Below are positions 1 through 64,000 of a stretch of DNA of 64,000 nt, piece after piece. The notes beneath the pieces are model-generated. The model was not told the origin of the DNA, did not search any database, and saw only the letters and a program-made list of their open reading frames with translations. Position numbers and translations under genes: made by a program. The stretch lies in assembly GCA_011109175.1 (NCBI GenBank), contig RDEW01000019.1:714145-778144 (forward strand), in the 5' to 3' direction. Numbering within the stretch: position 1 is the first letter of the stretch; every line of letters starts with the position of its first letter. Source of the DNA: Dicyema japonicum (Eukaryota; Dicyemida; Rhombozoa; Dicyemidae).

Positions 1-240
1 TTTTTATGGATTCCAGAAAAATTAGTCATTGATGCAATGACTGATGATTTCTAAAGGAATATAGGTAGAAGATACTTTTCCACGTCTTGTTCTTGAGCAT
101 ACCGAAAATCCGACAATGTTCTCTTCTCAATAAATATATTTACCTTATCCCAATGTTAATGATTAGAAAGCGACGCTATTGTCCGGGTAAGTGCTCTCTC
201 AAGACAAACTCTAGAAATGATCCCTAGAAGTATAGTTTTA
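1..240. repeat. Dispersed repeat, copy 1 (second copy at about 17948-18180)
   Basis: The block starting tttttatggattccagaaaa recurs at 17948-18180 in the same orientation, with blocks such as aatgattagaaagcgacgct conserved in both. It has no recognisable coding capacity. The window edge cuts it, so its true left end is unknown. It is probably a degenerate transposable-element copy of unidentified class. Confidence 0.7.
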
Positions 241-945
241 AAATTTTTTCATTTACGCAATTTATTAAATTTTAACAATTTCTAACATGGAAGAAATAAT
301 ATTACATGCTTTAAACATAGTTTACATATATCTGTTGATATTATAATTATTTAATTAACATTATATTTTCATTAAATATTTTTAAATAAAATTTATTTAT
401 TATTCTTTTTATAAAAATGAATTCCTTGATACTAAGCTTCATAATTTCTTATTTTGTCTTATATCCTACACTGTCATTTTTAGGAATATACGTAATATAT
501 CAGTATCCTCCATAAAATCATTAGATGACATAACTGTCATGCACGCATGAATCTACAATCAAAGGAATTTGAGATAGATTTTGAGATCCCCTAAAAGATT
601 ACAAGATACATTCAAAGTGGAAATTCGCTTGGATTTGGGATGTTATCTTTACTATAGTTTAAAGTGAAGCGGAGTGGTTGATCTACAACTCAGATAAACT
701 TGTTATTGCAAACTCGGTTTTATAAAAAGAAGCAACCAAATATGATGAAAAAGTGAACAATGCTCTGAAGTTTTTATTCTCATGTTGTTTATTGAATTTT
801 CTTGCCAATGCATTTAATCTTTATAGTTAAGAAGACAATTAATTTTAACCCCGAAGCAAGTCGTTATAGTTGCAGCTACTTATTTAGAAAAATACTGTTT
901 TTCTCATGAAAAATTATATTTAGCTTACTTGCAATGAAAATCCTT
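241..945. other. AT-rich intergenic stretch, nothing recognised
   Basis: No open frame with family resemblance, no terminal repeats and no tandem structure were seen here. Confidence 0.5.
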
Positions 946-1265
946 ATTATTATTAGCACTTTCACGAGAGCCATAATATTTATAGCCAGCAAAAATATAA
1001 GAGATTAGTTAGGTTGCTCCAAGCTCTTCTGTTCTTTGCTAGGTCCTCAGTGAGTCCAGATCGTTACCAGATGCCAATGTTTTCTTCACGGCTTTCAGAT
1101 CGTTTTGTAGAACGACCGGAGGGTAGTTCTCGGTCTTCCACGAAAGCGTTTTACATTGGAGTAGTAATCTTCCATTGCGATATTCGGAGGGGATATCGGG
1201 TCCAACCTCACGAAAATCCTTATTCTTATTTAAAATTTAGGTCTTCTCGTTCACGTTTAAACAAT
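946..1265 (-). mobile_element. LINE family B, 3' fragment
   Basis: Read on the minus strand, this encodes the tail of a non-LTR reverse-transcriptase protein: a GRPRTTLRSFYKT motif, then a DLAKNRRAWSNL-type ending, then a short UTR and a (TAA)n-like tail (attattattag on the plus strand at about 946-958). The same segment recurs at 23765-24240 on the minus strand, and its last 45 bp recur on the plus strand at about 8030-8080. The frame is broken. It is a dead 5'-truncated insertion. Confidence 0.75.
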
Positions 1266-1912
1266 GTTTTTGTAATTTGTTTCATTCAGTGAATTAAGAA
1301 CTTTTGTATAACTTCTTCCAAAAAAATTGGTCTCATCAAAACTTTTGCGCATTTTTAATTTCTCATTTCATAGCCTTCGTTCCGTTTTTCCAAACAAGAG
1401 TGAGGTAGACAAAGAAGATAGATAAATTTTAGGCCTTCATCTCGCCTTAAAAATCAAAGGGACGTCTTCCGAAAACAGAGTTCAGCTCAACGCCATTTCT
1501 AATAAAGTTTTATGTACTTTTCTTAATCGTGAATGTGTCAGGATTGGGGTCTCATTACGAATTGGATTAAAAGTCTGAGTGCCAGGTCCATGTTAATGCG
1601 GAGATCAGATTTACTATTTTGACCTTCACCTTCTTTCCTCCAGGAAGATTGCAGACAGATCTTCCTGACAAATAGCCTTAAACTAAGTCGTTAGGCGAGC
1701 TTTGAACGCTGCTGGACACCACTCTATGCTCAATCTAGTCAAGTGGTTCTTAACTTTTTTTAAGTTAGCGCCCCATTTGATACAATTTTGAAGCTTCAAA
1801 ATTTCAGCGCCCCGTGAAATGCCAACTGACCAAATTTTAATATTATCAAATATTACTAATTATTTTTTAAAATTAAAAAATTATTCACAGACAAAACTTT
1901 TTTTGTTATATA

Positions 1913-3248
1913 CAGGGTTTTCCTATTTATTTTATGACTTGTCATAAAATTTGATAACTGTCAGAAAATTTAATAACTTTGTCAAAATGTTTAATAACTT
2001 TGTCAAATATTTATTGATCATTATTTATATTTATTGGATCATTAAGTCCCTATAAAAACAAATTTTAGCAAAAAATGAATTAAATGAATAGTTACAAAAA
2101 CTACTGTATCGAGGATAACCGAAAACTTATTATAAATAAATATGAAGCAGGGTTGGCTTATTCAAAAATAAGCGAAGACATCTGTATTAACTACCAGACA
2201 GTTGTTTCTATCGTCAAAAAATACAAATATAAAGGAAGTTTTGCTTTTATAATAAATAATTGTGGACGAAAAAAAACTTAATTCATCGGACATCTAATTT
2301 TTGACTAAAAGACTTGAAGAAGATGCTTCATTTATGCTAAAGAATTTACAAAATTCTTTATTTGATGTGCAAAGAAAAAATGTCTCGACAATGAATAGAC
2401 TCTATAGACATTTGGATATAGTTTAAGAAGATTCAATTTGTACCTATGGCGAGAAATTCTACAATAAATATGGAAGAAAGATATAGATATGCCAGAAACA
2501 TAATTGAAATTAATAATCAACGGCTTATTTTTATAAACGAAATGGGAGTCAATTGTTCGATGAGATCAAATTTGGAAGATCTATAAAAGGAGTTACTCCG
2601 AAAAAATGTATTAGAAATATAAAAGAAAAAAATTTCTCTATTTGTGCTGCTATTTCAGTGGACAGCCTTTTACATTACGAAATCAATTCCTCCCCTTATC
2701 GCGCAGAGACGTTCGTTGATTTTGTAATATAGCTTGATTATAAGCTTGAACGTGCAGGGAAAAAAGTATGGTTATATGTTATATTTAAGAAATGGTATTG
2801 ATATGTGACAATGCATCAATTCACATGGGCGATCAATTAAAAAATATTGTATTCGGAACTGGTATCCAATTAATTTTTAACGTGTATGAATTGTATTTTT
2901 TGCCTCTTATACTCCTCAACTTAATCCAATTGAAGAGTTTTTTTTCTGTTTGGAAAAATAACATTAAAAAGAAAAATTGTAGGAACTCTGAGGAATTAAT
3001 AAACGCAATCCGAAACATCGGAGAAATTCCATCAGATGTGTGCAATAATTTGTATAACCACATGCGGAGCTATTTAGTTAAAGCATTGGCTAATTTGAAG
3101 AATTTTAATTTACAGTTGTTTTTTTCGTGACCTTGACAAAGTTATTAAACATTTTGACAAAGTTATTAAAATTGGCTTTTTTTAATTTGACCCTTGACAT
3201 AGTTATTAAATTTTATGACAAAGTTATTAAATAAATAGGAAAACCCTG
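1913..3248 (+). mobile_element. Tc1/mariner-type DNA transposon, decayed
   Basis: Terminal inverted repeats begin cagggttttcctatttattt and end with its complement aaataggaaaaccctg. They are flanked by a TA dinucleotide on both sides (1911-1912 and 3249-3250), the target duplication of the Tc1/mariner superfamily. Each terminal region also carries several direct copies of ttaataactttgtcaa. The transposase is broken: a helix-turn-helix-like N-terminus at 2084-2281, a FINEMGVN block near 2530 where the first catalytic Asp appears as Asn, a DNASIH block near 2808, and a LNPIEEF block near 2925 in a shifted frame. Confidence 0.9.
2084..3130 (+). pseudogene. Tc1/mariner transposase remnant
   Basis: This is a DDE transposase that would excise and reinsert the surrounding 1.3-kb element. 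The N-terminal 65 residues (start 2084) contain a helix-turn-helix pattern (KISEDICINYQTVVSIVKKY), which in this family binds the terminal repeats. The middle contains DNASIH, the region of the second catalytic Asp, and the C-terminal NPIEE block would carry the third acidic residue. Stops at about 2278 and 2426, a frame change in the T-run near 2939, and Asn instead of Asp in FINEMG show that it is inactive. Assignment rests on motif order plus the TA-flanked terminal repeats. Confidence 0.8.
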
Positions 3249-3574
3249 TAAAAACATTTTAGTGACTGCCTTGTGCTTGATAAGAATTTGTCCCTTTATG
3301 TCAGCTTCCACAGTTGACAGACTTCGTCTCAAATCTCCTCTATTCACAATTTGTAATTTATTTCTTTTTTTGTCAAAATACACCCAAAAAATAGAATTAA
3401 TTAGAAAAGCCCGTGTTAAAAGTACACACAAAAAAAGTAGAATTAATTTGAAAAGCACGTGATAAATGATTTATAGAACCCAATAAAAATATTTATAATA
3501 ATTAAAAAATAAAATTTCAGTGCCCCCTAATATGTTCCAACCCCCCGTTAAGAACCAGTGAACTAGTCTGTCTT

Positions 3575-3985
3575 TGCAGATGTGGCGGGAAACTACCCGA
3601 TTGCGCGACCATCTTTCGTTTTTAAGCCGGAAAACCTCGTGTCTGGGGTGTCCTTAGCCCCAACACATTCGCTCTTACAGCCAACACCAGAGTGCCTTTG
3701 GAGTCTGTTCTGGCGCTGAGAAGGCCGAGAGGTCAAAACGGGCAAAGTAAGCTGTCTTATCAGTAGATTTTTGTTTGCTCCGCTCGCAGTTGAAACCTCT
3801 GGCTTTTTTGCGCCTGAAACTGGAATTCTTGAGTGGCCTGAGGAATCGATTTTTGCACGAACAGAAGATACCTGTAAGCGCTGCTGACTATTTGTGCTAA
3901 TCTCGCTTGCCATCCTGAGATGGAATAGCCACGGGTTAAGGTGGCCGCTGTATACCTTTTTGTTCATGTTCATTTTGGGAAACGG
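3575..3985 (+). mobile_element. REL-type retroelement, C-terminal fragment
   Basis: On the plus strand a broken frame shows LPDCATIFRF, KPRVWGV, FAPLAVETSGFFAPE and ISLAILRWNSHG in that order. The same ladder (RPDG, W-D-x-T, VxVETSGxFGP, RISLAIxRGN) is found at 29000-29476 and 29740-30400. It matches the C-terminal PD-(D/E)XK-like nuclease region of a widespread invertebrate retroelement protein family. The long open frame on the opposite strand here is a shadow of this remnant. Confidence 0.65.
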
Positions 3986-3989
3986 GATT

Positions 3990-4522
3990 CGAGTCTGGAT
4001 AATTTCTGGACTCTACATTTCCTTTTTTGTCCAGAACTTTGATGAAGTATCTTAAGCTTATCATTTCATCCAGGCATACAAAAAAGAAGACAAGTGTTTT
4101 TATACATCATGAAATGAAGTGACATTTTGCGATAAAATCACCAACTCAACCTTCAGACCAACTAATCATTAGGTTAATACTATCCTTCATGGTATATACT
4201 ATCCTTTTTACTTGTTTTACCATCAAAGTGTCCTTCTTGTTCGCTTTCATAATTGACAAAGATCATCCACCGTTTTTATTTTTACTCCCAATTTTGGCAT
4301 AATCTTGATCCTGAGAAAGGAAATCTAATTTACGTCTAGAATAGATAACAATTTACCGAAAAACTAGTTATTATTTAGAAAATGACTAAAACTCTGAAAG
4401 TAATTATTATCAACGGAAGCTAAATGCAGCATGAGAAACTATCCGGATGCTTTTTCTTTTCTATTTCACCCTTTCGTTGCCAATTCCTCTCTGAGACGCC
4501 CCCAAATCTTTTAAAAATTACC
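3990..4522. other. Intergenic, nothing recognised
   Basis: This is unique-looking AT-rich sequence between the retroelement fragment and the hAT element. No coding pattern or repeat structure was seen. Confidence 0.4.
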
Positions 4523-4530
4523 GTCCAAAC

Positions 4531-6660
4531 CAGGGATTCTCAACGGCGGCCCCCAGGATTTTGATTTTGGTGCGGCCCGCTTAAAATTATAAAAAATTAC
4601 ATATTTTACATAATGCAGCCGGATTTAACAGTGCTTTTTCTCTTTTGTTTCTTACATTAAACTTTTTTATGGTTAAAAAATTTTTTACATATTTTTAACT
4701 ATTGTTTTTAAATTAAATATTTTTTGTATTAAATTTTAATTAATATCGCTTGTGATGTCTGGAAAACGTGTTAAAAGTAATAGAAAAATTATTCAAGAAA
4801 ATCGTGCACTTAACCCTGAATGGAAGGAACAATTTTTCGTTTTTGAAGAAAATGGCAAAGAACATTGCCTGATTTGTCATTTTGTTATACGATGTCTTAA
4901 GTTATATAATGTCGAGAGGCATTATATGAAACATTCTTTAGAATATAATTCATTTCAAGTGAATCAAGAAAAATCAAATTTCTATCTATGAAATCAAATC
5001 GCAAACTACACACCACTTTGTTTAAACAGCCCATGTCATCAAGATCGCTACAATAGCTTTTTTCAAAATATGTCATCTACTTGCAAAAAATATGAATCCG
5101 TATTCAGATGGAGAATTTATTAAGCAAGCTATCCTTATATTTACTGAAAAATGTTGTCCTTCAGAAATTAAAAAAAATGTTATAAACTTACAGCTAAGCA
5201 ATGATACAGTTACTAGGAGAATTGAGAGAATATCTGACGATATTCAATGCCAATGCCAGCTACTCACTGAATCCAACTTTTTCGTACACTATTCTATTGC
5301 TCTTGACATCACTAAAGATATTAGTGATACAGAACAAATGGCTGTGTTTATTCGAGGTGTCATGCCTGATTTCAAAATTTATGAAAAATTTCCCACACTA
5401 CGTAACTTTTATGGTTCTACTAAAGGAGCTGATATATTCTGTGAATTTCGTGATTGCCTTGAAAAGGCACATTTGGATCTTTCAAAAATGTTTTCAATTG
5501 TCACAGATGGATTTCTTTCTATGGTTGATAGAAAACTGGGTTTCAAGGTCTCTTAGCTGGATGGCGAGTAGATGATGAGTTGAGTCCTGTGATTTGGCAT
5601 CACTGCATACTACATCAAGAAAATTTAGCTGAAAATTCTATGAAAATGGACCATGTAACAGAAACGGTCATTTCAATCGTAAATTTTATTCGCTCTCGTG
5701 CTTTAAATCACCGCAATTTTAAGAAATTTCTCGAGGATGTTGATGCTGAGTATGGAGATTTGCTCATGCATAAACCGTACGATGGTTGAGTCGGGCAGTA
5801 TGTCTAAAGAGGTTGTATAAATTTTAAATAAATAGCGTTTAGATTTTATGATCTTCTCCCGGAGATTATAAATTTTATTGACAATAAGATATTCTATCTT
5901 CAGCTTACTGATAAGGAGTGGATTACGGATTTAGCATTTACGGTTGATATTTCTACACATTTGTCGATTTTGAATACTTCTCTGCAGGGTAAGAACAAAC
6001 TATGTCATAAATTATACGGACTGGTTTCTGCATTTATCGAAAAATTACACCTTTTCAAAATACAAATTGCAAGTAGAGTTACCATTCATTTTCCAATACT
6101 TTCAAACCACAGGGAAGATGGATCATATGAAAAATATACCTCTGTTGTTAGTGACTTAATCGATGAATTCGAAACGTTTTAATGATTTTAAAGAAGCCCT
6201 ACCTAACAGCTCCATATGTATATCAGCTAAAGCTAATTGAAATGCAGGCAGATTTACAACTTAGCGCGCTATTTAAGTCAAGTGAACTATTGTATTTTTA
6301 GAGTCGAATTCCAAAATGGAAATATCCGAACTTGGTCGATAATGCTAAAAAATGCATTAGTCTTCGGATCAAACGTATGCATGTGAAGCTCTTTTCAGTA
6401 AACTTACGCGAATAAAAAGTAAGTATCGAAATTGATTGACTGATGAACACCTAATTCAACTTTTACGTACATCGTCTTCGAACTTTACTCCTCGTTCGCT
6501 AAAATAGTAGACGCCAAGCAAAATCAAGTCCACATTGATTCTCTTTAGTACGTAATAAAGCCTTTTTTCTCTAATCAAATAAAATATTTTTTTGTGCGGC
6601 CCGCAAAGATACTCTTAATTATCGATTTTGCCCTTGAGCTAAAAAGGTTGAGAACCCCTG
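4531..6660 (+). mobile_element. hAT transposon with perfect 8-bp target duplication
   Basis: The element begins cagggattctcaac and ends gttgagaacccctg, imperfect inverted termini of the hAT type. It is bounded on both sides by gtccaaac (4523-4530 and 6661-6668), a perfect 8-bp target-site duplication diagnostic for hAT insertion. Just inside each end, gtgcggcccgc appears on the left (4571-4581) and on the right (6593-6603). The interior is a broken transposase gene. The perfect duplication suggests a fairly recent insertion despite the broken gene. Confidence 0.95.
4755..6490 (+). pseudogene. hAT transposase remnant (ZBED/GTF2IRD2-like)
   Basis: Start ATG is near 4755. The first 79 codons contain a C2H2-type zinc finger (CLICHF ... 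VERHYMKH), the BED-like DNA-binding module of hAT transposases. A second block (5092-5556) has ALDITKDISDTEQMAVFIRG and FSIVTDG, typical of the catalytic domain around the first and second Asp. The C-terminal dimerisation region survives near 6370-6480 as ALFSKL, RIKSKYR and LTDEHLIQLLR in mixed frames. Several stops (for example near 4990, 5553 and 5788) separate these blocks, so no functional protein is expected. Confidence 0.85.
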
Positions 6661-6668
6661 GTCCAAAC

Positions 6669-6870
6669 CATTGATAAGCTGATCCTTGGTTGTCTACAGA
6701 ATCGGGGAGCGTCTGAAGTGAAGAAATCTATCAGACCACGCTTGTTTAGATTCTTGGTCCATTCGCAATACATGTCCAAAGAGCTTCCATTATATTTCGA
6801 GCAGCTCATCCCCTCGTATATTCTTCTATTTGATATTCTCAGGGTCCATGGTAGGATAATGTTTGTTTCA
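6669..6870 (-). mobile_element. LINE family B, short fragment
   Basis: On the minus strand the motif GHVLRMDQESK is followed by frame-broken residues, resembling the region just before the terminal GRPRTT block of other family B copies (compare RYILRMD at 46660-46690 and RYVLRID at 53375-53400). It is short and decayed. Confidence 0.5.
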
Positions 6871-7039
6871 AATGGACGATTATGGATGTGAATGTTTAAT
6901 ACAACAAACTCTAACTACGAAAGTGGACATGTTAGTCAGTTAGTTAAGTTACCTCGTCTCACCAACTTGTAGGAGACTAGCAGCTATTATATATGAGTAG
7001 TCTTTGAGCTTGGAAAAGATTAATTTTTTGGGAAGATTT

Positions 7040-7520
7040 GTTCCCTGTAAAAGGACGATATCAATATTGGAAATAAAAAAATACAAAAAGTTCAGTGGAT
7101 TCGTGTAAGGTCCGTTTATGTCGAATTAAATGATGCTCAGGAATTTATCTTTTTGTTGGATCCGGCAAATGAAAACATTAAAACTAGCCACAATATCCTG
7201 AAAAGTAGCCTCAGAGTAGACAGCGGCTGTAATTTTATGCCAAATTGATAAGTGAAATTGGCAAAAGCTTGCAGTTTTGAGGTTACCACTTCATTGACAT
7301 TATCAACCTCGTTTAAGTAAGAATTACCAGTCGCTTCATTTAGCAGCTTCACTTTTTCATAAAATTTTAACAAACCTGCTTTTTCAATTTTTGAGCGCAG
7401 TTTCCGCCGTGGCGTTTTGACGAATTTGATTTTGCGTGATTTTCCAAAGAGATGTGTCAGTTAAAGAAATCTCACAGGAGATATTAAGCTGAGAAAAGCA
7501 TCGGAAATTCCAACAATGCA
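7040..7520 (-). other. Candidate exon(s) of an unidentified gene
   Basis: A minus-strand open frame of about 100 codons ends at 7137. Its first part is basic (KTPRRKLRSKIEKAG) and is followed by a helix-rich segment with LKFYEKVKLLNEATGN. A second open frame overlaps upstream (about 7410-7530) and could be joined through a small intron or a one-base shift; I could not settle the structure. Residue composition is less AT-driven than random frames here, so coding is plausible. No family was recognised. Confidence 0.25.
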
Positions 7521-8029
7521 ATAACTACATAAAACACATAAAATTACTGCAATTTTACGTGAAAAGAATTAGCATAGGGAAATATCCTTATTAATGCACG
7601 TGCTGTTGATTGAATATATTTTCCTGCTTTCTGAGTTTTCTAAAATGATTTATTCTTCAGTTATATCGATGTCAATTGTTGCGAGTTTGAACTTTGTGAG
7701 GACCGCGATGTAGCCTTTAGAGGGGGTCTCAGACCACGTAAAAATAGAATTGACTAGAATAAGGCAAAAACAATTTACAGGTAACCCTATTAAGAAGAGA
7801 TAACCGAGAACTAAAATCGAAGATATATAAGAGCTTCATAAAAACGTCATAACAACTCATTGGCAGAATACAGTCCACGAGACATGTTGGAAGGTGGTTT
7901 TGCATATCGCATTCATAGGGATATTCTAAAATATCAAAATAAAATAGTAAAGTTAATAAATTAGCAAAAAATATTATTCGCGTAAAAATTATTATTTAAG
8001 CAAAATTATTTAAAAATTGGCTGCACATG

Positions 8030-8080
8030 CGTGGGCTATAAATATTATGGCTCTCGTGAAAGCGCTAATAATAATATTTG
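8030..8080 (+). repeat. LINE family B, extreme 3' end
   Basis: The segment tatggctctcgtgaaagcgc followed by taataataat matches the 3' ends at 946-990 and 23765-23800 in reverse complement. Confidence 0.7.
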
Positions 8081-8089
8081 AAAAATAAC

Positions 8090-9415
8090 TACAAAATTAC
8101 CAGTAATTTGCCAAAATAATAATAAATTTTTATAGAAAGAGGATAGATCATGGAAAGATGGGCCCAAAATAAAGCAATGCTTTCCAAAATATTACCTACC
8201 AGAAGTATCTCTGAATTCGTTCTGAGAGCTTATCAAGCCTTTTAATAAATAAGTTAGATAAAAGCACTTTCGCGTTCTCCCATAAATATGTGATTACTCA
8301 AGGTTTCGCTTGTGGTAAACTCGCTACTATCCATTCTACTAGTTCCTCAATGTAGAATGGACAGAGTGAGAATACAACTAGAGAAGTGTCAGCCACTCAA
8401 AAGCATAGTTATTTTTCATAAAATAATTAATTGGCGATGCAAGAAAACGAGCTGTGGAAGAACTCAAAATATTAAAATGAATTTATTGGTAGCAGTCTGC
8501 CAGGACTATTAAAATCGGAAGCTTCATCGTCAGTCATGAGATTCCAAAAATAGGAATAGCCATTCACAGATGTTGAATACAAATCCTGTTTTCTAAAATT
8601 GTCACAATAACTATTCCAAAGTTTTACAAATAAAACAGAGATTTTAAATCAAATTAAAAATACACCGTTATCCGCAATTGTGAATAAAACGGATAAGATG
8701 TCTTGCAATGTGAAGATAAAACAAGTTGAAGACCTTAAATAGCTTCTGCAATTTCACTATTGGCGGAAGAAATGCATGGTCAATTATCTCATTAATTAGA
8801 TTAAATATAATTTGTTATATTTTATTATTTAAAAAAAGCTCTCCAATTTTTTAATTGCCAAAAAACCAAAAATTGGCTCTTTAGCTTAAAAGGTTACAGC
8901 AGAATAATACTACAGTTTACGAAGAGCCATATTATCAATAGCTATTGCCAGACAGGAGACACAGAATTTATTTAAGGAAAGAACAGTAATGATAACTAAT
9001 CTATAAGGGAGAATAAGGAATTCACTTCACTTATGTCTTCTTTTTGTTGTGTAAGTCTTTTTGTAGAAGATTCAGTTCCAAAATAAGATGTTCACTGATA
9101 ACGGCGGATTCGTCAACCGAAAAGATAGTTAACGAAACAAAAATTGTGCAATTTTATCATTTTTAAGTGAATACAAGATAAATGCGAAAAGTAAAAGTTT
9201 AGAAAAGTAGAACAGAATTACAGTAGAAAACAGACGATGTAATGAACGTAAATTATAATAATTAAGGAAACATAAAATTAGAGAAATATAGACAAAGAAA
9301 GACATCAATGAATGTTTTTTTAAAAAAAGATCGATAAAGAAAAATATACTGATGTATTAATTTTGAAAAATTAAGTTTAGTTAAACTTATATTCTAACGA
9401 AAAGAAACTAATTAA
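8090..9415. other. Intergenic, AT-rich; nothing recognised
   Basis: No open frame longer than about 66 codons with sensible composition, no inverted termini and no obvious repeat partner elsewhere in the window. It is the downstream flank of the giant repeat gene. Confidence 0.4.
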
Positions 9416-9421
9416 TTATTG

Positions 9422-12400
9422 TTAATTATGAATTTCGATGTCGATTGTATCGCTTTGCTGATCATTATCAATAGCTTCTATAGATTCTTCATCGATGGTT
9501 GAAGGTAAATTTGAACATACATTTATTGAATGAACGACATGGTCCGATTGATTTTCTTCATCGGAGGAAAAAAGGTTTAATTGAAATTTCAAAATTTACT
9601 TCGACATTCTCATTATAAGAAGACGTATTAAAATCATTTTCATCTATTGTAATCCCAGATGTTTGTTCAATTTGATTTTCAATTAATGTAGTCATGTTCA
9701 TATCAGAAATAAATTTATCTCCAGAGTTATTATATTGATTTGAATCACTGATATCGTCATCATAACATTTTTACCTTGTTTTTAGTGCATTATCGTTTGT
9801 TGTACTGTATTGTTGATTAAATCGCTCATTTGATTCTTGGCTGATGATGAAGGGTATAATTGATGGACAGTTAATATAAGAGTGATTTTTTTCAAATGTT
9901 GATGTTTCGATAAATTGTTCTTCACCAGTTTCTTCTAAATTTTCATAATAGCCTGATATTTTATGTGCATTAATTTCGTCAGTTTCATTATTTTGAAAAT
10001 CATTTAGTGTAGTCATTTTCAGATCAGAAATAACTTTATCTCCAGAGTTATTAAATTCATTTGAATCACTGATATCGTCATCATAACATTTTTACCTTGT
10101 TTTTAGTGCATTATCGTTTGTTGTACTGTATTGTTTAATAAATCGCTCATTAGATTCTTGGCTGATGATGAAGGGTATAATTGATGGACAGTTAATATAA
10201 GAGTGATTTTTTTCAAATGTTGATGTTTCGATAAATTGTTCTTCACCAGTTTCTTCTAAATTTTCATAATTGCCTGATATTTTATGTGCATTAATTTCGT
10301 CAGTTTCATTATTTTGAAAATCATTTAGTGTAGTCAATTTTCAGATCAGAAATAACTTTATCTCCAGAGTTATTATTTGATTTGAATCACTGATATCGTC
10401 ATCATAACATTTTTACCTTGTTTTAGTGCATTATCGTTTGTTGTACTGTATTGTTTAATAAATCGCTCATTAGATTCTTGGCTGATGATGAAGGGTATAA
10501 TTGATGGACAGTTAATATAAGAGTGATTTTTTTCAAATGTTGATGTTTCGATAAATTGTTCTTCACCAGTTTCTTCTAAATTCTCATAATTGCCTGATAT
10601 TTTATGTGCATTAATTTCGTCAGTTTCATTATTTTGAAAATCATTTAATGTAGTCATTTTCAGATCAGAAATAACTTTATCTCCAGAGTTATTAGTTTGA
10701 TTTGAATCACTGATATCGTCATCATAACATTTTTACCTTGTTTTTAGTGCATTATCGTTTGTTGTACTGTATTGTTTAATAAATCGCTCATTAGATTCTT
10801 GGCTGATGATGAAGGGTATAATTGATGGACAGTTAATATAAGAGTGATTTTTTTCAAATGTTGATGTTTCGATAAATTGTTCTTCACCAGTTTCTTCTAA
10901 ATTCTCATAATTGCCTGATATTTTATGTGCATTAATTTCGTCAGTTTCATTATTTTGAAAATCATTTATGTAGTCATTTTCAGATCAGAAATAACTTTAT
11001 CTCCAGAGTTATTAGTTTGATTTGAATCACTGATATCGTCATCATAACATTTTTACCTTGTTTTTAGTGCATTATCGTTTGTTGTACTGTATTGTTTAAT
11101 AAATCGCTCATTAGATTCTTGGCTGATGATGAAGGGTATAATTGATGGACAGTTAATATAAGAGTGATTTTTTTCAAATGTTGATGTTTCGATAAATTGT
11201 TCTTCACCAGTTTCTTCTAAATTCTCATAATTGCCTGATATTTTATGTGCATTAATTTCGTCAGTTTCATTATTTTGAAAATCATTTAATGTAGTCATTT
11301 TCAGATCAGAAATAACTTTATCTCCAGAGTTATTAGTTTGATTTGAATCACTGATATCGTCATCATAACATTTTTACCTTGTTTTTAGTGCATTATCGTT
11401 TGTTGTACTGTATTGTTTAATAAATCGCTCATTAGATTCTTGGCTGATGATGAAGGGTATAATTGATGGACAGTTAATATAAGAGTGATTTTTTTTCAAA
11501 TGTTGATGTTTCGATAAATTGTTCTTCACCAGTTTCTTCTAAATTCTCATAATTGCCTGATATTTTATGTGCATTAATTTCGTCAGTTTCATTATTTTGA
11601 AAATCATTTATGTAGTCATTTTCAGATCAGAAATAACTTTATCTCCAGAGTTATTAGTTTGATTTGAATCACTGATATCGTCATCATAACATTTTTACCT
11701 TGTTTTTAGTGCATTATCGTTTGTTGTACTGTATTGTTTAATAAATCGCTCATTAGATTCTTGGCTGATGATGAAGGGTATAATTGATGGACAGTTAATA
11801 TAAGAGTGATTTTTTTCAAATGTTGATGTTTCGATAAATTGTTCTTCACCAGTTTCTTCTAAATTCTCATAATTGCCTGATATTTTATGTGCATTAATTT
11901 CGTCAGTTTCATTATTTGAAAATCATTTAATGTAGTCATTTTCAGATCAGAAATAACTTTATCTCCAGAGTTATTAGTTTGATTTGAATCACTGATATCG
12001 TCATCATAACATTTTTACCTTGTTTTTAGTGCATTATCGTTTGTTGTACTGTATTGTTTAATAAATCGCTCATTAGATTCTTGGCTGATGATGAAGGGTA
12101 TAATTGATGGACAGTTAATATAAGAGTGATTTTTTTCAAATGTTGATGTTTCGATAAATTGTTCTTCACCAGTTTCTTCTAAATTCTCATAATTGCCTGA
12201 TATTTTATGTGCATTAATTTCGTCAGTTTCATTATTTGAAAATCATTTAGTGTAGTCATTTTCAGATCAGAAATAACTTTATCTCCAGAGTTATTAGTTT
12301 GATTTGAATCACTGATATCGTCATCATAACATTTTTACCTTGTTTTTAGTGCATTATCGTTTGTTGTACTGTATTGTTTAATAAATCGCTCATTAGATTC

Positions 12401-15400
12401 TTGGCTGATGATGAAGGGTATAATTGATGGACAGTTAATATAAGAGTGATTTTTTTCAAATGTTGATGTTTCGATAAATTGTTCTTCACCAGTTTCTTCT
12501 AAATTCTCATAATTGCCTGATATTTTATGTGCATTAATTTCGTCAGTTTCATTATTTGAAAATCATTTAGTGTAGTCATTTTCAGATCAGAAATAACTTT
12601 ATCTCCAGAGTTATTAGTTTGATTTGAATCACTGATATCGTCATCATAACATTTTTACCTTGTTTTTAGTGCATTATCGTTTGTTGTACTGTATTGTTTA
12701 ATAAATCGCTCATTAGATTCTTGGCTGATGATGAAGGGTATAATTGATGGACAGTTAATATAAGAGTGATTTTTTTCAAATGTTGATGTTTCGATAAATT
12801 GTTCTTCAACAGTTTCTTCTAAATTCTCATAATTGCCTGATATTTTATGTGCGTTATTTTCTTCAGTTTCTTTATTTTGAACTTCATTTAATGTAGTCAT
12901 GTTCATATCAGAAATAACTTTATCTCCAGATTTAATAGTTTCATTTGAATCACTGATATCGTCATCATAAAATTTTTACCTTGTTTTTATTTCATTTTCG
13001 CTTGTTCTACTGTATTGTTGATTAATTTGCTCATTTGATTCTTCGCTGATGTTAGAAGGTAGATTTGATGTAGAGCAAATATCTGAGGAATTTTTGACAA
13101 ATGTTGATGTTTCGATTGATAGTTCTTCAACTGTTTCTTCTACATTCTCAAAACAGACAGATGTTATATGTGCGTTATTTTCTTCAGTTTCTTTATTTTG
13201 AACTTCATTTAATGTAGTCATGTTCATATCAGAAATAACTTTATCTCCAGATTTATTAGTTTCATTTGAATCACTGATATCGTCATCATAAAATTTTTAC
13301 CTTGTTTTTATTTCATTTTCGCTTGTTGTACTGTATTGTTGATTAATTTGCTCATTTGATTCTTCGCTGATGTTGAAGGGTAGATTTGATGTAGAGCTAA
13401 TATCTGAGGAATTTTTGTCAAATGTTGATGTTTTCGATAAATTGTTCTTCACCAGTTTCTTCTAAATTCTCATAATGCCTGATATTTTATGACTGCGTTA
13501 TTTTCTTCAGTTTCTTTATTTTGAACTTCATTTAATGTAGTCATGTTCATATCAGAAATAACTTTATCTCCAGATTTATTAGTTTCATTTGAATCACTGA
13601 TATCGTCATCATAAAATTTTTACCTTGTTTTTATTTCATTTTCGCTTGTTGTACTGTATTGTTGATTAATTTGCTCATTTGATTCTTCGCTGATGTTAGA
13701 AGGTAGATTTGATGTAGAGCAAATATCTGAGGAATTTTTGTCAAATGTTGATGTTTCGATTGATAGTTCTTCAACTGTTTCTTCTACATTCTCATAATTG
13801 CCTGATATTTTATGTGCATTAATTTCGTCAGTTTCATTATTTTGAAAATCATTTAGTGTAGTCATTTTCAGATCAGAAATAACTTTATCTCCAGAGTTAT
13901 TAGTTTGATTTGAATCACTGATATCGTCATCATAAAATTTTTACCTTGTTTTTATTTCATTTTCGCTTGTTGTACTGTATTGTTGATTAATTTGCTCATT
14001 TGATTCTTCGCTGATGATGAAGGGTATAATTGATGGACAGTTAATATAAGAGTGATTTTTTTCAAATGTTGATGTTTCGATAAATTGTTCTTCACCAGTT
14101 TCTTCTAAATTCTCATAATTGCCTGATATTTTATGTGCATTAATTTCGTCAGTTTCATTATTTTTGAAAATCATTTAGTGTAGTCATTTTCAGATCAGAA
14201 ATAACTTTATTATAGTAAGTATTAGTATTGATTTGAATCACTGATATCGTCATCATAACATTTTTACCTTGTTTTTAGTGCATTATCGTTTGTTGTACTG
14301 TATTGTTTAATAAATCGCTCATTAGATTCTTGGCTGATGATGAAGGGTATAATTGATGGACAGTTAATATAGAGTGATTTTTTTCAAATGTTGATGTTTC
14401 GATAAATTGTTCTTCACCAGTTTCTTTCTAAATTCTCATAATTGCCTGATATTTTATGTGCATTAATTTCGTCAGTTTCATTATTTTTGAAAATCATTTA
14501 GTTGTAGTCATTTTCAGATCAGAAATAACTTTATCTCCAGAGTTATTAGTTTGATTTGAATCACTGATATCGTCATCATAACATTTTTACCTTGTTTTTA
14601 GTGCATTATCGTTTGTTGTACTGTATTGTTTAATAAATCGCTCATTAGATTCTTGGCTGATGATGAAGGGTATAATTGATGGACAGTTAATATAAGAGTG
14701 ATTTTTTTCAAATGTTGATGTTTCGATAAATTGTTCTTCACCAGTTTCTTCTAAATTCTCATAATTGCCTGATATTTTATGTGCATTAATTTCGTCAGTT
14801 TCATTATTTTGAAAATCATTTAGTGTAGTCATTTTCAGATCAGAAATAACTTTATCTCCAGAGTTATTAAATTCATTTGAATCACTGATATCGTCATCAT
14901 AACATTTTTACCTTGTTTTTAGTGCATTATCGTTTGTTGTACTGTATTGTTTAATAAATCGCTCATTAGATTCTTGGCTGATGATGAAGGGTATAATTGA
15001 TGGACAGTTAATATAAGAGTGATTTTTTTCAAATGTTGATGTTTCGATAAATTGTTCTTCACCAGTTTCTTCTAAATTCTCATAATTGCCTGATATTTTA
15101 TGTGCATTAATTTCGTCAGTTTCATTATTTTGAAAATCATTTAGTGTAGTCATTTTCAGATCAGAAAATAACTTTATCTCCAGAGTTATTAAATTCATTT
15201 GAATCACTGATATCGTCATCATAACATTTTTACCTTGTTTTTTAGTGCATTATCGTTTGTTGTACTGTATTGTTTAATAAATCGCTCATTAGATTCTTGG
15301 CTGATGATGAAGGGTATAATTGATGGACAGTTAATATAAGAGTGATTTTTTTCAAATGTTGATGTTTCGATAAATTGTTCTTCACCAGTTTCTTCTAAAT

Positions 15401-17222
15401 TTTCATAATAACCTGATATTTTATGTGCATTAATTTCGTCAGTTTCATTATTTTGAAAATCATTTAATGTAGTCATTTTCAGATCAGAAATAACTTTATC
15501 TCCAGAGTTATTAAATTCATTTGAATCACTGATATCGTCATCATAACATTTTTACTTGTTTTTAGTGCATTATCGTTGTGTTGTACTGTATTGTTTAATA
15601 AATCGCTCATTAGATTCTTGGCTGATGATGAAGGGTATAATTGATGGACAGTTAATATAAGAGTGATTTTTTTCAAATGTTGATGTTTCGATAAATTGTT
15701 CTTCACCAGTTTTCTTCTAAATTCTCATAATTGCCTGATATTTTTATGTGCATTAATTTCGTCAGTTTCATTATTTTGAAAATCATTTATGTAGTCATTT
15801 TCAGATCAGAAATAACTTTATCTCCAGAGTTATTAGTTTCATTTGAATCACTGATATCGTCATCATAACATTTTACCTTGTTTTTAGTGCATTATCGTTT
15901 GTTGTACTGTATTGTTTAATAAATCGCTCATTAGATTCTTGGCTGATGATGAAGGGTATAATTGATGGACAGTTAATATAAGAGTGATTTTTTTCAAATG
16001 TTGATGTTTCGATAAATTGTTCTTCACCAGTTTCTTCTAAATTCTCATAATTGCCTGATATTTTATGTGCATTAATTCGTCAGTTTCATTATTTTGAAAA
16101 TCATTTAGTGTAGTCATTTTCAGATCAGAAATAACTTTATCTCCAGAGTTATTAGTTTTTATTCGAATCACTCAAATATTCATATGATTGGACGGAATCC
16201 GAGGAATTTCCTGGAGCCATACTTTCGTTTGAGAAATAACTCTTTGAATTTTCAAATACATTTCCTGTACTTATTGTATTTTTCAAATATTCATTTGATT
16301 GTTCGAAATCTGAATAATTTTCTGGAAGCGAACTTATGCTTGATAATTGACTCTTCGAATTTTCAAATACATTTCCTTTACTCATAGCACCTTTCAAATA
16401 TTCACATGATTGGACTGAATCCGAGGAATTTCCTGAGGCAAACTTTCGTTTGAAAAAGAACTCTTTGATTTTTCAATTACATTTCCTGTACTCATTGGAC
16501 CTTTCAAATATTCATTTGATTGGGAAGAATTTCCTGGAGGCGAACTTATGCTTGATAAATGACTTTTTGAATTTTCAAATAAATTTCCTGTACTCATAGG
16601 ACCTTTCAAATATTCATATGATTGGACGGAATCCGAAGAATTTCCTGGAGGTAAACTTTCGTTTGAGAAATAACTCATTGAATTTTCAAATACATTTCCT
16701 GTACTCATAGGACCTTTCAAATATTCATATGATTGGACGGAATCCGAGGAATTTCCTGGAGGCAAACTTTCGTTTGAGAAATAACTCTTTGAATTTTCAG
16801 ATCATTTCCTGTATTCATTGGACCTTTCAAATATTCATTTGATTGGGCGAAATCTGAAGAATTTTCTGGAGGCGAACTTATGCTTGATAAATGACTCTTT
16901 GAATTTCCACATACATTTCCTGTAATCATAGCACCTTTCAAATATTCACATGATTGGACGGAATCCGAGGAATTTCCTGGAGGCAAACTTTCGTTTGAGA
17001 AAGAATTCTTTGAATTTTCAAATACATTTCCTGTATTCATTGGACCTTTCAAATATTCATTTGATTGGAAGAATTTCCTGGAGGCGAACTTATGCTTGAT
17101 AAATGACTTTTTGAATTTTCAAATACATTTCCTGTACTCATTGGACCTTTCAAATATTCATATGATTGAACGGAATCTGAAGAATTTCCTGGAGGCGAGC
17201 TTACGTTTGATAAATGACTCAT
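9422..17222 (-). CDS. Giant tandem-repeat protein gene with one micro-intron per repeat
   Basis: Candidate start ATG at 17222 (MSHLSNVSSPPGN); stop TAA at 9422-9424. Order from the 5' end: about ten 37-aa repeats with core SSDSVQSYEYLKG (17222-16160), then about 20 copies of a 98-aa repeat (16160-9775), then a short unique acidic tail ending DTIDIEIHN. Each 98-aa unit is a 294-nt exon bounded by a 27-nt intron that starts gtaaaaat and ends atatcag (for example 9748-9774, 10069-10095, 12632-12658, 12953-12979); the intron contains an in-frame stop, so splicing is required. If fully spliced, about 2400 residues, very rich in Asn, Ser, Thr and Glu. No signal peptide or membrane segment is visible at this start. 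Function unknown. One-base indels, mostly in homopolymers, break several units: either sequence error in a repeat or decay. Related genes lie at 20840-22458, 33340-33624 and 40697-41403. Confidence 0.7.
9775..16160 (-). repeat. Tandem array, about 20 x 321 bp
   Basis: The period is 321 bp (intron starts at 9748, 10069, 10390 ... 12632, 12953). Two sequence types exist. Type A has EKNHSYINCPSIIPFI. Type B has DKNSSDICSTSNLPSN and occupies roughly 12976-13990. Units near 13620-14174 are A/B mosaics, a signature of unequal exchange or gene conversion. Type A copies are near identical, including at intron and silent positions, so homogenisation is recent. Indel sites recur, for example loss of one T in ttttgaaaatc at about 11914, 12236 and 12557. 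Confidence 0.95.
16160..17222 (-). repeat. Tandem array, about ten 111-bp units (37 aa)
   Basis: Units alternate between a type with YFSNESLPPGNSSDSVQSYE and a type with HLSSISSPPENSSDFAQSNE, giving a higher-order period near 222 bp. The array joins the 98-aa repeats without an intron at about 16160 (EYLSDSNK), where one extra A in a run shifts the frame. Small deletions, for example near 16434 and 16800, also shift it. Confidence 0.85.
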
Positions 17223-17940
17223 TAAATATTGCTTCAGTTATTGAAACTATATTTTAAATTTTCTACAATTTATATTTGTAAAATTATTTTGTAATATTAT
17301 CTTTCAGTAATTTACTTAACGGGCTTTTGGTCTAGAAATAATAAAGTTATATTGTCATACTCCGAGATTGGAATTTGAATATCCATACTCCGAGGGAACT
17401 CGTTCGCAATCCACGCAGCAGGCTTCCTCAACTGACATTTTTTTAATTGTTAAAAAAAGAGTTATATCTATTCGATTAGTCATCGAGGTGTTCTAGTCCA
17501 TCCTTTGTTATCTTTGAAAAATATGTTTTTCATGACTTGATGTTTCTACATTTTCTTTAATAGATTAAATTTTAATTCTTTGTTTGTTTTACCTCATATA
17601 TTATCTTACTTATTGACATTTTATAACCACCTTCATAATTATAGCGTTTCCTGACAATTAACGTCACTTTCACGACCAATAAGGTCACTATATTTTTAAT
17701 GGTAAAAAACTTAAAAACAAAAAATAATTAACAAACAAAAATTAAGAAATTATTCCATGATAAAATTAAGAAGCATTTTCCTATAGTTTTTCATGTGCTG
17801 AATGCATTCTCAATCGGATTGGAAAATTGTGGGTAAAGCAGTAAATTTGGAACATGGTGGTTTTATTTCAATTAAATCGTTTATACCTGTATAATACGGG
17901 CATTATCAAAAATAAAGAGCCGGATTTCAATTTCCTCTTT
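17223..17940. promoter_or_regulatory. 5' flank of the giant repeat gene
   Basis: The stretch 17220-17310, read on the minus strand as tgaaagataatattacaaaa and onward to gaatttaaaatat-like sequence, resembles 33205-33285, which lies just upstream of the related gene at 33.3 kb. Shared upstream sequence means it was duplicated with the gene and may hold the promoter or a 5' untranslated exon. Nothing else was recognised up to 17940. Confidence 0.4.
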
Positions 17941-17947
17941 ATATCAA

Positions 17948-18180
17948 TTTTTATGGATTCCAGAAAAATTAGTCATTGATGCAATGACTTATGACCTCTA
18001 AAGGAATGTGGTTTTGAGGTAGAAGATCCTTCTCCACGTCTTGGTTTTGAGCATACTGCAAATCCAACGTAAATTATTATGTTCTTTTGTCCAATAAATT
18101 TATTTACCTTTATCTCAATGTTAATGATTAGAAAGCGACGCTATTAGCCAGAAAAATTACGTTAAATAAATACCTATCAA
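17948..18180. repeat. Dispersed repeat, copy 2 (see 1-240)
   Basis: Matches 1-240 in the same orientation with scattered substitutions and small indels; blocks tagtcattgatgcaatgact and aatgattagaaagcgacgct are shared. Confidence 0.7.
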
Positions 18181-18399
18181 ATTTAAAATTTCGGGAAACC
18201 CTATAAATAATTAAAAAAATTAAAATAGTATATTTTTTCTTTCCGTTTAATGTGGCAAAGATATTTGTATAATATACCATTGCCTCACTTTTTTTTGCCA
18301 ATATTATCGGGAGTTGGTTAATATATTATTTGCATCAAAAAAAACGGTGAAGTCTAAAGAAAAGAAATACGATAGGTTTACTTTACCTGTTCGAATTTT

Positions 18400-18660
18400 G
18401 TTATTGTATTCGAGAGAATTGGAGATACAGAGAGTATATCTTAATAATTTTTAAAGAGATTATATGGTCAAAGGAGAGTTCAGGAACATCAACCTGATTT
18501 CGAAAGCATTTCGGTAAGAAGATCCGATATATAGTTAAAACTGTCTCTTTTCTAGGCTCGCTTGGTTCCATGATAAAAAAGCAAGTAACTAACGTCAAGA
18601 AACTGACTGGGTGTCCCAAAGGATTTCTCTGGCAGTTGTCACTGGAAACATCCACTCAAT
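18400..18660 (+). mobile_element. REL-type retroelement, C-terminal scrap
   Basis: The plus strand ends with QRISLAVVTGN-like residues (caaaggatttctctggcagt), the terminal motif of the REL family, preceded by VKTVSFLGSLGSMIKKQV. The same ending occurs at about 40005-40035 and 29440-29465. Decayed. Confidence 0.5.
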
Positions 18661-19002
18661 TACTAGATTACTTTGATTGTTTTTTTACGTTTAACCTAAC
18701 CCTACTTTTTTCATAATTCTAAGCTTAATACTGATCCTTAGTTTTTAGGTTGTTTTTCGGAATATAAAAATTATTCTGAATTTTCGAATTTTACAAAAAA
18801 TATATGCTCTTTATTCGTTATTGAATGATTTTATGTAAAAATAGAATAAGGAAAATCAATATCTTAGCAATTTTATTTTTGCCAAACAATAATATTTCTT
18901 GGTAATTAAATAGGCAGGAAATAAATTTCTTGCCTGGTCGTGGTTCCTTTTTTTTTCACCCCAAGATCACCGGATTAGAAAAAGTTAAAAATTAACTACT
19001 AA

Positions 19003-19490
19003 CTAAGTGATTCCGGTTTTCCGGGTTCTGGCTCTCGTTCGGGGTCCTCGAAGATCCAACAGAATTGGTAGAAACGGGGACGGTCTCATTCTCCATAGAT
19101 TTCCCGCATTTTCTAGATAGTCAGATATAGAGAGTGAAAGCGGACAGCCGGTTTTTATTGCCCACTGAAGAAATGACTTCACTCTCCACCTTAGGTGTTC
19201 TTTAACATTCAATACGTTATCCACAGTTTTCTTATTTATTATTTTCAAGGCAGCAAGTTGTGCGGCTTTTAATTTTTGAGACGACGATTCAGAAATCATC
19301 GAGCTCCAGGAGGGACATGCATATTCGATTACTGGCAGTATGTATTGTCTGTAAATTTTCTGTAGTAAGAAGGTGTTGTGCCCGATTGGTGATCGGACAA
19401 AATTTTCAATATGTTGGTCCTCCTCCTGACTTTGGTAATAACGTCATTGACGTGTTTTTTGTTATCATTAGGAAGGAAATTTACCGGTAG
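19003..19490 (-). mobile_element. Non-LTR retrotransposon RT, C-terminal fragment
   Basis: The minus strand reads, with one frame break, a segment of the type YRQYILPVIEYACPSW then SSQKLKAAQLAALKIINKKT, characteristic of the region after the reverse-transcriptase palm in Jockey/I-like elements. It is followed by about 60 residues to a stop at 19003. No palm or nuclease domain is present. Truncated and frameshifted. Confidence 0.7.
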
Positions 19491-19559
19491 GCCACCCATT
19501 GCAATGCAGGTAGTTTATCAGCATTAATTAATTAATCCCGGGTATACCGAGAAAGGAGT

Positions 19560-19862
19560 TAAAGTAAAAAACTAGTTAACTGGATCCAGTTTCCACTTCT
19601 ATAGAAACAAAGTTCATCCAGAATCAGCATAAAGGGGAAAAGACGTCCATTACTTGCAGTTGTGAAAACCCCTCCAGTAAAGTGAAGGAAAGCAAATAAT
19701 CCTTTTTTGGGCCAGTTTGACACTGGGCGCCACCTAGACAGGTAGATCACATGACGCCACTCTAATAGGTAGGAAAAGAGGAGGAACAGACAAAACAAAC
19801 AGAAAACTTCAACCATTTAGCCATGTAGCACCACAAGCCGCCACGCGGTTAATAATAATAGT
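19560..19862 (+). repeat. Dispersed repeat family C
   Basis: The block cacctagacag-tagatcacatgacgccactctaatagg, then an aggaggaacagac block, then gccacgcggttaataataat recurs at 34440-34650 and, more weakly, at 51680-51900 and 44580-44780. The (TAA)n right end suggests a retrotransposed element (SINE or LINE 3' end) in plus orientation. Confidence 0.7.
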
Positions 19863-20079
19863 TGTTTGCTTTTTTTCAAGTTGCTTCAAAATTAATTTTT
19901 CAAAAACGCATTCTCTTATGTTTATAATATAGATAAGCTATGACATAATTTAACATTTTTCTATTTAACCTCAAGTTGTTTCATTTGCAGAAATCGTCCA
20001 AGGAACAGAGTGATGAAGAGCAAATGATCCATTTTGATACAACACTGTTACTTGGTGCCTGATGAGCCAGGTGGACGCT

Positions 20080-20345
20080 AAGATAATTTATTTTTATTTA
20101 TTTAACAACCAAGACAACGGTAAAACCAAACTAACTATCACGTGATCCCGATGCGTTCCACCAAAATCCTCATCCTTTCCCGGTGCTCCTCTCTCGTGCC
20201 CACACAAGCTCGTACTGGGCGGCTGACTGCATTTGCAAGGCCACCTTCCGCATCCCAGCGTTAGTTTTATAAGGCCTCCAGAGTAGTCGGTCCGGTTCTG
20301 TGTCTCCCACAAGTCCACCGCTCCGTGACTCTGAACGCCTTACAA
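20080..20345 (-). mobile_element. LINE family A, 3' fragment
   Basis: The minus strand encodes the ending found in the longer copies at 42790-43985 and 24880-25490: a GLIKLTLG-like segment, GKDEDFGG, then HRDHVIVSLVLPLSWLLNK and the UTR. It is a short 5'-truncated insertion. Confidence 0.75.
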
Positions 20346-20389
20346 ACTTAACGAACTAAGAGAACGTTAAAAATTAATTTTTCATAATA

Positions 20390-20960
20390 AGCCACAGAAT
20401 TATTTTAATAAACTTTAATTTTTAAATTATTTTTGTCAAATTTTTAAAAATTAAAATATTTTTAATAATTGATTACAATTCAAATTTTTAATTTTATGGG
20501 CTCTGTGAGTGATGAAAAATATCACGCGGCTTTACGTAGGGATTGGGTTGGGAGAGAACAGTTGAGCGTCATTGTGAGCTCAATATCGAGATTAGTTGAC
20601 ATCATGAATAAATTTGGTATAATTTAAACCCTTAAAAATATAGAGGCTTCCTCAATGTGCAGAATATCAGCACTTAAAGAAAAACTCTGCCAAATCGAAG
20701 CTAAACTTAGTTACATTGAAAATATTTTTTATAATTAAATGTTAGTTAAACAGGTTTTACTCCGTATTCTAGTAGAATAGTGTTTATAAAAGAGTAGTAA
20801 AGTAACCCAATCGCTAGTAGCCTAAAATAAAAAGTTGAATTACCACAAGAAAACTGTTTTCACGTAATTCGACTTTTTGCTTCCCTTTTTAGAAACTTTT
20901 TTCAAGTTTTGGTCAAACAAATCATTTTCGGTCAAAATCTTTCGAGTCAAAGATTTTTTC
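20390..20960. repeat. Inverted segmental duplication, left copy
   Basis: This segment is the reverse complement of about 41330-41850. It covers the BRICK1 gene, both its flanks and the last codons of the convergent neighbour. Non-coding flanks are conserved too (aaactttaatttttaaatta and ctaataaagtaac-type blocks), so it is a genomic duplication and not two ancient genes kept by selection alone; introns are kept, ruling out retroposition. Confidence 0.85.
20496..20738 (+). CDS. BRK1: BRICK1 (HSPC300), WAVE complex subunit, copy 1
   Basis: Two exons, 20496-20616 and 20644-20738, separated by a 27-nt intron (20617-20643, gtataat...atatag). The 71-aa product matches animal BRICK1 (about 75 aa) along its length: RRDWVGREQLSVIVSSISRL corresponds to the human HQDW-NREYIEIITSSIKK region, and CRISALKEKLCQIEAKLSYI to CRSRLATLNEKL-ALERRIEYI. 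The protein is almost all amphipathic helix and packs with SCAR/WAVE and ABI in the WAVE complex, which relays Rac signals to Arp2/3 and branched actin. It is intact. It faces the 20840-22458 gene tail to tail with about 100 bp between stops. An inverted, also intact, copy lies at 41504-41745. Confidence 0.93.
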
Positions 20961-22458
20961 TCGTTCAACAGATTAGTCTGTAGTTTATTTCTCCATTCAA
21001 GTTCGAAGATATTTTAGCGGTTTTAAGCTTGTATTCTGTTTTTTCTGGTATTTCATCATCCGAAATGATATCTTGGCAATAATTGTTTAAATTCCGATTT
21101 TCATTTCCCGTCCAATCGAAAATAATTTCTTGTAAATCATCATTCTGCTTAGTATTATAAGCGGATTTGTTAGAGTAATTAGCAGGTAATCCATTTGCCA
21201 TTGGATTTGTGTCAATTTTGACGTCACTTAGCATTTCTTTGCTTATAAAGTCATTTTCATTGCCCAGAATTCCATTTTTGGATTCTGAATATTTTTCTTT
21301 AGTGTTTTCCTCATCTTGAATATTAATTAAGTTGGTTTCCAAGGGAATGTCCTTTAATTGGTCATTATTTCCGGAATAATAGGAGGGGACCGAATCAATA
21401 CCATAATTATCAGTGGGTTCAGAGGAACTATTGAAGGCATCTACTTTTTCTGAGTAATTTTCTTCGTCGGTGCTATATTTTTCTGACCCTTGGAAATCTT
21501 TGAATGATTCCCAAATAGGTAAACTATCCGTCGAGTCCTGAATCAAAAAATCCTTAGTGTCTGGAAGTGTTCTTTCCAAAGCTGAGTCAGGAGTTATAGA
21601 GTTTTTGTGAAATTCTTGGGCTCTCTTATCAAATATAGACAGTTCAGAAACATTCACTCCTGATTCTTGGATGGATTCGCATAAATATTCAAAATATTCA
21701 ACGGAATTAGAAGAATATTTAACAGATCCACCTCTTTTAGGGTTTGGAGACGAGTTCTTGTTGCAAAATAGCGTATCGTCGTCGGAAAACAAATCCATTG
21801 ACGCATATTTCATGTCTGTTTTCAACGAAGCTGAGTTAAATCCAAATTTCTTGGGTTTGTATGAGGAATATATATCGTCAGGTTCTATCTGATCCAATTC
21901 ATCGAAATCTATTTTTCCTTTCATGTCTTTTATTTTCTCATTTTTCTCGGCAAACGGCTTTAAATCAGTTTTTTGATCGTTCTGAATCGATTTGTCAAAA
22001 ATGTTCAAATCCAAATTAACTTTCCATGTTTTCTAGGTCATCAAGTTTCTAAATAAACCCCGAGATTGGAAAGAAATATTATATTGTTCCATGAAGTGCT
22101 CAGTCCTTCTATAAGTCGCAATATTGACTCCCAAGTGTCGCTGTCCTCTGGTAAATTAATCTTTTTGGCTTGAAAATAGAGTTGGTTAAGTTTATTAGGA
22201 TAATCCGCTGTAAGCAATTTAATATCCTGAGATTAAGTATTTCTGAATACTGTGAGTGAAAGCGACTGCCTTTTCTCAGCCAGAACCTCCATTTTTGCTA
22301 GTCTTTTTCGAAGCTGTTCGTATGCAATCAGAAATTGGTTCAACGATCGTCTGCACGAGGCGTCTGATATTTCTTTGAACTATGGAATTTGAAATAAAAA
22401 AATAGCTGTTACAGAGCTTATTAGATCGCTTAGTTGATTGTGCTTGACTTGAATGCTG
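20840..22458 (-). CDS. Unrecognised acidic Ser/Asn-rich protein with N-terminal coiled coil
   Basis: Proposed exons on the minus strand: from about 22458 to 22413, 22379-22251, 22226-22059 and 22032 to the end, with introns of 33, 24 and 26 nt that all keep frame. No ATG was found in the first exon, so a further 5' exon is likely. The first 120 residues look helical (LIAYEQLRKRLAKMEVLAEK); the rest is acidic and rich in Ser, Asp and Asn, with a KYSSNSVEYFEYL motif like the repeat core of the giant array gene. The main frame stops at 20965 (NYRLIC). A conserved tail, KKSNYVKTVFLW, shared with the 41403 paralogue, lies in another frame ending at 20840. It would be reached by a one-base shift or a 41-nt GC-AG intron. 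Function unknown. Convergent with BRICK1. Confidence 0.65.
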
Positions 22459-22469
22459 CATTGGACTTT

Positions 22470-23460
22470 AAATTAACTACATTTAACCTCATAATTATTT
22501 ATACAAGTTTGTCCGATTTTTTAAGTATTTTATTTTTATTTATTTAAAAATTAAAATTATAAAAATAATAATAAAATAAAGTTACTTTTTTGTTTTTGTT
22601 GCAAATAGTTCGCATTTTTTCAAATTTAGGTGAGTTTTCTTTTATAAAAGTTCGAGGACGATGATTAATGATTTAATTACGGATACTATTATATCCAATT
22701 TGGTTTCGATTTAAATTCTCGTAGGCTAATCAATACAATATGTGGTTCTATCATTCTTCCAGAAATATAATTATATCTTATCACTTTTTAGGTTTTAAAT
22801 CCGATATGTGAAGATTTTTCTTGTCAAATCACCACCAACAATAAGTTTTGACCAGACGCAGGAGAATTAAACTTCACAGTGCGCCATAAGTTTGTCCTGC
22901 ACTGTTAGCCTGCTAACTCTAATTTGTTGTCAAAATTAAGTTTATACAAATACTTCCAGTTAGCGTAGAAGTTAATAGGTCATGTCGGTGAGTCTGTGAT
23001 GTAGCTTTGCTGCACCATGGGACAGATCTCGTACACAGAATGTTTTATTCTTCTCGAAATGTGTGTAACCTCGTGTTTCCCCTTCTTGGATTCAGAAGAC
23101 GAGAACTTCCAAATACAAGCAAATATCGGATGCACCAAAATTCAAGTTTAGATCTTGTCTGAGACAAACTGGAGTAGTTCGGATTCGTCTTGAAAAAAAG
23201 AGGAACTATTAGTCAGTTATTGACGTACATCATCGGGTCCGGATAATCTATCGCGTCCGGGTGAATAATTAATATAGTCATCCAAAATTACTGTGAGGTA
23301 GAAAGTTTAATGAAAAAACAATATTGGAAAATTTTAATTATGTGAAAGTCCTTGACGTTGCAAGGGACAACGATGTTAGATCTTAACATTGGTTTCCGCG
23401 TTACCCATAAGCAGATGAATACTTAGGGTTTCGCATGTGTTGTGATATTCACTATCCGTT
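22470..23460. other. Intergenic, nothing recognised
   Basis: AT-rich to 22640, then mixed composition. No frame over 60 codons resembling a family and no terminal repeats. It would contain the promoter and any missing first exon of the 20840-22458 gene. Confidence 0.4.
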
Positions 23461-23469
23461 CTACATGTT

Positions 23470-23725
23470 TTCTTCATACAACTCTCCTCCTCAATGGCTT
23501 CCGAAGTTCATCGAGTTGTCCACTGTTCTCAATTTCCCACCAATATGGGCATAATCTTGGCCCAGACGGATAGGAAACGTAGTTAGTTCTTTGCCGTCCA
23601 CGAAAACCCAAAGTTACATTTTGATTGAAAAATATTCCATAATGAGTTACACAACACCAATACGGAGAATATGCCCAAAAAGGCGTCCGCAAGATTTTAT
23701 CACTTCATCGCTTATCGGTCACATT
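23470..23725 (-). mobile_element. LINE family B, fragment
   Basis: The minus strand shows, with frame breaks, a FGHILRIG-like start, GFRGRQRTNYVSYPSGPRL and a LDELRK segment, the same order as other family B protein ends (LRMD, GRPRTT, LD-LR-A-DR--W). Confidence 0.6.
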
Positions 23726-23764
23726 TGCATAGTTAGTAAAGAGTCCTAGCCAGTAGATTATTAT

Positions 23765-24245
23765 TAGAACTTTCACGAGAGCCATTATATTTATAGCCCC
23801 CATGTGCAGCAAAAAATATAAAAGAAAGAGTTAGCTTGCTCCAAGCTCTTCTGTACCTCAGTGTATCCAGATCGTCACCAGATGCCAATGTTTTCCTCAC
23901 GGCTTTCAGATCGTTTGTAAAACGACCAGGAGATTCGTTCTCGGTCTTTTACGAAAGCGTTTTACATTGAGGAGTAGTAATCTTCCATTCCGATATTCGG
24001 GGGGGGGGGATATCGGGTTCAACCTCAGGACGTGTCCAAAAAGTTTCAAACGAAAGCTAATGATCTCGAGACTTAATGGTGTACAGTCCTTTCCGCGAGA
24101 TCTTGGATGGCCAGGACATTCCAGTTATGTTTCTTAGATGATTCCTGTGAAACGAGTCTAGCCTCTCCAATTCTTCTTTTGAGGTGCCCCAGGTCCAGAG
24201 TTGTATAGGAAAATTGGTTTGATAAAGGTGTCGTATAACATTATC
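23765..24245 (-). mobile_element. LINE family B, 3' copy
   Basis: On the minus strand ELERLDSFHRNHLRNI (about 24190-24145) leads to the RPRT-type block, then to the UTR and tail shared with 946-1265. A run of nine G at 24001-24009 marks a likely indel. 5'-truncated and frameshifted. Confidence 0.75.
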
Positions 24246-24289
24246 CTTTGTTTTATGTTATAGATGACTACTATTATTATTATAGGCAC

Positions 24290-24830
24290 GTACGCGATGC
24301 CAAGATCATGACAAAGCATATGCAACACGAACAGTTAACAATCTAATTAACATCGCCCATCTTTTTCGATCCGTTGCCATGTTCCGTAGCATATCTAGAT
24401 CATCGTCATCTTTAAGGCACTTTACAATCCTCCTGAGATCTTCATCTAGGATTACCGGCAGCGGAAACGCGAAGCCTCTAAGACAAAATACTTCTCCATT
24501 GCTATGTTGGCAGAGGTCCCATATCGTGGCAGAGTATGTTTTCAAACAGCCTTCATCTTGAATCAGTAATATCACATGATATTGGCTCAGTTCTTGTTCT
24601 CTTTTATAAGATTTCGGACGGCATTTTGGGAAGAAAGGAGTGATCGGAGATGATTTCTGCGAAAAGAATTCAACTTTTCGAGTTCCTGTCCTGTACATGC
24701 CCATGTACCGGCATTATATAATAGGATTGGCATCACTAGGGCATTGTATAGTCTCATTCGAGCTTTATGCCTACTATTTTTATTAAATTTATTCATAAAG
24801 GTGAACAAAATTAAGTATTTTATTTTGCAA
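24290..24830 (-). mobile_element. LINE family B, 3' copy
   Basis: The minus strand encodes RLYNALVMPILLYNAGTWA and ELEKLNSFRRNHLRSLL (24808-24640), then in another frame to a stop at 24306 a segment with DDLDMLRNMATDRKRWAMLI. This is the C-terminal part of the reverse-transcriptase protein. A (TTA)n run at 24271-24283 is its tail. One frameshift separates the two parts. It abuts the copy at 23765-24245 in the same orientation. Confidence 0.8.
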
Positions 24831-24879
24831 ATTTAAAAATTGTAATTTTAAAATTTAATTAAAATTTTATTTATTTACT

Positions 24880-25492
24880 TCAAAACCGGCTCGTGGTGAA
24901 TGCAGTGGAGTCGTCTACGTCACTATTTACCTCTGACAAAAGATTGGGACGGAGGACAGTCATCTTGAAGTTAAACAAGGTTGGCATCCTTTTCAACAGA
25001 TGTCAAAGGATCTTGGGTGTGAAAATTGATATGTATCTCTGTGAACACCACACGTAGAAAACATTCTATTCAAATGCGAGAAGAAACTGAACGTATTGAA
25101 AAGTTTATCGGGAATATGGAAGAGTGGTACTCACCCAATCTTGATGAACGTGTACAAACAGTACATCGAGCCATGTTTCTCATATACATGCGCTTCTTGG
25201 AGACTGTCCATATTTTGGACAAATATGAGGAAATGCAAAAGAAAGATTACAGAGTAACGGAGCGTTGGATTTGTGAAGATCACCCGAACCGGACCTACGC
25301 ATCTGGAGGTCCTTATGAGACTAAACTCAGATCACGGGCAGTGGCCCTGGGAATTCAGGCAGCCGTTCTGTACGTTCATGCGCGGGCATGAAGGAAAAAC
25401 ACCGGGCAAAGATGAGGTCTCTGTTAGAATGCATCGGGATCACGTGATAATTAGTTCGGTTTTACCTTTGTCTTGGGTTGTTAAATAAATAA
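24880..25492 (+). mobile_element. LINE family A, 3' half-copy
   Basis: The plus strand matches 42790-43400 (minus) closely over about 600 bp: SLFTSDKRLGR, LNKVGILFNRCQRILGV, then YRVTERWICEDH and HRDHVIISSVLPLSWVVK before the stop near 25486. Frames are interrupted several times. It is the segment following the reverse-transcriptase palm. Confidence 0.85.
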
Positions 25493-25869
25493 TGCCGTGC
25501 TTCCTTCTCTTTCAATAAATTCGCATGACGAACTAGATATTATTCAGAACTATCTTCGATTTTAAGAATGTCCTCATGCAACAGAGCAGATAATTTCTAT
25601 TATCTATCAAACTCAAAATGCTAATAAAAGTAAAATAGAAAACCAAAGGCAAAAACTAGTTTTGAGTTCGAAGCACAGCTACACGGTCAGCTGATACGAG
25701 ACACCGCATGTTATCTCTTCGCTGATGACCATTTATTAAACCCCCTGTGGATTGTGTATCCAAAATGTGTAATATTTTCGTATTGAAACGGCAATTTCAA
25801 TTTTAAATCGTTCGTTAAGCCAATTTGATATCTTTCAGATTTATCTAATAACTAAACAAGTTTTTTCCT

Positions 25870-26340
25870 CGTTATGATACCATCCTTGAAAACCAAGAAT
25901 GGTTCGATACTCGCTACATATATATACAGAAAAGTCTTCGGACTAAATAAAAACGCAAAAGCGACTTCAACACGCAGTTGCTTTTTTCCTTACGCATTTG
26001 ACGTAATCTTTGTAAGATCCCTTTGATCAGCACATACTCCGAGGTACTTGAGACAACCCAGGGTCTTGGTTTGACCCATATTAACATAGTCATTAATTCT
26101 CTCCCTATTCTTCCCAATCCAAGAAATCGTAAATTTTTCCTGAGACAGAGGTAAACGTCTACACCGGCACTATTTTTCAATTTTTTTAATCTGTGCCGAA
26201 ACCTTCTTCCAAGATAAATATTACTTTCGTTCAGTTCTAACATCGATGTACATAAATGATCATTTTCTAATTAGTGTTCCGCTTTAGCTACTTCACTCAT
26301 CAAACAATTAAAAAGAAGTGGACTAGCACCGATCTCTGTG
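25870..26340 (-). mobile_element. Possible reverse-transcriptase fragment
   Basis: The minus strand has PLLFNCLMSEV and, after a frame change, a SAGVDVYLCLRKNLRFL to KTLGCLKYLGVCADQR stretch, resembling the palm and thumb of a non-LTR reverse transcriptase (LF...YLG pattern). The catalytic YADD box was not found. Weak call. Confidence 0.35.
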
Positions 26341-26344
26341 AAAT

Positions 26345-27690
26345 CTTTCCTCTTAACAATTTTTTGAAATTTGATTTTCCAACACGATTCTCCACAGAAA
26401 GAAATTCACTTAATCATAGAAAAGCCGTACTCCAATACTAAAATTCTCTAGTCTTCGTAATGACCAACATGCCAAGCACTATCAAAGCTTTGATATATCT
26501 CGATATGCTGCCGTATGGAATTCTTTATCGCTTGGAGCAATAGTAATAGCTATTCTTAACTCTAAAACAATCTCCAGTGCCTATATTTCGACGAAACGTC
26601 TACTTACCACACGTCGGAACATTCTAAGCGTACGTTTATAAATTATTCGAATTTTCAATGATGATTTTTTTTTAAAAAATGGATCACTCGGAATTGTTGT
26701 CTGTTTCTTTCAATTCGACAAAATTCTATTGGTATTGTCTGAAGAACACCTTATTGGCCATCATGTAATCACAAAATGATCAAACTTGTCTCTGACAAAT
26801 ACGATAAATACATCTTCGATCGCAGAGACATGTGGAATCATGTGGAACCGAAGGATAAAAAATCGGTTAGCCATAAAGATATTCGAATTAAAATTTGCAA
26901 AATGTATCGATTTTAAAGGCATAGTCATCATGAGACGGGAAATTTGCAAAATGCATCGATTTTGGAAGACACGGTTATCATGTACGGTTTTTAGTTATTT
27001 ATGGTGAATCGAGTTCCGAAGAATTTGATTCAAATAAGGAGACTTAGACTTATTTCGAGAATATAAGAACAAAATGTAAGAAAACACCAATATAAACTTT
27101 GAAAGCAAATCGGGGACTTTATAACTGTCAAAAAGGATTTTGACGACAATCCTCATTCAAAAAAGTGTCCAGTAAACAGTTTTCTTGCGAGAGGGAGTAA
27201 AGAGTAATTAACAAAACTCGCATTCGGTTGTGGTTAAAGATATTACAGGTAACAAACAAAAATATACAAAAAAAATAAATTAAAAATCAGTACATGCTAA
27301 AAATTTTCTTTTTAAGCTTCATCAGAATAGAATTGTTAAATCAGGACTTCTAAATCCTCTCAGGCTCTCCAGAGAATATTCAACGCTAACCTAAGATTAC
27401 CTACAGGATTGGAAGCTATCCATCTCTTTAGCCCTGACTGCGTGGATAGTCCCTCTCAGGATTGTAAACTGTATTCGCTGCCAGCAGCAGCGCTCGCTAA
27501 ATCGAATTCCTAGTTGATCCAGAAAAGCATCTTATTTCAGTAAATAATGATAAGCAAGTATATTTTATAAAGAAAAAAAACTTTGGCCTTTTCTGGGAAT
27601 GTAATTATGTGGTTTTTGAAATTTCATATTTAATTACACTAATTGCGACTTTCTTGATTATTTAAGCGTTCAACGCGTCAGCTAACAAAT
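26345..27690. other. Intergenic with one short tandem duplication
   Basis: Around 26890-26985 a unit of about 50 bp is present twice (aaatttgcaaaatgtatcga, then aaatttgcaaaatgcatcga, each followed by tcatcatg-like sequence). Nothing else was recognised. Confidence 0.5.
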
Positions 27691-27872
27691 GCACTTCTAC
27701 TTCTTGTTCTGATTATGTTTTCACCAATAAGTTAATATTTATTTTTTTCAACTATTAGTCAAAATGAAGAAAATTGCGTTGACATGGAATCACTTGATGA
27801 CCCTTACTGCTACCTTACGGACGTTTATGTTGAAGAATGCGGAAGGAACGTTAAGAAATTAGCCTGCGCTTA
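27690..27872 (+). other. Candidate small exon with cysteines
   Basis: After a good acceptor (caactattag at about 27762) there is an open stretch, ENCVDMESLDDPYCYLTDVY ... ECGRNVKKLACA, ending in TAA at about 27872. It has four cysteines in about 36 residues, unlike random AT-rich frames. An upstream exon could be joined by a short intron, but the start is unclear. No family recognised. Confidence 0.2.
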
Positions 27873-28699
27873 ACATTAATTTATTCTCTCTCACTAATAA
27901 TTTCGATTAATAACAATCTTTAATTTATTTTATTTAAAATTCACAATCAAAAAAGATAATTAAATATGCTAGTTCTGCCTGGAGATTTCCTTTCCCTCTC
28001 TGAGGATCGAAGTTATAAACTCTCTCAGGCGTAAAACGACGTGGCTCATGGAAACTGACAATTCATCTATCACCAGGTTCACTTTCCGAGAAGACGAAAC
28101 TGAGAATTCACAGGGTTTGCCACGTTTCTGCAAGGAGCTAGGAAACCAATCCTGAGAAAGACTGACTCATGCAGAGGAATTCCGATCGGCCATAAGAGAA
28201 TTCCTCTGCAGACACAAAAACACAAAGTTTCCAGAGAGAAGTTGAGTCTCTGGCGGAACATTTTAGGAGAGTTCGAGAGATATTGGAGGCTGGGATAATT
28301 TAATTAGTAGATTTGACCTTTCTTCTTGATCTTGGGGTCTAAATAAAATAAAAATCAAAAAGTGAGCACTACACATAAAATTAGATCAGTCTTCTAAAAT
28401 TTCTATTATTCGAGGTGTCAAAATCGCACTAAAGTATCTGTCACTTATTTTCAGAGATGACCCTGTATTTACGGATTTTTTGGAGAGACTGTCAGGGTAG
28501 AAGTCGGTTTACATTCTATATCGTTTTATATTACTTCCCCATCACTCAATTTACAGTGTTTTTTCTTTATAATAACTTACTTAACTTAAAATTTCTATTG
28601 ACATTATTCGCCATACTGTTAGTTAATGAAAGTTTTAGAATTTAAACTTTTTGGCCGTCGCGTTGCTACGGCAAGTGAAATAAATGTTGAAGTGCAATT

Positions 28700-28910
28700 A
28701 TACGCCACAAAAAGACAGAGAAGCCTAAAGGGAAGAAGCACGGAAGGTTCCTGGACCGGTTCACGTTTTACGCTATTGTTGCCGAGACAACTGGAGCCTT
28801 TATGGAAATCGCCAAAGCGTCTAATTATCGGATTCCCTAGTCGACCAAGAAATTCTAGTGTCTAAGGTCCAATGGCATTGGGGACTCTATAGTAAGAGGA
28901 GTATAAAATT
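28700..28910 (+). mobile_element. REL-type retroelement fragment
   Basis: The plus strand reads DRFTFYAIVAETTGAFMEI, matching the VxxVETSGxF block of the family at 3575-3985 and 29000-29476. Confidence 0.55.
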
Positions 28911-28997
28911 TTAATTACAATTTAGAAAAAAATATAATTATAAAAGTCTTAATTAAACACACACAGTCGAATTATTAATTACCTAATTTATTAGATA

Positions 28998-29476
28998 ATT
29001 GAAATCTGAGTGCGGGTCGTTTCCCCAGGCACTCCTGTCTTAACATGACATTAAAGAATTCCCTTGCCTCTGCTGGACACCATTGCCTGTTAGAACCTGC
29101 TGGTCTTTCCCGAAACGATAAAAAACGCCTGATGGGATGACGACTTTTCCATTCGCCAACTGACGAAACCTGATTTGGGACGCGACGTGTGTCGATACTT
29201 ATTCCCCGTCTAATTTGGTTTGCTTCTGCTTCAGACCCAGGACATGCTTCAAAGCAGGCCGAGGAACGAAAGAAGAGGAAGTACCAGAGAATTTCGGAGG
29301 AGTATCTTTTTGTTCCATTCGCGGTGGAAACGTCAGGAATCTTTGGCCCCCAAGCAGATGAGTTGGTTCGTAAGATCGGCTCCATGATTCAAGCTGTGAC
29401 CGAGACTGGTTGGTTCCGAGAACGTATCTCGTTGGCTATTGTTAGGGGAAATAGCCTGGCCATTCAGATGCCTTAA
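28998..29476 (+). mobile_element. REL-type retroelement, C-terminal domain
   Basis: The plus strand shows in order RPDGMTTFPFANGR, LIWDATCVDTYSPSNL, then in the next frame KKRKYQRISEEYLFVPFAVE, TSGIFGPQADELV and FRERISLAIVRGNS, with stop TAA at about 29476. The RPDG ... WD-T ladder is the PD-(D/E)XK-like nuclease fold of site-specific retroelement proteins. At least one frameshift. The last 96 codons (29189-29476) are uninterrupted. The longer open frame on the minus strand is a shadow. Confidence 0.75.
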
Positions 29477-29729
29477 TTTAATTTTTATTCATTTGATAAT
29501 AAAATTTCTTTCACTAAAAAAAATTGAAATCTGAAAAAAAGTCTTAATGCGGCAAGTCTGTTTGTAATTACAAGAAGCAACCTACTAGACGAAAATAATT
29601 AATTGCAAAATAATTTTCCTATATAATTTACAATTTTGTCCCATTATTATCCTAAAATTTAGGGTTATTTTATGGATAATATAGACCTTGCCCCGGATTG
29701 AGTTTGGACCCTGTGCTTGACACGTCTAT

Positions 29730-30400
29730 GTAGCAGTGAACTTAGAAAGTCCGCAGATACTCATCATCTCACATGTCTAAATGCTGCGTCTGCTAAGAAT
29801 TTGAGGTCCTGGTTGAATACCTTCCCAGTGCGTGCAGTTGGTACTCTGCTTGATGAGAATACAATCCGCGTTGGAGTTGCTCTTCGGGTAGACTTTGACG
29901 TCTGCTTGGAATGCTGACGATGTGGTGGGATGGTTTACAGGAGAGAACTACATTTGTAGTCATGAAGACGGAGCGCCGGGAGATTCCCTTGTCACGCCAT
30001 GCTAAACTAGACGTGCCTTCTGGAACCCGTCGATTTTGACATAGGTTAAGACAAGAGGCCGAGTGGCGCAACGACCATGATTGGAGCTAAGGAAGGTGTC
30101 TTGCTTGGGGTTCAATTGTGTTTTTCTAATGCAAATTTGCTCAAGTCCTCGTTCAAGATTTGAAAAAGGAGGAACTGGGGGACAGGTTCCCTTTCCAGCC
30201 AATCTCTGTTGAGATGTATAGCGTGATGGCCTGAGCGCGTCTGAGTATATAATGTTAATCGGGCGGCATGCTGGAATGTAGAAGGGTGAACCTAGGATGC
30301 GATGGTTCCAGAACATAAGCTCAGGATCATGAGAGGTAACTCCCATTACTTTTTTAATGCCTGCAAGCCATAATGGAAACCTTTTCACAACAACTAACTT
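29730..30400 (+). mobile_element. REL-type retroelement, longer C-terminal copy
   Basis: It begins with AKNLRSWLNTFPVRAVGTLL, DENTIRVGVALRVDFDVC (29790-29915), the conserved block that precedes the nuclease region. It continues in broken frames through DKRPSGATTM (Asp of RPDG lost) and ends near PEHKLRIMRGNSHYFFNACK (30300-30370). It lies 250 bp downstream of the 28998-29476 copy in the same orientation, a separate insertion or a duplicated end. Confidence 0.7.
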
Positions 30401-30959
30401 TAGTTAATTAATAATTCCGACTATGCTACTTTGTAGGAAGCCAGCTGTCTTTAGCCATCCAGTAGCCAGTGCTGAGAACACGATTTGTCTCTTAAAAGGA
30501 AGTGTCCAGAACATAATTTTGCTAACTTCCTCCAAGTCTCTCTGTCTAACATGGGACCTTCTCCTCAACTAACTTTTTTTATTTTAATAAATTATTAATA
30601 AAAAGAAATTTATGGAATTAATCAACCTGATGGTCATAAGGTAGCCGCCCTACTGCATGGGTATTCCCACTTAGGGTGGTGAGCGAGATTCGCTCAAATA
30701 ACTAGCAAAGCTCACGGATATCTCCAGTGCATGTAGAAACCCGATTCCCTTGATAACCCAGGAATTCGAGAATCGAAGTTGCAAGGGAACCTGATTATTA
30801 TCCTTCAACTAAAAAATTAAATGGACACAAAAATAATTCTAATTAATAATAGAAATTCAAATGTGACAATAAATCGATTAGTAGCATCGCACAGTTGAAT
30901 TGTCAATAACTATAATTTATTATAAAAAATCAGAGAATAACTAAGACCTCTCCGGGAAA

Positions 30960-31480
30960 AGAATTGTTTCTCTAACGTGATGGAAGTAATCTACGCCGAT
31001 GATATTGATTTCGTCTGCCGGGATAGGGATACGCTGAAAACTATACTAAAAGTGATCCCTCATGGCTTGGAGGACTAATCCCTGGTAGTAAACCTAGAGA
31101 AAACGGAAAGAACTAGCATATCCCGTTGCACGACGAGAAACGAGGAAAAGTGGAAAACATGCAAGAAGGTGGATCTCTCCTCGGGCACTCAGAGGACGTT
31201 ATTCACAGGAAGTTCTGGCGGTTGCTTCTTTCAAAAAATTCTGGGCGATCTGATGCGACGAATGTACATAGGCACTCGTCTTCGAATTCGGTTGTACAAC
31301 TCCTTTATCGAACCAATTCTACTTTATAACGCGGGGACCTTAATACAGAAAAGTATGATTCCATGGTCTGATTGACCGATGCCATTTCCGAAGCTCTTAG
31401 GATATGTCCAAAGAGCTGCCATTTTGCAGAAGTAACTTTATTCCTAAACAAAACAACGTATCGAGGTCAACAAAGAACAA
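30960..31480 (+). mobile_element. LINE family B, palm-to-thumb fragment
   Basis: The plus strand reads EVIYADDIDFVCRDRDTLK (YADD catalytic box of reverse transcriptase at about 30990), then VVNLEKTERTSISR, and in shifted frames LIRRMYIGTRLRIRLY and NSFIEPILLYNAGT, the same block as at 24720-24780 on the minus strand. A stop splits the palm from the thumb. Dead copy. Confidence 0.8.
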
Positions 31481-31484
31481 TGTC

Positions 31485-33200
31485 GCCGTCGACGTTTTTT
31501 TGCATGAATATACATAATTCTAACTATTAGAATTCTATGAAATTTTTAATTTTTCCAAATGGCGTGAAATGATATTTTAAGTCAATGGCCATCAATTTTT
31601 TTGTTGCAGGTTAGAGTTAATAGAGAAAGTTAAAGGCATACCAAAATTTTTACAAAAAATCAAAATTTGGCTACTATTTGAACTGTGGATCTAAAAAAGA
31701 AACATACTTTTTTAATGGATAATTGGCTAGAATTAATCGGCAGAAAACGAAAACCAAGTAACATATCAGTCTTCCTTCAAGACCTTGAATTTATCAAAAA
31801 GTTGCGTTTGTGACTCTTAAATGATTGTAAACTAAAATTCAATTAACGAAAATGAACACCTTCAAATGAATGAGCTCTTCAACTAACAAATCTAAGATAA
31901 CAAAAAAGTACCAAATTTTAGAGGACTATTTGTTGTCCCTTTAGGCGTGGTGATATAAGGAATCGTGGCCCATGACTTATTTGATTGAATTAGTCACCGA
32001 GTAAATGTCACCGAGGATACCCAATGCAGGATGTTTTCAAGAGCATATCTCGCTGGCAATCGTCAGAACAAACAAACAGTCTGGAGAAAATAAGGTTTTG
32101 TGAAAAAAGTCGAAAAATGGTATCCAAAAAATAAAATTTATTAAGTTTTAATTATTGATCCTCAGAATATAATAGTTGACGTATCATGATAGTAATGAGA
32201 TCAACTAATGCAGCCACCGTGATTCGCGGACGTCGTGACGGTCCAATCATAATATTTTTTATACTCCAAAAAATTACCAAGAAATATAAAAACCAATATT
32301 ATGTCTAGAATAATTAACAGAATTCTGGCTAAGGCAACGAGTCGGGATTGTCATATTACGTAGAAACGTATACGCAATCTTATCTAAAAAGGCTTAATTA
32401 TTTAAATTTTTGTTAATAAATTGTTTTCCCATGAACAGAATTAGTGTTAATTTGAGCAATTCTAGAGTTAGGTTAGAATTTGCGTTATAGTTAGGGTCAG
32501 GTTAACTATATATGGGATCTTCTTATCATAATGCTTCCTAATGCAGGTTGATGCTCCATGAGTCTTTTTCGACCTTGTAAACTCATTCAAATGACAAAGA
32601 CTTTTTTTATACATCCAGTAGTCTCGACTACAATACTAAGGAAATGAACTGATAGAGGGAAACTTTCGTATTTCTTTTATTTTGACTTCTCAGTTTTTCA
32701 TGAGGCGAATAATCGTTTAAAGAACTTCCGATAATATTGGAAAAAGAATGTTAGTATACATGACGTCACAACCAATGGCTTCCTCACATTGAACGGAAAA
32801 AAATATTGTGTTATTTTAGAACGGAAAGATATTTAATCATGTGTCGGCTTATCAAATGCGAATATGTAAGATAATATTTAAGGTAAACCAAACGGATAAT
32901 TTTTGAAAAATTTGTAGAAAAAAATCACACGCAGGCCGTCAAGAGACTGAGGGAATTTTCGCAGACGATTCGATCCAGGCGTTCATTGAAGAGATAATTA
33001 AATAACAAACTGAAAATATGATATGTTTAAGAAAATGTAAAAAAAATCCAGTGTCTAATAACAGAATACTGAAAACATTCCCGAAAGATGATACTTGAGC
33101 AACTCGATGACCGTTAGGTTAAATATATTTTTATTATTTCTGGACTGAATATAATAAAATGATTCCGAAAGACGTAATCATCAACACAGCACGTGTATTA
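31485..33200. other. Intergenic, nothing coding recognised
   Basis: Apart from the 32020-32095 scrap, this AT-rich stretch shows no frame of interest and no repeat partner in the window. Confidence 0.4.
32020..32095 (+). mobile_element. REL-type retroelement, terminal scrap
   Basis: The plus strand encodes FQEHISLAIVRTNKQSG, the terminal ISLAIVRGN motif of the family. Confidence 0.4.
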
Positions 33201-33204
33201 TTTT

Positions 33205-33624
33205 TGTGAAAGATAATATTACAAAAATAATTCTATAAATATATATTTTAGAGAATTTAAAATATCGAAAGTATAGAAAAACAAAAACCTAGAAAAACAC
33301 CATCGAAAGGCTGAAATGAGAAAAAATAAAAGGAACGAATATTTGGCTCAGGAAATTCCTTAGATTCCGTCCAATCATATGAATTTTTGAAAGGTCCAAT
33401 GAGTAAAGGAAATATTTATGACAATTCATTGAATCAGTTCTCAGACGAAAGTTTACATTCAGAAATTCATCAAATCAAAATGAAGAAACATCAGGGAAAA
33501 CTGAAGATGAAGACACTACTTTTCCTCGCAAAAAGCCAATCTGGAGAAAATTCTACAAATAAAGAAAATTCTACTTACATTAATAAAATCTTCACAAAAC
33601 AGAACATAACATTTTTATGGTGAT
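33205..33624 (+). pseudogene. Paralogue of the giant repeat gene, short member
   Basis: The coding part begins near 33350 with SGNSLDSVQSYEFLKGPMSK, a single unit of the 37-aa repeat, then NIYDNSLNQFSDESL. A frame to 33624 ends INKIFTKQNITFLW, like the KILTENDL ... VFLW tail at 20840. An alternative frame at about 33470-33550 (NQNEETSGKTEDED) matches NQNGEESGKTKNG in the 41-kb paralogue, so the gene is frameshifted or has an unrecognised intron. The upstream 33205-33285 sequence resembles 17220-17310. No BRICK1 partner is present here. Confidence 0.5.
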
Positions 33625-33639
33625 TTACATGTTTTATTT

Positions 33640-34430
33640 TAGTGCATTATTTTTTTATTGTTGGATTAAATTTTCGAAAGACATTTTTAACAATAACCAC
33701 TAATTATACTACTTATCCGCTATTTTTATTTGATTTAAGTTGAACAAACATAATTTACGAAAAATAGCTAAATTAGTTGTTGGTTAAGTGTTGAACCTCT
33801 CTAATAATGTCTGTCTTTATAGCAGTCTCAGTATTTACCTGGTGAACGAGCTTGATAAACTGCAAAGATATGCGAGGAGGAAATTTACGTGGAGAAAACT
33901 GGTAGAACGGGTAGTGAAGAGACAAGCAAAACCTTAAGTATTATATGCAACGCGGGAGTGCATTTAACTGACTAACTTTTTAACTACATAATGATTAGCT
34001 AAAGGAGATGGTTAGTTAGTTACCACAACTGCTACCATATGGTATGGACTCTTCACCATCTCATCTTTTTGCAGATCCTTAATTTTTATATCGAGTCACT
34101 AACGCCACTTTTCTTTATAAAATCAGTCATTTGTCTTATATCACCATTTTTATTGGCTTTATCAGGCCGTTTTCTTCGTTTTTGATATATTTATTTATTT
34201 CTCCTTTTTGCGCAAGCATGCTAACTGCTGCTTCTTCTTGGTCTTTTCTAACTGCGATATTGTCTAGTTTTTATTAGTGTTAGTACCAACCCTCATATCT
34301 GTAAACATGCGACAGGATAAATACCCACTTGAACATGAAATGGAAAACCTTTCCCAATTTTCGATTTTCTCATGCACAGAGGAACTTGGAAGGCCCTCTT
34401 TCTTCTAACAGCTACGTCTTCCATAACGTC
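33640..34430. other. Intergenic, nothing recognised
   Basis: AT-rich sequence without a frame or repeat that I could assign. Confidence 0.4.
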
Positions 34431-34439
34431 CCATTTCTT

Positions 34440-34650
34440 TCCGATTAAAACTCCAACCCCTCCAGTGGAGTGGGGGAGAGCAAATTATCCTTTTTCGTGC
34501 CGGCCTGGCACTGGACGCCACCTAGACAGATGGATCACATGACGCCACTCTAATAGGAAGAAAGGAGGAACAGACAAACAAACAAAAACTTCAACCAATT
34601 AGCTACGAAGCACCACATGGCGCCACGCGGCTAACATCACAGAAAATGGA
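34440..34650 (+). repeat. Dispersed repeat family C
   Basis: Close match to 19660-19860: cgccacctagacag, tggatcacatgacgccactc, then aaggaggaacagac and gcgccacgcggctaacat. Confidence 0.75.
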
Positions 34651-34900
34651 AATCAAATTAACAAATTGGCTCACCGCAAGAAAGACGTGCGGGAAGCGGT
34701 CTGGCTGAGGCAACGTATTGGTATCACAGTGTCCGCGAAAACGCTTACTCCGTGATGTCAGCAGCCGCTCTCCCCCATAGTTAATAAATAATATTTTATT
34801 GTTAATAAATTTTTTAAATTTAAATTAACATATTTTATGAAAGCAACACGACTTAATGCTAACACCCACTTATTTAACAACAATAAAAAAGTTAATATAT

Positions 34901-37900
34901 TTAATCAACAACCTTCCTCGCCTGCCTGTTCGCCAGCCTCCTCAGGCAGGTTCGATTCTGGTTGCTGAAACAACTCCGAGAGCGCTTGTCTAATTGAACC
35001 CTCTGCCCATATGGCATCTCAGGGCTCTGCCTCCTATACTCCAGTGTCAGGCTCTCTAGGGTCCGCTTTAACACAGTGGACTGTAGATAGGCCTGGAGCT
35101 TCCTATCTACCCCCAACTGCTTCAGATAACCCTTGTGGTACTTTGTTGCAATTCCTTCCCACGTCATTACTATAGGAATAACGAGGACCTTGCAACCAAG
35201 CATCTGCCCCATCTCGTTTGCAAGAAAGTCATACTTCCTTTTTTTCTCCACCTCCACAGTCTGCAAACGGTCTTGAGACGTGATGCCAACCTCTATGATA
35301 AGGACTTGGCCAGACTCCTTATCGTGTACCACAATGTCCGGTTTATTGTGCTTGACTAGCACCGAGGTACGGATAACACTGTCTACCTTAATTTGGACCC
35401 TGGTGTTCTCTACTACAGATTGCACCTTATGAGTCCGCAACTTTCTGGTGTGGCGAATACCATACTTATTGCATAGTAGAAGATGAAGACTCCTTACTAC
35501 CTCGTTGTGCCTCCACACATAGTCGTGGCAGAGCATGGATCCACATCGAGTGGCTAAATGATCAACCGACATGCTCCTTGACTTACAGTGGGGACATGTA
35601 TTTGTTGATCGACCCCAAAAAATATTGCGGTCTTGCATATACGTGTACAACGCCTCCGATCGAGGTGAGTTGTCACCGTATTTTAGCCATATTGTCGACG
35701 ACTTAAGGTCGACATGTGGGTTGTCCAATGCTCTGAAGAGGACCTTATGAAGGCTTTTTAAGTTGATCTTTTCCATCAAATTATTATATTGTAATTCGAT
35801 CAACGCCTTCACATTTACTAGCCCACCATCATCAACACCATACTTAGCAGACAAAAAAGGTCTGATAGTGCCTAGGTGGGTTGCCCGTGTTTTCTCGGTC
35901 GTTATTATGGCGTGCTTCCTAGCAGACACACTTGACCCAGCTATCAGGGTGTCGTGCATTCGCATTAGGATACGCTCACTTAGTTGGACTACTCCACACA
36001 GTCCACGGCCGAATTTATCACGGGGTAAATATAGTCTCTCCTTATTGGCTGCCAACACATGGACATGGTTCTCTCTGAGTACTCCACGGATCATAACATC
36101 CATCTCATCATACTCTTTGGGCTCAAACTCCACAACACCTATGTAGTAGTTTAGCAGCGAGACAGCATACTCATTTAATGCTAGGAACAAATTCCTTGCA
36201 TTTAGAGACGTCTTACACAATAACGCTGCTCTTTTACGGATGCCTTCAGTAATTTGTCGCTTTGTCTCAGGCATTATAAGGGACTTTGGAGATTCGGTAA
36301 CACCCAGATACTTATATCCTTCGTGTTCCTCTAGGACTCTTACTAACTCGCTACATACTTGCGTGTTAGTCGCAGACTTTGAATAATTCAAATCTAGCCC
36401 TATACTCTCAAAGAATTCCCTGGCACAGACCCCCATGGAGTAGAGCTCCTCGGCTGTTCGAGCATACATCTTCAGTCATCGATAAAAAGAAGGTGATTTG
36501 TACTGAAACAGACCCCTTCACAATGAACTGGTATTTGCTCAAACCGGTCATTGAGGCGGCGACTCAATGGCTCCAAACAGAGAACAAAGAGTAGCGGAGA
36601 CATGCTATCCCCCTGAAGGATCCCCCTCTTGAGTTTTACCTCGCCTATCCGGTGCCTATTATAGTTCAGATGAATACTCCACCTATTCATCACAGCCACT
36701 ACAAAGCTGATGAACCACACAGGCATACACAGACTGTGTAGGCACTCGACAAGGTAAGAATGATCAACTGAATCGTAAGCCTTCTTCACATCCACCCACA
36801 TAGACAAAAGTGAGTTTCCGTGAGACACAGAAAGGCATTTGTTGATCAAAGCCTGCTCTTTTGCCCCCTGACAATTTCGCACAGTTCCCAACTGATTCTC
36901 GGAGAGAATCCCATTTGCGTCTACAAAGCTCCTGACCTCATTAGCCACCAATTTGGTCATCAGCTTATACAGGGTTGTCCAGCTTTGGGATCAAATAAGT
37001 TGTCCCTGTGCATGCCCAATCAGGAATCGTTTCCGGGTTAGTGATGCTTTTCTGTAATACACGACACATAGACTAGTGCAATGAAGTGCATCTTTTGATA
37101 AAGAAATAATAAACTTTATCGACCCCGGTGGTTTTCCAATCAGTGAGATGTCTCACTACCGCCTCAAATTTCTTGCAAAAATCGAAAATTCCTCAAGATT
37201 CCGCCAAGAAAGATGCGGCGCTGTACGGGACATTCCACGCTGATCCTCTGCGTGGTTTAGCATCACACATACTACTCATGTGGAAAGCATGTCCGCGTCC
37301 TGCTGGGAACATACACTATGGCCATTTTCGTGTAGGCGATGGAAAAACAATCTGCGATTAAACTCAAGCAGATTATTTTCTCTCCTTTCATACACCGATT
37401 TTCATATGTATAGATTTTCATCTTATACACCATTACTGCCCCCTCTAACTCCACATTTGCCCTCCTCAACTCTTTGAGGTCCCATTTGGGAACACGGAGT
37501 TTACTAATTAGCCTCTTTACTATAAGCGGTGCTTTTCCTCTAACCCCTCTCGCCACACTACTTATGTGCCCCTCCAGTGCTTCCAGCTCAGTCTGTCTCC
37601 AAACAATCTTGGCACAGATCTGCTCCCTCCATTTACTGGTGGTCTGGGCTTGTCCGTCAATTCCTCATAGGTGATCTGTGCTGCATACAGCACTAGGGAG
37701 ATGTCACCCAATGACCCTACTGGCTTAGCCTCCACCGCATAAGCCACAGCCTTATTGATGCAGGTTAACACTACACCGTTAACCTTACAATGAGGAATCT
37801 TGCGGGTAAATCTACGGTCCTCAAGTGGGACATCTGCCGCTGCAGCGAGATTCCGCGCAAAAACCTCATAAACATGCTTGAGCTGCAACGTATCACAGCT

Positions 37901-38263
37901 CTGGTGCTCGTGCTCTCTTTGACAGTTGTGGTCACCTGGTCCCCGCCCCTTTAGACCAGTACCCTCTTTGCCTACAGCCATCTTCTTGAGTTCACTCACA
38001 GATATAGCAGTACTGAATCTGCCACTGCAGAGCTCCGCCAAGTATGGCCATCCATTCCAGGGCATTCGAGATAGCCTGCTACGTACCTGCAGGACTACCT
38101 GCCTCGCCCATTCTTTTGGGTCATCTGCCACAACGCTCTCGGATATGGCAAGAATTACATTCATACCATCAGGTAACGCAAGTGACCCTTCTCCTTTTTT
38201 CCTTTCAACATTTTTGCCAACTCGAGAGAGTTTTAACGCCACCGAATCGAACGCACGTTGCAT
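34901..38263 (-). mobile_element. R2-like non-LTR retrotransposon, nearly complete, frameshifted
   Basis: Read on the minus strand the blocks are in correct order. An N-terminal region of about 230 codons (38263-37562) is followed by VARGVRGKAPLIVKRLISKL. RT motifs include DWACTGTTYLIPK (about 37010), VDVKKAYDSVDHSYL (about 36790) and GILQGDSMSPLLF. FIDD (36475) takes the place of the usual catalytic box. A 520-codon C-terminal part (36469-34901) has a CPHC ... H ... C zinc knuckle (near 35600) and KPDIVVHD ... LIIEVGI, the PD-(D/E)XK nuclease of R2-type elements. Breaks: a one-base loss just after FIDD, stops near 36970 and 37560, and more around 37100-37270. The palm and C-terminal part are otherwise uninterrupted over about 2 kb, so the copy is fairly young. 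Open frames on the plus strand here are shadows. Confidence 0.9.
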
Positions 38264-38612
38264 GTTTTTTATACTTAATGCTAATATATTGAATATCTTA
38301 GATTAAGTAATAAATTATTTATATAAAAATAATAGGGCTTGAAATGGCGGTGATCAGGGAACACCTTTGCAATCCTGGCCTCTTACTAAAAGACTTAGTT
38401 TTTTACCTTTTTCAATGAATTTATTCGATTTTAACAAATTTACATAATTTATCAATTACTAATCTCCGGGCGTCATGAAAAAGCTCAATCACCCAGTAAG
38501 ACGTGGTCTTGTAGATTTGAAAAGAGAAACCAAATTTTAGTCCTAATTTATATCGATTTAACGTAGTTTCGTAACGTTGCTAATATTTAAGATAAGTTCC
38601 CGTTCACGTGTG

Positions 38613-38620
38613 ATTTGCAT
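38613..38620. promoter_or_regulatory. Octamer motif just before the POU gene start
   Basis: The sequence atttgcat (complement of atgcaaat), the classic POU-binding octamer, lies 6 bp before the ATG. It would fit autoregulation, but the same octamer occurs elsewhere in this AT-rich window (for example 23723-23730 and 30129-30136), so chance is likely. Confidence 0.25.
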
Positions 38621-38626
38621 TGTTCA

Positions 38627-39298
38627 ATGAGTAATCAGAATAATTGGCTACAGAACGCTGATATTTTTTCTGTAGATAACGTTCAGAATTCAAGTAATGT
38701 CGACCGAAATTACAACTCTGTGTGCAATCTCAATTCAAGTGAACATAATTCCCATCGAGGAGTCGACTATTTCGCCAGTAATGATTCAGTCTTGAGTTAC
38801 TCCCCTCAACCAGATGGATCACTATTACAGGCTGACAGTCGACGTGAAGTAGAAAATCCACAGTTGGACGTTTATTATTTCGCCAATTTCTTCAAGCAAG
38901 AACGTGTCAAATTTGGTTATTCGCAAGCAGACATCTCCTTGCTAATGAAAAAGAATGGGCACCCCATTAGTCAAACGACGGTTGGTCGCTTTGAGACTGG
39001 TAAACTGTCTTTTATGAGTATGCAGAAATTTAAAAATATTTTTGCTACTATTTTGGGACTAATAATAAGGGACCTTCCCTCTAAATTTGAGATCATGTCG
39101 TCCACGGATCAGACTGTCAAGAAAAAAACGTTTTTTAACAAAGATGCCAAAGAAACGTTCGAATATATGTTTAATAAAAATATTTATCCGACCAAATCAG
39201 AGATTCAAGAAGTTGCAAAAACCTTCGATTTGCCGAAGTCTAGTGTAAGGTGTCGGTTCAATAACAGAAGGCAGAAAATGCCTAAATTTCCTAAATGA
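38627..39298 (+). CDS. Divergent POU-homeobox transcription factor
   Basis: A 223-codon uninterrupted frame from ATG 38627. The first 80 residues are Asn/Ser-rich without motifs. Residues about 80-148 form a POU-specific domain: FFKQERVKFGYSQADISLLM and GHPISQTTVGRFETGKLSF match the F-QRRIKLGFTQADV and SQTTICRFE-LQLS core, including the DNA-contacting QTT. After a 17-residue linker, residues about 165-219 form a homeodomain ending SSVRCRFNNRRQK. Its recognition helix has Arg where almost every homeodomain has the buried Trp48 (VWFxN), a single TGG-to-CGG change; Asn51 and Arg53 remain. POU proteins bind octamer-like DNA in the nucleus through both domains. Upstream exons are possible. The gene is flanked by retroelements on both sides. 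The POU class cannot be set by eye. Confidence 0.9.
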   Translation: MSNQNNWLQNADIFSVDNVQNSSNVDRNYNSVCNLNSSEHNSHRGVDYFASNDSVLSYSPQPDGSLLQADSRREVENPQLDVYYFANFFKQERVKFGYSQADISLLMKKNGHPISQTTVGRFETGKLSFMSMQKFKNIFATILGLIIRDLPSKFEIMSSTDQTVKKKTFFNKDAKETFEYMFNKNIYPTKSEIQEVAKTFDLPKSSVRCRFNNRRQKMPKFPK

Positions 39299-39389
39299 CT
39301 GTAAATTTAATTTTGTTAAATAATTTTGTTGTTGATTTTTCTGCTTAATCCTGCTCATTGTAAGAATTTCTCCCTATAGTTCACACATG

Positions 39390-40050
39390 TCGAATTTATA
39401 GAAGTTTGACAACGTGGTCTGTCTTGTCGAATGTTTTTGGAGGGCGCCATGCTGTTATGGATGACTTCATTGGTGGGGAAGATACTCCCTGCAACGTTTG
39501 TTCCAAGCGAAAGCTTGGGATCCGATGTATGAGTATTCTTCGTTCTTCCACAAGGGATGTGTCAGGCTGTCGAGGAAGTTTCTGAAACCTTTGTCTTCTT
39601 GGGTTTCTTCCCCTCGAGAGTCCCTTGTCATGGAAACAATAAAGTTTTCTCTTCAGAATGCGTTTGCCGCCGAGCTAATGGATGGAGACGTCCGGGCAGA
39701 AGTTAGGACATTATTTTCAACCGAGACTGCTCTCTCGGTCACCCCTGAAGTCATTTCAACTTTGGAGAATAAACATCCTCCCTCTCCATTGGATCTGACA
39801 GAATTTTCAATCCCATTGGACTTCCCCTCCCCGTTTTCTTACCAAATCTGATGTAATGGCTGTATCAAATCCTTCACAGCAGGCAGCAGCGGGGGTTTGA
39901 TGGTTTGCGCCTGGAAATATCAAAGACCTTTAGTTATTCTTGACTTTTGAGGCGGGAGCTCACCTTGTAAACAAACTAACGTGTGTGTGAAACTGAGTTC
40001 CAAAGGATTTCTCTGGCAGTTATCAGGGAAACAGCTATTGATTCTTGAAG
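39390..40050 (+). mobile_element. REL-type retroelement, internally deleted copy
   Basis: The plus strand shows an N-terminal block of this family: NAFAAELMDGDVRAEVRTLF, STETALSVTPEVISTLENKH (39650-39775), of the kind 'L-DGD-RGAVRLL-S-D-LA'. Only 150 bp after this frame ends (39851) comes the C-terminal motif KGFLWQLSGK / QRISLAVIRE near 40005-40035. The reverse transcriptase and nuclease in between are missing. Confidence 0.65.
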
Positions 40051-40080
40051 CATTTTGAAGAGTTGATACTGGACTATCTC

Positions 40081-40516
40081 TGGCTGAACGTAACGTCTGA
40101 TGACATCGGATCTTAAGGTCGTGGGTTTCGAATCCGAAAGACGGAGTTTTCAGCGAAGATCAATTTTTGTAAAACAGATCTCATCCGTGAGGCGACGAGT
40201 CCTTCTGGCACAACACAGTAGTTGAAAAGGATCTTCCTACCTTCTCCCTGACCAAATTCTCTGGTGAAGATTGCATTATGAAAACTCTTCCGCCAAAGAA
40301 TGAGGTATGTCCGCGACGGTAGGAAGTGTATGAAAATGGAAGAGGGTAGACCTACTTCTCCACATCTCTTCTGAAATGGAAGCCTGTAATATACTATTGG
40401 AAGATGGATTGGTCGGCACAGGCAGATGTTCTCCCTTAGGTTCCTTCCTTGGATTAATTAGTTATGACTGTTTGTGCTAAGCTTACCAAAGGCTGTAAGC
40501 CTGGGTTAATAATAAC
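40081..40516 (+). mobile_element. tRNA-headed SINE with 14-bp target duplication
   Basis: Both sides carry tactggactatctc (40067-40080 and 40517-40530), a perfect 14-bp target duplication. The 5' end has an A-box-like tggctgaacg and a B-box-like gggtttcgaatcc about 45 bp later, the two parts of an internal RNA polymerase III promoter. The 3' end is ttaataataac, a (TAA)n tail like those on the LINE copies here, consistent with mobilisation by one of them. Confidence 0.85.
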
Positions 40517-40696
40517 TACTGGACTATCTCGATGTATTCTGTGTCCTAACATTCTGATGCATAAAAATTATCCACTAAAACTGCAAACATCAGGAAGCAC
40601 GTTTTATTAGATTACTGTAAGATAATCAGAAGTTTATCTACAAATATTAGAGAATTAATAACTGTGACGGGGAAGAGAAACTTAGGAGGTGTTAAA

Positions 40697-41403
40697 ATGG
40701 AAACAAATATTGGTAACGGAAACAGCAAAGTTACTATTATTTATAACTTAGATAACACAAAAATGTTCGTTTTCTAAAGATTCCTTAGATTCTGTCCAAT
40801 CATATGAATATTTGAAATGCCCTATTAAAAATGAAAATGGTTTCGAAATTACTATTTCCAACGAAAAAGTACAAGATTTAGATGAAGCTTCAATATGTCC
40901 TTCCTCCGCCGAATATTCAATTCCAGGAGATTCATCAGATTCCGTCCGATCATATGATTTTATGAAATGTTCTAAATCAAGTGGAAATCTACAAACATTA
41001 ATAATCAAAATGGAGAAGAATCAGGAAAAACTAAAAATGGGAGCGCTTTTGAAGCCACTATTTCTTATGAGAAAGTCAAAGATTTGGATAAAAAATCAGT
41101 AATCACTTCAAATTGTGTAGAAAATCCTACAGACGTTGTTAATTCAACAAAAAATAATTCAATCGATGTGTCTCAGAATTCATATTTTTTTAAAAGCTGC
41201 CAAAAATCTGAAACGTCTATCAATGATGAAGGACTTAACATAGAAAATGAACCTTCTTCAACTAACGTGGAAACTCCTGCAAACATTGTTAGTCCTTCAA
41301 TAAAGATTTTAACCAAAAATGATATGTATAGTCAAACCTCGACTAAAATTTCAAAAAAAAGAAAAATAAAATCGAATTACGTGAAAAAAGTTTTCTGGTG
41401 GTG
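40697..41403 (+). CDS. Paralogue of the 20840-22458 gene, beside BRICK1 copy 2
   Basis: Start ATG 40697; exon 1 (11 codons) ends at 40729; a 22-nt intron (40730-40751) leads into CSFSKDSLDSVQSYEYLKC. A second copy of the motif follows (SSDSVRSYDFMKC), and two matching blocks EITISNEKVQDLD and ATISYEKVKDLD show an internal duplication. Between these the frame changes; a 35-nt GT-AG intron from about 40982 (gtggaaat...aatggag) would restore it. The end KIKSNYVKKVFWW matches the alternative-frame tail at 20840. The protein is acidic and Ser/Asn-rich, about 210-220 aa, lacking the coiled-coil N-terminus of the 20-kb paralogue. Its stop is 100 bp from BRICK1 copy 2, convergent. Function unknown. 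Confidence 0.6.
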
Positions 41404-41850
41404 ATAAACTTTAATTTTAGGCTACTAGTGATTGGTTTACTTTACTACACCTTTATAAACACTAGTCTATTAGAATATGGAGTAAAACCTGTTTAACTAA
41501 CATTTAATTATAAAAAATGTTTTCAACGTAACTAAGTTTAGCTTCGATTTGACAGAGTTTTTCTTTAAGTGCTGATATTTTGTACATTGAGGAAGCCTCT
41601 ATATTTTAAGGGTTTAAATTATACCACATTTATTCATGATGTCAACTAATCTCGATATTGAGCTCACAATGACGCTCAGTTGTTCTCTCCCAACCCAATC
41701 TCTGCGTAAAGCCGCATGGTATTTTTCATCATTCACAGAGCCCATAAGATCAAATATTTGAATTGTAATCAAATACTAATAATATTTTAATTTTTAAAAT
41801 ATTCGACAAAAATAATTTAAAAATTAAAGTTTATTAAAATAATTCTGTGT
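41330..41850. repeat. Inverted segmental duplication, right copy
   Basis: Reverse complement of about 20390-20960 (see there). Similarity starts within the last codons of the convergent gene and runs through BRICK1 to about 41850 (aaagtttattaaaataattc). Confidence 0.85.
41504..41745 (-). CDS. BRK1: BRICK1 (HSPC300), copy 2
   Basis: Minus-strand exons 41745-41625 and 41598-41504 with a 26-nt intron (41599-41624). The 71-aa product differs from copy 1 at only a few residues: Ser5 to Asn, Phe40 to Cys, Cys-Arg to Tyr-Lys just after the intron, and Ile to Val near the end. It has no stops or frame changes. The intron is kept at the same place and nearly the same sequence, so the copy arose by DNA duplication. 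The Phe-to-Cys and Cys-Arg-to-Tyr-Lys changes fall at the hinge between the two helices, so the copy may be drifting. Whether both are expressed cannot be told from sequence. Confidence 0.9.
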
Positions 41851-42136
41851 CTCTTATGAAATTTTAATTTTGCACGTGTCTTTCGCTTCGTACGATAAAA
41901 TTGAGAGTCATGAGTTGTTTCAGGGGAAAACATTAAATCACCGACGCCCATGGAGAAACTTTTCGAAAAAAACAAAAATGGACACCAATGCCAAATAGAA
42001 AGTGCTCGTCCGCAACGAACTTGTGTAGGGATGACACCGAGAAAAGATGTGAGCCTTGATCCAATTCGTCGGATCACTTAGTTTAGTTTTTTCGGTTTAA
42101 CAGTGGTCTTTGGAATTAATTTAATTTAATTAATGA

Positions 42137-42475
42137 GTGGCATAGTGGTTAGGTGTCGGGCTAAACTGGCTTAGGTCACGGGTTCGATTCTCGCTGCTGT
42201 TCACCTGATGGAAGATTCCACGCATCTACGATGCGGAAAGGGCTTGACGAGTGACGCCGGTCATAAATGGAGATTCACTGCGGAACTCGATAGTCAAAAG
42301 GACATAAAAAACAAAGAAGTGAAGAGCATTTTTTCGTTCTCCCTCTACGATTAGTTATAATAACTGTTCTTTACTTAAATAAAGAGTGTGTTCTGCACGA
42401 GTGAAACCCTAGGCATCTTACGTGCTTATGGCAACGCGGTAGTGCTTAATTATTATTATCATCAATGAGTTGTTC
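42137..42475 (+). mobile_element. tRNA-headed SINE
   Basis: Near the 5' end tggcatagtgg fits the Pol III A box exactly and ggttcgattctc fits the B box, 41 bp apart from start to start. Its body contains a ggaaagggcttgacgagtga block and it ends ttattattatcatc. Flanks share aatgagt (about 42129-42138 and 42466-42472), a possible short target duplication. It lacks a full cloverleaf, so it is not a tRNA gene. Confidence 0.8.
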
Positions 42476-42789
42476 CAGTATACTTTTCCGGAAATGTTTC
42501 AGGAATTTAGTTTTCTGAGGTTGACTGATTTAGCGAGTTATTTCAATAGATTAGTTCATGTTCGATGGACGTAGCATCCTGTACCAATGGCTTCTCCTCC
42601 TCGGTCGGAAAGATTATGATTCTTTCGGCCGTTTTCAATCTCCTTTGTCCAGGCCGAAAAGCAATGGATTTCTGTCATTGGCGTTACATTGACAGTCCTC
42701 GGTTATGATCATTTTTGGCGGAACATTGGGAGCTTACGTCCATACGATGAACTCATCCTACGTTAATAACGTAATACCGAAATTGTTTA

Positions 42790-43985
42790 TTTTATTTTAT
42801 TTATTTAACCCAAGACCACGGTAAAACAAAACTAATTATCACGTGATCCCGATACATTCTATCAGAGACCTCATCTTTGCCCCTTGTTTTTCCTTCGAGC
42901 CCGCGCATGAACGTACAAGACGGCTGCCTGAATTTTCAGGCCCAACTTCCCGTGATCTGAAGTCTAGTCTCATAAGGGCCTCCAGAGGCGTAGGTCCGGG
43001 TCGATGATCTTCACAAATCCAACGCTCCGTTACTCTGTAAGCCCTCTTTGGCATTTCCTCAATTTTCCTCATATTTGTCCAAGATATGGACGGACCCCAC
43101 GAGGCGCATGCATATGAGAAACATGGCTCGATGTATTGTTTGTATACGTTCATCAAGACTGGGTGAGTACCACTCTTCCATATTCCCGATAAACTTTTCA
43201 ATACGTTCAGTTTCTTCTCGCATTTCAATAGAATGTTTTCTACGTGTGGTGTCAAACAGAGATGCATATCAATTGTCACACCCAAGATCCTTTGACATCT
43301 GTTGAAAGGGATGCCGACCTTGTTTAACTTCAAGGTGACTGTCTTCCTTCCCAATCTTTTGTCCGAGGTAAATAGTGACGTAGACGACTTCTCTGCATTC
43401 ACCACGAGCCGGTTTTTCATTATCCAGGCATTAAGCCTGTCCAGGTTAATTTGTATTCTTTCTTGGTCTTCTGGATGGCCTGATCTCGCGAAGCCAACAC
43501 AATATCATCCGCATAAGAAAGTAGAACATCATTATCAGATTCAAGACTCGGGATATCAGCCAGAAAGAGGTTAAACAGAGCAGGGATAAAGGCGATCCTT
43601 GAGGGACTCCGTTTGGGAAAAGCCGTGAGATTGATTTCAGATTTCCGAGGCAAACACGTCCCCTTCGTCCACTTAGGAAGTTAATAATCCAAAGCTTTAG
43701 CTTCCCTGGGATCTCCGATTGAAATATTTTTCTCGATAGAATCTTCCTCGAGACTGAGTCAAAAGCCTTATTTATGTTGATCGAGCAGAGCACTGTTTTA
43801 AAGTGTCTCGGCTTGGTTGTGAATCCGACTCGAATGAATTTGGTCAATGTTTGCAAGTATGTAGACGTGGATCTCTCATTTTTGAATCCAAGTCTTTTCT
43901 GGTAAAAATTCTTTTATTCTCCCGAGCACAAGCCTCTCCAGAATTTTTGACATATGGCGATACTTGCAATTTTAGCAAATTTTAA
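42790..43985 (-). mobile_element. LINE family A (Jockey/I-like), 5'-truncated copy
   Basis: On the minus strand: CSININKAFDSVSRKIL (palm start, 43780), FLSGRRGRVCLGN, then FPNGVPQGS, then in the next frame LSYADDIVLASRDQAI with the YADD catalytic box (about 43510), then SSTSLFTSDKRLGR, ILGVTIDMHL, KQYIEPCFSYACASWGPSIS and a terminal part ending ECIGIT at 42839. The reverse transcriptase is split over at least three frames. The UTR with ttatttaacccaagaccacgg marks the 3' end near 42800. It matches 24880-25492 and 20080-20345. Confidence 0.9.
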
Positions 43986-44059
43986 ACAATAATAAATTGT
44001 ATCTTGTGGTATCGTGCTGGTTATTATATTAATTTTTTATTAAAATAATTTATTAACAT

Positions 44060-44185
44060 AAAATAAAGTTGTTAAGACAGGTATCCATCATGGTTTCCAG
44101 TCATTGAGCACGCAATGGGAGTTACCTCTCATAATCGCGAGTCCAATGTTCTGAGGAACTACTAGAAATGCAGTCTGATTCTACA
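44060..44185 (-). mobile_element. REL-type retroelement, terminal scrap
   Basis: The minus strand reads NIGLAIMRGNSHCVLNDW, like LAIMRDNSHCVLNSCRPK at 47230-47290 and RIMRGNSHYFFNACK at 30320-30360. Confidence 0.55.
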
Positions 44186-44219
44186 CTTAGAGCAAAATAC
44201 CTCGAAGTGGGGATACCTG

Positions 44220-44520
44220 ACTTATTGGATACCTTCCTGAAAAGTTTATAAATTTCAGCAAGTTTTCAACGAGGATTATGCCAATGTTTGCTTCCACCTA
44301 TGTGTGTAACATTTATTTTCCTTAATAAAATCAACAAAATCTCAGAGAACAAGGCTGACTGATGAACACTTGTCATCCTTAGACTTTCAAATTATTAAAA
44401 AAACTTTAATAAAATTACGATTTTTTCAGACTTGTTAATGTGGCCCGCTTGTATACTCAAATTATATTATGCGGCCCCTCGACCTTTTTGAGTTTGACAT
44501 GCCTGCTCTACTTGACACTA
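44220..44520 (+). mobile_element. hAT element, C-terminal end fragment
   Basis: The plus strand has an SLIKSTKSQRTRLTDEHLSS segment (the LTDEHL box seen at 6440-6460) and then gtggcccgc and tgcggcccctcg, the subterminal motif of the hAT at 4531-6660. No right terminus or target duplication was identified. Confidence 0.6.
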
Positions 44521-44579
44521 TGCATCGAAACTCTATGCTCTTGATTTTTTTAAATAACCTCGGTTTTATCCAGTTCCTA

Positions 44580-44785
44580 TATGGGAAGCCCTCACAGGTG
44601 TAGGGAAGAGACTGATCCTTTTTTATGTCGACCAGGAACTGTAGGTTTCCTTAGTTAGGTAGATCCGATGACGCCTCTCAGGAATTAAAAAAGGCAAAGA
44701 ACCAAAAGTAAACCTTCGACGTAGCGATAACCCAAAGCTAATCGCGATGCGAGCGACAGGACCAACTACTATGCTATCTGGTCAT
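44580..44785. repeat. Possible family C repeat, divergent
   Basis: Order of blocks (gggaagag, gatccttttt, tagatccgatgacgcctctc, then tagcgataacc) loosely follows the family C copies at 19560 and 34440. Weak. Confidence 0.35.
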
Positions 44786-44889
44786 ATTCTTATAAACCGT
44801 CATTTAATGTCACATTACTGTTACACTAAAATAAACGTTACAGTACTTGATCTTTTTTTTCTTTTTTTTAAATTTATTAAGCCAATTAA

Positions 44890-45045
44890 AGGCAAAAATT
44901 AACAGTTAGCAATTACTGGCTGTTCGCATAATCGAGAACGTATTTCCCCTGACGATTTGCAAGGAAATACGCTCAATTGCCAACTACTCTCTTTTCTATC
45001 ATTTTTCCTCTTCGCGGTGAGCGATTCGATTCTGTTTAACTGGGT
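44890..45045 (-). mobile_element. REL-type retroelement, terminal fragment
   Basis: The minus strand encodes ERISLQIVRGNTFSIMRTAS then NC and a stop at about 44902. It is homologous to 60220-60345 (ERISLQIVRGITRFQL). Confidence 0.65.
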
Positions 45046-45049
45046 TAGT

Positions 45050-46585
45050 GATCTTTATTATTAATACAAAATAAAATAAATAGTCGATAAATTGGCCCTG
45101 ACTGACCTTATTTACCACTGTACCCGTTATGCCATGCGCAAACGTAATAGCATGCGACATTTAATTTATTGTAAGAGAAACACACAGCACTTTTCCCGGG
45201 GGCCATGCGTATAGCTTTATAGAGGCAAAAAACACTTTATCAGAGTAAAAAATGGTTATAATAACTGATCGTAGAAAGGGAGCCAACGATTGTTCTAGTA
45301 GTTTTAACTAGTCCTTTGGGAGGACAGAAGTTATCGCTTTGTGAATCTGGTGAGTCAAAGTATTCTAGCATATATCGGAATACGAATTAGGAATCTGAAG
45401 GATAGTGTGATATCAAATTAAAATTCGATATACGAAACCAGAAAGTCGAGATGTGAGGAGTACCTCCTCGATGCTGTTTATGTTAAAGGTTCATTTCTTT
45501 TCTTATTTTTCACTTAAAGTTCTGTGGCGGGTTAAGCAGTAAAAGGATTTCAACCAATCATAGGACAGCATCTACATGAGAACAACCAGAGAGCAGTAAG
45601 CAATCGATAATACATAGTTTGATTCATTGCGACATCGACACTGATTGAATTTTACAGTGAGATTCATTTTAGATGAATATCTAGACAGCAAGAGTAGAAA
45701 GTAATTGTAGATATATTTTTGATAGAAAAGTAGAAAATGTGCAGATAGAAAAAGTGGTACAAGAAGATAGAGATCCGGTACTATAAATGTCAGGAGATTC
45801 GACTTAGCTCAACTTTATAAGAAAGCGACATATTTAATATACCCATATCCTCATACTAAGACCAAAGTCCGTGGGGCTAACCTGTAAAAGTGTCTGAAAA
45901 GTGGTTCAGAAGATCAATGAACAAATAATCTGGATTGTCAAAATGCAATCGAAACAAGAAAGTGAAGAGAGAACAAAATGAACATGAAGAATTTTTTAAA
46001 AGGTGTCACCAGAAATAAAATAGCTAAAAGACCAGAATAAATAAGTCTTTGGCTGTCGGCACGGACTAGACGGTGTACGCAGCCGAATGAAAAGAAGACA
46101 GCCAAAGTTGGAGTGCAGACCTCAAACGAGTCGGCGAAAGATAAGTAAGAATCTCTTATCCAAATCCTTGATATACTAGAGTTGATTATTAAGACGTTAT
46201 GAAGACGAAAAAGAATGCTAAATTTTTACCCGGATTGACGGGGCTCTTTAAAGAAGTGGTCAGACGCCAAATAACCCAGAAGTAACTATGATTAAACTGG
46301 TAAATCCTCGTTCTTATAGGAATCGGGTCGCAGAGTTGGTAGCTCTTACTAGGGCTGTGCAAAAAAGATTTTTTAATAATTAATGAAAATAAGTCTACAA
46401 AACTTAGAGCTATCATAATTCCTGAATATTACTAAATTGACAATCCCATGGGACAATTGTCACTGTTGGAACATGCACCTGCCTTTATTATAAAAAAATT
46501 TTTTATGTAAAGGCCAATGATTATTGAGGAAAATATTTGAATCAGGACTGAAATTGCCAACAAGAATAAACAAGGAATCACTATA
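45050..46585. other. Intergenic; one strong inverted repeat
   Basis: No gene was recognised. At 46047-46057 / 46097-46107 ctttggctgtc is matched by its exact complement 39 bp away, a possible hairpin with an 11-bp stem. Confidence 0.5.
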
Positions 46586-46589
46586 TAAG

Positions 46590-46965
46590 AGATGTTGTAC
46601 GGGTCCACTGAGTCTCGAAATTGTCGATATGTGTTGTAGTCTATGATATGTGTTGTAGTCTATTTAGATATATCTTACGAATGGACTTTGGTGCTCTAGC
46701 TAACATAGCAATCGAGGATTACTTCATGAAACAGGGACCGTGTTTCCATGGACGTCGTCGTGTTACACTTCCAGAAACACTTGGAGATCTAAAGCTCGTG
46801 AACAAAAGCCTAAAAGTGGTGACGATATAGAAAAGTTGAGGAAACTCTCTTACAATCGAGGAGGTTGGAAGAGGTTGGTTCGAAGGATTGTTTCGAATGC
46901 TGTACGAGTGAAATCATAACTATTATGGTTTTATGTATGTTGACTATAATAATAATCCATAGAGC
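46590..46965 (+). mobile_element. LINE family B, 3' copy
   Basis: The plus strand reads SLFRYILRMDFGALANIAIE, GRRRVTLPETLGDLKLVNKS, then after a frame change DIEKLRKLSYNRGGWKRLV, followed by actataataataatcc as tail. These are the end blocks of the family B protein. Confidence 0.75.
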
Positions 46966-47199
46966 TCAAAACAACAGCTGGATGAAAATTAGTGTAGGAA
47001 TTTACTGGAAAATTATTAGAATTTCATTAAGAATAATATGAATCTAATTCTCGCCGAGATTGTAGCAAAATACATATAAAAAATTGCTGTGTTGAATAAA
47101 ATCAAGATAAAAGCTATTAAATATTCAAGGGTGAAAAATAAGTTTTAAATTTAAAAAACTTAATCACTTTTAGCAAAACAGTGCGATAAACTTTAAGAA

Positions 47200-47390
47200 A
47201 TTTATTACGCATGATTTATTGTAAAGTTGTGATAGGCCCCACTTTGGCCTGCAGGAATTGAGCACGCAATGAGAGTTGTCTCTCATAATCGCGAGCCCAA
47301 TGTTCTGGAAAAGCCATCGCGTTTTTCTAGGTTCACCATTCCGCTTCCAACATGTCGTCAGATTAACGTGATAAACTATAAGTCTCAACA
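47200..47390 (-). mobile_element. REL-type retroelement, terminal fragment
   Basis: The minus strand has FQNIGLAIMRDNSHCVLNSC, the family's terminal motif. Confidence 0.6.
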
Positions 47391-47628
47391 GAAATCAGCT
47401 AGAAAACAAACCTCTAGAAGAATAATCATTACTGTCTAAATTTTCTTAATTTCCGTTAATACAACACTTCCTTTGAATTGCCTGCATGTTACAAAAGGCA
47501 GGACAATTAGTAATAACGCATCAGAACCTTTGAAAGGAAACTGGCAATCAGCTTAAACATTACAGACAAGAGACTACGAAAAATTTAAAAAGAAATCACT
47601 AAAACAACGAAATTGAGTAAATCAAAAA

Positions 47629-48311
47629 TTATCTATTGGCCTTTCCAGCTCGCTCAATCTCATCCCTGCGCTTCACAGCGTAAGAGTTGGTGGTATTCTA
47701 AAATCAATCATCCACAAACCTTAGAAGCATTAATAACCTCATCAGCATAACACTCAGAAATCGTCTTCTGACTTCTAAAGGCAGCCTTTCTCGATCCGAC
47801 AGCCATGTTGTAAATCGCCTGGTTGACTCTCCTTAATGGGGACACATCGACAGACTGTCTCCTTACGCTTCCCTTTCGTCCTATTCTAGTGGAATCCTCA
47901 CGTGGTCCGCAGTTAACGATTGCCTGGACAAGAATTTTGACGGGGTTCTGAAATTATCAAGAAAGGGGTAAAACCTCATTTGTGAGTAGATTTATGATTT
48001 CCATAGCGTGTTCAATTGTTTTGATGGCCTTCAGCTTCTTTCCGTTATTTCTCCCTTTGTGCATGAGCGAACAAACACAGCGCTCAACAATGAAGCATTG
48101 TGCCTTGCGGAACTTCTTTACTTGATATCTCCCAGCGCTGTGGGGGACACAAGTTCCCAAAAGTTTTATATATGGCTAAGATGCTATATATGATTAGTAC
48201 CATGAGGTTGATATCGACCTTAACGTCATCGACGTCCCATTTTCCAAAAAGCAGAACTTTAGGTCCTTGTGGGAGTGTATCCTCCACAACCATTTGGGTC
48301 TCAGTCACCAT
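47629..48311 (-). CDS. RPS5: 40S ribosomal protein S5 (uS7)
   Basis: Minus-strand exons 48311-48201, 48175-47975, 47947-47720 and 47697-47629, joined across introns of 25 (48176-48200), 27 (47948-47974) and 22 nt (47698-47719), give an intact 202-aa protein (human S5 has 204). Landmarks: [12 protein letters not shown] (start region), [38 protein letters not shown], then [33 protein letters not shown] and the ending [19 protein letters not shown]. uS7 binds the 3' major domain of 18S rRNA at the mRNA exit site of the small subunit. It is three residues shorter than the human protein just before PHSAGRY. An acceptor-like taatttttag at 48327-48336 on the minus strand suggests a 5' UTR intron. 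Confidence 0.96.
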
Positions 48312-48479
48312 AGTATCAGTTTCCGCCTAAAAATTAAGTTAATGTCAGCAACACACCATATCACTAAAACACGTTTATTTTTAAAATTTAATTTATTAAT
48401 ATTTAGATATATTTGATATAATTAATTAATTAGTCATTTTAAATAATCAATTTATTTCTTAAACTAAAAAAAAACTTTC

Positions 48480-49010
48480 AGAATAGAGAAAATGCTAAAC
48501 CATTCAAAACGATAGATGGAGCCACACAAGGACATCCCCTATTTTCTATATTTTTTGTTAGATATTTAAAATTTGCACTTAGAAAGCTGTAATCGGTTTG
48601 CAGAGAAAATATTTCATTGTAATTCATGTTGATGATGTGATTTTGTCTCAGATGTGGAATCCCTTCTCAATTATTGAAAATGATACCAGAAAATTATTTG
48701 AATGGTTTTTTTGTTAGTGTAAACAAAACGGAGATAACGGAACTATTACTGGAATCAAAGAATGACGAGTTCTGGTACAATATTAAAATATTAGAACCCT
48801 TTGAGGGGATTACAAAAAATTGCGAGGAGAACGAGATTCGGAAATGTAGCATTGCCATAACATAAATATACTTGACGCAACAGAACTAGGCCTATACAGT
48901 ACGTTGATTAAACTTGTGCCTTTATACAGACTAAGAACGTGGTTCTGTCTATAGACAAAATCATAAAAAAAGAATTTTTTATCACGCAACTGAGACAACG
49001 TTCTCCTGCC
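48480..49010 (+). mobile_element. Reverse-transcriptase fragment of another retroelement
   Basis: The plus strand shows GATQGHPLFSIFFVRYL (the G-QG-PLS box of reverse transcriptase), then, after a frame change, IHVDDVILSQ with DD at the catalytic position (about 48625-48655), then SVNKTEITELLLESKNDEFW (about 48712-48771). It is distinct from families A and B and the R2-like element. Broken in several places. Confidence 0.6.
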
Positions 49011-49456
49011 GAGGGAGGTGTTCTCCTGAATCGCGAAAGCTAAAATATATAAACTGAACCGTCTACGAGAAAATTAAGTGCTCACCAATTTATATTAAAA
49101 TCATTTTTAACACATTAAACATCTACATGGTGGCCTAGTAAACTCTTCCGACACTCACTGATTCTGTGGACAACCAAGGACTACTCTTAGATGGTCTGAA
49201 CGGAGAATTCTAACAGATTGAATAATGTACTCGTCACGGCCAAGAGAAAGTTAAGCTTCTGCAATTTTTTTGCAAAAACATAAGCCATTTTTTAAAAATA
49301 AGAAAGTATCGAAAATCACGTTAAAAATTTTTGGATTTTTGACAACTGAAGGGAATGTTATTAAGGAACTAAAATGGCTTTAGGTTGAAATGTCGTCGCG
49401 AAGAGAGTTAAAGACAATTTAGCTCAATAAAAGTAAATAGTTAGAATTGTATTAAA

Positions 49457-49774
49457 ATGGGATCTCCGGTCCAAGATTTAAACGTAACTCGAAGTTCTGT
49501 TGAACGCTTTGTTGATATCAATCGAGGAAATGAGTGTTCGCTCTCAAGGTTTGTGATTATCATTATTTATTCCCTAAGAATGGATGAGAAAAGAAAAATT
49601 ATAACAAATGAGGCAGACAAGGGGGAAGTCTACTTACACGGGTGGTTTGTAAATGTTAAAACCATCAGCAATAAATTGCGTAAGTTTTTAAAGGCTAGTA
49701 ATAATAAAGTAGGAAAATTAAGACAGACAGAAGTGGGAGAAGGAGCGTCGCAGTTTGGCTTCAAAATAGAGTAG
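49457..49774 (+). CDS. Small unrecognised gene, two exons
   Basis: Start ATG 49457, stop at 49774. A 30-nt intron with good borders (49549-49578, gtttgtgatt ... ccctaag) removes a run coding FVIIIIYSL and leaves a hydrophilic 95-aa protein with DEKRKIITNEADKGEVYLHG and LRQTEVGEGASQFGFKIE. The frame is open with or without splicing. The composition and a clean frame in AT-rich DNA argue for a real gene. No family recognised and no related copy in the window. Confidence 0.4.
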   Translation: MGSPVQDLNVTRSSVERFVDINRGNECSLSRFVIIIIYSLRMDEKRKIITNEADKGEVYLHGWFVNVKTISNKLRKFLKASNNKVGKLRQTEVGEGASQFGFKIE

Positions 49775-49789
49775 ATTGGGTTTTTTCAA

Positions 49790-52700
49790 AGCATTGAGAC
49801 CAATTCGTTGTTAATTAAGTTAAAGCATGAAAGGCAATCAGACAAAATATTTAGTTGGTGTCAGTTTGACTAACTGGTCAGAAAATAAAAATTCTTAAAA
49901 ATATAATTAAAGGACTAATTGTTTGTTTACTTATTATTTAATAATTTTTAATAATTAGATAAAATAAAATTTTTTTTCATGGCGCATCTAAATTTGAATA
50001 AAATAAATTTTCAAATTATTACGCTTGTTGAAAATAGCTATCTCGCAGCAAATTTCGGATATACTTCGTGTTTGAAGATTTTTATTATAAACTATATTTT
50101 TAATGTAATAATCAAAGAATTGTCAAATATATTATTTTCAATTTTATATTTTAAAAGTTTGGACTTCATTTTAAAATATGCTAAATTCAAAAATTGAAAA
50201 TATTTTTTTTGAACATATTCACTACAATTCTGATTTCTCATTATTCACGTATAATGTCATTCAATACGTACATTTGACAATTGATCCCTTGAGTCTTTTT
50301 TTTCAAATTTGAACTGAGTGAGATTCGAATCTGCATTCTACGTACATCCGTCACCATTTTTTAGAATTTCAGTTTTCCGATGTCTCCGAATCAATTTCTT
50401 GTCCATGCTTATAATAATGAATATTCGTTGGTTTTCGTCCACCATAAAGCAAAATAAACAATTACTGTAATCGAGGTTTCCATCGCTTCAACATTCCAGC
50501 TAATTAACTACTCGACTAACTGCTCCCTCTCCACATCTGAGTAACCGACCTTTTCCATTCTAACCTCTGAATAATTAAAACTGTAGAAAATTGAATTTTC
50601 AACAAAAATATCAAATTCGATGAGATTATCTGTAATTTAAGATTATCTTTAACATTTATATCATATTTATTAAACGGTCTTCAATATTTCATGAACATTA
50701 ATATTCAGTTTCCAAAAAAAGTTACTTTCTGATCATGCTTTTTATATATTATTCTTGCTCAGATCTTACACCCAATCGGTCGTATTAAGGATAACTCCCA
50801 CCCAGGAAAAAAATATCTTGTCGCAAAAGTTTAGACGATCCGCTATAGAATTTGTTTTCACATGAAATCTGACACCATGTTGAATGAGAACCAAGAGAGA
50901 CTATTGAGACCAATGAGGGTGACTGTGGATGAAAAAATAGAGGTTTTTTGTGGAAGGCTGTTATCCGTCTTCACATGTCAGAGTTACTGAGAAATTACTT
51001 GTTGATGGAAAATCCTAAATAAAAGTCCAAGCCTTTTTGGACAGGATCCGTGATATTCAAACTGGTCTTTATGTTCAACCTCACTTAATTTTTGTGTTAA
51101 CAAAAAATATTAATATATTGAAAAATACTGGTTATGGTATTTTTTAACTAAACACAAATATGGAATAGAGATGTCTTATAAATAGTTCACTTCAGCTTCC
51201 AACTAACTTGTAGTTTTGAGGAGATCCCATTGGAAAAGCAGAGATAACTGACTCGAATGCGGCAAGAGAAGATATTCATGACTTGGCAGCTAACTCTAAC
51301 AAAAAGACGAAAATTTTCATGATTTGGATAAATAACTCGGATATTTCTTAGATAATTTATTATTTATTTTTAAATTGTTAATAAAATTATCATAATAAAC
51401 TATTTTATAAATTTTGCAGAAATCGCATCAAAATTAATTCTATTTAATTTGATGCGATTGATGCCGCAAATCGGAGACCTTCGCGGACATAGATGGTTTT
51501 CTTAGTCATTGGGTATTAATAACAGGGGTTTCAATAAAAATATCGTCATTCCCCAATATTATTAATGAAATGAATGGAAAATGAAATTATTCTGAAGATC
51601 AAAGGTATAACCAAACTAAGTAATCTCCTGATCCTGACACGTTCTAGTAGACCCTTCATCCAAGAACAGCTATTCAAATAACATTGTCCGTGGAGCTAAA
51701 TTCGAAGTCAGAACTCGTCATCAAAGAGCAAAATAGTCTCCCGATAAGATAAAAAGATAGATCCTTTTAAATGCATTGGGTGTCTCCTGAGTGAAGTTGA
51801 TCTGATGTCGCCACTTGAAGGAGGGAAGATAAATTTCCAATCAAGTAGTAACAAGGTACCACGTGGCGCCATTAGGCCACACAATGAAAAATAATAATAT
51901 GTGAACGATGATGTTGTATTAAATTAGATACAAGTTATTTAATATTCGGTATTTGATTGAAGATATCTGATCCGTCTAGTGACGTAACCGGATCCAGAAA
52001 AAATCCAATTCCTGGCCGGATTTAAAAGGATTCATCTTTTCATTCTACCGGAGACCTCTTTCTACATTTTCCAAACGGTTTTTTCATACATTGAAGATTC
52101 TGTCCTCTCTCAAGCATCTGTCAACCAACTACGATGTGGAAAATGCAATGAAAAATGATTTCTATTTTCTCATAAAATGTGATATTTTCAATAATATCAT
52201 TTTGTAACCAAAAATCTTATACAATTGGCGCTTGCTTTTCCCAAAAGTGAGTTTCATCCCCCTATCATTTTGTAGCATAGTTAGTTCCCCTCGAAAAATG
52301 ATTAGACGTCGTCAATATCATGAAAGGAAAATTTTATAGCCTCTTTGAAAATTAGTGTGAGATATTGGACGTTATGTTGAAGAATTTTTTTCAGAAAAAA
52401 TCTTGGATTTGTAATAGTGTAGGGTGCAAACATGTAATTCTCCGCCTGATTTAATTTAGTTTAAATATAAGGGGACTTCAAAACACTGGTTTGCTATACT
52501 AAAATTATAATTTATTGAACCACGACGCGCGTGAGACCGGTAGCTACTCCAGTTGATCTCTGATGCAATCGTGAGAGGCAACGCAACGTCGATAATGTCG
52601 GCGGGGTTTTCTTTGGATGGATGGCTGTGTTAATTAATTATTTATGCGTTTTAAATATAATAAATTAGCTCATTTATTAATTAATTCTATGTATAATTAT

Positions 52701-53300
52701 TAAATCATTTAAATAAATATCGCCTGAGAACGAATTTTGAAAACACCCACCTGAAATTTCATATTGTCCACAAAGGGACGATATCATCCACTATGGAAAA
52801 CCCTTGTCTATTGCACTGGCCATTGTCTCTTTGCAGCTGGAGTATGATTTGTTAGTAATGTCATTGTTTTTGTTTCGAATAATAATTATATTTCTATTAA
52901 TTATTTGATTAGCTTGACTAAAAATTTAAAGATTTCGATTTTTTGAATTATTACAAAACAAAATTTATCACGCAATACAAAAATATTAAAAAATTTATTG
53001 TTCCCAATTTTATCTTTTTAAAATTTGAAAAGCATATCTTGAATATTACTACAACTTACATAGAATTTATTATCCTATACGTGCATAGTAAGGATACCAT
53101 GATCACTTAATTTAGACTAACTCATCATTTTCTTGTAGTTTGAGTTAATAAATTAAATTATCTTATACATGCATTTTTTGACAATAATCCTCTATGTTTT
53201 TTAATTTTTGAGTAAAACGTGATTCTAACTCAGAACGAGAATCTTTACTTAGAACTTCAGATTTCAGATGTCACCTGAGTTTGTCAAAAGAAATAAAACT
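49790..53300. other. Long AT-rich intergenic stretch
   Basis: Includes a possible family C repeat (51680-51900) and a strong hairpin at 51422-51458 (atcgcatcaaaattaa against ttaatttgatgcgat). A 72-codon frame at 49979-50197 is low-complexity and probably not a gene. Nothing else recognised. Confidence 0.45.
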
Positions 53301-53309
53301 TAAGAATAA

Positions 53310-53605
53310 CGAGAAGAACTGTGTATGAAAGAATGCCTTCAATCTCGATCGAAATCAGAAGTTAGGTGGAGATTCTTTCGATACGTACTGAGAATAGACC
53401 CAAAGGTTACAGCTAAAATCATCGTGACGCTCCTCTATTCCATGGATGACCAAGGACCATACTCCCAATGGTCCTCGACGCTGAACTCCAACACAACGGG
53501 AGAAGCCTCAGAGAAGAAGATCTGGATGGACTACAAAAGCCTGCTTGCAACATAAGCAAGTGGAGGGAGTTAACTTTGTTGTTAGATACCGGATTCCACA
53601 TGATT
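53310..53605 (+). mobile_element. LINE family B, 3' fragment
   Basis: The plus strand reads RWRFFRYVLRIDPKVTAKII and then, in another frame, DAELQHNGRSLREEDLDGLQ and KPACNISKWRELTLLL, the family B terminal blocks. Confidence 0.65.
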
Positions 53606-54074
53606 TGTCAATACAATGGCATGGGCATGGGAGAGCGCTTAATTAATCTACCCTTTGGCTGACTTTGAATGCAGCTAAAGTATTTTTAACAAAAGTCATT
53701 ACTTCATATAATCTAATTAGCTAATCATTTCTTCAAATCGTAACAAGTGTCTTTAGAATTCACCAGTCTCAAAGACGTCAAGTGCCTTCCATAAAAAGAT
53801 TCCTTTTTACCTACTTCACTGAAGGGGTTCCGACAATGACAGATATGGATTGAACGTGCAGCTCAGGAAAAATGCGTCTCACCGACCATAGGAACAGAAT
53901 ATACCTTATTTGGCGTTCATCAATTCTTAACCACTCTTCGGTATATCGAGGTTATTTAACGCAAAATCTGCACAGTGAAAAATAGGATAATATGTCACAT
54001 GGGCGCGCGTAACGCATGGGCAGCCTGTTACATTTTTTCGACCTTGAAAAGGTCTTTTGATTATCCGACATTTA

Positions 54075-54172
54075 TTATTATTACAGGATCACTGGGTCAA
54101 AAGAAAGAAATAAAAGTTCTCATCTAACTAAGTGATCCCAGACCGACAAAGGTGAGGACGAGTCCCTCATTG
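54075..54172 (-). mobile_element. Nested LINE/SINE 3' end with 16-bp target duplication
   Basis: The sequence gattatccgacattta is present on both sides (54059-54074 and 54173-54188). The 98-bp insert begins ttattattacagg, a (TAA)n tail on the minus strand, so it is a severely 5'-truncated minus-oriented retroinsertion inside the Ginger-like element. It lies upstream of the integrase gene. Confidence 0.92.
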
Positions 54173-54315
54173 GATTATCCGACATTTAATTTTATATATC
54201 CGATTTATATCGTGATTTAATCCTGTTAAATTAGTTTTTTATTCATAAATGTTATGATTATAAAGATTTTATTTTTTTATAGCGGTAAACCTAGATTTCT
54301 AGCGTGATTTATAGC

Positions 54316-55482
54316 ATGGAAGATTATTTTGTTGCAATGGCTTCTTACAAGGGTTTTGTGAAAGATTGCGTTGAATATCAAACTTTAAAAGATGCTTTGC
54401 ATGATAAATTTCCCGAAAATCTTCCGAGGCACCGAAAATATAGGCTTGTAAAGAAGATAGAGAATTTTTCTATTATCAATGACAGGTATTGTAAATTTTC
54501 AATAATTTTAGACTGTATCTTAAATCAACTGATCCCAAGTTAGTCATATCCCTGGATAATGAAACCGAAATGGAGCATGTTGCGAAATCGTTGCACGAGT
54601 TTTCACACGGAGGAGTCAATAAAATTGAGTATGAATGTCGACAAAGATACTTCACTGTAAAGAATGAGATTATCAGAAAAGTCATTCGAAATTGTGAAGT
54701 CTGCAAATTTTCGCGTCCTTTAAAAGTTCGTGATTTTTTTAATAGATTGGAGATATAAATCACCATGTGTTTGCTTCTTCTCCAAATGAACGTTTTCAGG
54801 TAGATCTAATAGACCTGAAAAAATTTTCAACATTAAATGAAAATTTCAAATGGATTTTAACGGTCATTGACATATATAGTAGGCTGGTTTTTTTTTAATT
54901 TATAGATTCGCTTTTGTACGACCACTCTATAATAAGTCTGGTAAAGAAGTATGTGAAAACTTAAGATCTTTGTTCCGCCTGAATGGGCCATGTAAATTTC
55001 TTCAGTCGGACAATGGTTCTGAATTTAAAAATCAAGAAATAACAAAATTTTGCGAAGATTTTAACATTAAGCAAATTCACGGAAGGACTAACAATCCACG
55101 AGCACAAGGAATTGTCGAAAGATTTAATCAGACGATCACGAGGAAGTTGTCAAAAATTCTGGATAACAGTGAAAAAAAGTGGTTTGATAAATTAGAAAGT
55201 GCTGTCTACAGTTACAACATATCGGTCCATTCATTTTCTAACGAAAGTCCTTTCGAAAGATATCGAGGAATTAAGGGAATAAATTCAAAAATTAATGGTT
55301 ATACTTATATCACATTATGACTTAGATAATTTAAGTGATGAGTGTGCGATTCCAGAACAAATTAACGATTTGGTTAATTGTTCGACTCCAGAATCTATTG
55401 AAAATTCACGTAGTTTGATTTAAAAAATTTATATCTAGATAATTCCCAGTCAGATAATTTATGTCGAATAGGTTCGGGCTAA
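54316..55482 (+). CDS. Intron-containing integrase (KRBA2/Ginger type), intact
   Basis: Exons 54316-54485, 54512-54725, 54746-54882, 54906-55297, 55326-55412 and 55439-55482. The five introns are 26, 20, 23, 28 and 26 nt. All are GT-AG except the third, which reads best as GC-AG. Together they give an uninterrupted 347-aa protein. An N-terminal helical part ends YRLVKKIENFSIINDR. Next is an H2C2 zinc-binding domain (HEFSHGG ... CEVCKFSRPLK). The catalytic core follows, with FQVDLIDLK (first Asp), LQSDNGSEFKN (second Asp) and AQGIVERFNQT (Glu), the D-D-E triad that cuts and joins DNA ends. It is followed by a short acidic tail. This integrase type moves the surrounding TGT...ACA element. Introns within it argue against a retroelement origin of this copy. 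Confidence 0.88.
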
Positions 55483-55839
55483 AAAGGACTTTGGAACAAA
55501 TCCCTCATTGCGACTGTATAAGTTTGAGTCTCAGTATTATCCAGTTGCAGAATAATTAATATTTTATTAATGAGTAGACTAAAAAAGTTACTTAAATTTA
55601 ATTTTTTGTGTTAATAAATCATTTATAAAATTAATTGAAGTTAATCTTGGTTCAAGGTAATGTAACAGGCTGCCCATAGGTAAACGCTTGGAACCATGTG
55701 ACATAATACAGTAGTCGGTCTATAAAATCAATAGCTCTCAGTAAATGACAAAATTATGTTTGAATTTGACGATCAGATAGTTTTTTCAGTAAATTTTAAT
55801 TTTAGTTCATGTCTAGACTTGCTTATTATTAGATTGTAC

Positions 55840-56070
55840 TTTAAAGCTAATCACCAAAAAATCTTATAGAAAAAATTATAATAATGCAAATTCGAATGAA
55901 AAAGCTACATTCTTCCCGTCGCTTGTGGCATCCATGGATGATCTGATCTGTAAGACTTCTCCACAGTCTTCTCGAGATTGCGATTATTCGAAGGCTGTCT
56001 AGATCATCTGCATCTTCTAATGCCATTTTAACATGATTTAGACCGATGTTCATTATAATGGCAAATTTGT
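55840..56070 (-). mobile_element. LINE family B, 3' fragment
   Basis: The minus strand encodes DDLDSLRIIAISRRLWRSLT, which parallels DDLDMLRNMATDRKRWAMLI at 24330-24400. 5'-truncated. Confidence 0.65.
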
Positions 56071-56440
56071 TTGTGTTTCCATTCTAAAAAGTCTCTGAGC
56101 AGAAGTAGTATAATTCTATAATATTCACTTCTGCAACTTCGTTTTTTGGTGAATCGAGTAAATTAAGTGATAAAGAGAGAAGAAATTTCACCGTGGCATA
56201 GGCATAAGCAAACATAGGAACTAGACTACTGATTGAAAAAAGAGAGCTCGAATTGACTTTGACTTTAGTTAGTTAACTAACTGATGACTGACTTTTAAAG
56301 TCTTGATATATTTTTATTACTTGCTTGAGACAAAAAAAATTTTTTATTAAATAAAAAATATAGTTATTAAGTTAATTATATTTTGGTATACCAAAAATAA
56401 AACTTTTAAATAATTTTTCAAAGGTGTACTCTAGTGTGCC

Positions 56441-57503
56441 ATGAACTGTGACGAATTGAACCTTAGACTAGAGCTATATGCCAAATCAGGACTTTACAAC
56501 GGTAAGTCATAAATTAACAGTCAGAAATGTACCTTGTAATAAAGGAGTTAATGTCACGTGGGACAATTCCGACAGTAAAACAGCGAAGTTACATGTCAAT
56601 TGCCTTCAAACACAAAATATCAGGAACAAGGCAATCCTGTAAGGCTTTAAGTCACCTACTACAAACACCGGATGATCGCAACGATAAAGCTTTGTTGGAA
56701 TGTCTTCGTGAATACAAAGAGAATGTACATAATTGGTCATTTTTGTAGGTAATCAAAGAAATGGAGGATATTTGCGTTGAAGAAATGCAAATTATTAAAG
56801 ATTTGATCAAAAAGTGTGACGACGACGACCAGGCCCACGTGTTCTACCTTAAACAGTCAGTTTTTTAGATTTATTTACATTCTATTATTCGCATATAACC
56901 ATCTATTTTAAGGTGGTTAACCTATTTTTGAAATATATATTTATTTGTATTTCATTGTGAATACTTTTAATTGTTTTTGCTTCCACCTTTTATTGACGTC
57001 AATTAATCGCTATTTTCAGTGCTGCTGGCTTATTTTAGAAACACACTTAGATGAAGCTTATTGAATGAGTTATTGATAATATTAAATGTGCGTTAGTAAG
57101 CTGTGATGTGCTTAAATAGTCAATTAGTAGTTATTTACAGTGTTCAATATTCATTAATAGGATTGGAGATTGCTGTCGGTACATGGCCGAGGTACTTCCT
57201 AATGAGAAGAGAGAGGCCTACGTACAGGAGTCTCAAGAAGCTTACGAGTCAGCGCTTGCGATTTCGCAGAGTTTCTCACCGACGGATATTGGACGCCTGG
57301 GACTGGCTCTGAACGCCTCTGTGTTTTACTGCGAGATTTTGGAGGACAAACAGAAGGCTTGTAACCTCGCCAAGGTGACCTTTGATGAAGCTATTTGCTC
57401 CTTGGATTCTCTGAATGGGGTTCTCAATTCTGAGGTGTCACTTATTGTACAGCTTATAAGAGATAACCTACAGCATTGGAATTCTGAATTTATTGGTTGC
57501 TAA
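56441..57503 (+). CDS. 14-3-3 protein
   Basis: Exons 56441-56501, 56525-56724, 56749-56855 and 57161-57503, with introns of 23, 24 and 305 nt, give an intact 236-aa protein (family about 245). The ligand groove is kept: Lys in SIAFKHKISGTRQS (Lys49) with Arg (Arg56), Arg-Tyr in GDCCRYMAEVLP (Arg127/Tyr128), and Asn in LGLALNASVFYCEI (Asn173). The end LIRDNLQHWNSEF matches LLRDNLTLWTSD. 14-3-3 dimers bind phosphoserine/threonine motifs in many signalling proteins in the cytosol. The usual acidic C-terminal tail is almost absent (ends NSEFIGC). The N-terminal dimer helix is divergent. The isoform cannot be assigned, and the sequence is more divergent than typical animal isoforms. Confidence 0.95.
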
Positions 57504-60215
57504 TTTTTTTGTATTTGTAGATGGAAGTGAACTATCTTAACTCTTTAGTTACTTCACGTAGTTAACTCATATTTTCTCTAATACAATTTTTTGGAAACAT
57601 TTTTTTGTAATTTTTTGTGGCTATTTTTATTCATTTGGTAAACTGTTCATCGTATGGTCATGATTGTGAGCGGATTTACTCACCAACCGACGCTCTTTTC
57701 TGCTGTCCTTTTTTACATCCGGTCATCACTTCTTTTGTGTGCAAAAGTGCTAAGAATTTTTTCTCGATAGACTCCAAGGCTTCTTTTCAATAGTTAAAGG
57801 CGAATTTCTTAGTGATGATCTATCGCTCGATATTTAAAATGATTTTTTTCCTAATAAAGTTAATATCTCAAAAAATTAAAATGTATTATTTATAAGTGAA
57901 TATTTTAAAATTTCTTCAATTTGATGTGATCCGAGATTTTGCTAATTATTTATACGACACATTCACCTGGAGACAAGGGAGAGTTCTGGAAAATACGAAT
58001 CACTCAGGGAAACTTCCATTTCGTTCTTTCTACTGTGAAGACTTCAGAATCATGCGAGAGATGACGGACACCTTTCTCGCCAATATTGGACGAAGGTTAT
58101 TTGGAAGGGGATTACATCTGGGCTTGGACTCTACACCTGGACCTTCCTTTATTTATTTTCTGTCTTATGATGTGTCCTGGATCTATGATTTTCTCCTAAA
58201 ACCGTCGATCCGATCCTACACAGTTTCTTTAATTAGTACTAGCAGCATATTTTCTTAGACCATCACTCTATAAAAGTCCATATATTAATGTTTTATTGAT
58301 GAGAATTATTGAATTTAATTGATAAAAGTCAATAAACTTTAATGTTATTGAAAGTTCAATGTAGTTAAATCAACCTTATTATTTTTTCGCTTAGTTTATT
58401 AAATTTAAGGGTGCTAAGTGGTTCATCAGGTGGAAGATTGAGGTGGTGAAGCACCCCTATTGCACTAAATGTTTCTTCGCTTCATGGGAAATGCGAGACC
58501 ATACCTTCCTTTATCTTGTAAACATGGGAGAGATGATGGAATAAGAAGAAATCAGAACCACACATGTTTACAAGTAGGAGGTAGCATTGGATTCACATTA
58601 CCCTTCCTCTTTGCGAATTGAACATATCAACCTACTCTGGTGGAATTCCTTCTCTTCTACGGATCAGTTGCTATTCACTTTTGAGTGGGAATCAAGAAAC
58701 TCATTTTGGGTAGGTTTATCTATAAAGAGAAATCCTGATCGGTTGTGAAGAAAAACACCCAGGTCAAGTTCCCCCGCAGAAATTCAAGGAGAAACTTATA
58801 GAAGCAGGTAGGATCACTGGCAAAGTACATAGGAGAGTCCCTGAGATCACTTAATTAGTAATATCAAACGTGGGCCATAAATCGATTTTTCTCGCTACTG
58901 GCACAAAGCAGACTGGTGATAAAGAACCGCTGCCTCAGAATCAGAGCCCTCACAATTACGGAAAACGGTAAATGTTGTGTCATAATGGATCACCTAATAG
59001 ATCATAGCTAGAATTATTCCCAAGATATGAGAAGTTTTTCTTATCTAAATTATTTAGATTCCAACGTAACCGCTCACAATGTTCCCAATTTTTCAATTAT
59101 AGCTCAAACAAAGTCTGATTCAACAATTGTCTTCGGAATACAGTACAACCTAAAATTCCTGAGTCGTTTAAAAAATTGGATTTTACACGAACAGGAGTTC
59201 CCCGTGAGCGTAAATAAGGTTAAATAGAATTATTACCTGAAAATCAATTGTAGCCAAATATATCACGACTTGGTCACTCAAAGTTTGATATTTTTTCGTT
59301 ACATTTTTTCAGCTTTTGCGGAAGTCAATACAGGGCGAGTGACTATCTGTAATTTAGAAATATAATCTTATCTTAGCGGACGGATATCACAGCACGTGAA
59401 AATCACAAAAAATATTATCAAATACCTTATCCAGTTTCTTTACTGTACTCTAGTTTATTAGAATTCAAGATTTTGTGATTGAAATGAGAATTGAAACCCA
59501 AATCTTAGTATTAAACGCTTCCTTGGATCTTTATTTGAACTACTACATTGGAAGAAAAATGATGACGGACTTGGAAACTTAAAATTAATTTATTTACCTC
59601 CTTTCCCTTCAAACGAAGGAAACCGATGGCTAACAAAAATGTAACCACCATAGACGGATGTTCCCAGATATCCGATAGGTTGATCACGGAGGAAAAACAG
59701 ATGGGAAGACTAAACATGAGAGAAGGTAATCTGTCACAAGAGAAGTCAACATGAAGGTCAAAGTATCCTCGGTTTATAGAAAAGATTTAAGGAGATATGA
59801 TTTGTCCATCAGAGTAGAGATTATCTTTTTTTATTAGTGAAAATCGAAATGCAATGAGTTGGATAGTCTGACTTTTTTACATTTTTCTAAAAATTACAGT
59901 TAGAGCATCCTGAAATGATCTCTCGTTGGAAGTTTTTTGACTCCTAACGGAGGTGATCAGTTAGTATTTTCAGACAACCAGCAATTTTTCTAAGGTCAGA
60001 GTTTTGGATTTGGTTTTCAAGTGGGTCACTAGCTCATGAATGAAAACTACAATTGTAGCCAACAGTAACCTTCTCTCACTTAAAAAAAAGACTAGTGGCT
60101 ATGGGACGAGCGTTAAGCATACAATTAATTTTTAAAATATAAGTAATTAATATTGATTTTTACTGATAAAAACCTTTTTTTAAAAACCAAATATATTTAA
60201 ACGCAAAAACTAAGT
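57504..60215. other. Intergenic; a few unassigned frames
   Basis: A 120-codon frame at 57896-58258 (TDTFLANIGRRLFGRGLHLG) has no recognisable family and may be a retroelement scrap. An exact 12-bp inverted repeat, cttgtaaacatg / catgtttacaag, lies at 58515-58526 and 58563-58574. A 66-codon frame at 59027-59227 is AT-driven. No gene is claimed. Confidence 0.4.
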
Positions 60216-60219
60216 TAAC

Positions 60220-60345
60220 AACTGCTGGTTGCTCCTATAATTGAAAACGCGTTATCCCTCTTACGATTTGCAAAGAAATACGCTCAATGAGCCATCTCCT
60301 TTTTCTCCTATCGTTTTTTTTCTTCGCAACGAGCGAGCCGATACT
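60220..60345 (-). mobile_element. REL-type retroelement, terminal fragment
   Basis: The minus strand reads ERISLQIVRGITRFQL then a stop; it is homologous to 44890-45045, with flanking gcaaagaaatacgctcaat shared. Confidence 0.65.
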
Positions 60346-60551
60346 GTTTAGCAGGGTCAGTGACCAGCTTCCAATGATTCCTGTCGTTTCGACTGCCACT
60401 GGTTCGAAGATGAATTGTCCTCCAAGACATGCGTATTTTTATCTAATAAAAACTAATTAAGAAATATTTTAGATGTAAAATAAATTAATTACATTTATTT
60501 CCAGATAAATAAAAAATAAGATTATTTAAAAATTGCATTATCGCATTTTTT

Positions 60552-63500
60552 ATGTGTGATCGTTTGGTCAAAAGTGGTTCCATTTTAACCAAGTACGGAA
60601 AATTTATTTCTCGTCATCCATGGGAAATAATCGTTCTTAGCATAATCTCTACCTCTGTTGTTATGATGATCTGCTTTCCACATTCTCATTCTATGACTTA
60701 TGCGGTTATTTTTTATTCTGATTTTAGAGCGAAAAATCTGAGTGGCTATCAATCTGCATAGTGAAAATGCTGGCAGTGATAAACGTGTATATTGAACTAC
60801 GGAAATTAACAAATATTCCTCAAAAATTCATTATTGGTTGGTTTACCCACGTGACTATAGGATTCATGATTATTGCAACGTTCCTAACTTCCTTCACCTT
60901 TGCAAGTGCAGCTGTTTCGCTGTTTAGCTCGGAAGTGTCTTCTTTAAAGTAATATTCTAATTTTCATGTATTTTGCGGTTAGTTTTTGTAGCTTTATCAT
61001 TTTTGGCTCAGTTTAGTGTTATCTATCTGTTAAACCAGAATACATGGGGTTTATATTTTATTCCACCTTGGGTTGTTGTGTTTTTGCCTTACCATTAGTT
61101 TTTATGGTTATTTTTCTGACCTATTTACACAGGCATTTTATTTCTTTCATACTTACTGTTTTGTATGACTGATGGTTTTTACTTTCTTATTTGAAGATTT
61201 ACGTGCGATAAAATATTTTTCTATGTGTTTTACATGGGTGAACAGTAGCTGAATTAATTTTTGTTATCAGTGTTGCCTTTATGATGGTATTGTTTTTTAG
61301 CTATTTATATGGGCGTTTAGATTTTACATATTTGGTTTTTTGATTAAGTTTGCCTTAGAATTATTGTTTTTGAGGATGATTGTTTATTTGAACTAATTAA
61401 GTGGGCATTTATGTTTTACATACTTGAGCAGGGTTTTGATTTATTCACCTTAGCTTTATGGGTTTTATATGACTGATTTTTTAAAGCTATTTATATGGGC
61501 GTTTGCATTTCACATTCTTTGAGTCTTGATTTATTTTACCTCAGATTTATTGGTTTTATAAGGCTAATTGTCCATTTGAACTATTCACTTAGGCTTTTTT
61601 ATGTTTACATACTTGAGCAGGTTTTGATCAGTTTACCCTAGCAATATTGTCTTTATATGACCGATTGTCTTTTGAACTATTTACACTTATGCTTTTTATG
61701 TTATACATACTTGATCATGGTTTTGATCAGTTTACCCTAGCAATATTGTCTTATATGACCAATTGTCTTTTGAACTATTCACATATGCTTTTTATGTTAT
61801 ACATACTTGACCATGGTTTTGATCAGTTTACCCTAGCAATATTGTCTTATATGACTAATTGTCTTTTTGAACTATTTACATAGGAATTTTATGTTTTACA
61901 TATTTGAGCAGGGCCTTGATTCGTTTACCCTATAAATATTGGTTTTATATGACTGATAGTTTCTTTGAGCTATTTTGTGGGTATTTTATGCTATTCAGCA
62001 TTGGTATTGGTTTTGATTCAATTTATAATAGTCACCCTTATGTAGTGGTGACTGTTTATGCTATTTACAAGGCCTTTTAATATATTGCATATTTGGGTGG
62101 ATTTGCTGATTTCACTTAGTCTTTATCTTCATTAAATAATTAATTTATTATAAGCATTTTTAAATGACGAAAGCAATTTCAACTGCGGTTAAACTTTATT
62201 GTTATGTCTACGCCATATTCTCCACAGTCCTTACAATTAACCTCATCCACGTGGCCTTGATTTCTATAGTCTTTCTTATTTATGTCGGTTTTATTTGCGG
62301 GTGTATATGTTATGAAAACATTTTTTATCAATATTAAATTTATTCAAAATAGAGTTTATTTTTAATTTTAGTAAGGCGATGCCATTCTTGCTGGTTTTGG
62401 TAGACATATCACAGCCAAGTGCATTGGTTATGTACACATTTAACAAACGGGTAGTTTTTACTGTTTATTGCAGGAGTCTTCACTCGCCAAAGCTATTAGT
62501 ATGCTTGGCCCATCTATGATCAAAAACGCAATTATTGAGGCTGTTGTCATCGGGTCTGGCTTTCTCATTGGTATTTTTAATTTTTATTCTCCAAATTTCC
62601 CGCTTAAATTTACCGATCATAATTTATTCCTTAACAATTAGGAACTTGCACTTTTTAAATTTGCGACCTTTTAAAAGTGCTTAACTACTCATTCCGGTTG
62701 AGATTTGGATTGAGCCATGTTTAACTAATGCTTGTACTTACTATCTCTTAGTGTCCTATTTATCCCATCTTTATAAACATAACTATTGTAGGGAATAATA
62801 GACTGGTGAGGGAAATATGCTTGTTTGGATCATTATTGGTGCTAATAAATACAATAGCCTTCTTGAGTTTCTTTGCAAGCTGTCTGTCAATAATAAGTGA
62901 GGTAATCCTTATTACTATTAATTGATTGGTAAACCAGACCGAAATAGCTTTAATGAAAAGTTAGCGGACAACCAAGTACCGTGTTCCAGGCAATCTTATA
63001 ATCTGAGAATCCACTTCATTATTGTAAGTTTCTTTGATATTTTATTTATTTTAAATAATTTATATTAATTTAATTATTTTTTTAATTTATTTAAATTTAA
63101 TATATTAATCGCAATACGTTATATTAAACTTAAATGTAACCACAACCTTCAATTCTTCAATTAATTATATTTAAATCTGTACATATGGCCAAATATAAAA
63201 TTGCTTGTTATATACGCATTTTATATTGTATCTTGTTATATATTTTTTTAAATTTTCTATAATTATTAATACAATTTACATTCTGCTCTAATTAATTTTA
63301 TTTACTGACACACATCTTTATTGTTTACTAAAATTATTTTAAATATATTTTATCAATAAACTTTCTTCATTTAAAATTTACTATAATCAAATTAATTCGT
63401 TGCTTGTTTAAAGCATTTACGCTTTTCCCGTAAGCTTTTTTATATAGGTCATCCGCTGTTTTTTCCTTAATAAGACTGCCTAGGAAGCATAATTCCCTAT

Positions 63501-64000
63501 AATTAATGTAAAAAAATTATGACAAAAATCATTTAATTTTAAATTAAATTTATCTTTATTATTTTATATTTTTAATAAATTTTAATCTCTTTTATTTATG
63601 GTATGGTCCTATTTCTCGCTGCAGTTTGTTAATTTTAATTATTTTAGTCGATTCTTGTTTTGTTTGCAAGCCAATATGACAACTTTTTCAACACAACGTT
63701 ACAGTCGGCGCATTATTCATACAAGTTTGTAGAGTATTTTATTCAGAATATGGCGATTTTCATTGGATGACTTTGCCGTAATTGTAGTGATATTCTGTCT
63801 CGTGTTGAAATACTTTTTATACGACACATATCATGATTTGCCTTTTATTAAACTACCATTTTTTAACAATGAATTGGAACTAAAGCCACAGAAGGAGATT
63901 CGGAGAAAAATCTTAAAGAGTCCCACATCAACTAGTTTTTCGACTGAATTTCCCGCCAACGATTTAAGTTTCACATCGAACAATATTTCACAACAATTTC
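60552..64000 (+). CDS. HMGCR: HMG-CoA reductase, N-terminal membrane half (runs off the window)
   Basis: Exons 60552-60704, 60728-60948, 62372-62450, 62474-62570, 62792-62901, 62961-63023 (least certain), 63648-63724 and 63747 to beyond 64000. Introns are 23, 1423, 23, 221, 59, 624 and 22 nt, all phase-compatible. The protein aligns with the human enzyme from residue 1: KFISRHPWEIIVLSIIS (first membrane helix, human FVASHPWEVIVGTVTL), then VKMLAVINVYIELRKL, KAMPFLLVLVDISQPSALV, AISMLGPSMIKNAIIEAVVI and REICLFGSLLVLINTIAFLS, the sterol-sensing domain in the ER membrane, and FAVIVVIFCLVLKYFLYDTY (last helix). The loop after the first helix is much shorter than in vertebrates. The catalytic domain, which makes mevalonate from HMG-CoA with NADPH, lies beyond the window. 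ATG 60552 is the natural start. Confidence 0.93.
61070..62130. repeat. Degenerate minisatellite inside HMGCR intron 2
   Basis: A unit of roughly 90-100 bp containing ttttatgttatacatacttg, gttttgatcagtttacccta and gaactatttaca recurs about ten times. The central copies (about 61580-61900) are near identical and the outer ones decayed. Some units can be translated as a repeating hydrophobic peptide, but the array lies between two well-placed splice sites, so it is read as intron. Confidence 0.85.

Follow-up and report, generated by a model that had tools for sequence, protein, structure and literature searches.

Genes built from tandem arrays of exons are known elsewhere. In Tetrahymena, thousands of genes for leucine-rich repeat (LRR) proteins carry arrays of 90-bp exons separated by phase-2 introns with length peaks such as 122, 232 and 257 bp, according to the parts of the report covered here (PMC6564038). 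The spider Flag and Argiope MaSp2 silk genes, as described in excerpts of a second report (PMC1885213), iterate exons and introns whose successive copies are near-identical, the repeats being homogenised by intragenic recombination. In human LPA, the kringle IV-2 unit, described as a 5.6-kb coding unit with its own exons and introns, is present in 1-40 units per allele, and its copy number alters protein size. For dicyemids, the published median intron of Dicyema sp. is 27 bp (PMC6543705), and the D. japonicum genome is estimated at 65 Mb and assembled at 67.5 Mb with a GC content of 36.7% (PMC6543705, PMC6736024); the portions of these two papers covered here describe no comparable exon array.

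Here we analysed a window of 64,000 nucleotides from D. japonicum (genome 64.67 Mb; window GC 0.343; POU plus homeodomain ORF present). Genome size and introns both point to a dicyemid. Trichinella was rejected as the host: a thymidylate synthase exon scored highest against entry 1rts (rat), at 188.5 bits, and reached 152.6 bits against 5by6 (Trichinella). The window contains no Rfam family at the gathering threshold and no tRNA, and pieces of transposons lie elsewhere in it. The array gene, its 5' flank and further family members within the window have the following layout.

9422..17222, minus strand: predicted coding region, from the ATG at 17222 to the TAA at 9424-9422
within 9422..17222, minus strand: exon 1 of 1346 nt, 19 internal exons of 293-296 nt and a terminal exon of 326 nt
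17230..17345, minus strand: 5' flank element, common to the paralogue and, in part, to two other family members
16172..17222, minus strand: 37-aa coding tandem array in exon 1, period 111 bp, about 9.7 copies (TRF)
15877..16170, minus strand: first module, directly continuous with the 37-aa array, no intron lying between them
9748..15876, minus strand: 20 phase-2 introns GTAAAAAT[G/T]TTATGATGACGATATCAG and 19 internal module exons
12659..14240, minus strand: type-B module (12980-13273) with flanking A/B mosaic modules, mid-array, defined by 51 informative sites
9422..9747, minus strand: terminal exon, a homologue of the modules and of the paralogue terminal exon (78.7% over 310 nt)
20749..22032, minus strand: family member with a 355-codon open stretch, then a predicted 22-nt intron (20822-20843) and a hydrophobic tail LLAIGLLYYSFINTILLEYGVKPV
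33345..33458, plus strand: family member fragment with the motif SLDSVQSYEFLKGPM
40697..41493, plus strand: family member with an ATG, a predicted 22-nt intron (40730-40751) and two SDSV(Q/R)SY(E/D)-like motifs

A sequence-only reading had described the whole of 9422..17222 as a giant gene of about 20 identical exon-plus-microintron modules. Its end points are exactly the TAA and the ATG of a minus-strand coding region of nominally ~2,420 codons, and the modular plan is borne out: 20 GT...CAG introns lie between 21 homologous modules of ~98 aa, and TRF finds a 321-bp tandem array of 20.2 copies with 96% matches. That array spans only 9679-16172, whereas 16172-17222 is the different, 37-aa coding array, with a typical translated unit of KGPMSTGNVFENSK..SSDSVQSYEYL and a reading frame that, as assembled, switches among all three. 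The unit lengths first reported, 321 bp with a 294-nt exon, hold for eight of 19 spacings and eight of 19 internal exons; the other 11 spacings are 320, 322 or 323, and the other 11 exons are off by 1-2 nt. The introns are 27 nt long in 19 of 20 copies and 26 nt in one, running from the first at 15851-15876 (26 nt) to the last at 9748-9774 (27 nt), and are preceded by AAG in 19 copies and CAA in one. As that reading had it, the in-frame stop is intronic: the sole stop in the 107-codon period of an intact module is a TAA within the intron. In an endless 321-bp array, 61 of 5000 dinucleotide shuffles also attained an open run of 106 codons. The proposed coincidence of repeat and exon boundaries applies at the 5' edge of the array, which is the first base of a module (16170), but A/B switch points sit within exons. 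The modules are symmetric (phase 2), so the frame would indeed be kept whenever a module is gained, lost or skipped.

The units are not identical, contrary to the first description. They fall into two types, A and B, plus mosaics: modules 6, 7, 8 and 10 are A/B mosaics and module 19 is partly mosaic. Of the 20 non-terminal modules, six have intact 106-codon frames as assembled; each of the other 14 differs from an intact module by one or more frame-changing indels of 1-2 nt, by an indel pair or by an indel at the intron edge. The frame of the terminal exon is also broken; a candidate 44-nt GT-AG intron there was rejected as the cause of the frame change, its phases being mismatched as judged by eye. 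In the 14 A-type modules compared with their reference (modules 6-10, B or mosaic, were left out), 19 distinct 1-nt indels stand against 12 distinct substitutions, and 14 of 23 indel events fall in runs of 3 or more, whereas two duplicated flanks show 16 gap openings to 59 mismatches (Fisher p 0.0002 for the indel share). Because indels outnumber substitutions in the A-type modules, the frame breaks look more like consensus error than decay, and we infer that most are assembly errors; slippage in single-base runs could also produce a high indel share. Two HSP70 genes of the same genome, the only conserved genes in which frame breaks were scored, likewise change frame where two model-match halves overlap, and at two of their three breaks the sequence would formally allow a GT-AG join of 20 or 23 nt, at the cost of model-matched residues. 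Some indels are common to several modules, at position 75 in three adjacent modules and at position 62 in three modules, and these resemble what inherited mutations would give.

The introns inferred in conserved genes of this genome measure 21-27 nt (38 introns, median 23, placed manually at frame joins). A length of 27 nt is therefore ordinary here, and it equals the Dicyema sp. median cited above. Ranked by splice-site score among the 38 host introns, under a model built from these hand-picked introns, the array intron is 14th and the paralogue intron 25th. Of 4000 random points in the window, 3% lie inside a GT-AG pair of 21, 24 or 27 nt with as high a score. Together with the paralogue, the host size class and these scores suggest that the array introns would be spliced.

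The tandem paralogue lies ~10 kb off, at about C94:711.8-713.6 kb, and consists of a 37-aa array, one module, one 27-nt intron and a terminal module, a layout that looks ancestral. Nineteen of the 20 array junctions align separately (141-143 nt) to the paralogue's exon-end/27-nt/exon-start with 78-87% identity and 0-3 gap openings, and the 20th aligns inside a longer piece; in BLAST, the four junctions with a B-type intron are closest, at 86-87% versus 78-82% at the 15 others. The paralogue module has 97 codons without a stop, although its own 37-aa array and terminal exon also carry frame breaks. In simulations (n=20,000), stop-free runs amounted to 0.7% at 116 random changes and 7.5% at 50 changes, the A-B number. 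The single module of the paralogue agrees with the earlier suggestion of a family evolving by exon gain. The plus-strand member at 40697..41493 also has a predicted 20-nt intron (41401-41420) followed by a hydrophobic tail, with one frame change left over in between. The family thus far appears small and fast-evolving, and known only from this contig. The 5' flank element at 17230..17345 is a probable promoter or leader.

The product, if made, would be an acidic, Asn/Glu/Ser-rich protein of ~2,400 aa starting MSHLSN..., and is probably disordered. A module structure prediction from seven sequences gave a mean pLDDT of 50.6 and a pTM of 0.11. No Pfam family matched one module at E up to 0.1, an LRR domain included; the modules, 37-aa array and family members tried gave no Pfam family above cut-off; no solved structure matched one module at E up to 1. 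In a protein library, neither a spliced two-module query nor the paralogue's 143-codon stretch found a homologue at E up to 10, a weak null because the same library showed no close relative for CCT-delta either, its top match among the 120 listed being 51% identical, with no dicyemid among the entries that carried a name and many entries carrying none. The earlier view that no described protein has this unit agrees with these searches, but the architecture itself has been described (PMC6564038, PMC1885213). Like the Tetrahymena arrays, as far as they are covered here, the locus combines tandem exons of 3n length (exactly 294 nt in the eight noted above) with phase-2 introns and homogeneity at the DNA level; it differs in being the one array gene found, in an animal, with 294-nt rather than 90-nt exons that lack a known domain, and 27-nt introns. 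It shares near-identical successive introns with the silk genes, but those encode silk proteins, and the translated modules here have no GGX or poly-Ala motif. As in LPA, the coding unit includes intron sequence, but in place of a 5.6-kb kringle the unit is 321 bp, one exon plus one microintron, with no fold found. What sets this array apart from exon arrays elsewhere is its unusually tiny introns.

Overall, we consider it probable that the locus is an amplified, living family member with spliced 27-nt introns, grown from a two-module ancestor by unequal exchange. Unequal exchange within a two-module gene is the most likely route to the array. In the ancestor, exon 1 would have combined the 37-aa array with a single 98-aa module, followed by a phase-2 intron of 27 nt and a terminal exon, itself a diverged module. 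A hybrid exon carrying its intron would have come from unequal exchange of the terminal module with the one in exon 1. As each period contains just one symmetric exon plus one microintron, later rounds of unequal exchange would have copied the two as a unit, until the gene had 20 introns and 21 modules. With the 27-nt introns taken out, the mRNA would be open over ~2,400 codons, and the product may be a cytoplasmic repeat protein that varies in length by whole modules.

The alternatives overlap, and their likelihoods do not sum to one with that of the living family member. The gene may be dead: a minisatellite of coding origin, no longer functional and drifting, whose frameshifts are real. This would account for the indels in 14 of 20 non-terminal modules, some of them common to more than one module, and would fit the presence of transposon fragments in other parts of the window. 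Purifying selection on the protein is not apparent. The dN/dS ratio is 1.38 for A versus B; in comparisons with the paralogue it is 0.92 and 0.63, values that decay would yield as well, and the A-B changes are even across codon positions (14, 21 and 15). Yet the near-identical modules have more indels than substitutions, unlike the duplicated flanks, the HSP70 genes show frame changes as well, and in-frame stops are absent from intact modules of type A, of type B and of the paralogue; we regard a dead gene as unlikely. The assembler might also have expanded, collapsed or scrambled the array. Unit lengths of 320-323 and the many indels in single-base runs point to poor polishing, and modules 11-18, each differing from the reference by 0-2 substitutions, would be difficult to position with short reads; but diagnostic A/B sites tell modules apart both mid-array and at the array edges, and the module junction is independently present in the paralogue, which leaves an assembler product highly improbable.

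The 27 nt could instead be old coding sequence in which a founder unit changed TAT to TAA and the nonsense unit was then copied 20 times. In the paralogue they are read through without a stop (RYEFYEYHIS) and could be coding; 27 is a multiple of 3, and the differences from the paralogue there number five changes for type B and six for type A. We think this improbable, as GT and CAG are kept in all 20 copies and in the paralogue, the length falls in the host intron range, and the splice-site scores fit host introns, with the 3% chance of so good a match given above. The sequence-only reading had also raised a surface or secreted protein, and a length-variable antigen would suit the fast evolution, the 4-5 Asn-x-Ser/Thr sites per module and the hydrophobic C-terminal tails of two sister genes. 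Neither the array gene nor the tandem paralogue shows a hydrophobic signal or membrane segment by inspection and hydropathy (highest 19-residue value in module A, 0.33; 5' end taken from the DNA only), and a surface or secreted antigen is very unlikely.

Our tentative proposal, to which we give somewhat less than an even chance, is that this living gene amplifies exon and intron together as an in-frame minisatellite, with all 20 near-identical microintrons removed and protein length set in 98-aa modules. If so, the range of isoforms may vary further by frame-neutral skipping of modules, in a genome whose introns have become only a few codons long. Such arrays can pass for pseudogenes in error-prone assemblies. 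If transcribed, the array would offer, through its neighbouring paralogue, a view of how a two-module gene became one of 21 modules. It would also be a natural test of the spliceosome on 20 near-identical 27-nt introns at ~294-nt spacing, exposing the order, skipping and fidelity of their removal.

The predicted minus-strand array gene at 9422..17222 opens with a 37-aa repeat array, which is followed by ~98-aa modules parted by 27-nt introns. The limits given in the sequence-only reading fall exactly on an ATG (17222) and a TAA (9424-9422), but the 20 equal units that it extended across the whole of 9422-17222 were not found: 21 modules and 20 introns were counted. The intron motif occurs 20 times, being 27 nt long in 19 occurrences and 26 nt in one, and is preceded by AAG in 19 and by CAA in one. 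The predicted coding total is 7262 nt (~2,420 codons), in a genome assembly of 64.67 Mb and 191 contigs, of which the window covers 714145-778144 on contig C94.

Predicted features of the array gene
9679-16172, module frame on minus strand: 321-bp array (Tandem Repeats Finder, 20.2 copies, 96% matches)
16172-17227, directly 5' of the 321-bp array on the minus strand: 111-bp array (Tandem Repeats Finder)
Exon 1, minus strand: 1346 nt, made up of the 37-aa array plus module 1
Internal exons, minus strand: n = 19, 293-296 nt, exactly 294 nt in 8
Terminal exon, minus strand: 326 nt

From host conserved genes for thymidylate synthase, CCT subunits and HSP70 (12 loci inspected, some of which yielded no introns), 38 GT-AG introns were obtained from frame joins, with lengths of 21-27 nt and a median of 23. 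Excerpts of published accounts give an intron median of 27 bp for Dicyema sp., with about two thirds <30 bp (PMC6543705), and, for D. japonicum, a mean intron of 38 bp, an estimated genome of 65 Mb, an assembled 67.5 Mb and a GC content of 36.7% (PMC6736024); the GC of the window is 0.343. With its POU plus homeodomain ORF and its 14-3-3 exon, the window is most likely animal DNA, for which a dicyemid host fits best; no named dicyemid was seen among the matches listed for CCT-delta. Given the host lengths and the Dicyema sp. median, a 27-nt intron is therefore ordinary in this genome, although it sits at the long end of the 38-intron sample. The array intron has a splice-site score of 7.84 (rank 14 of 38 leave-one-out scores) under a model that is somewhat circular, because its training introns were picked by hand where the family-model gap agreed with intron length. 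Of 4000 random points, 3% lay within a GT-AG pair (21, 24 or 27 nt) with a score of 7.84 or more. At the equivalent place in a tandem paralogue, the intron GTATGAATTTTATGAATACCATATCAG scores 9.79 (rank 25 of 38). The frame of the paralogue runs without a stop through these 27 nt, and they may thus reflect a formerly coding state rather than an intron from the outset; in the intact module frame of the array gene, the sole stop in the 107-codon period is a TAA within the intron.

The paralogue was recovered by searching the genome at the protein level with a single mosaic module as query (a mixture of the two module sequence classes, types A and B). Beyond the array, this search found one diverged module at 712124-712417 of the same contig (C94), with an E-value of 0.0013. 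In the reverse query with the paralogue module, the top array module gave 1.9e-7. The two genes share a strand and lie ~10 kb apart, and the duplication takes in both flanks (90.3% identity across 308 nt, 87.2% across 500 nt).

Features of the paralogue, in coordinates of L013, a stretch of C94
L013:6803-8561 (C94:711.8-713.6 kb): tandem paralogue beyond the window, made up of a 37-aa array, a single module, a single 27-nt intron and a terminal exon
L013:7401-8561: paralogue 37-aa array, 10.6 copies

Nineteen of the 20 array junctions each give a separate alignment to the paralogue junction, and the remaining one lies inside a longer piece; identity is 86-87% for the four with a B-type intron and 78-82% for the other 15. 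From these alignments, the start of the array unit resembles the terminal exon of the paralogue and its end the exon-1 module. Unequal exchange between two such homologous modules would yield a hybrid unit of this kind. At 51 A/B-diagnostic sites, modules 6, 7, 8 and 10 are mosaic and module 19 is partly so, with switch points inside exons. In-register exchange always keeps frame because the period holds one symmetric phase-2 exon. Near its 3' end, the paralogue has about 100 extra nt that part two pieces matching the array gene. Upstream of both genes is a duplicated stretch (window 17452-17947 and L013:8667-9145) with a broken translation, which may be DDE transposase-like.

Whether the module frame could be open by chance was assessed in two ways. 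When dinucleotides were shuffled 5000 times, 61 of the sequences gave an open run of 106 codons in an endless single-unit array. The paralogue module is open over 97 codons despite 116 sites differing from type B over 93 aligned codons, and only 0.7% of 20,000 simulated sequences stayed open under that many random changes; this argues against chance more strongly than the shuffle test. The corresponding argument from A versus B divergence is weak, as 7.5% of simulated sequences stayed open with 50 changes.

The protein cannot be made from the array gene as assembled. The full 106-codon stop-to-stop frame of the intact module is present in 6 of the 20 non-terminal modules; by alignment, four lack any exon indel, and modules 7 and 9 have only a one-base deletion and an insertion five positions apart, which leave the frame open. 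The frame is also broken in the 37-aa array and in the terminal exon. When 14 A-type modules were compared with module 15 (modules 6-10 excluded as B or mosaic), there were 23 indel events, 19 of them distinct, all of single bases and 14 in runs of three or more, against only 12 distinct substitutions. Between the array gene and the paralogue, the ratios of gap openings to mismatches are 16 to 59 in the duplicated flanks, 6 to 46 in the terminal exons and 15 to 135 in the 37-aa arrays; the indel/substitution ratio of the array modules differs from that of the flanks (Fisher p = 0.0002) and of the 37-aa arrays (p = 3e-9). Decay usually gives more substitutions than indels, the opposite of what is seen in the array, and most of its single-base indels are therefore probably consensus errors. 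Against this stand a deletion at position 75 common to three adjacent modules and one at position 62 common to three modules. Elsewhere in this assembly, two HSP70 genes change frame, at three places in total, where their two halves overlap in model coordinates; at two of these, a GT-AG join of 20 or 23 nt could formally be drawn, although it would delete model-matched residues. An HSP70-like gene at C45:604217-608476 has frame changes, from either assembly indel errors or a decaying copy.

Modules A and B have predicted net charges of -10 and -14 in 97 residues, and a charge-hydropathy plot places both on its disordered side; structure prediction from a shallow alignment of seven sequences gave a pLDDT of 50.6. 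The dN/dS is 1.38 for A-B, and 0.92 (A) and 0.63 (B) versus the paralogue, so that purifying selection on residues is not clearly apparent. Such values would fit fast-evolving disordered, diversifying or dead proteins alike.

Three further members with the SDSVQSYEYL motif or a common hydrophobic tail lie at 20749-22032, 33345-33458 and 40697-41493. Part of the 5' flank is common to four family members. The tail, which follows a 20-22 nt intron, ends two of them (that at 20749-22032 and that at 41 kb), and no such tail was seen in either the array gene or the tandem paralogue. Neither the open stretch nor the tail of the 20749-22032 member has a Pfam match. All places found in the genome searches are on C94, among the best-scored candidates; these searches score the best candidates only, and further family places may therefore exist. 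The neighbourhood is rich in transposons, and a 14-3-3 exon is also present within the window.

Other features in the window
20749-22032, minus strand: family member, 355-codon acidic open stretch with SVEYFEYL motif, then 22-nt intron and hydrophobic tail
38591-39298, plus strand: POU and homeodomain ORF, matches to both domains
61548-62019: tandem array, period ~97 bp, 4-5 copies
36472-36990, 43446-43913, 54883-55320, 2789-3130: transposon pieces, namely reverse transcriptase (two), integrase and DDE transposase (below cut-off)

In the titles and abstract openings of the papers listed for dicyemid tandem repeats and for repeated exons, no microintron array in a dicyemid appears, and excerpts of a human tandem-repeat paper (PMC2812944) describe no such array. 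According to excerpts or abstract openings of the respective accounts, Tetrahymena LRR genes likewise carry uniform exons in tandem, parted by introns in phase 2 (PMC6564038), spider silk genes likewise have iterated exons with nearly identical introns (PMC1885213), and human LPA likewise repeats a coding unit 1-40 times. Exon arrays as such are already known, and this one differs from these systems in the tiny intron, the single-exon period and the host.
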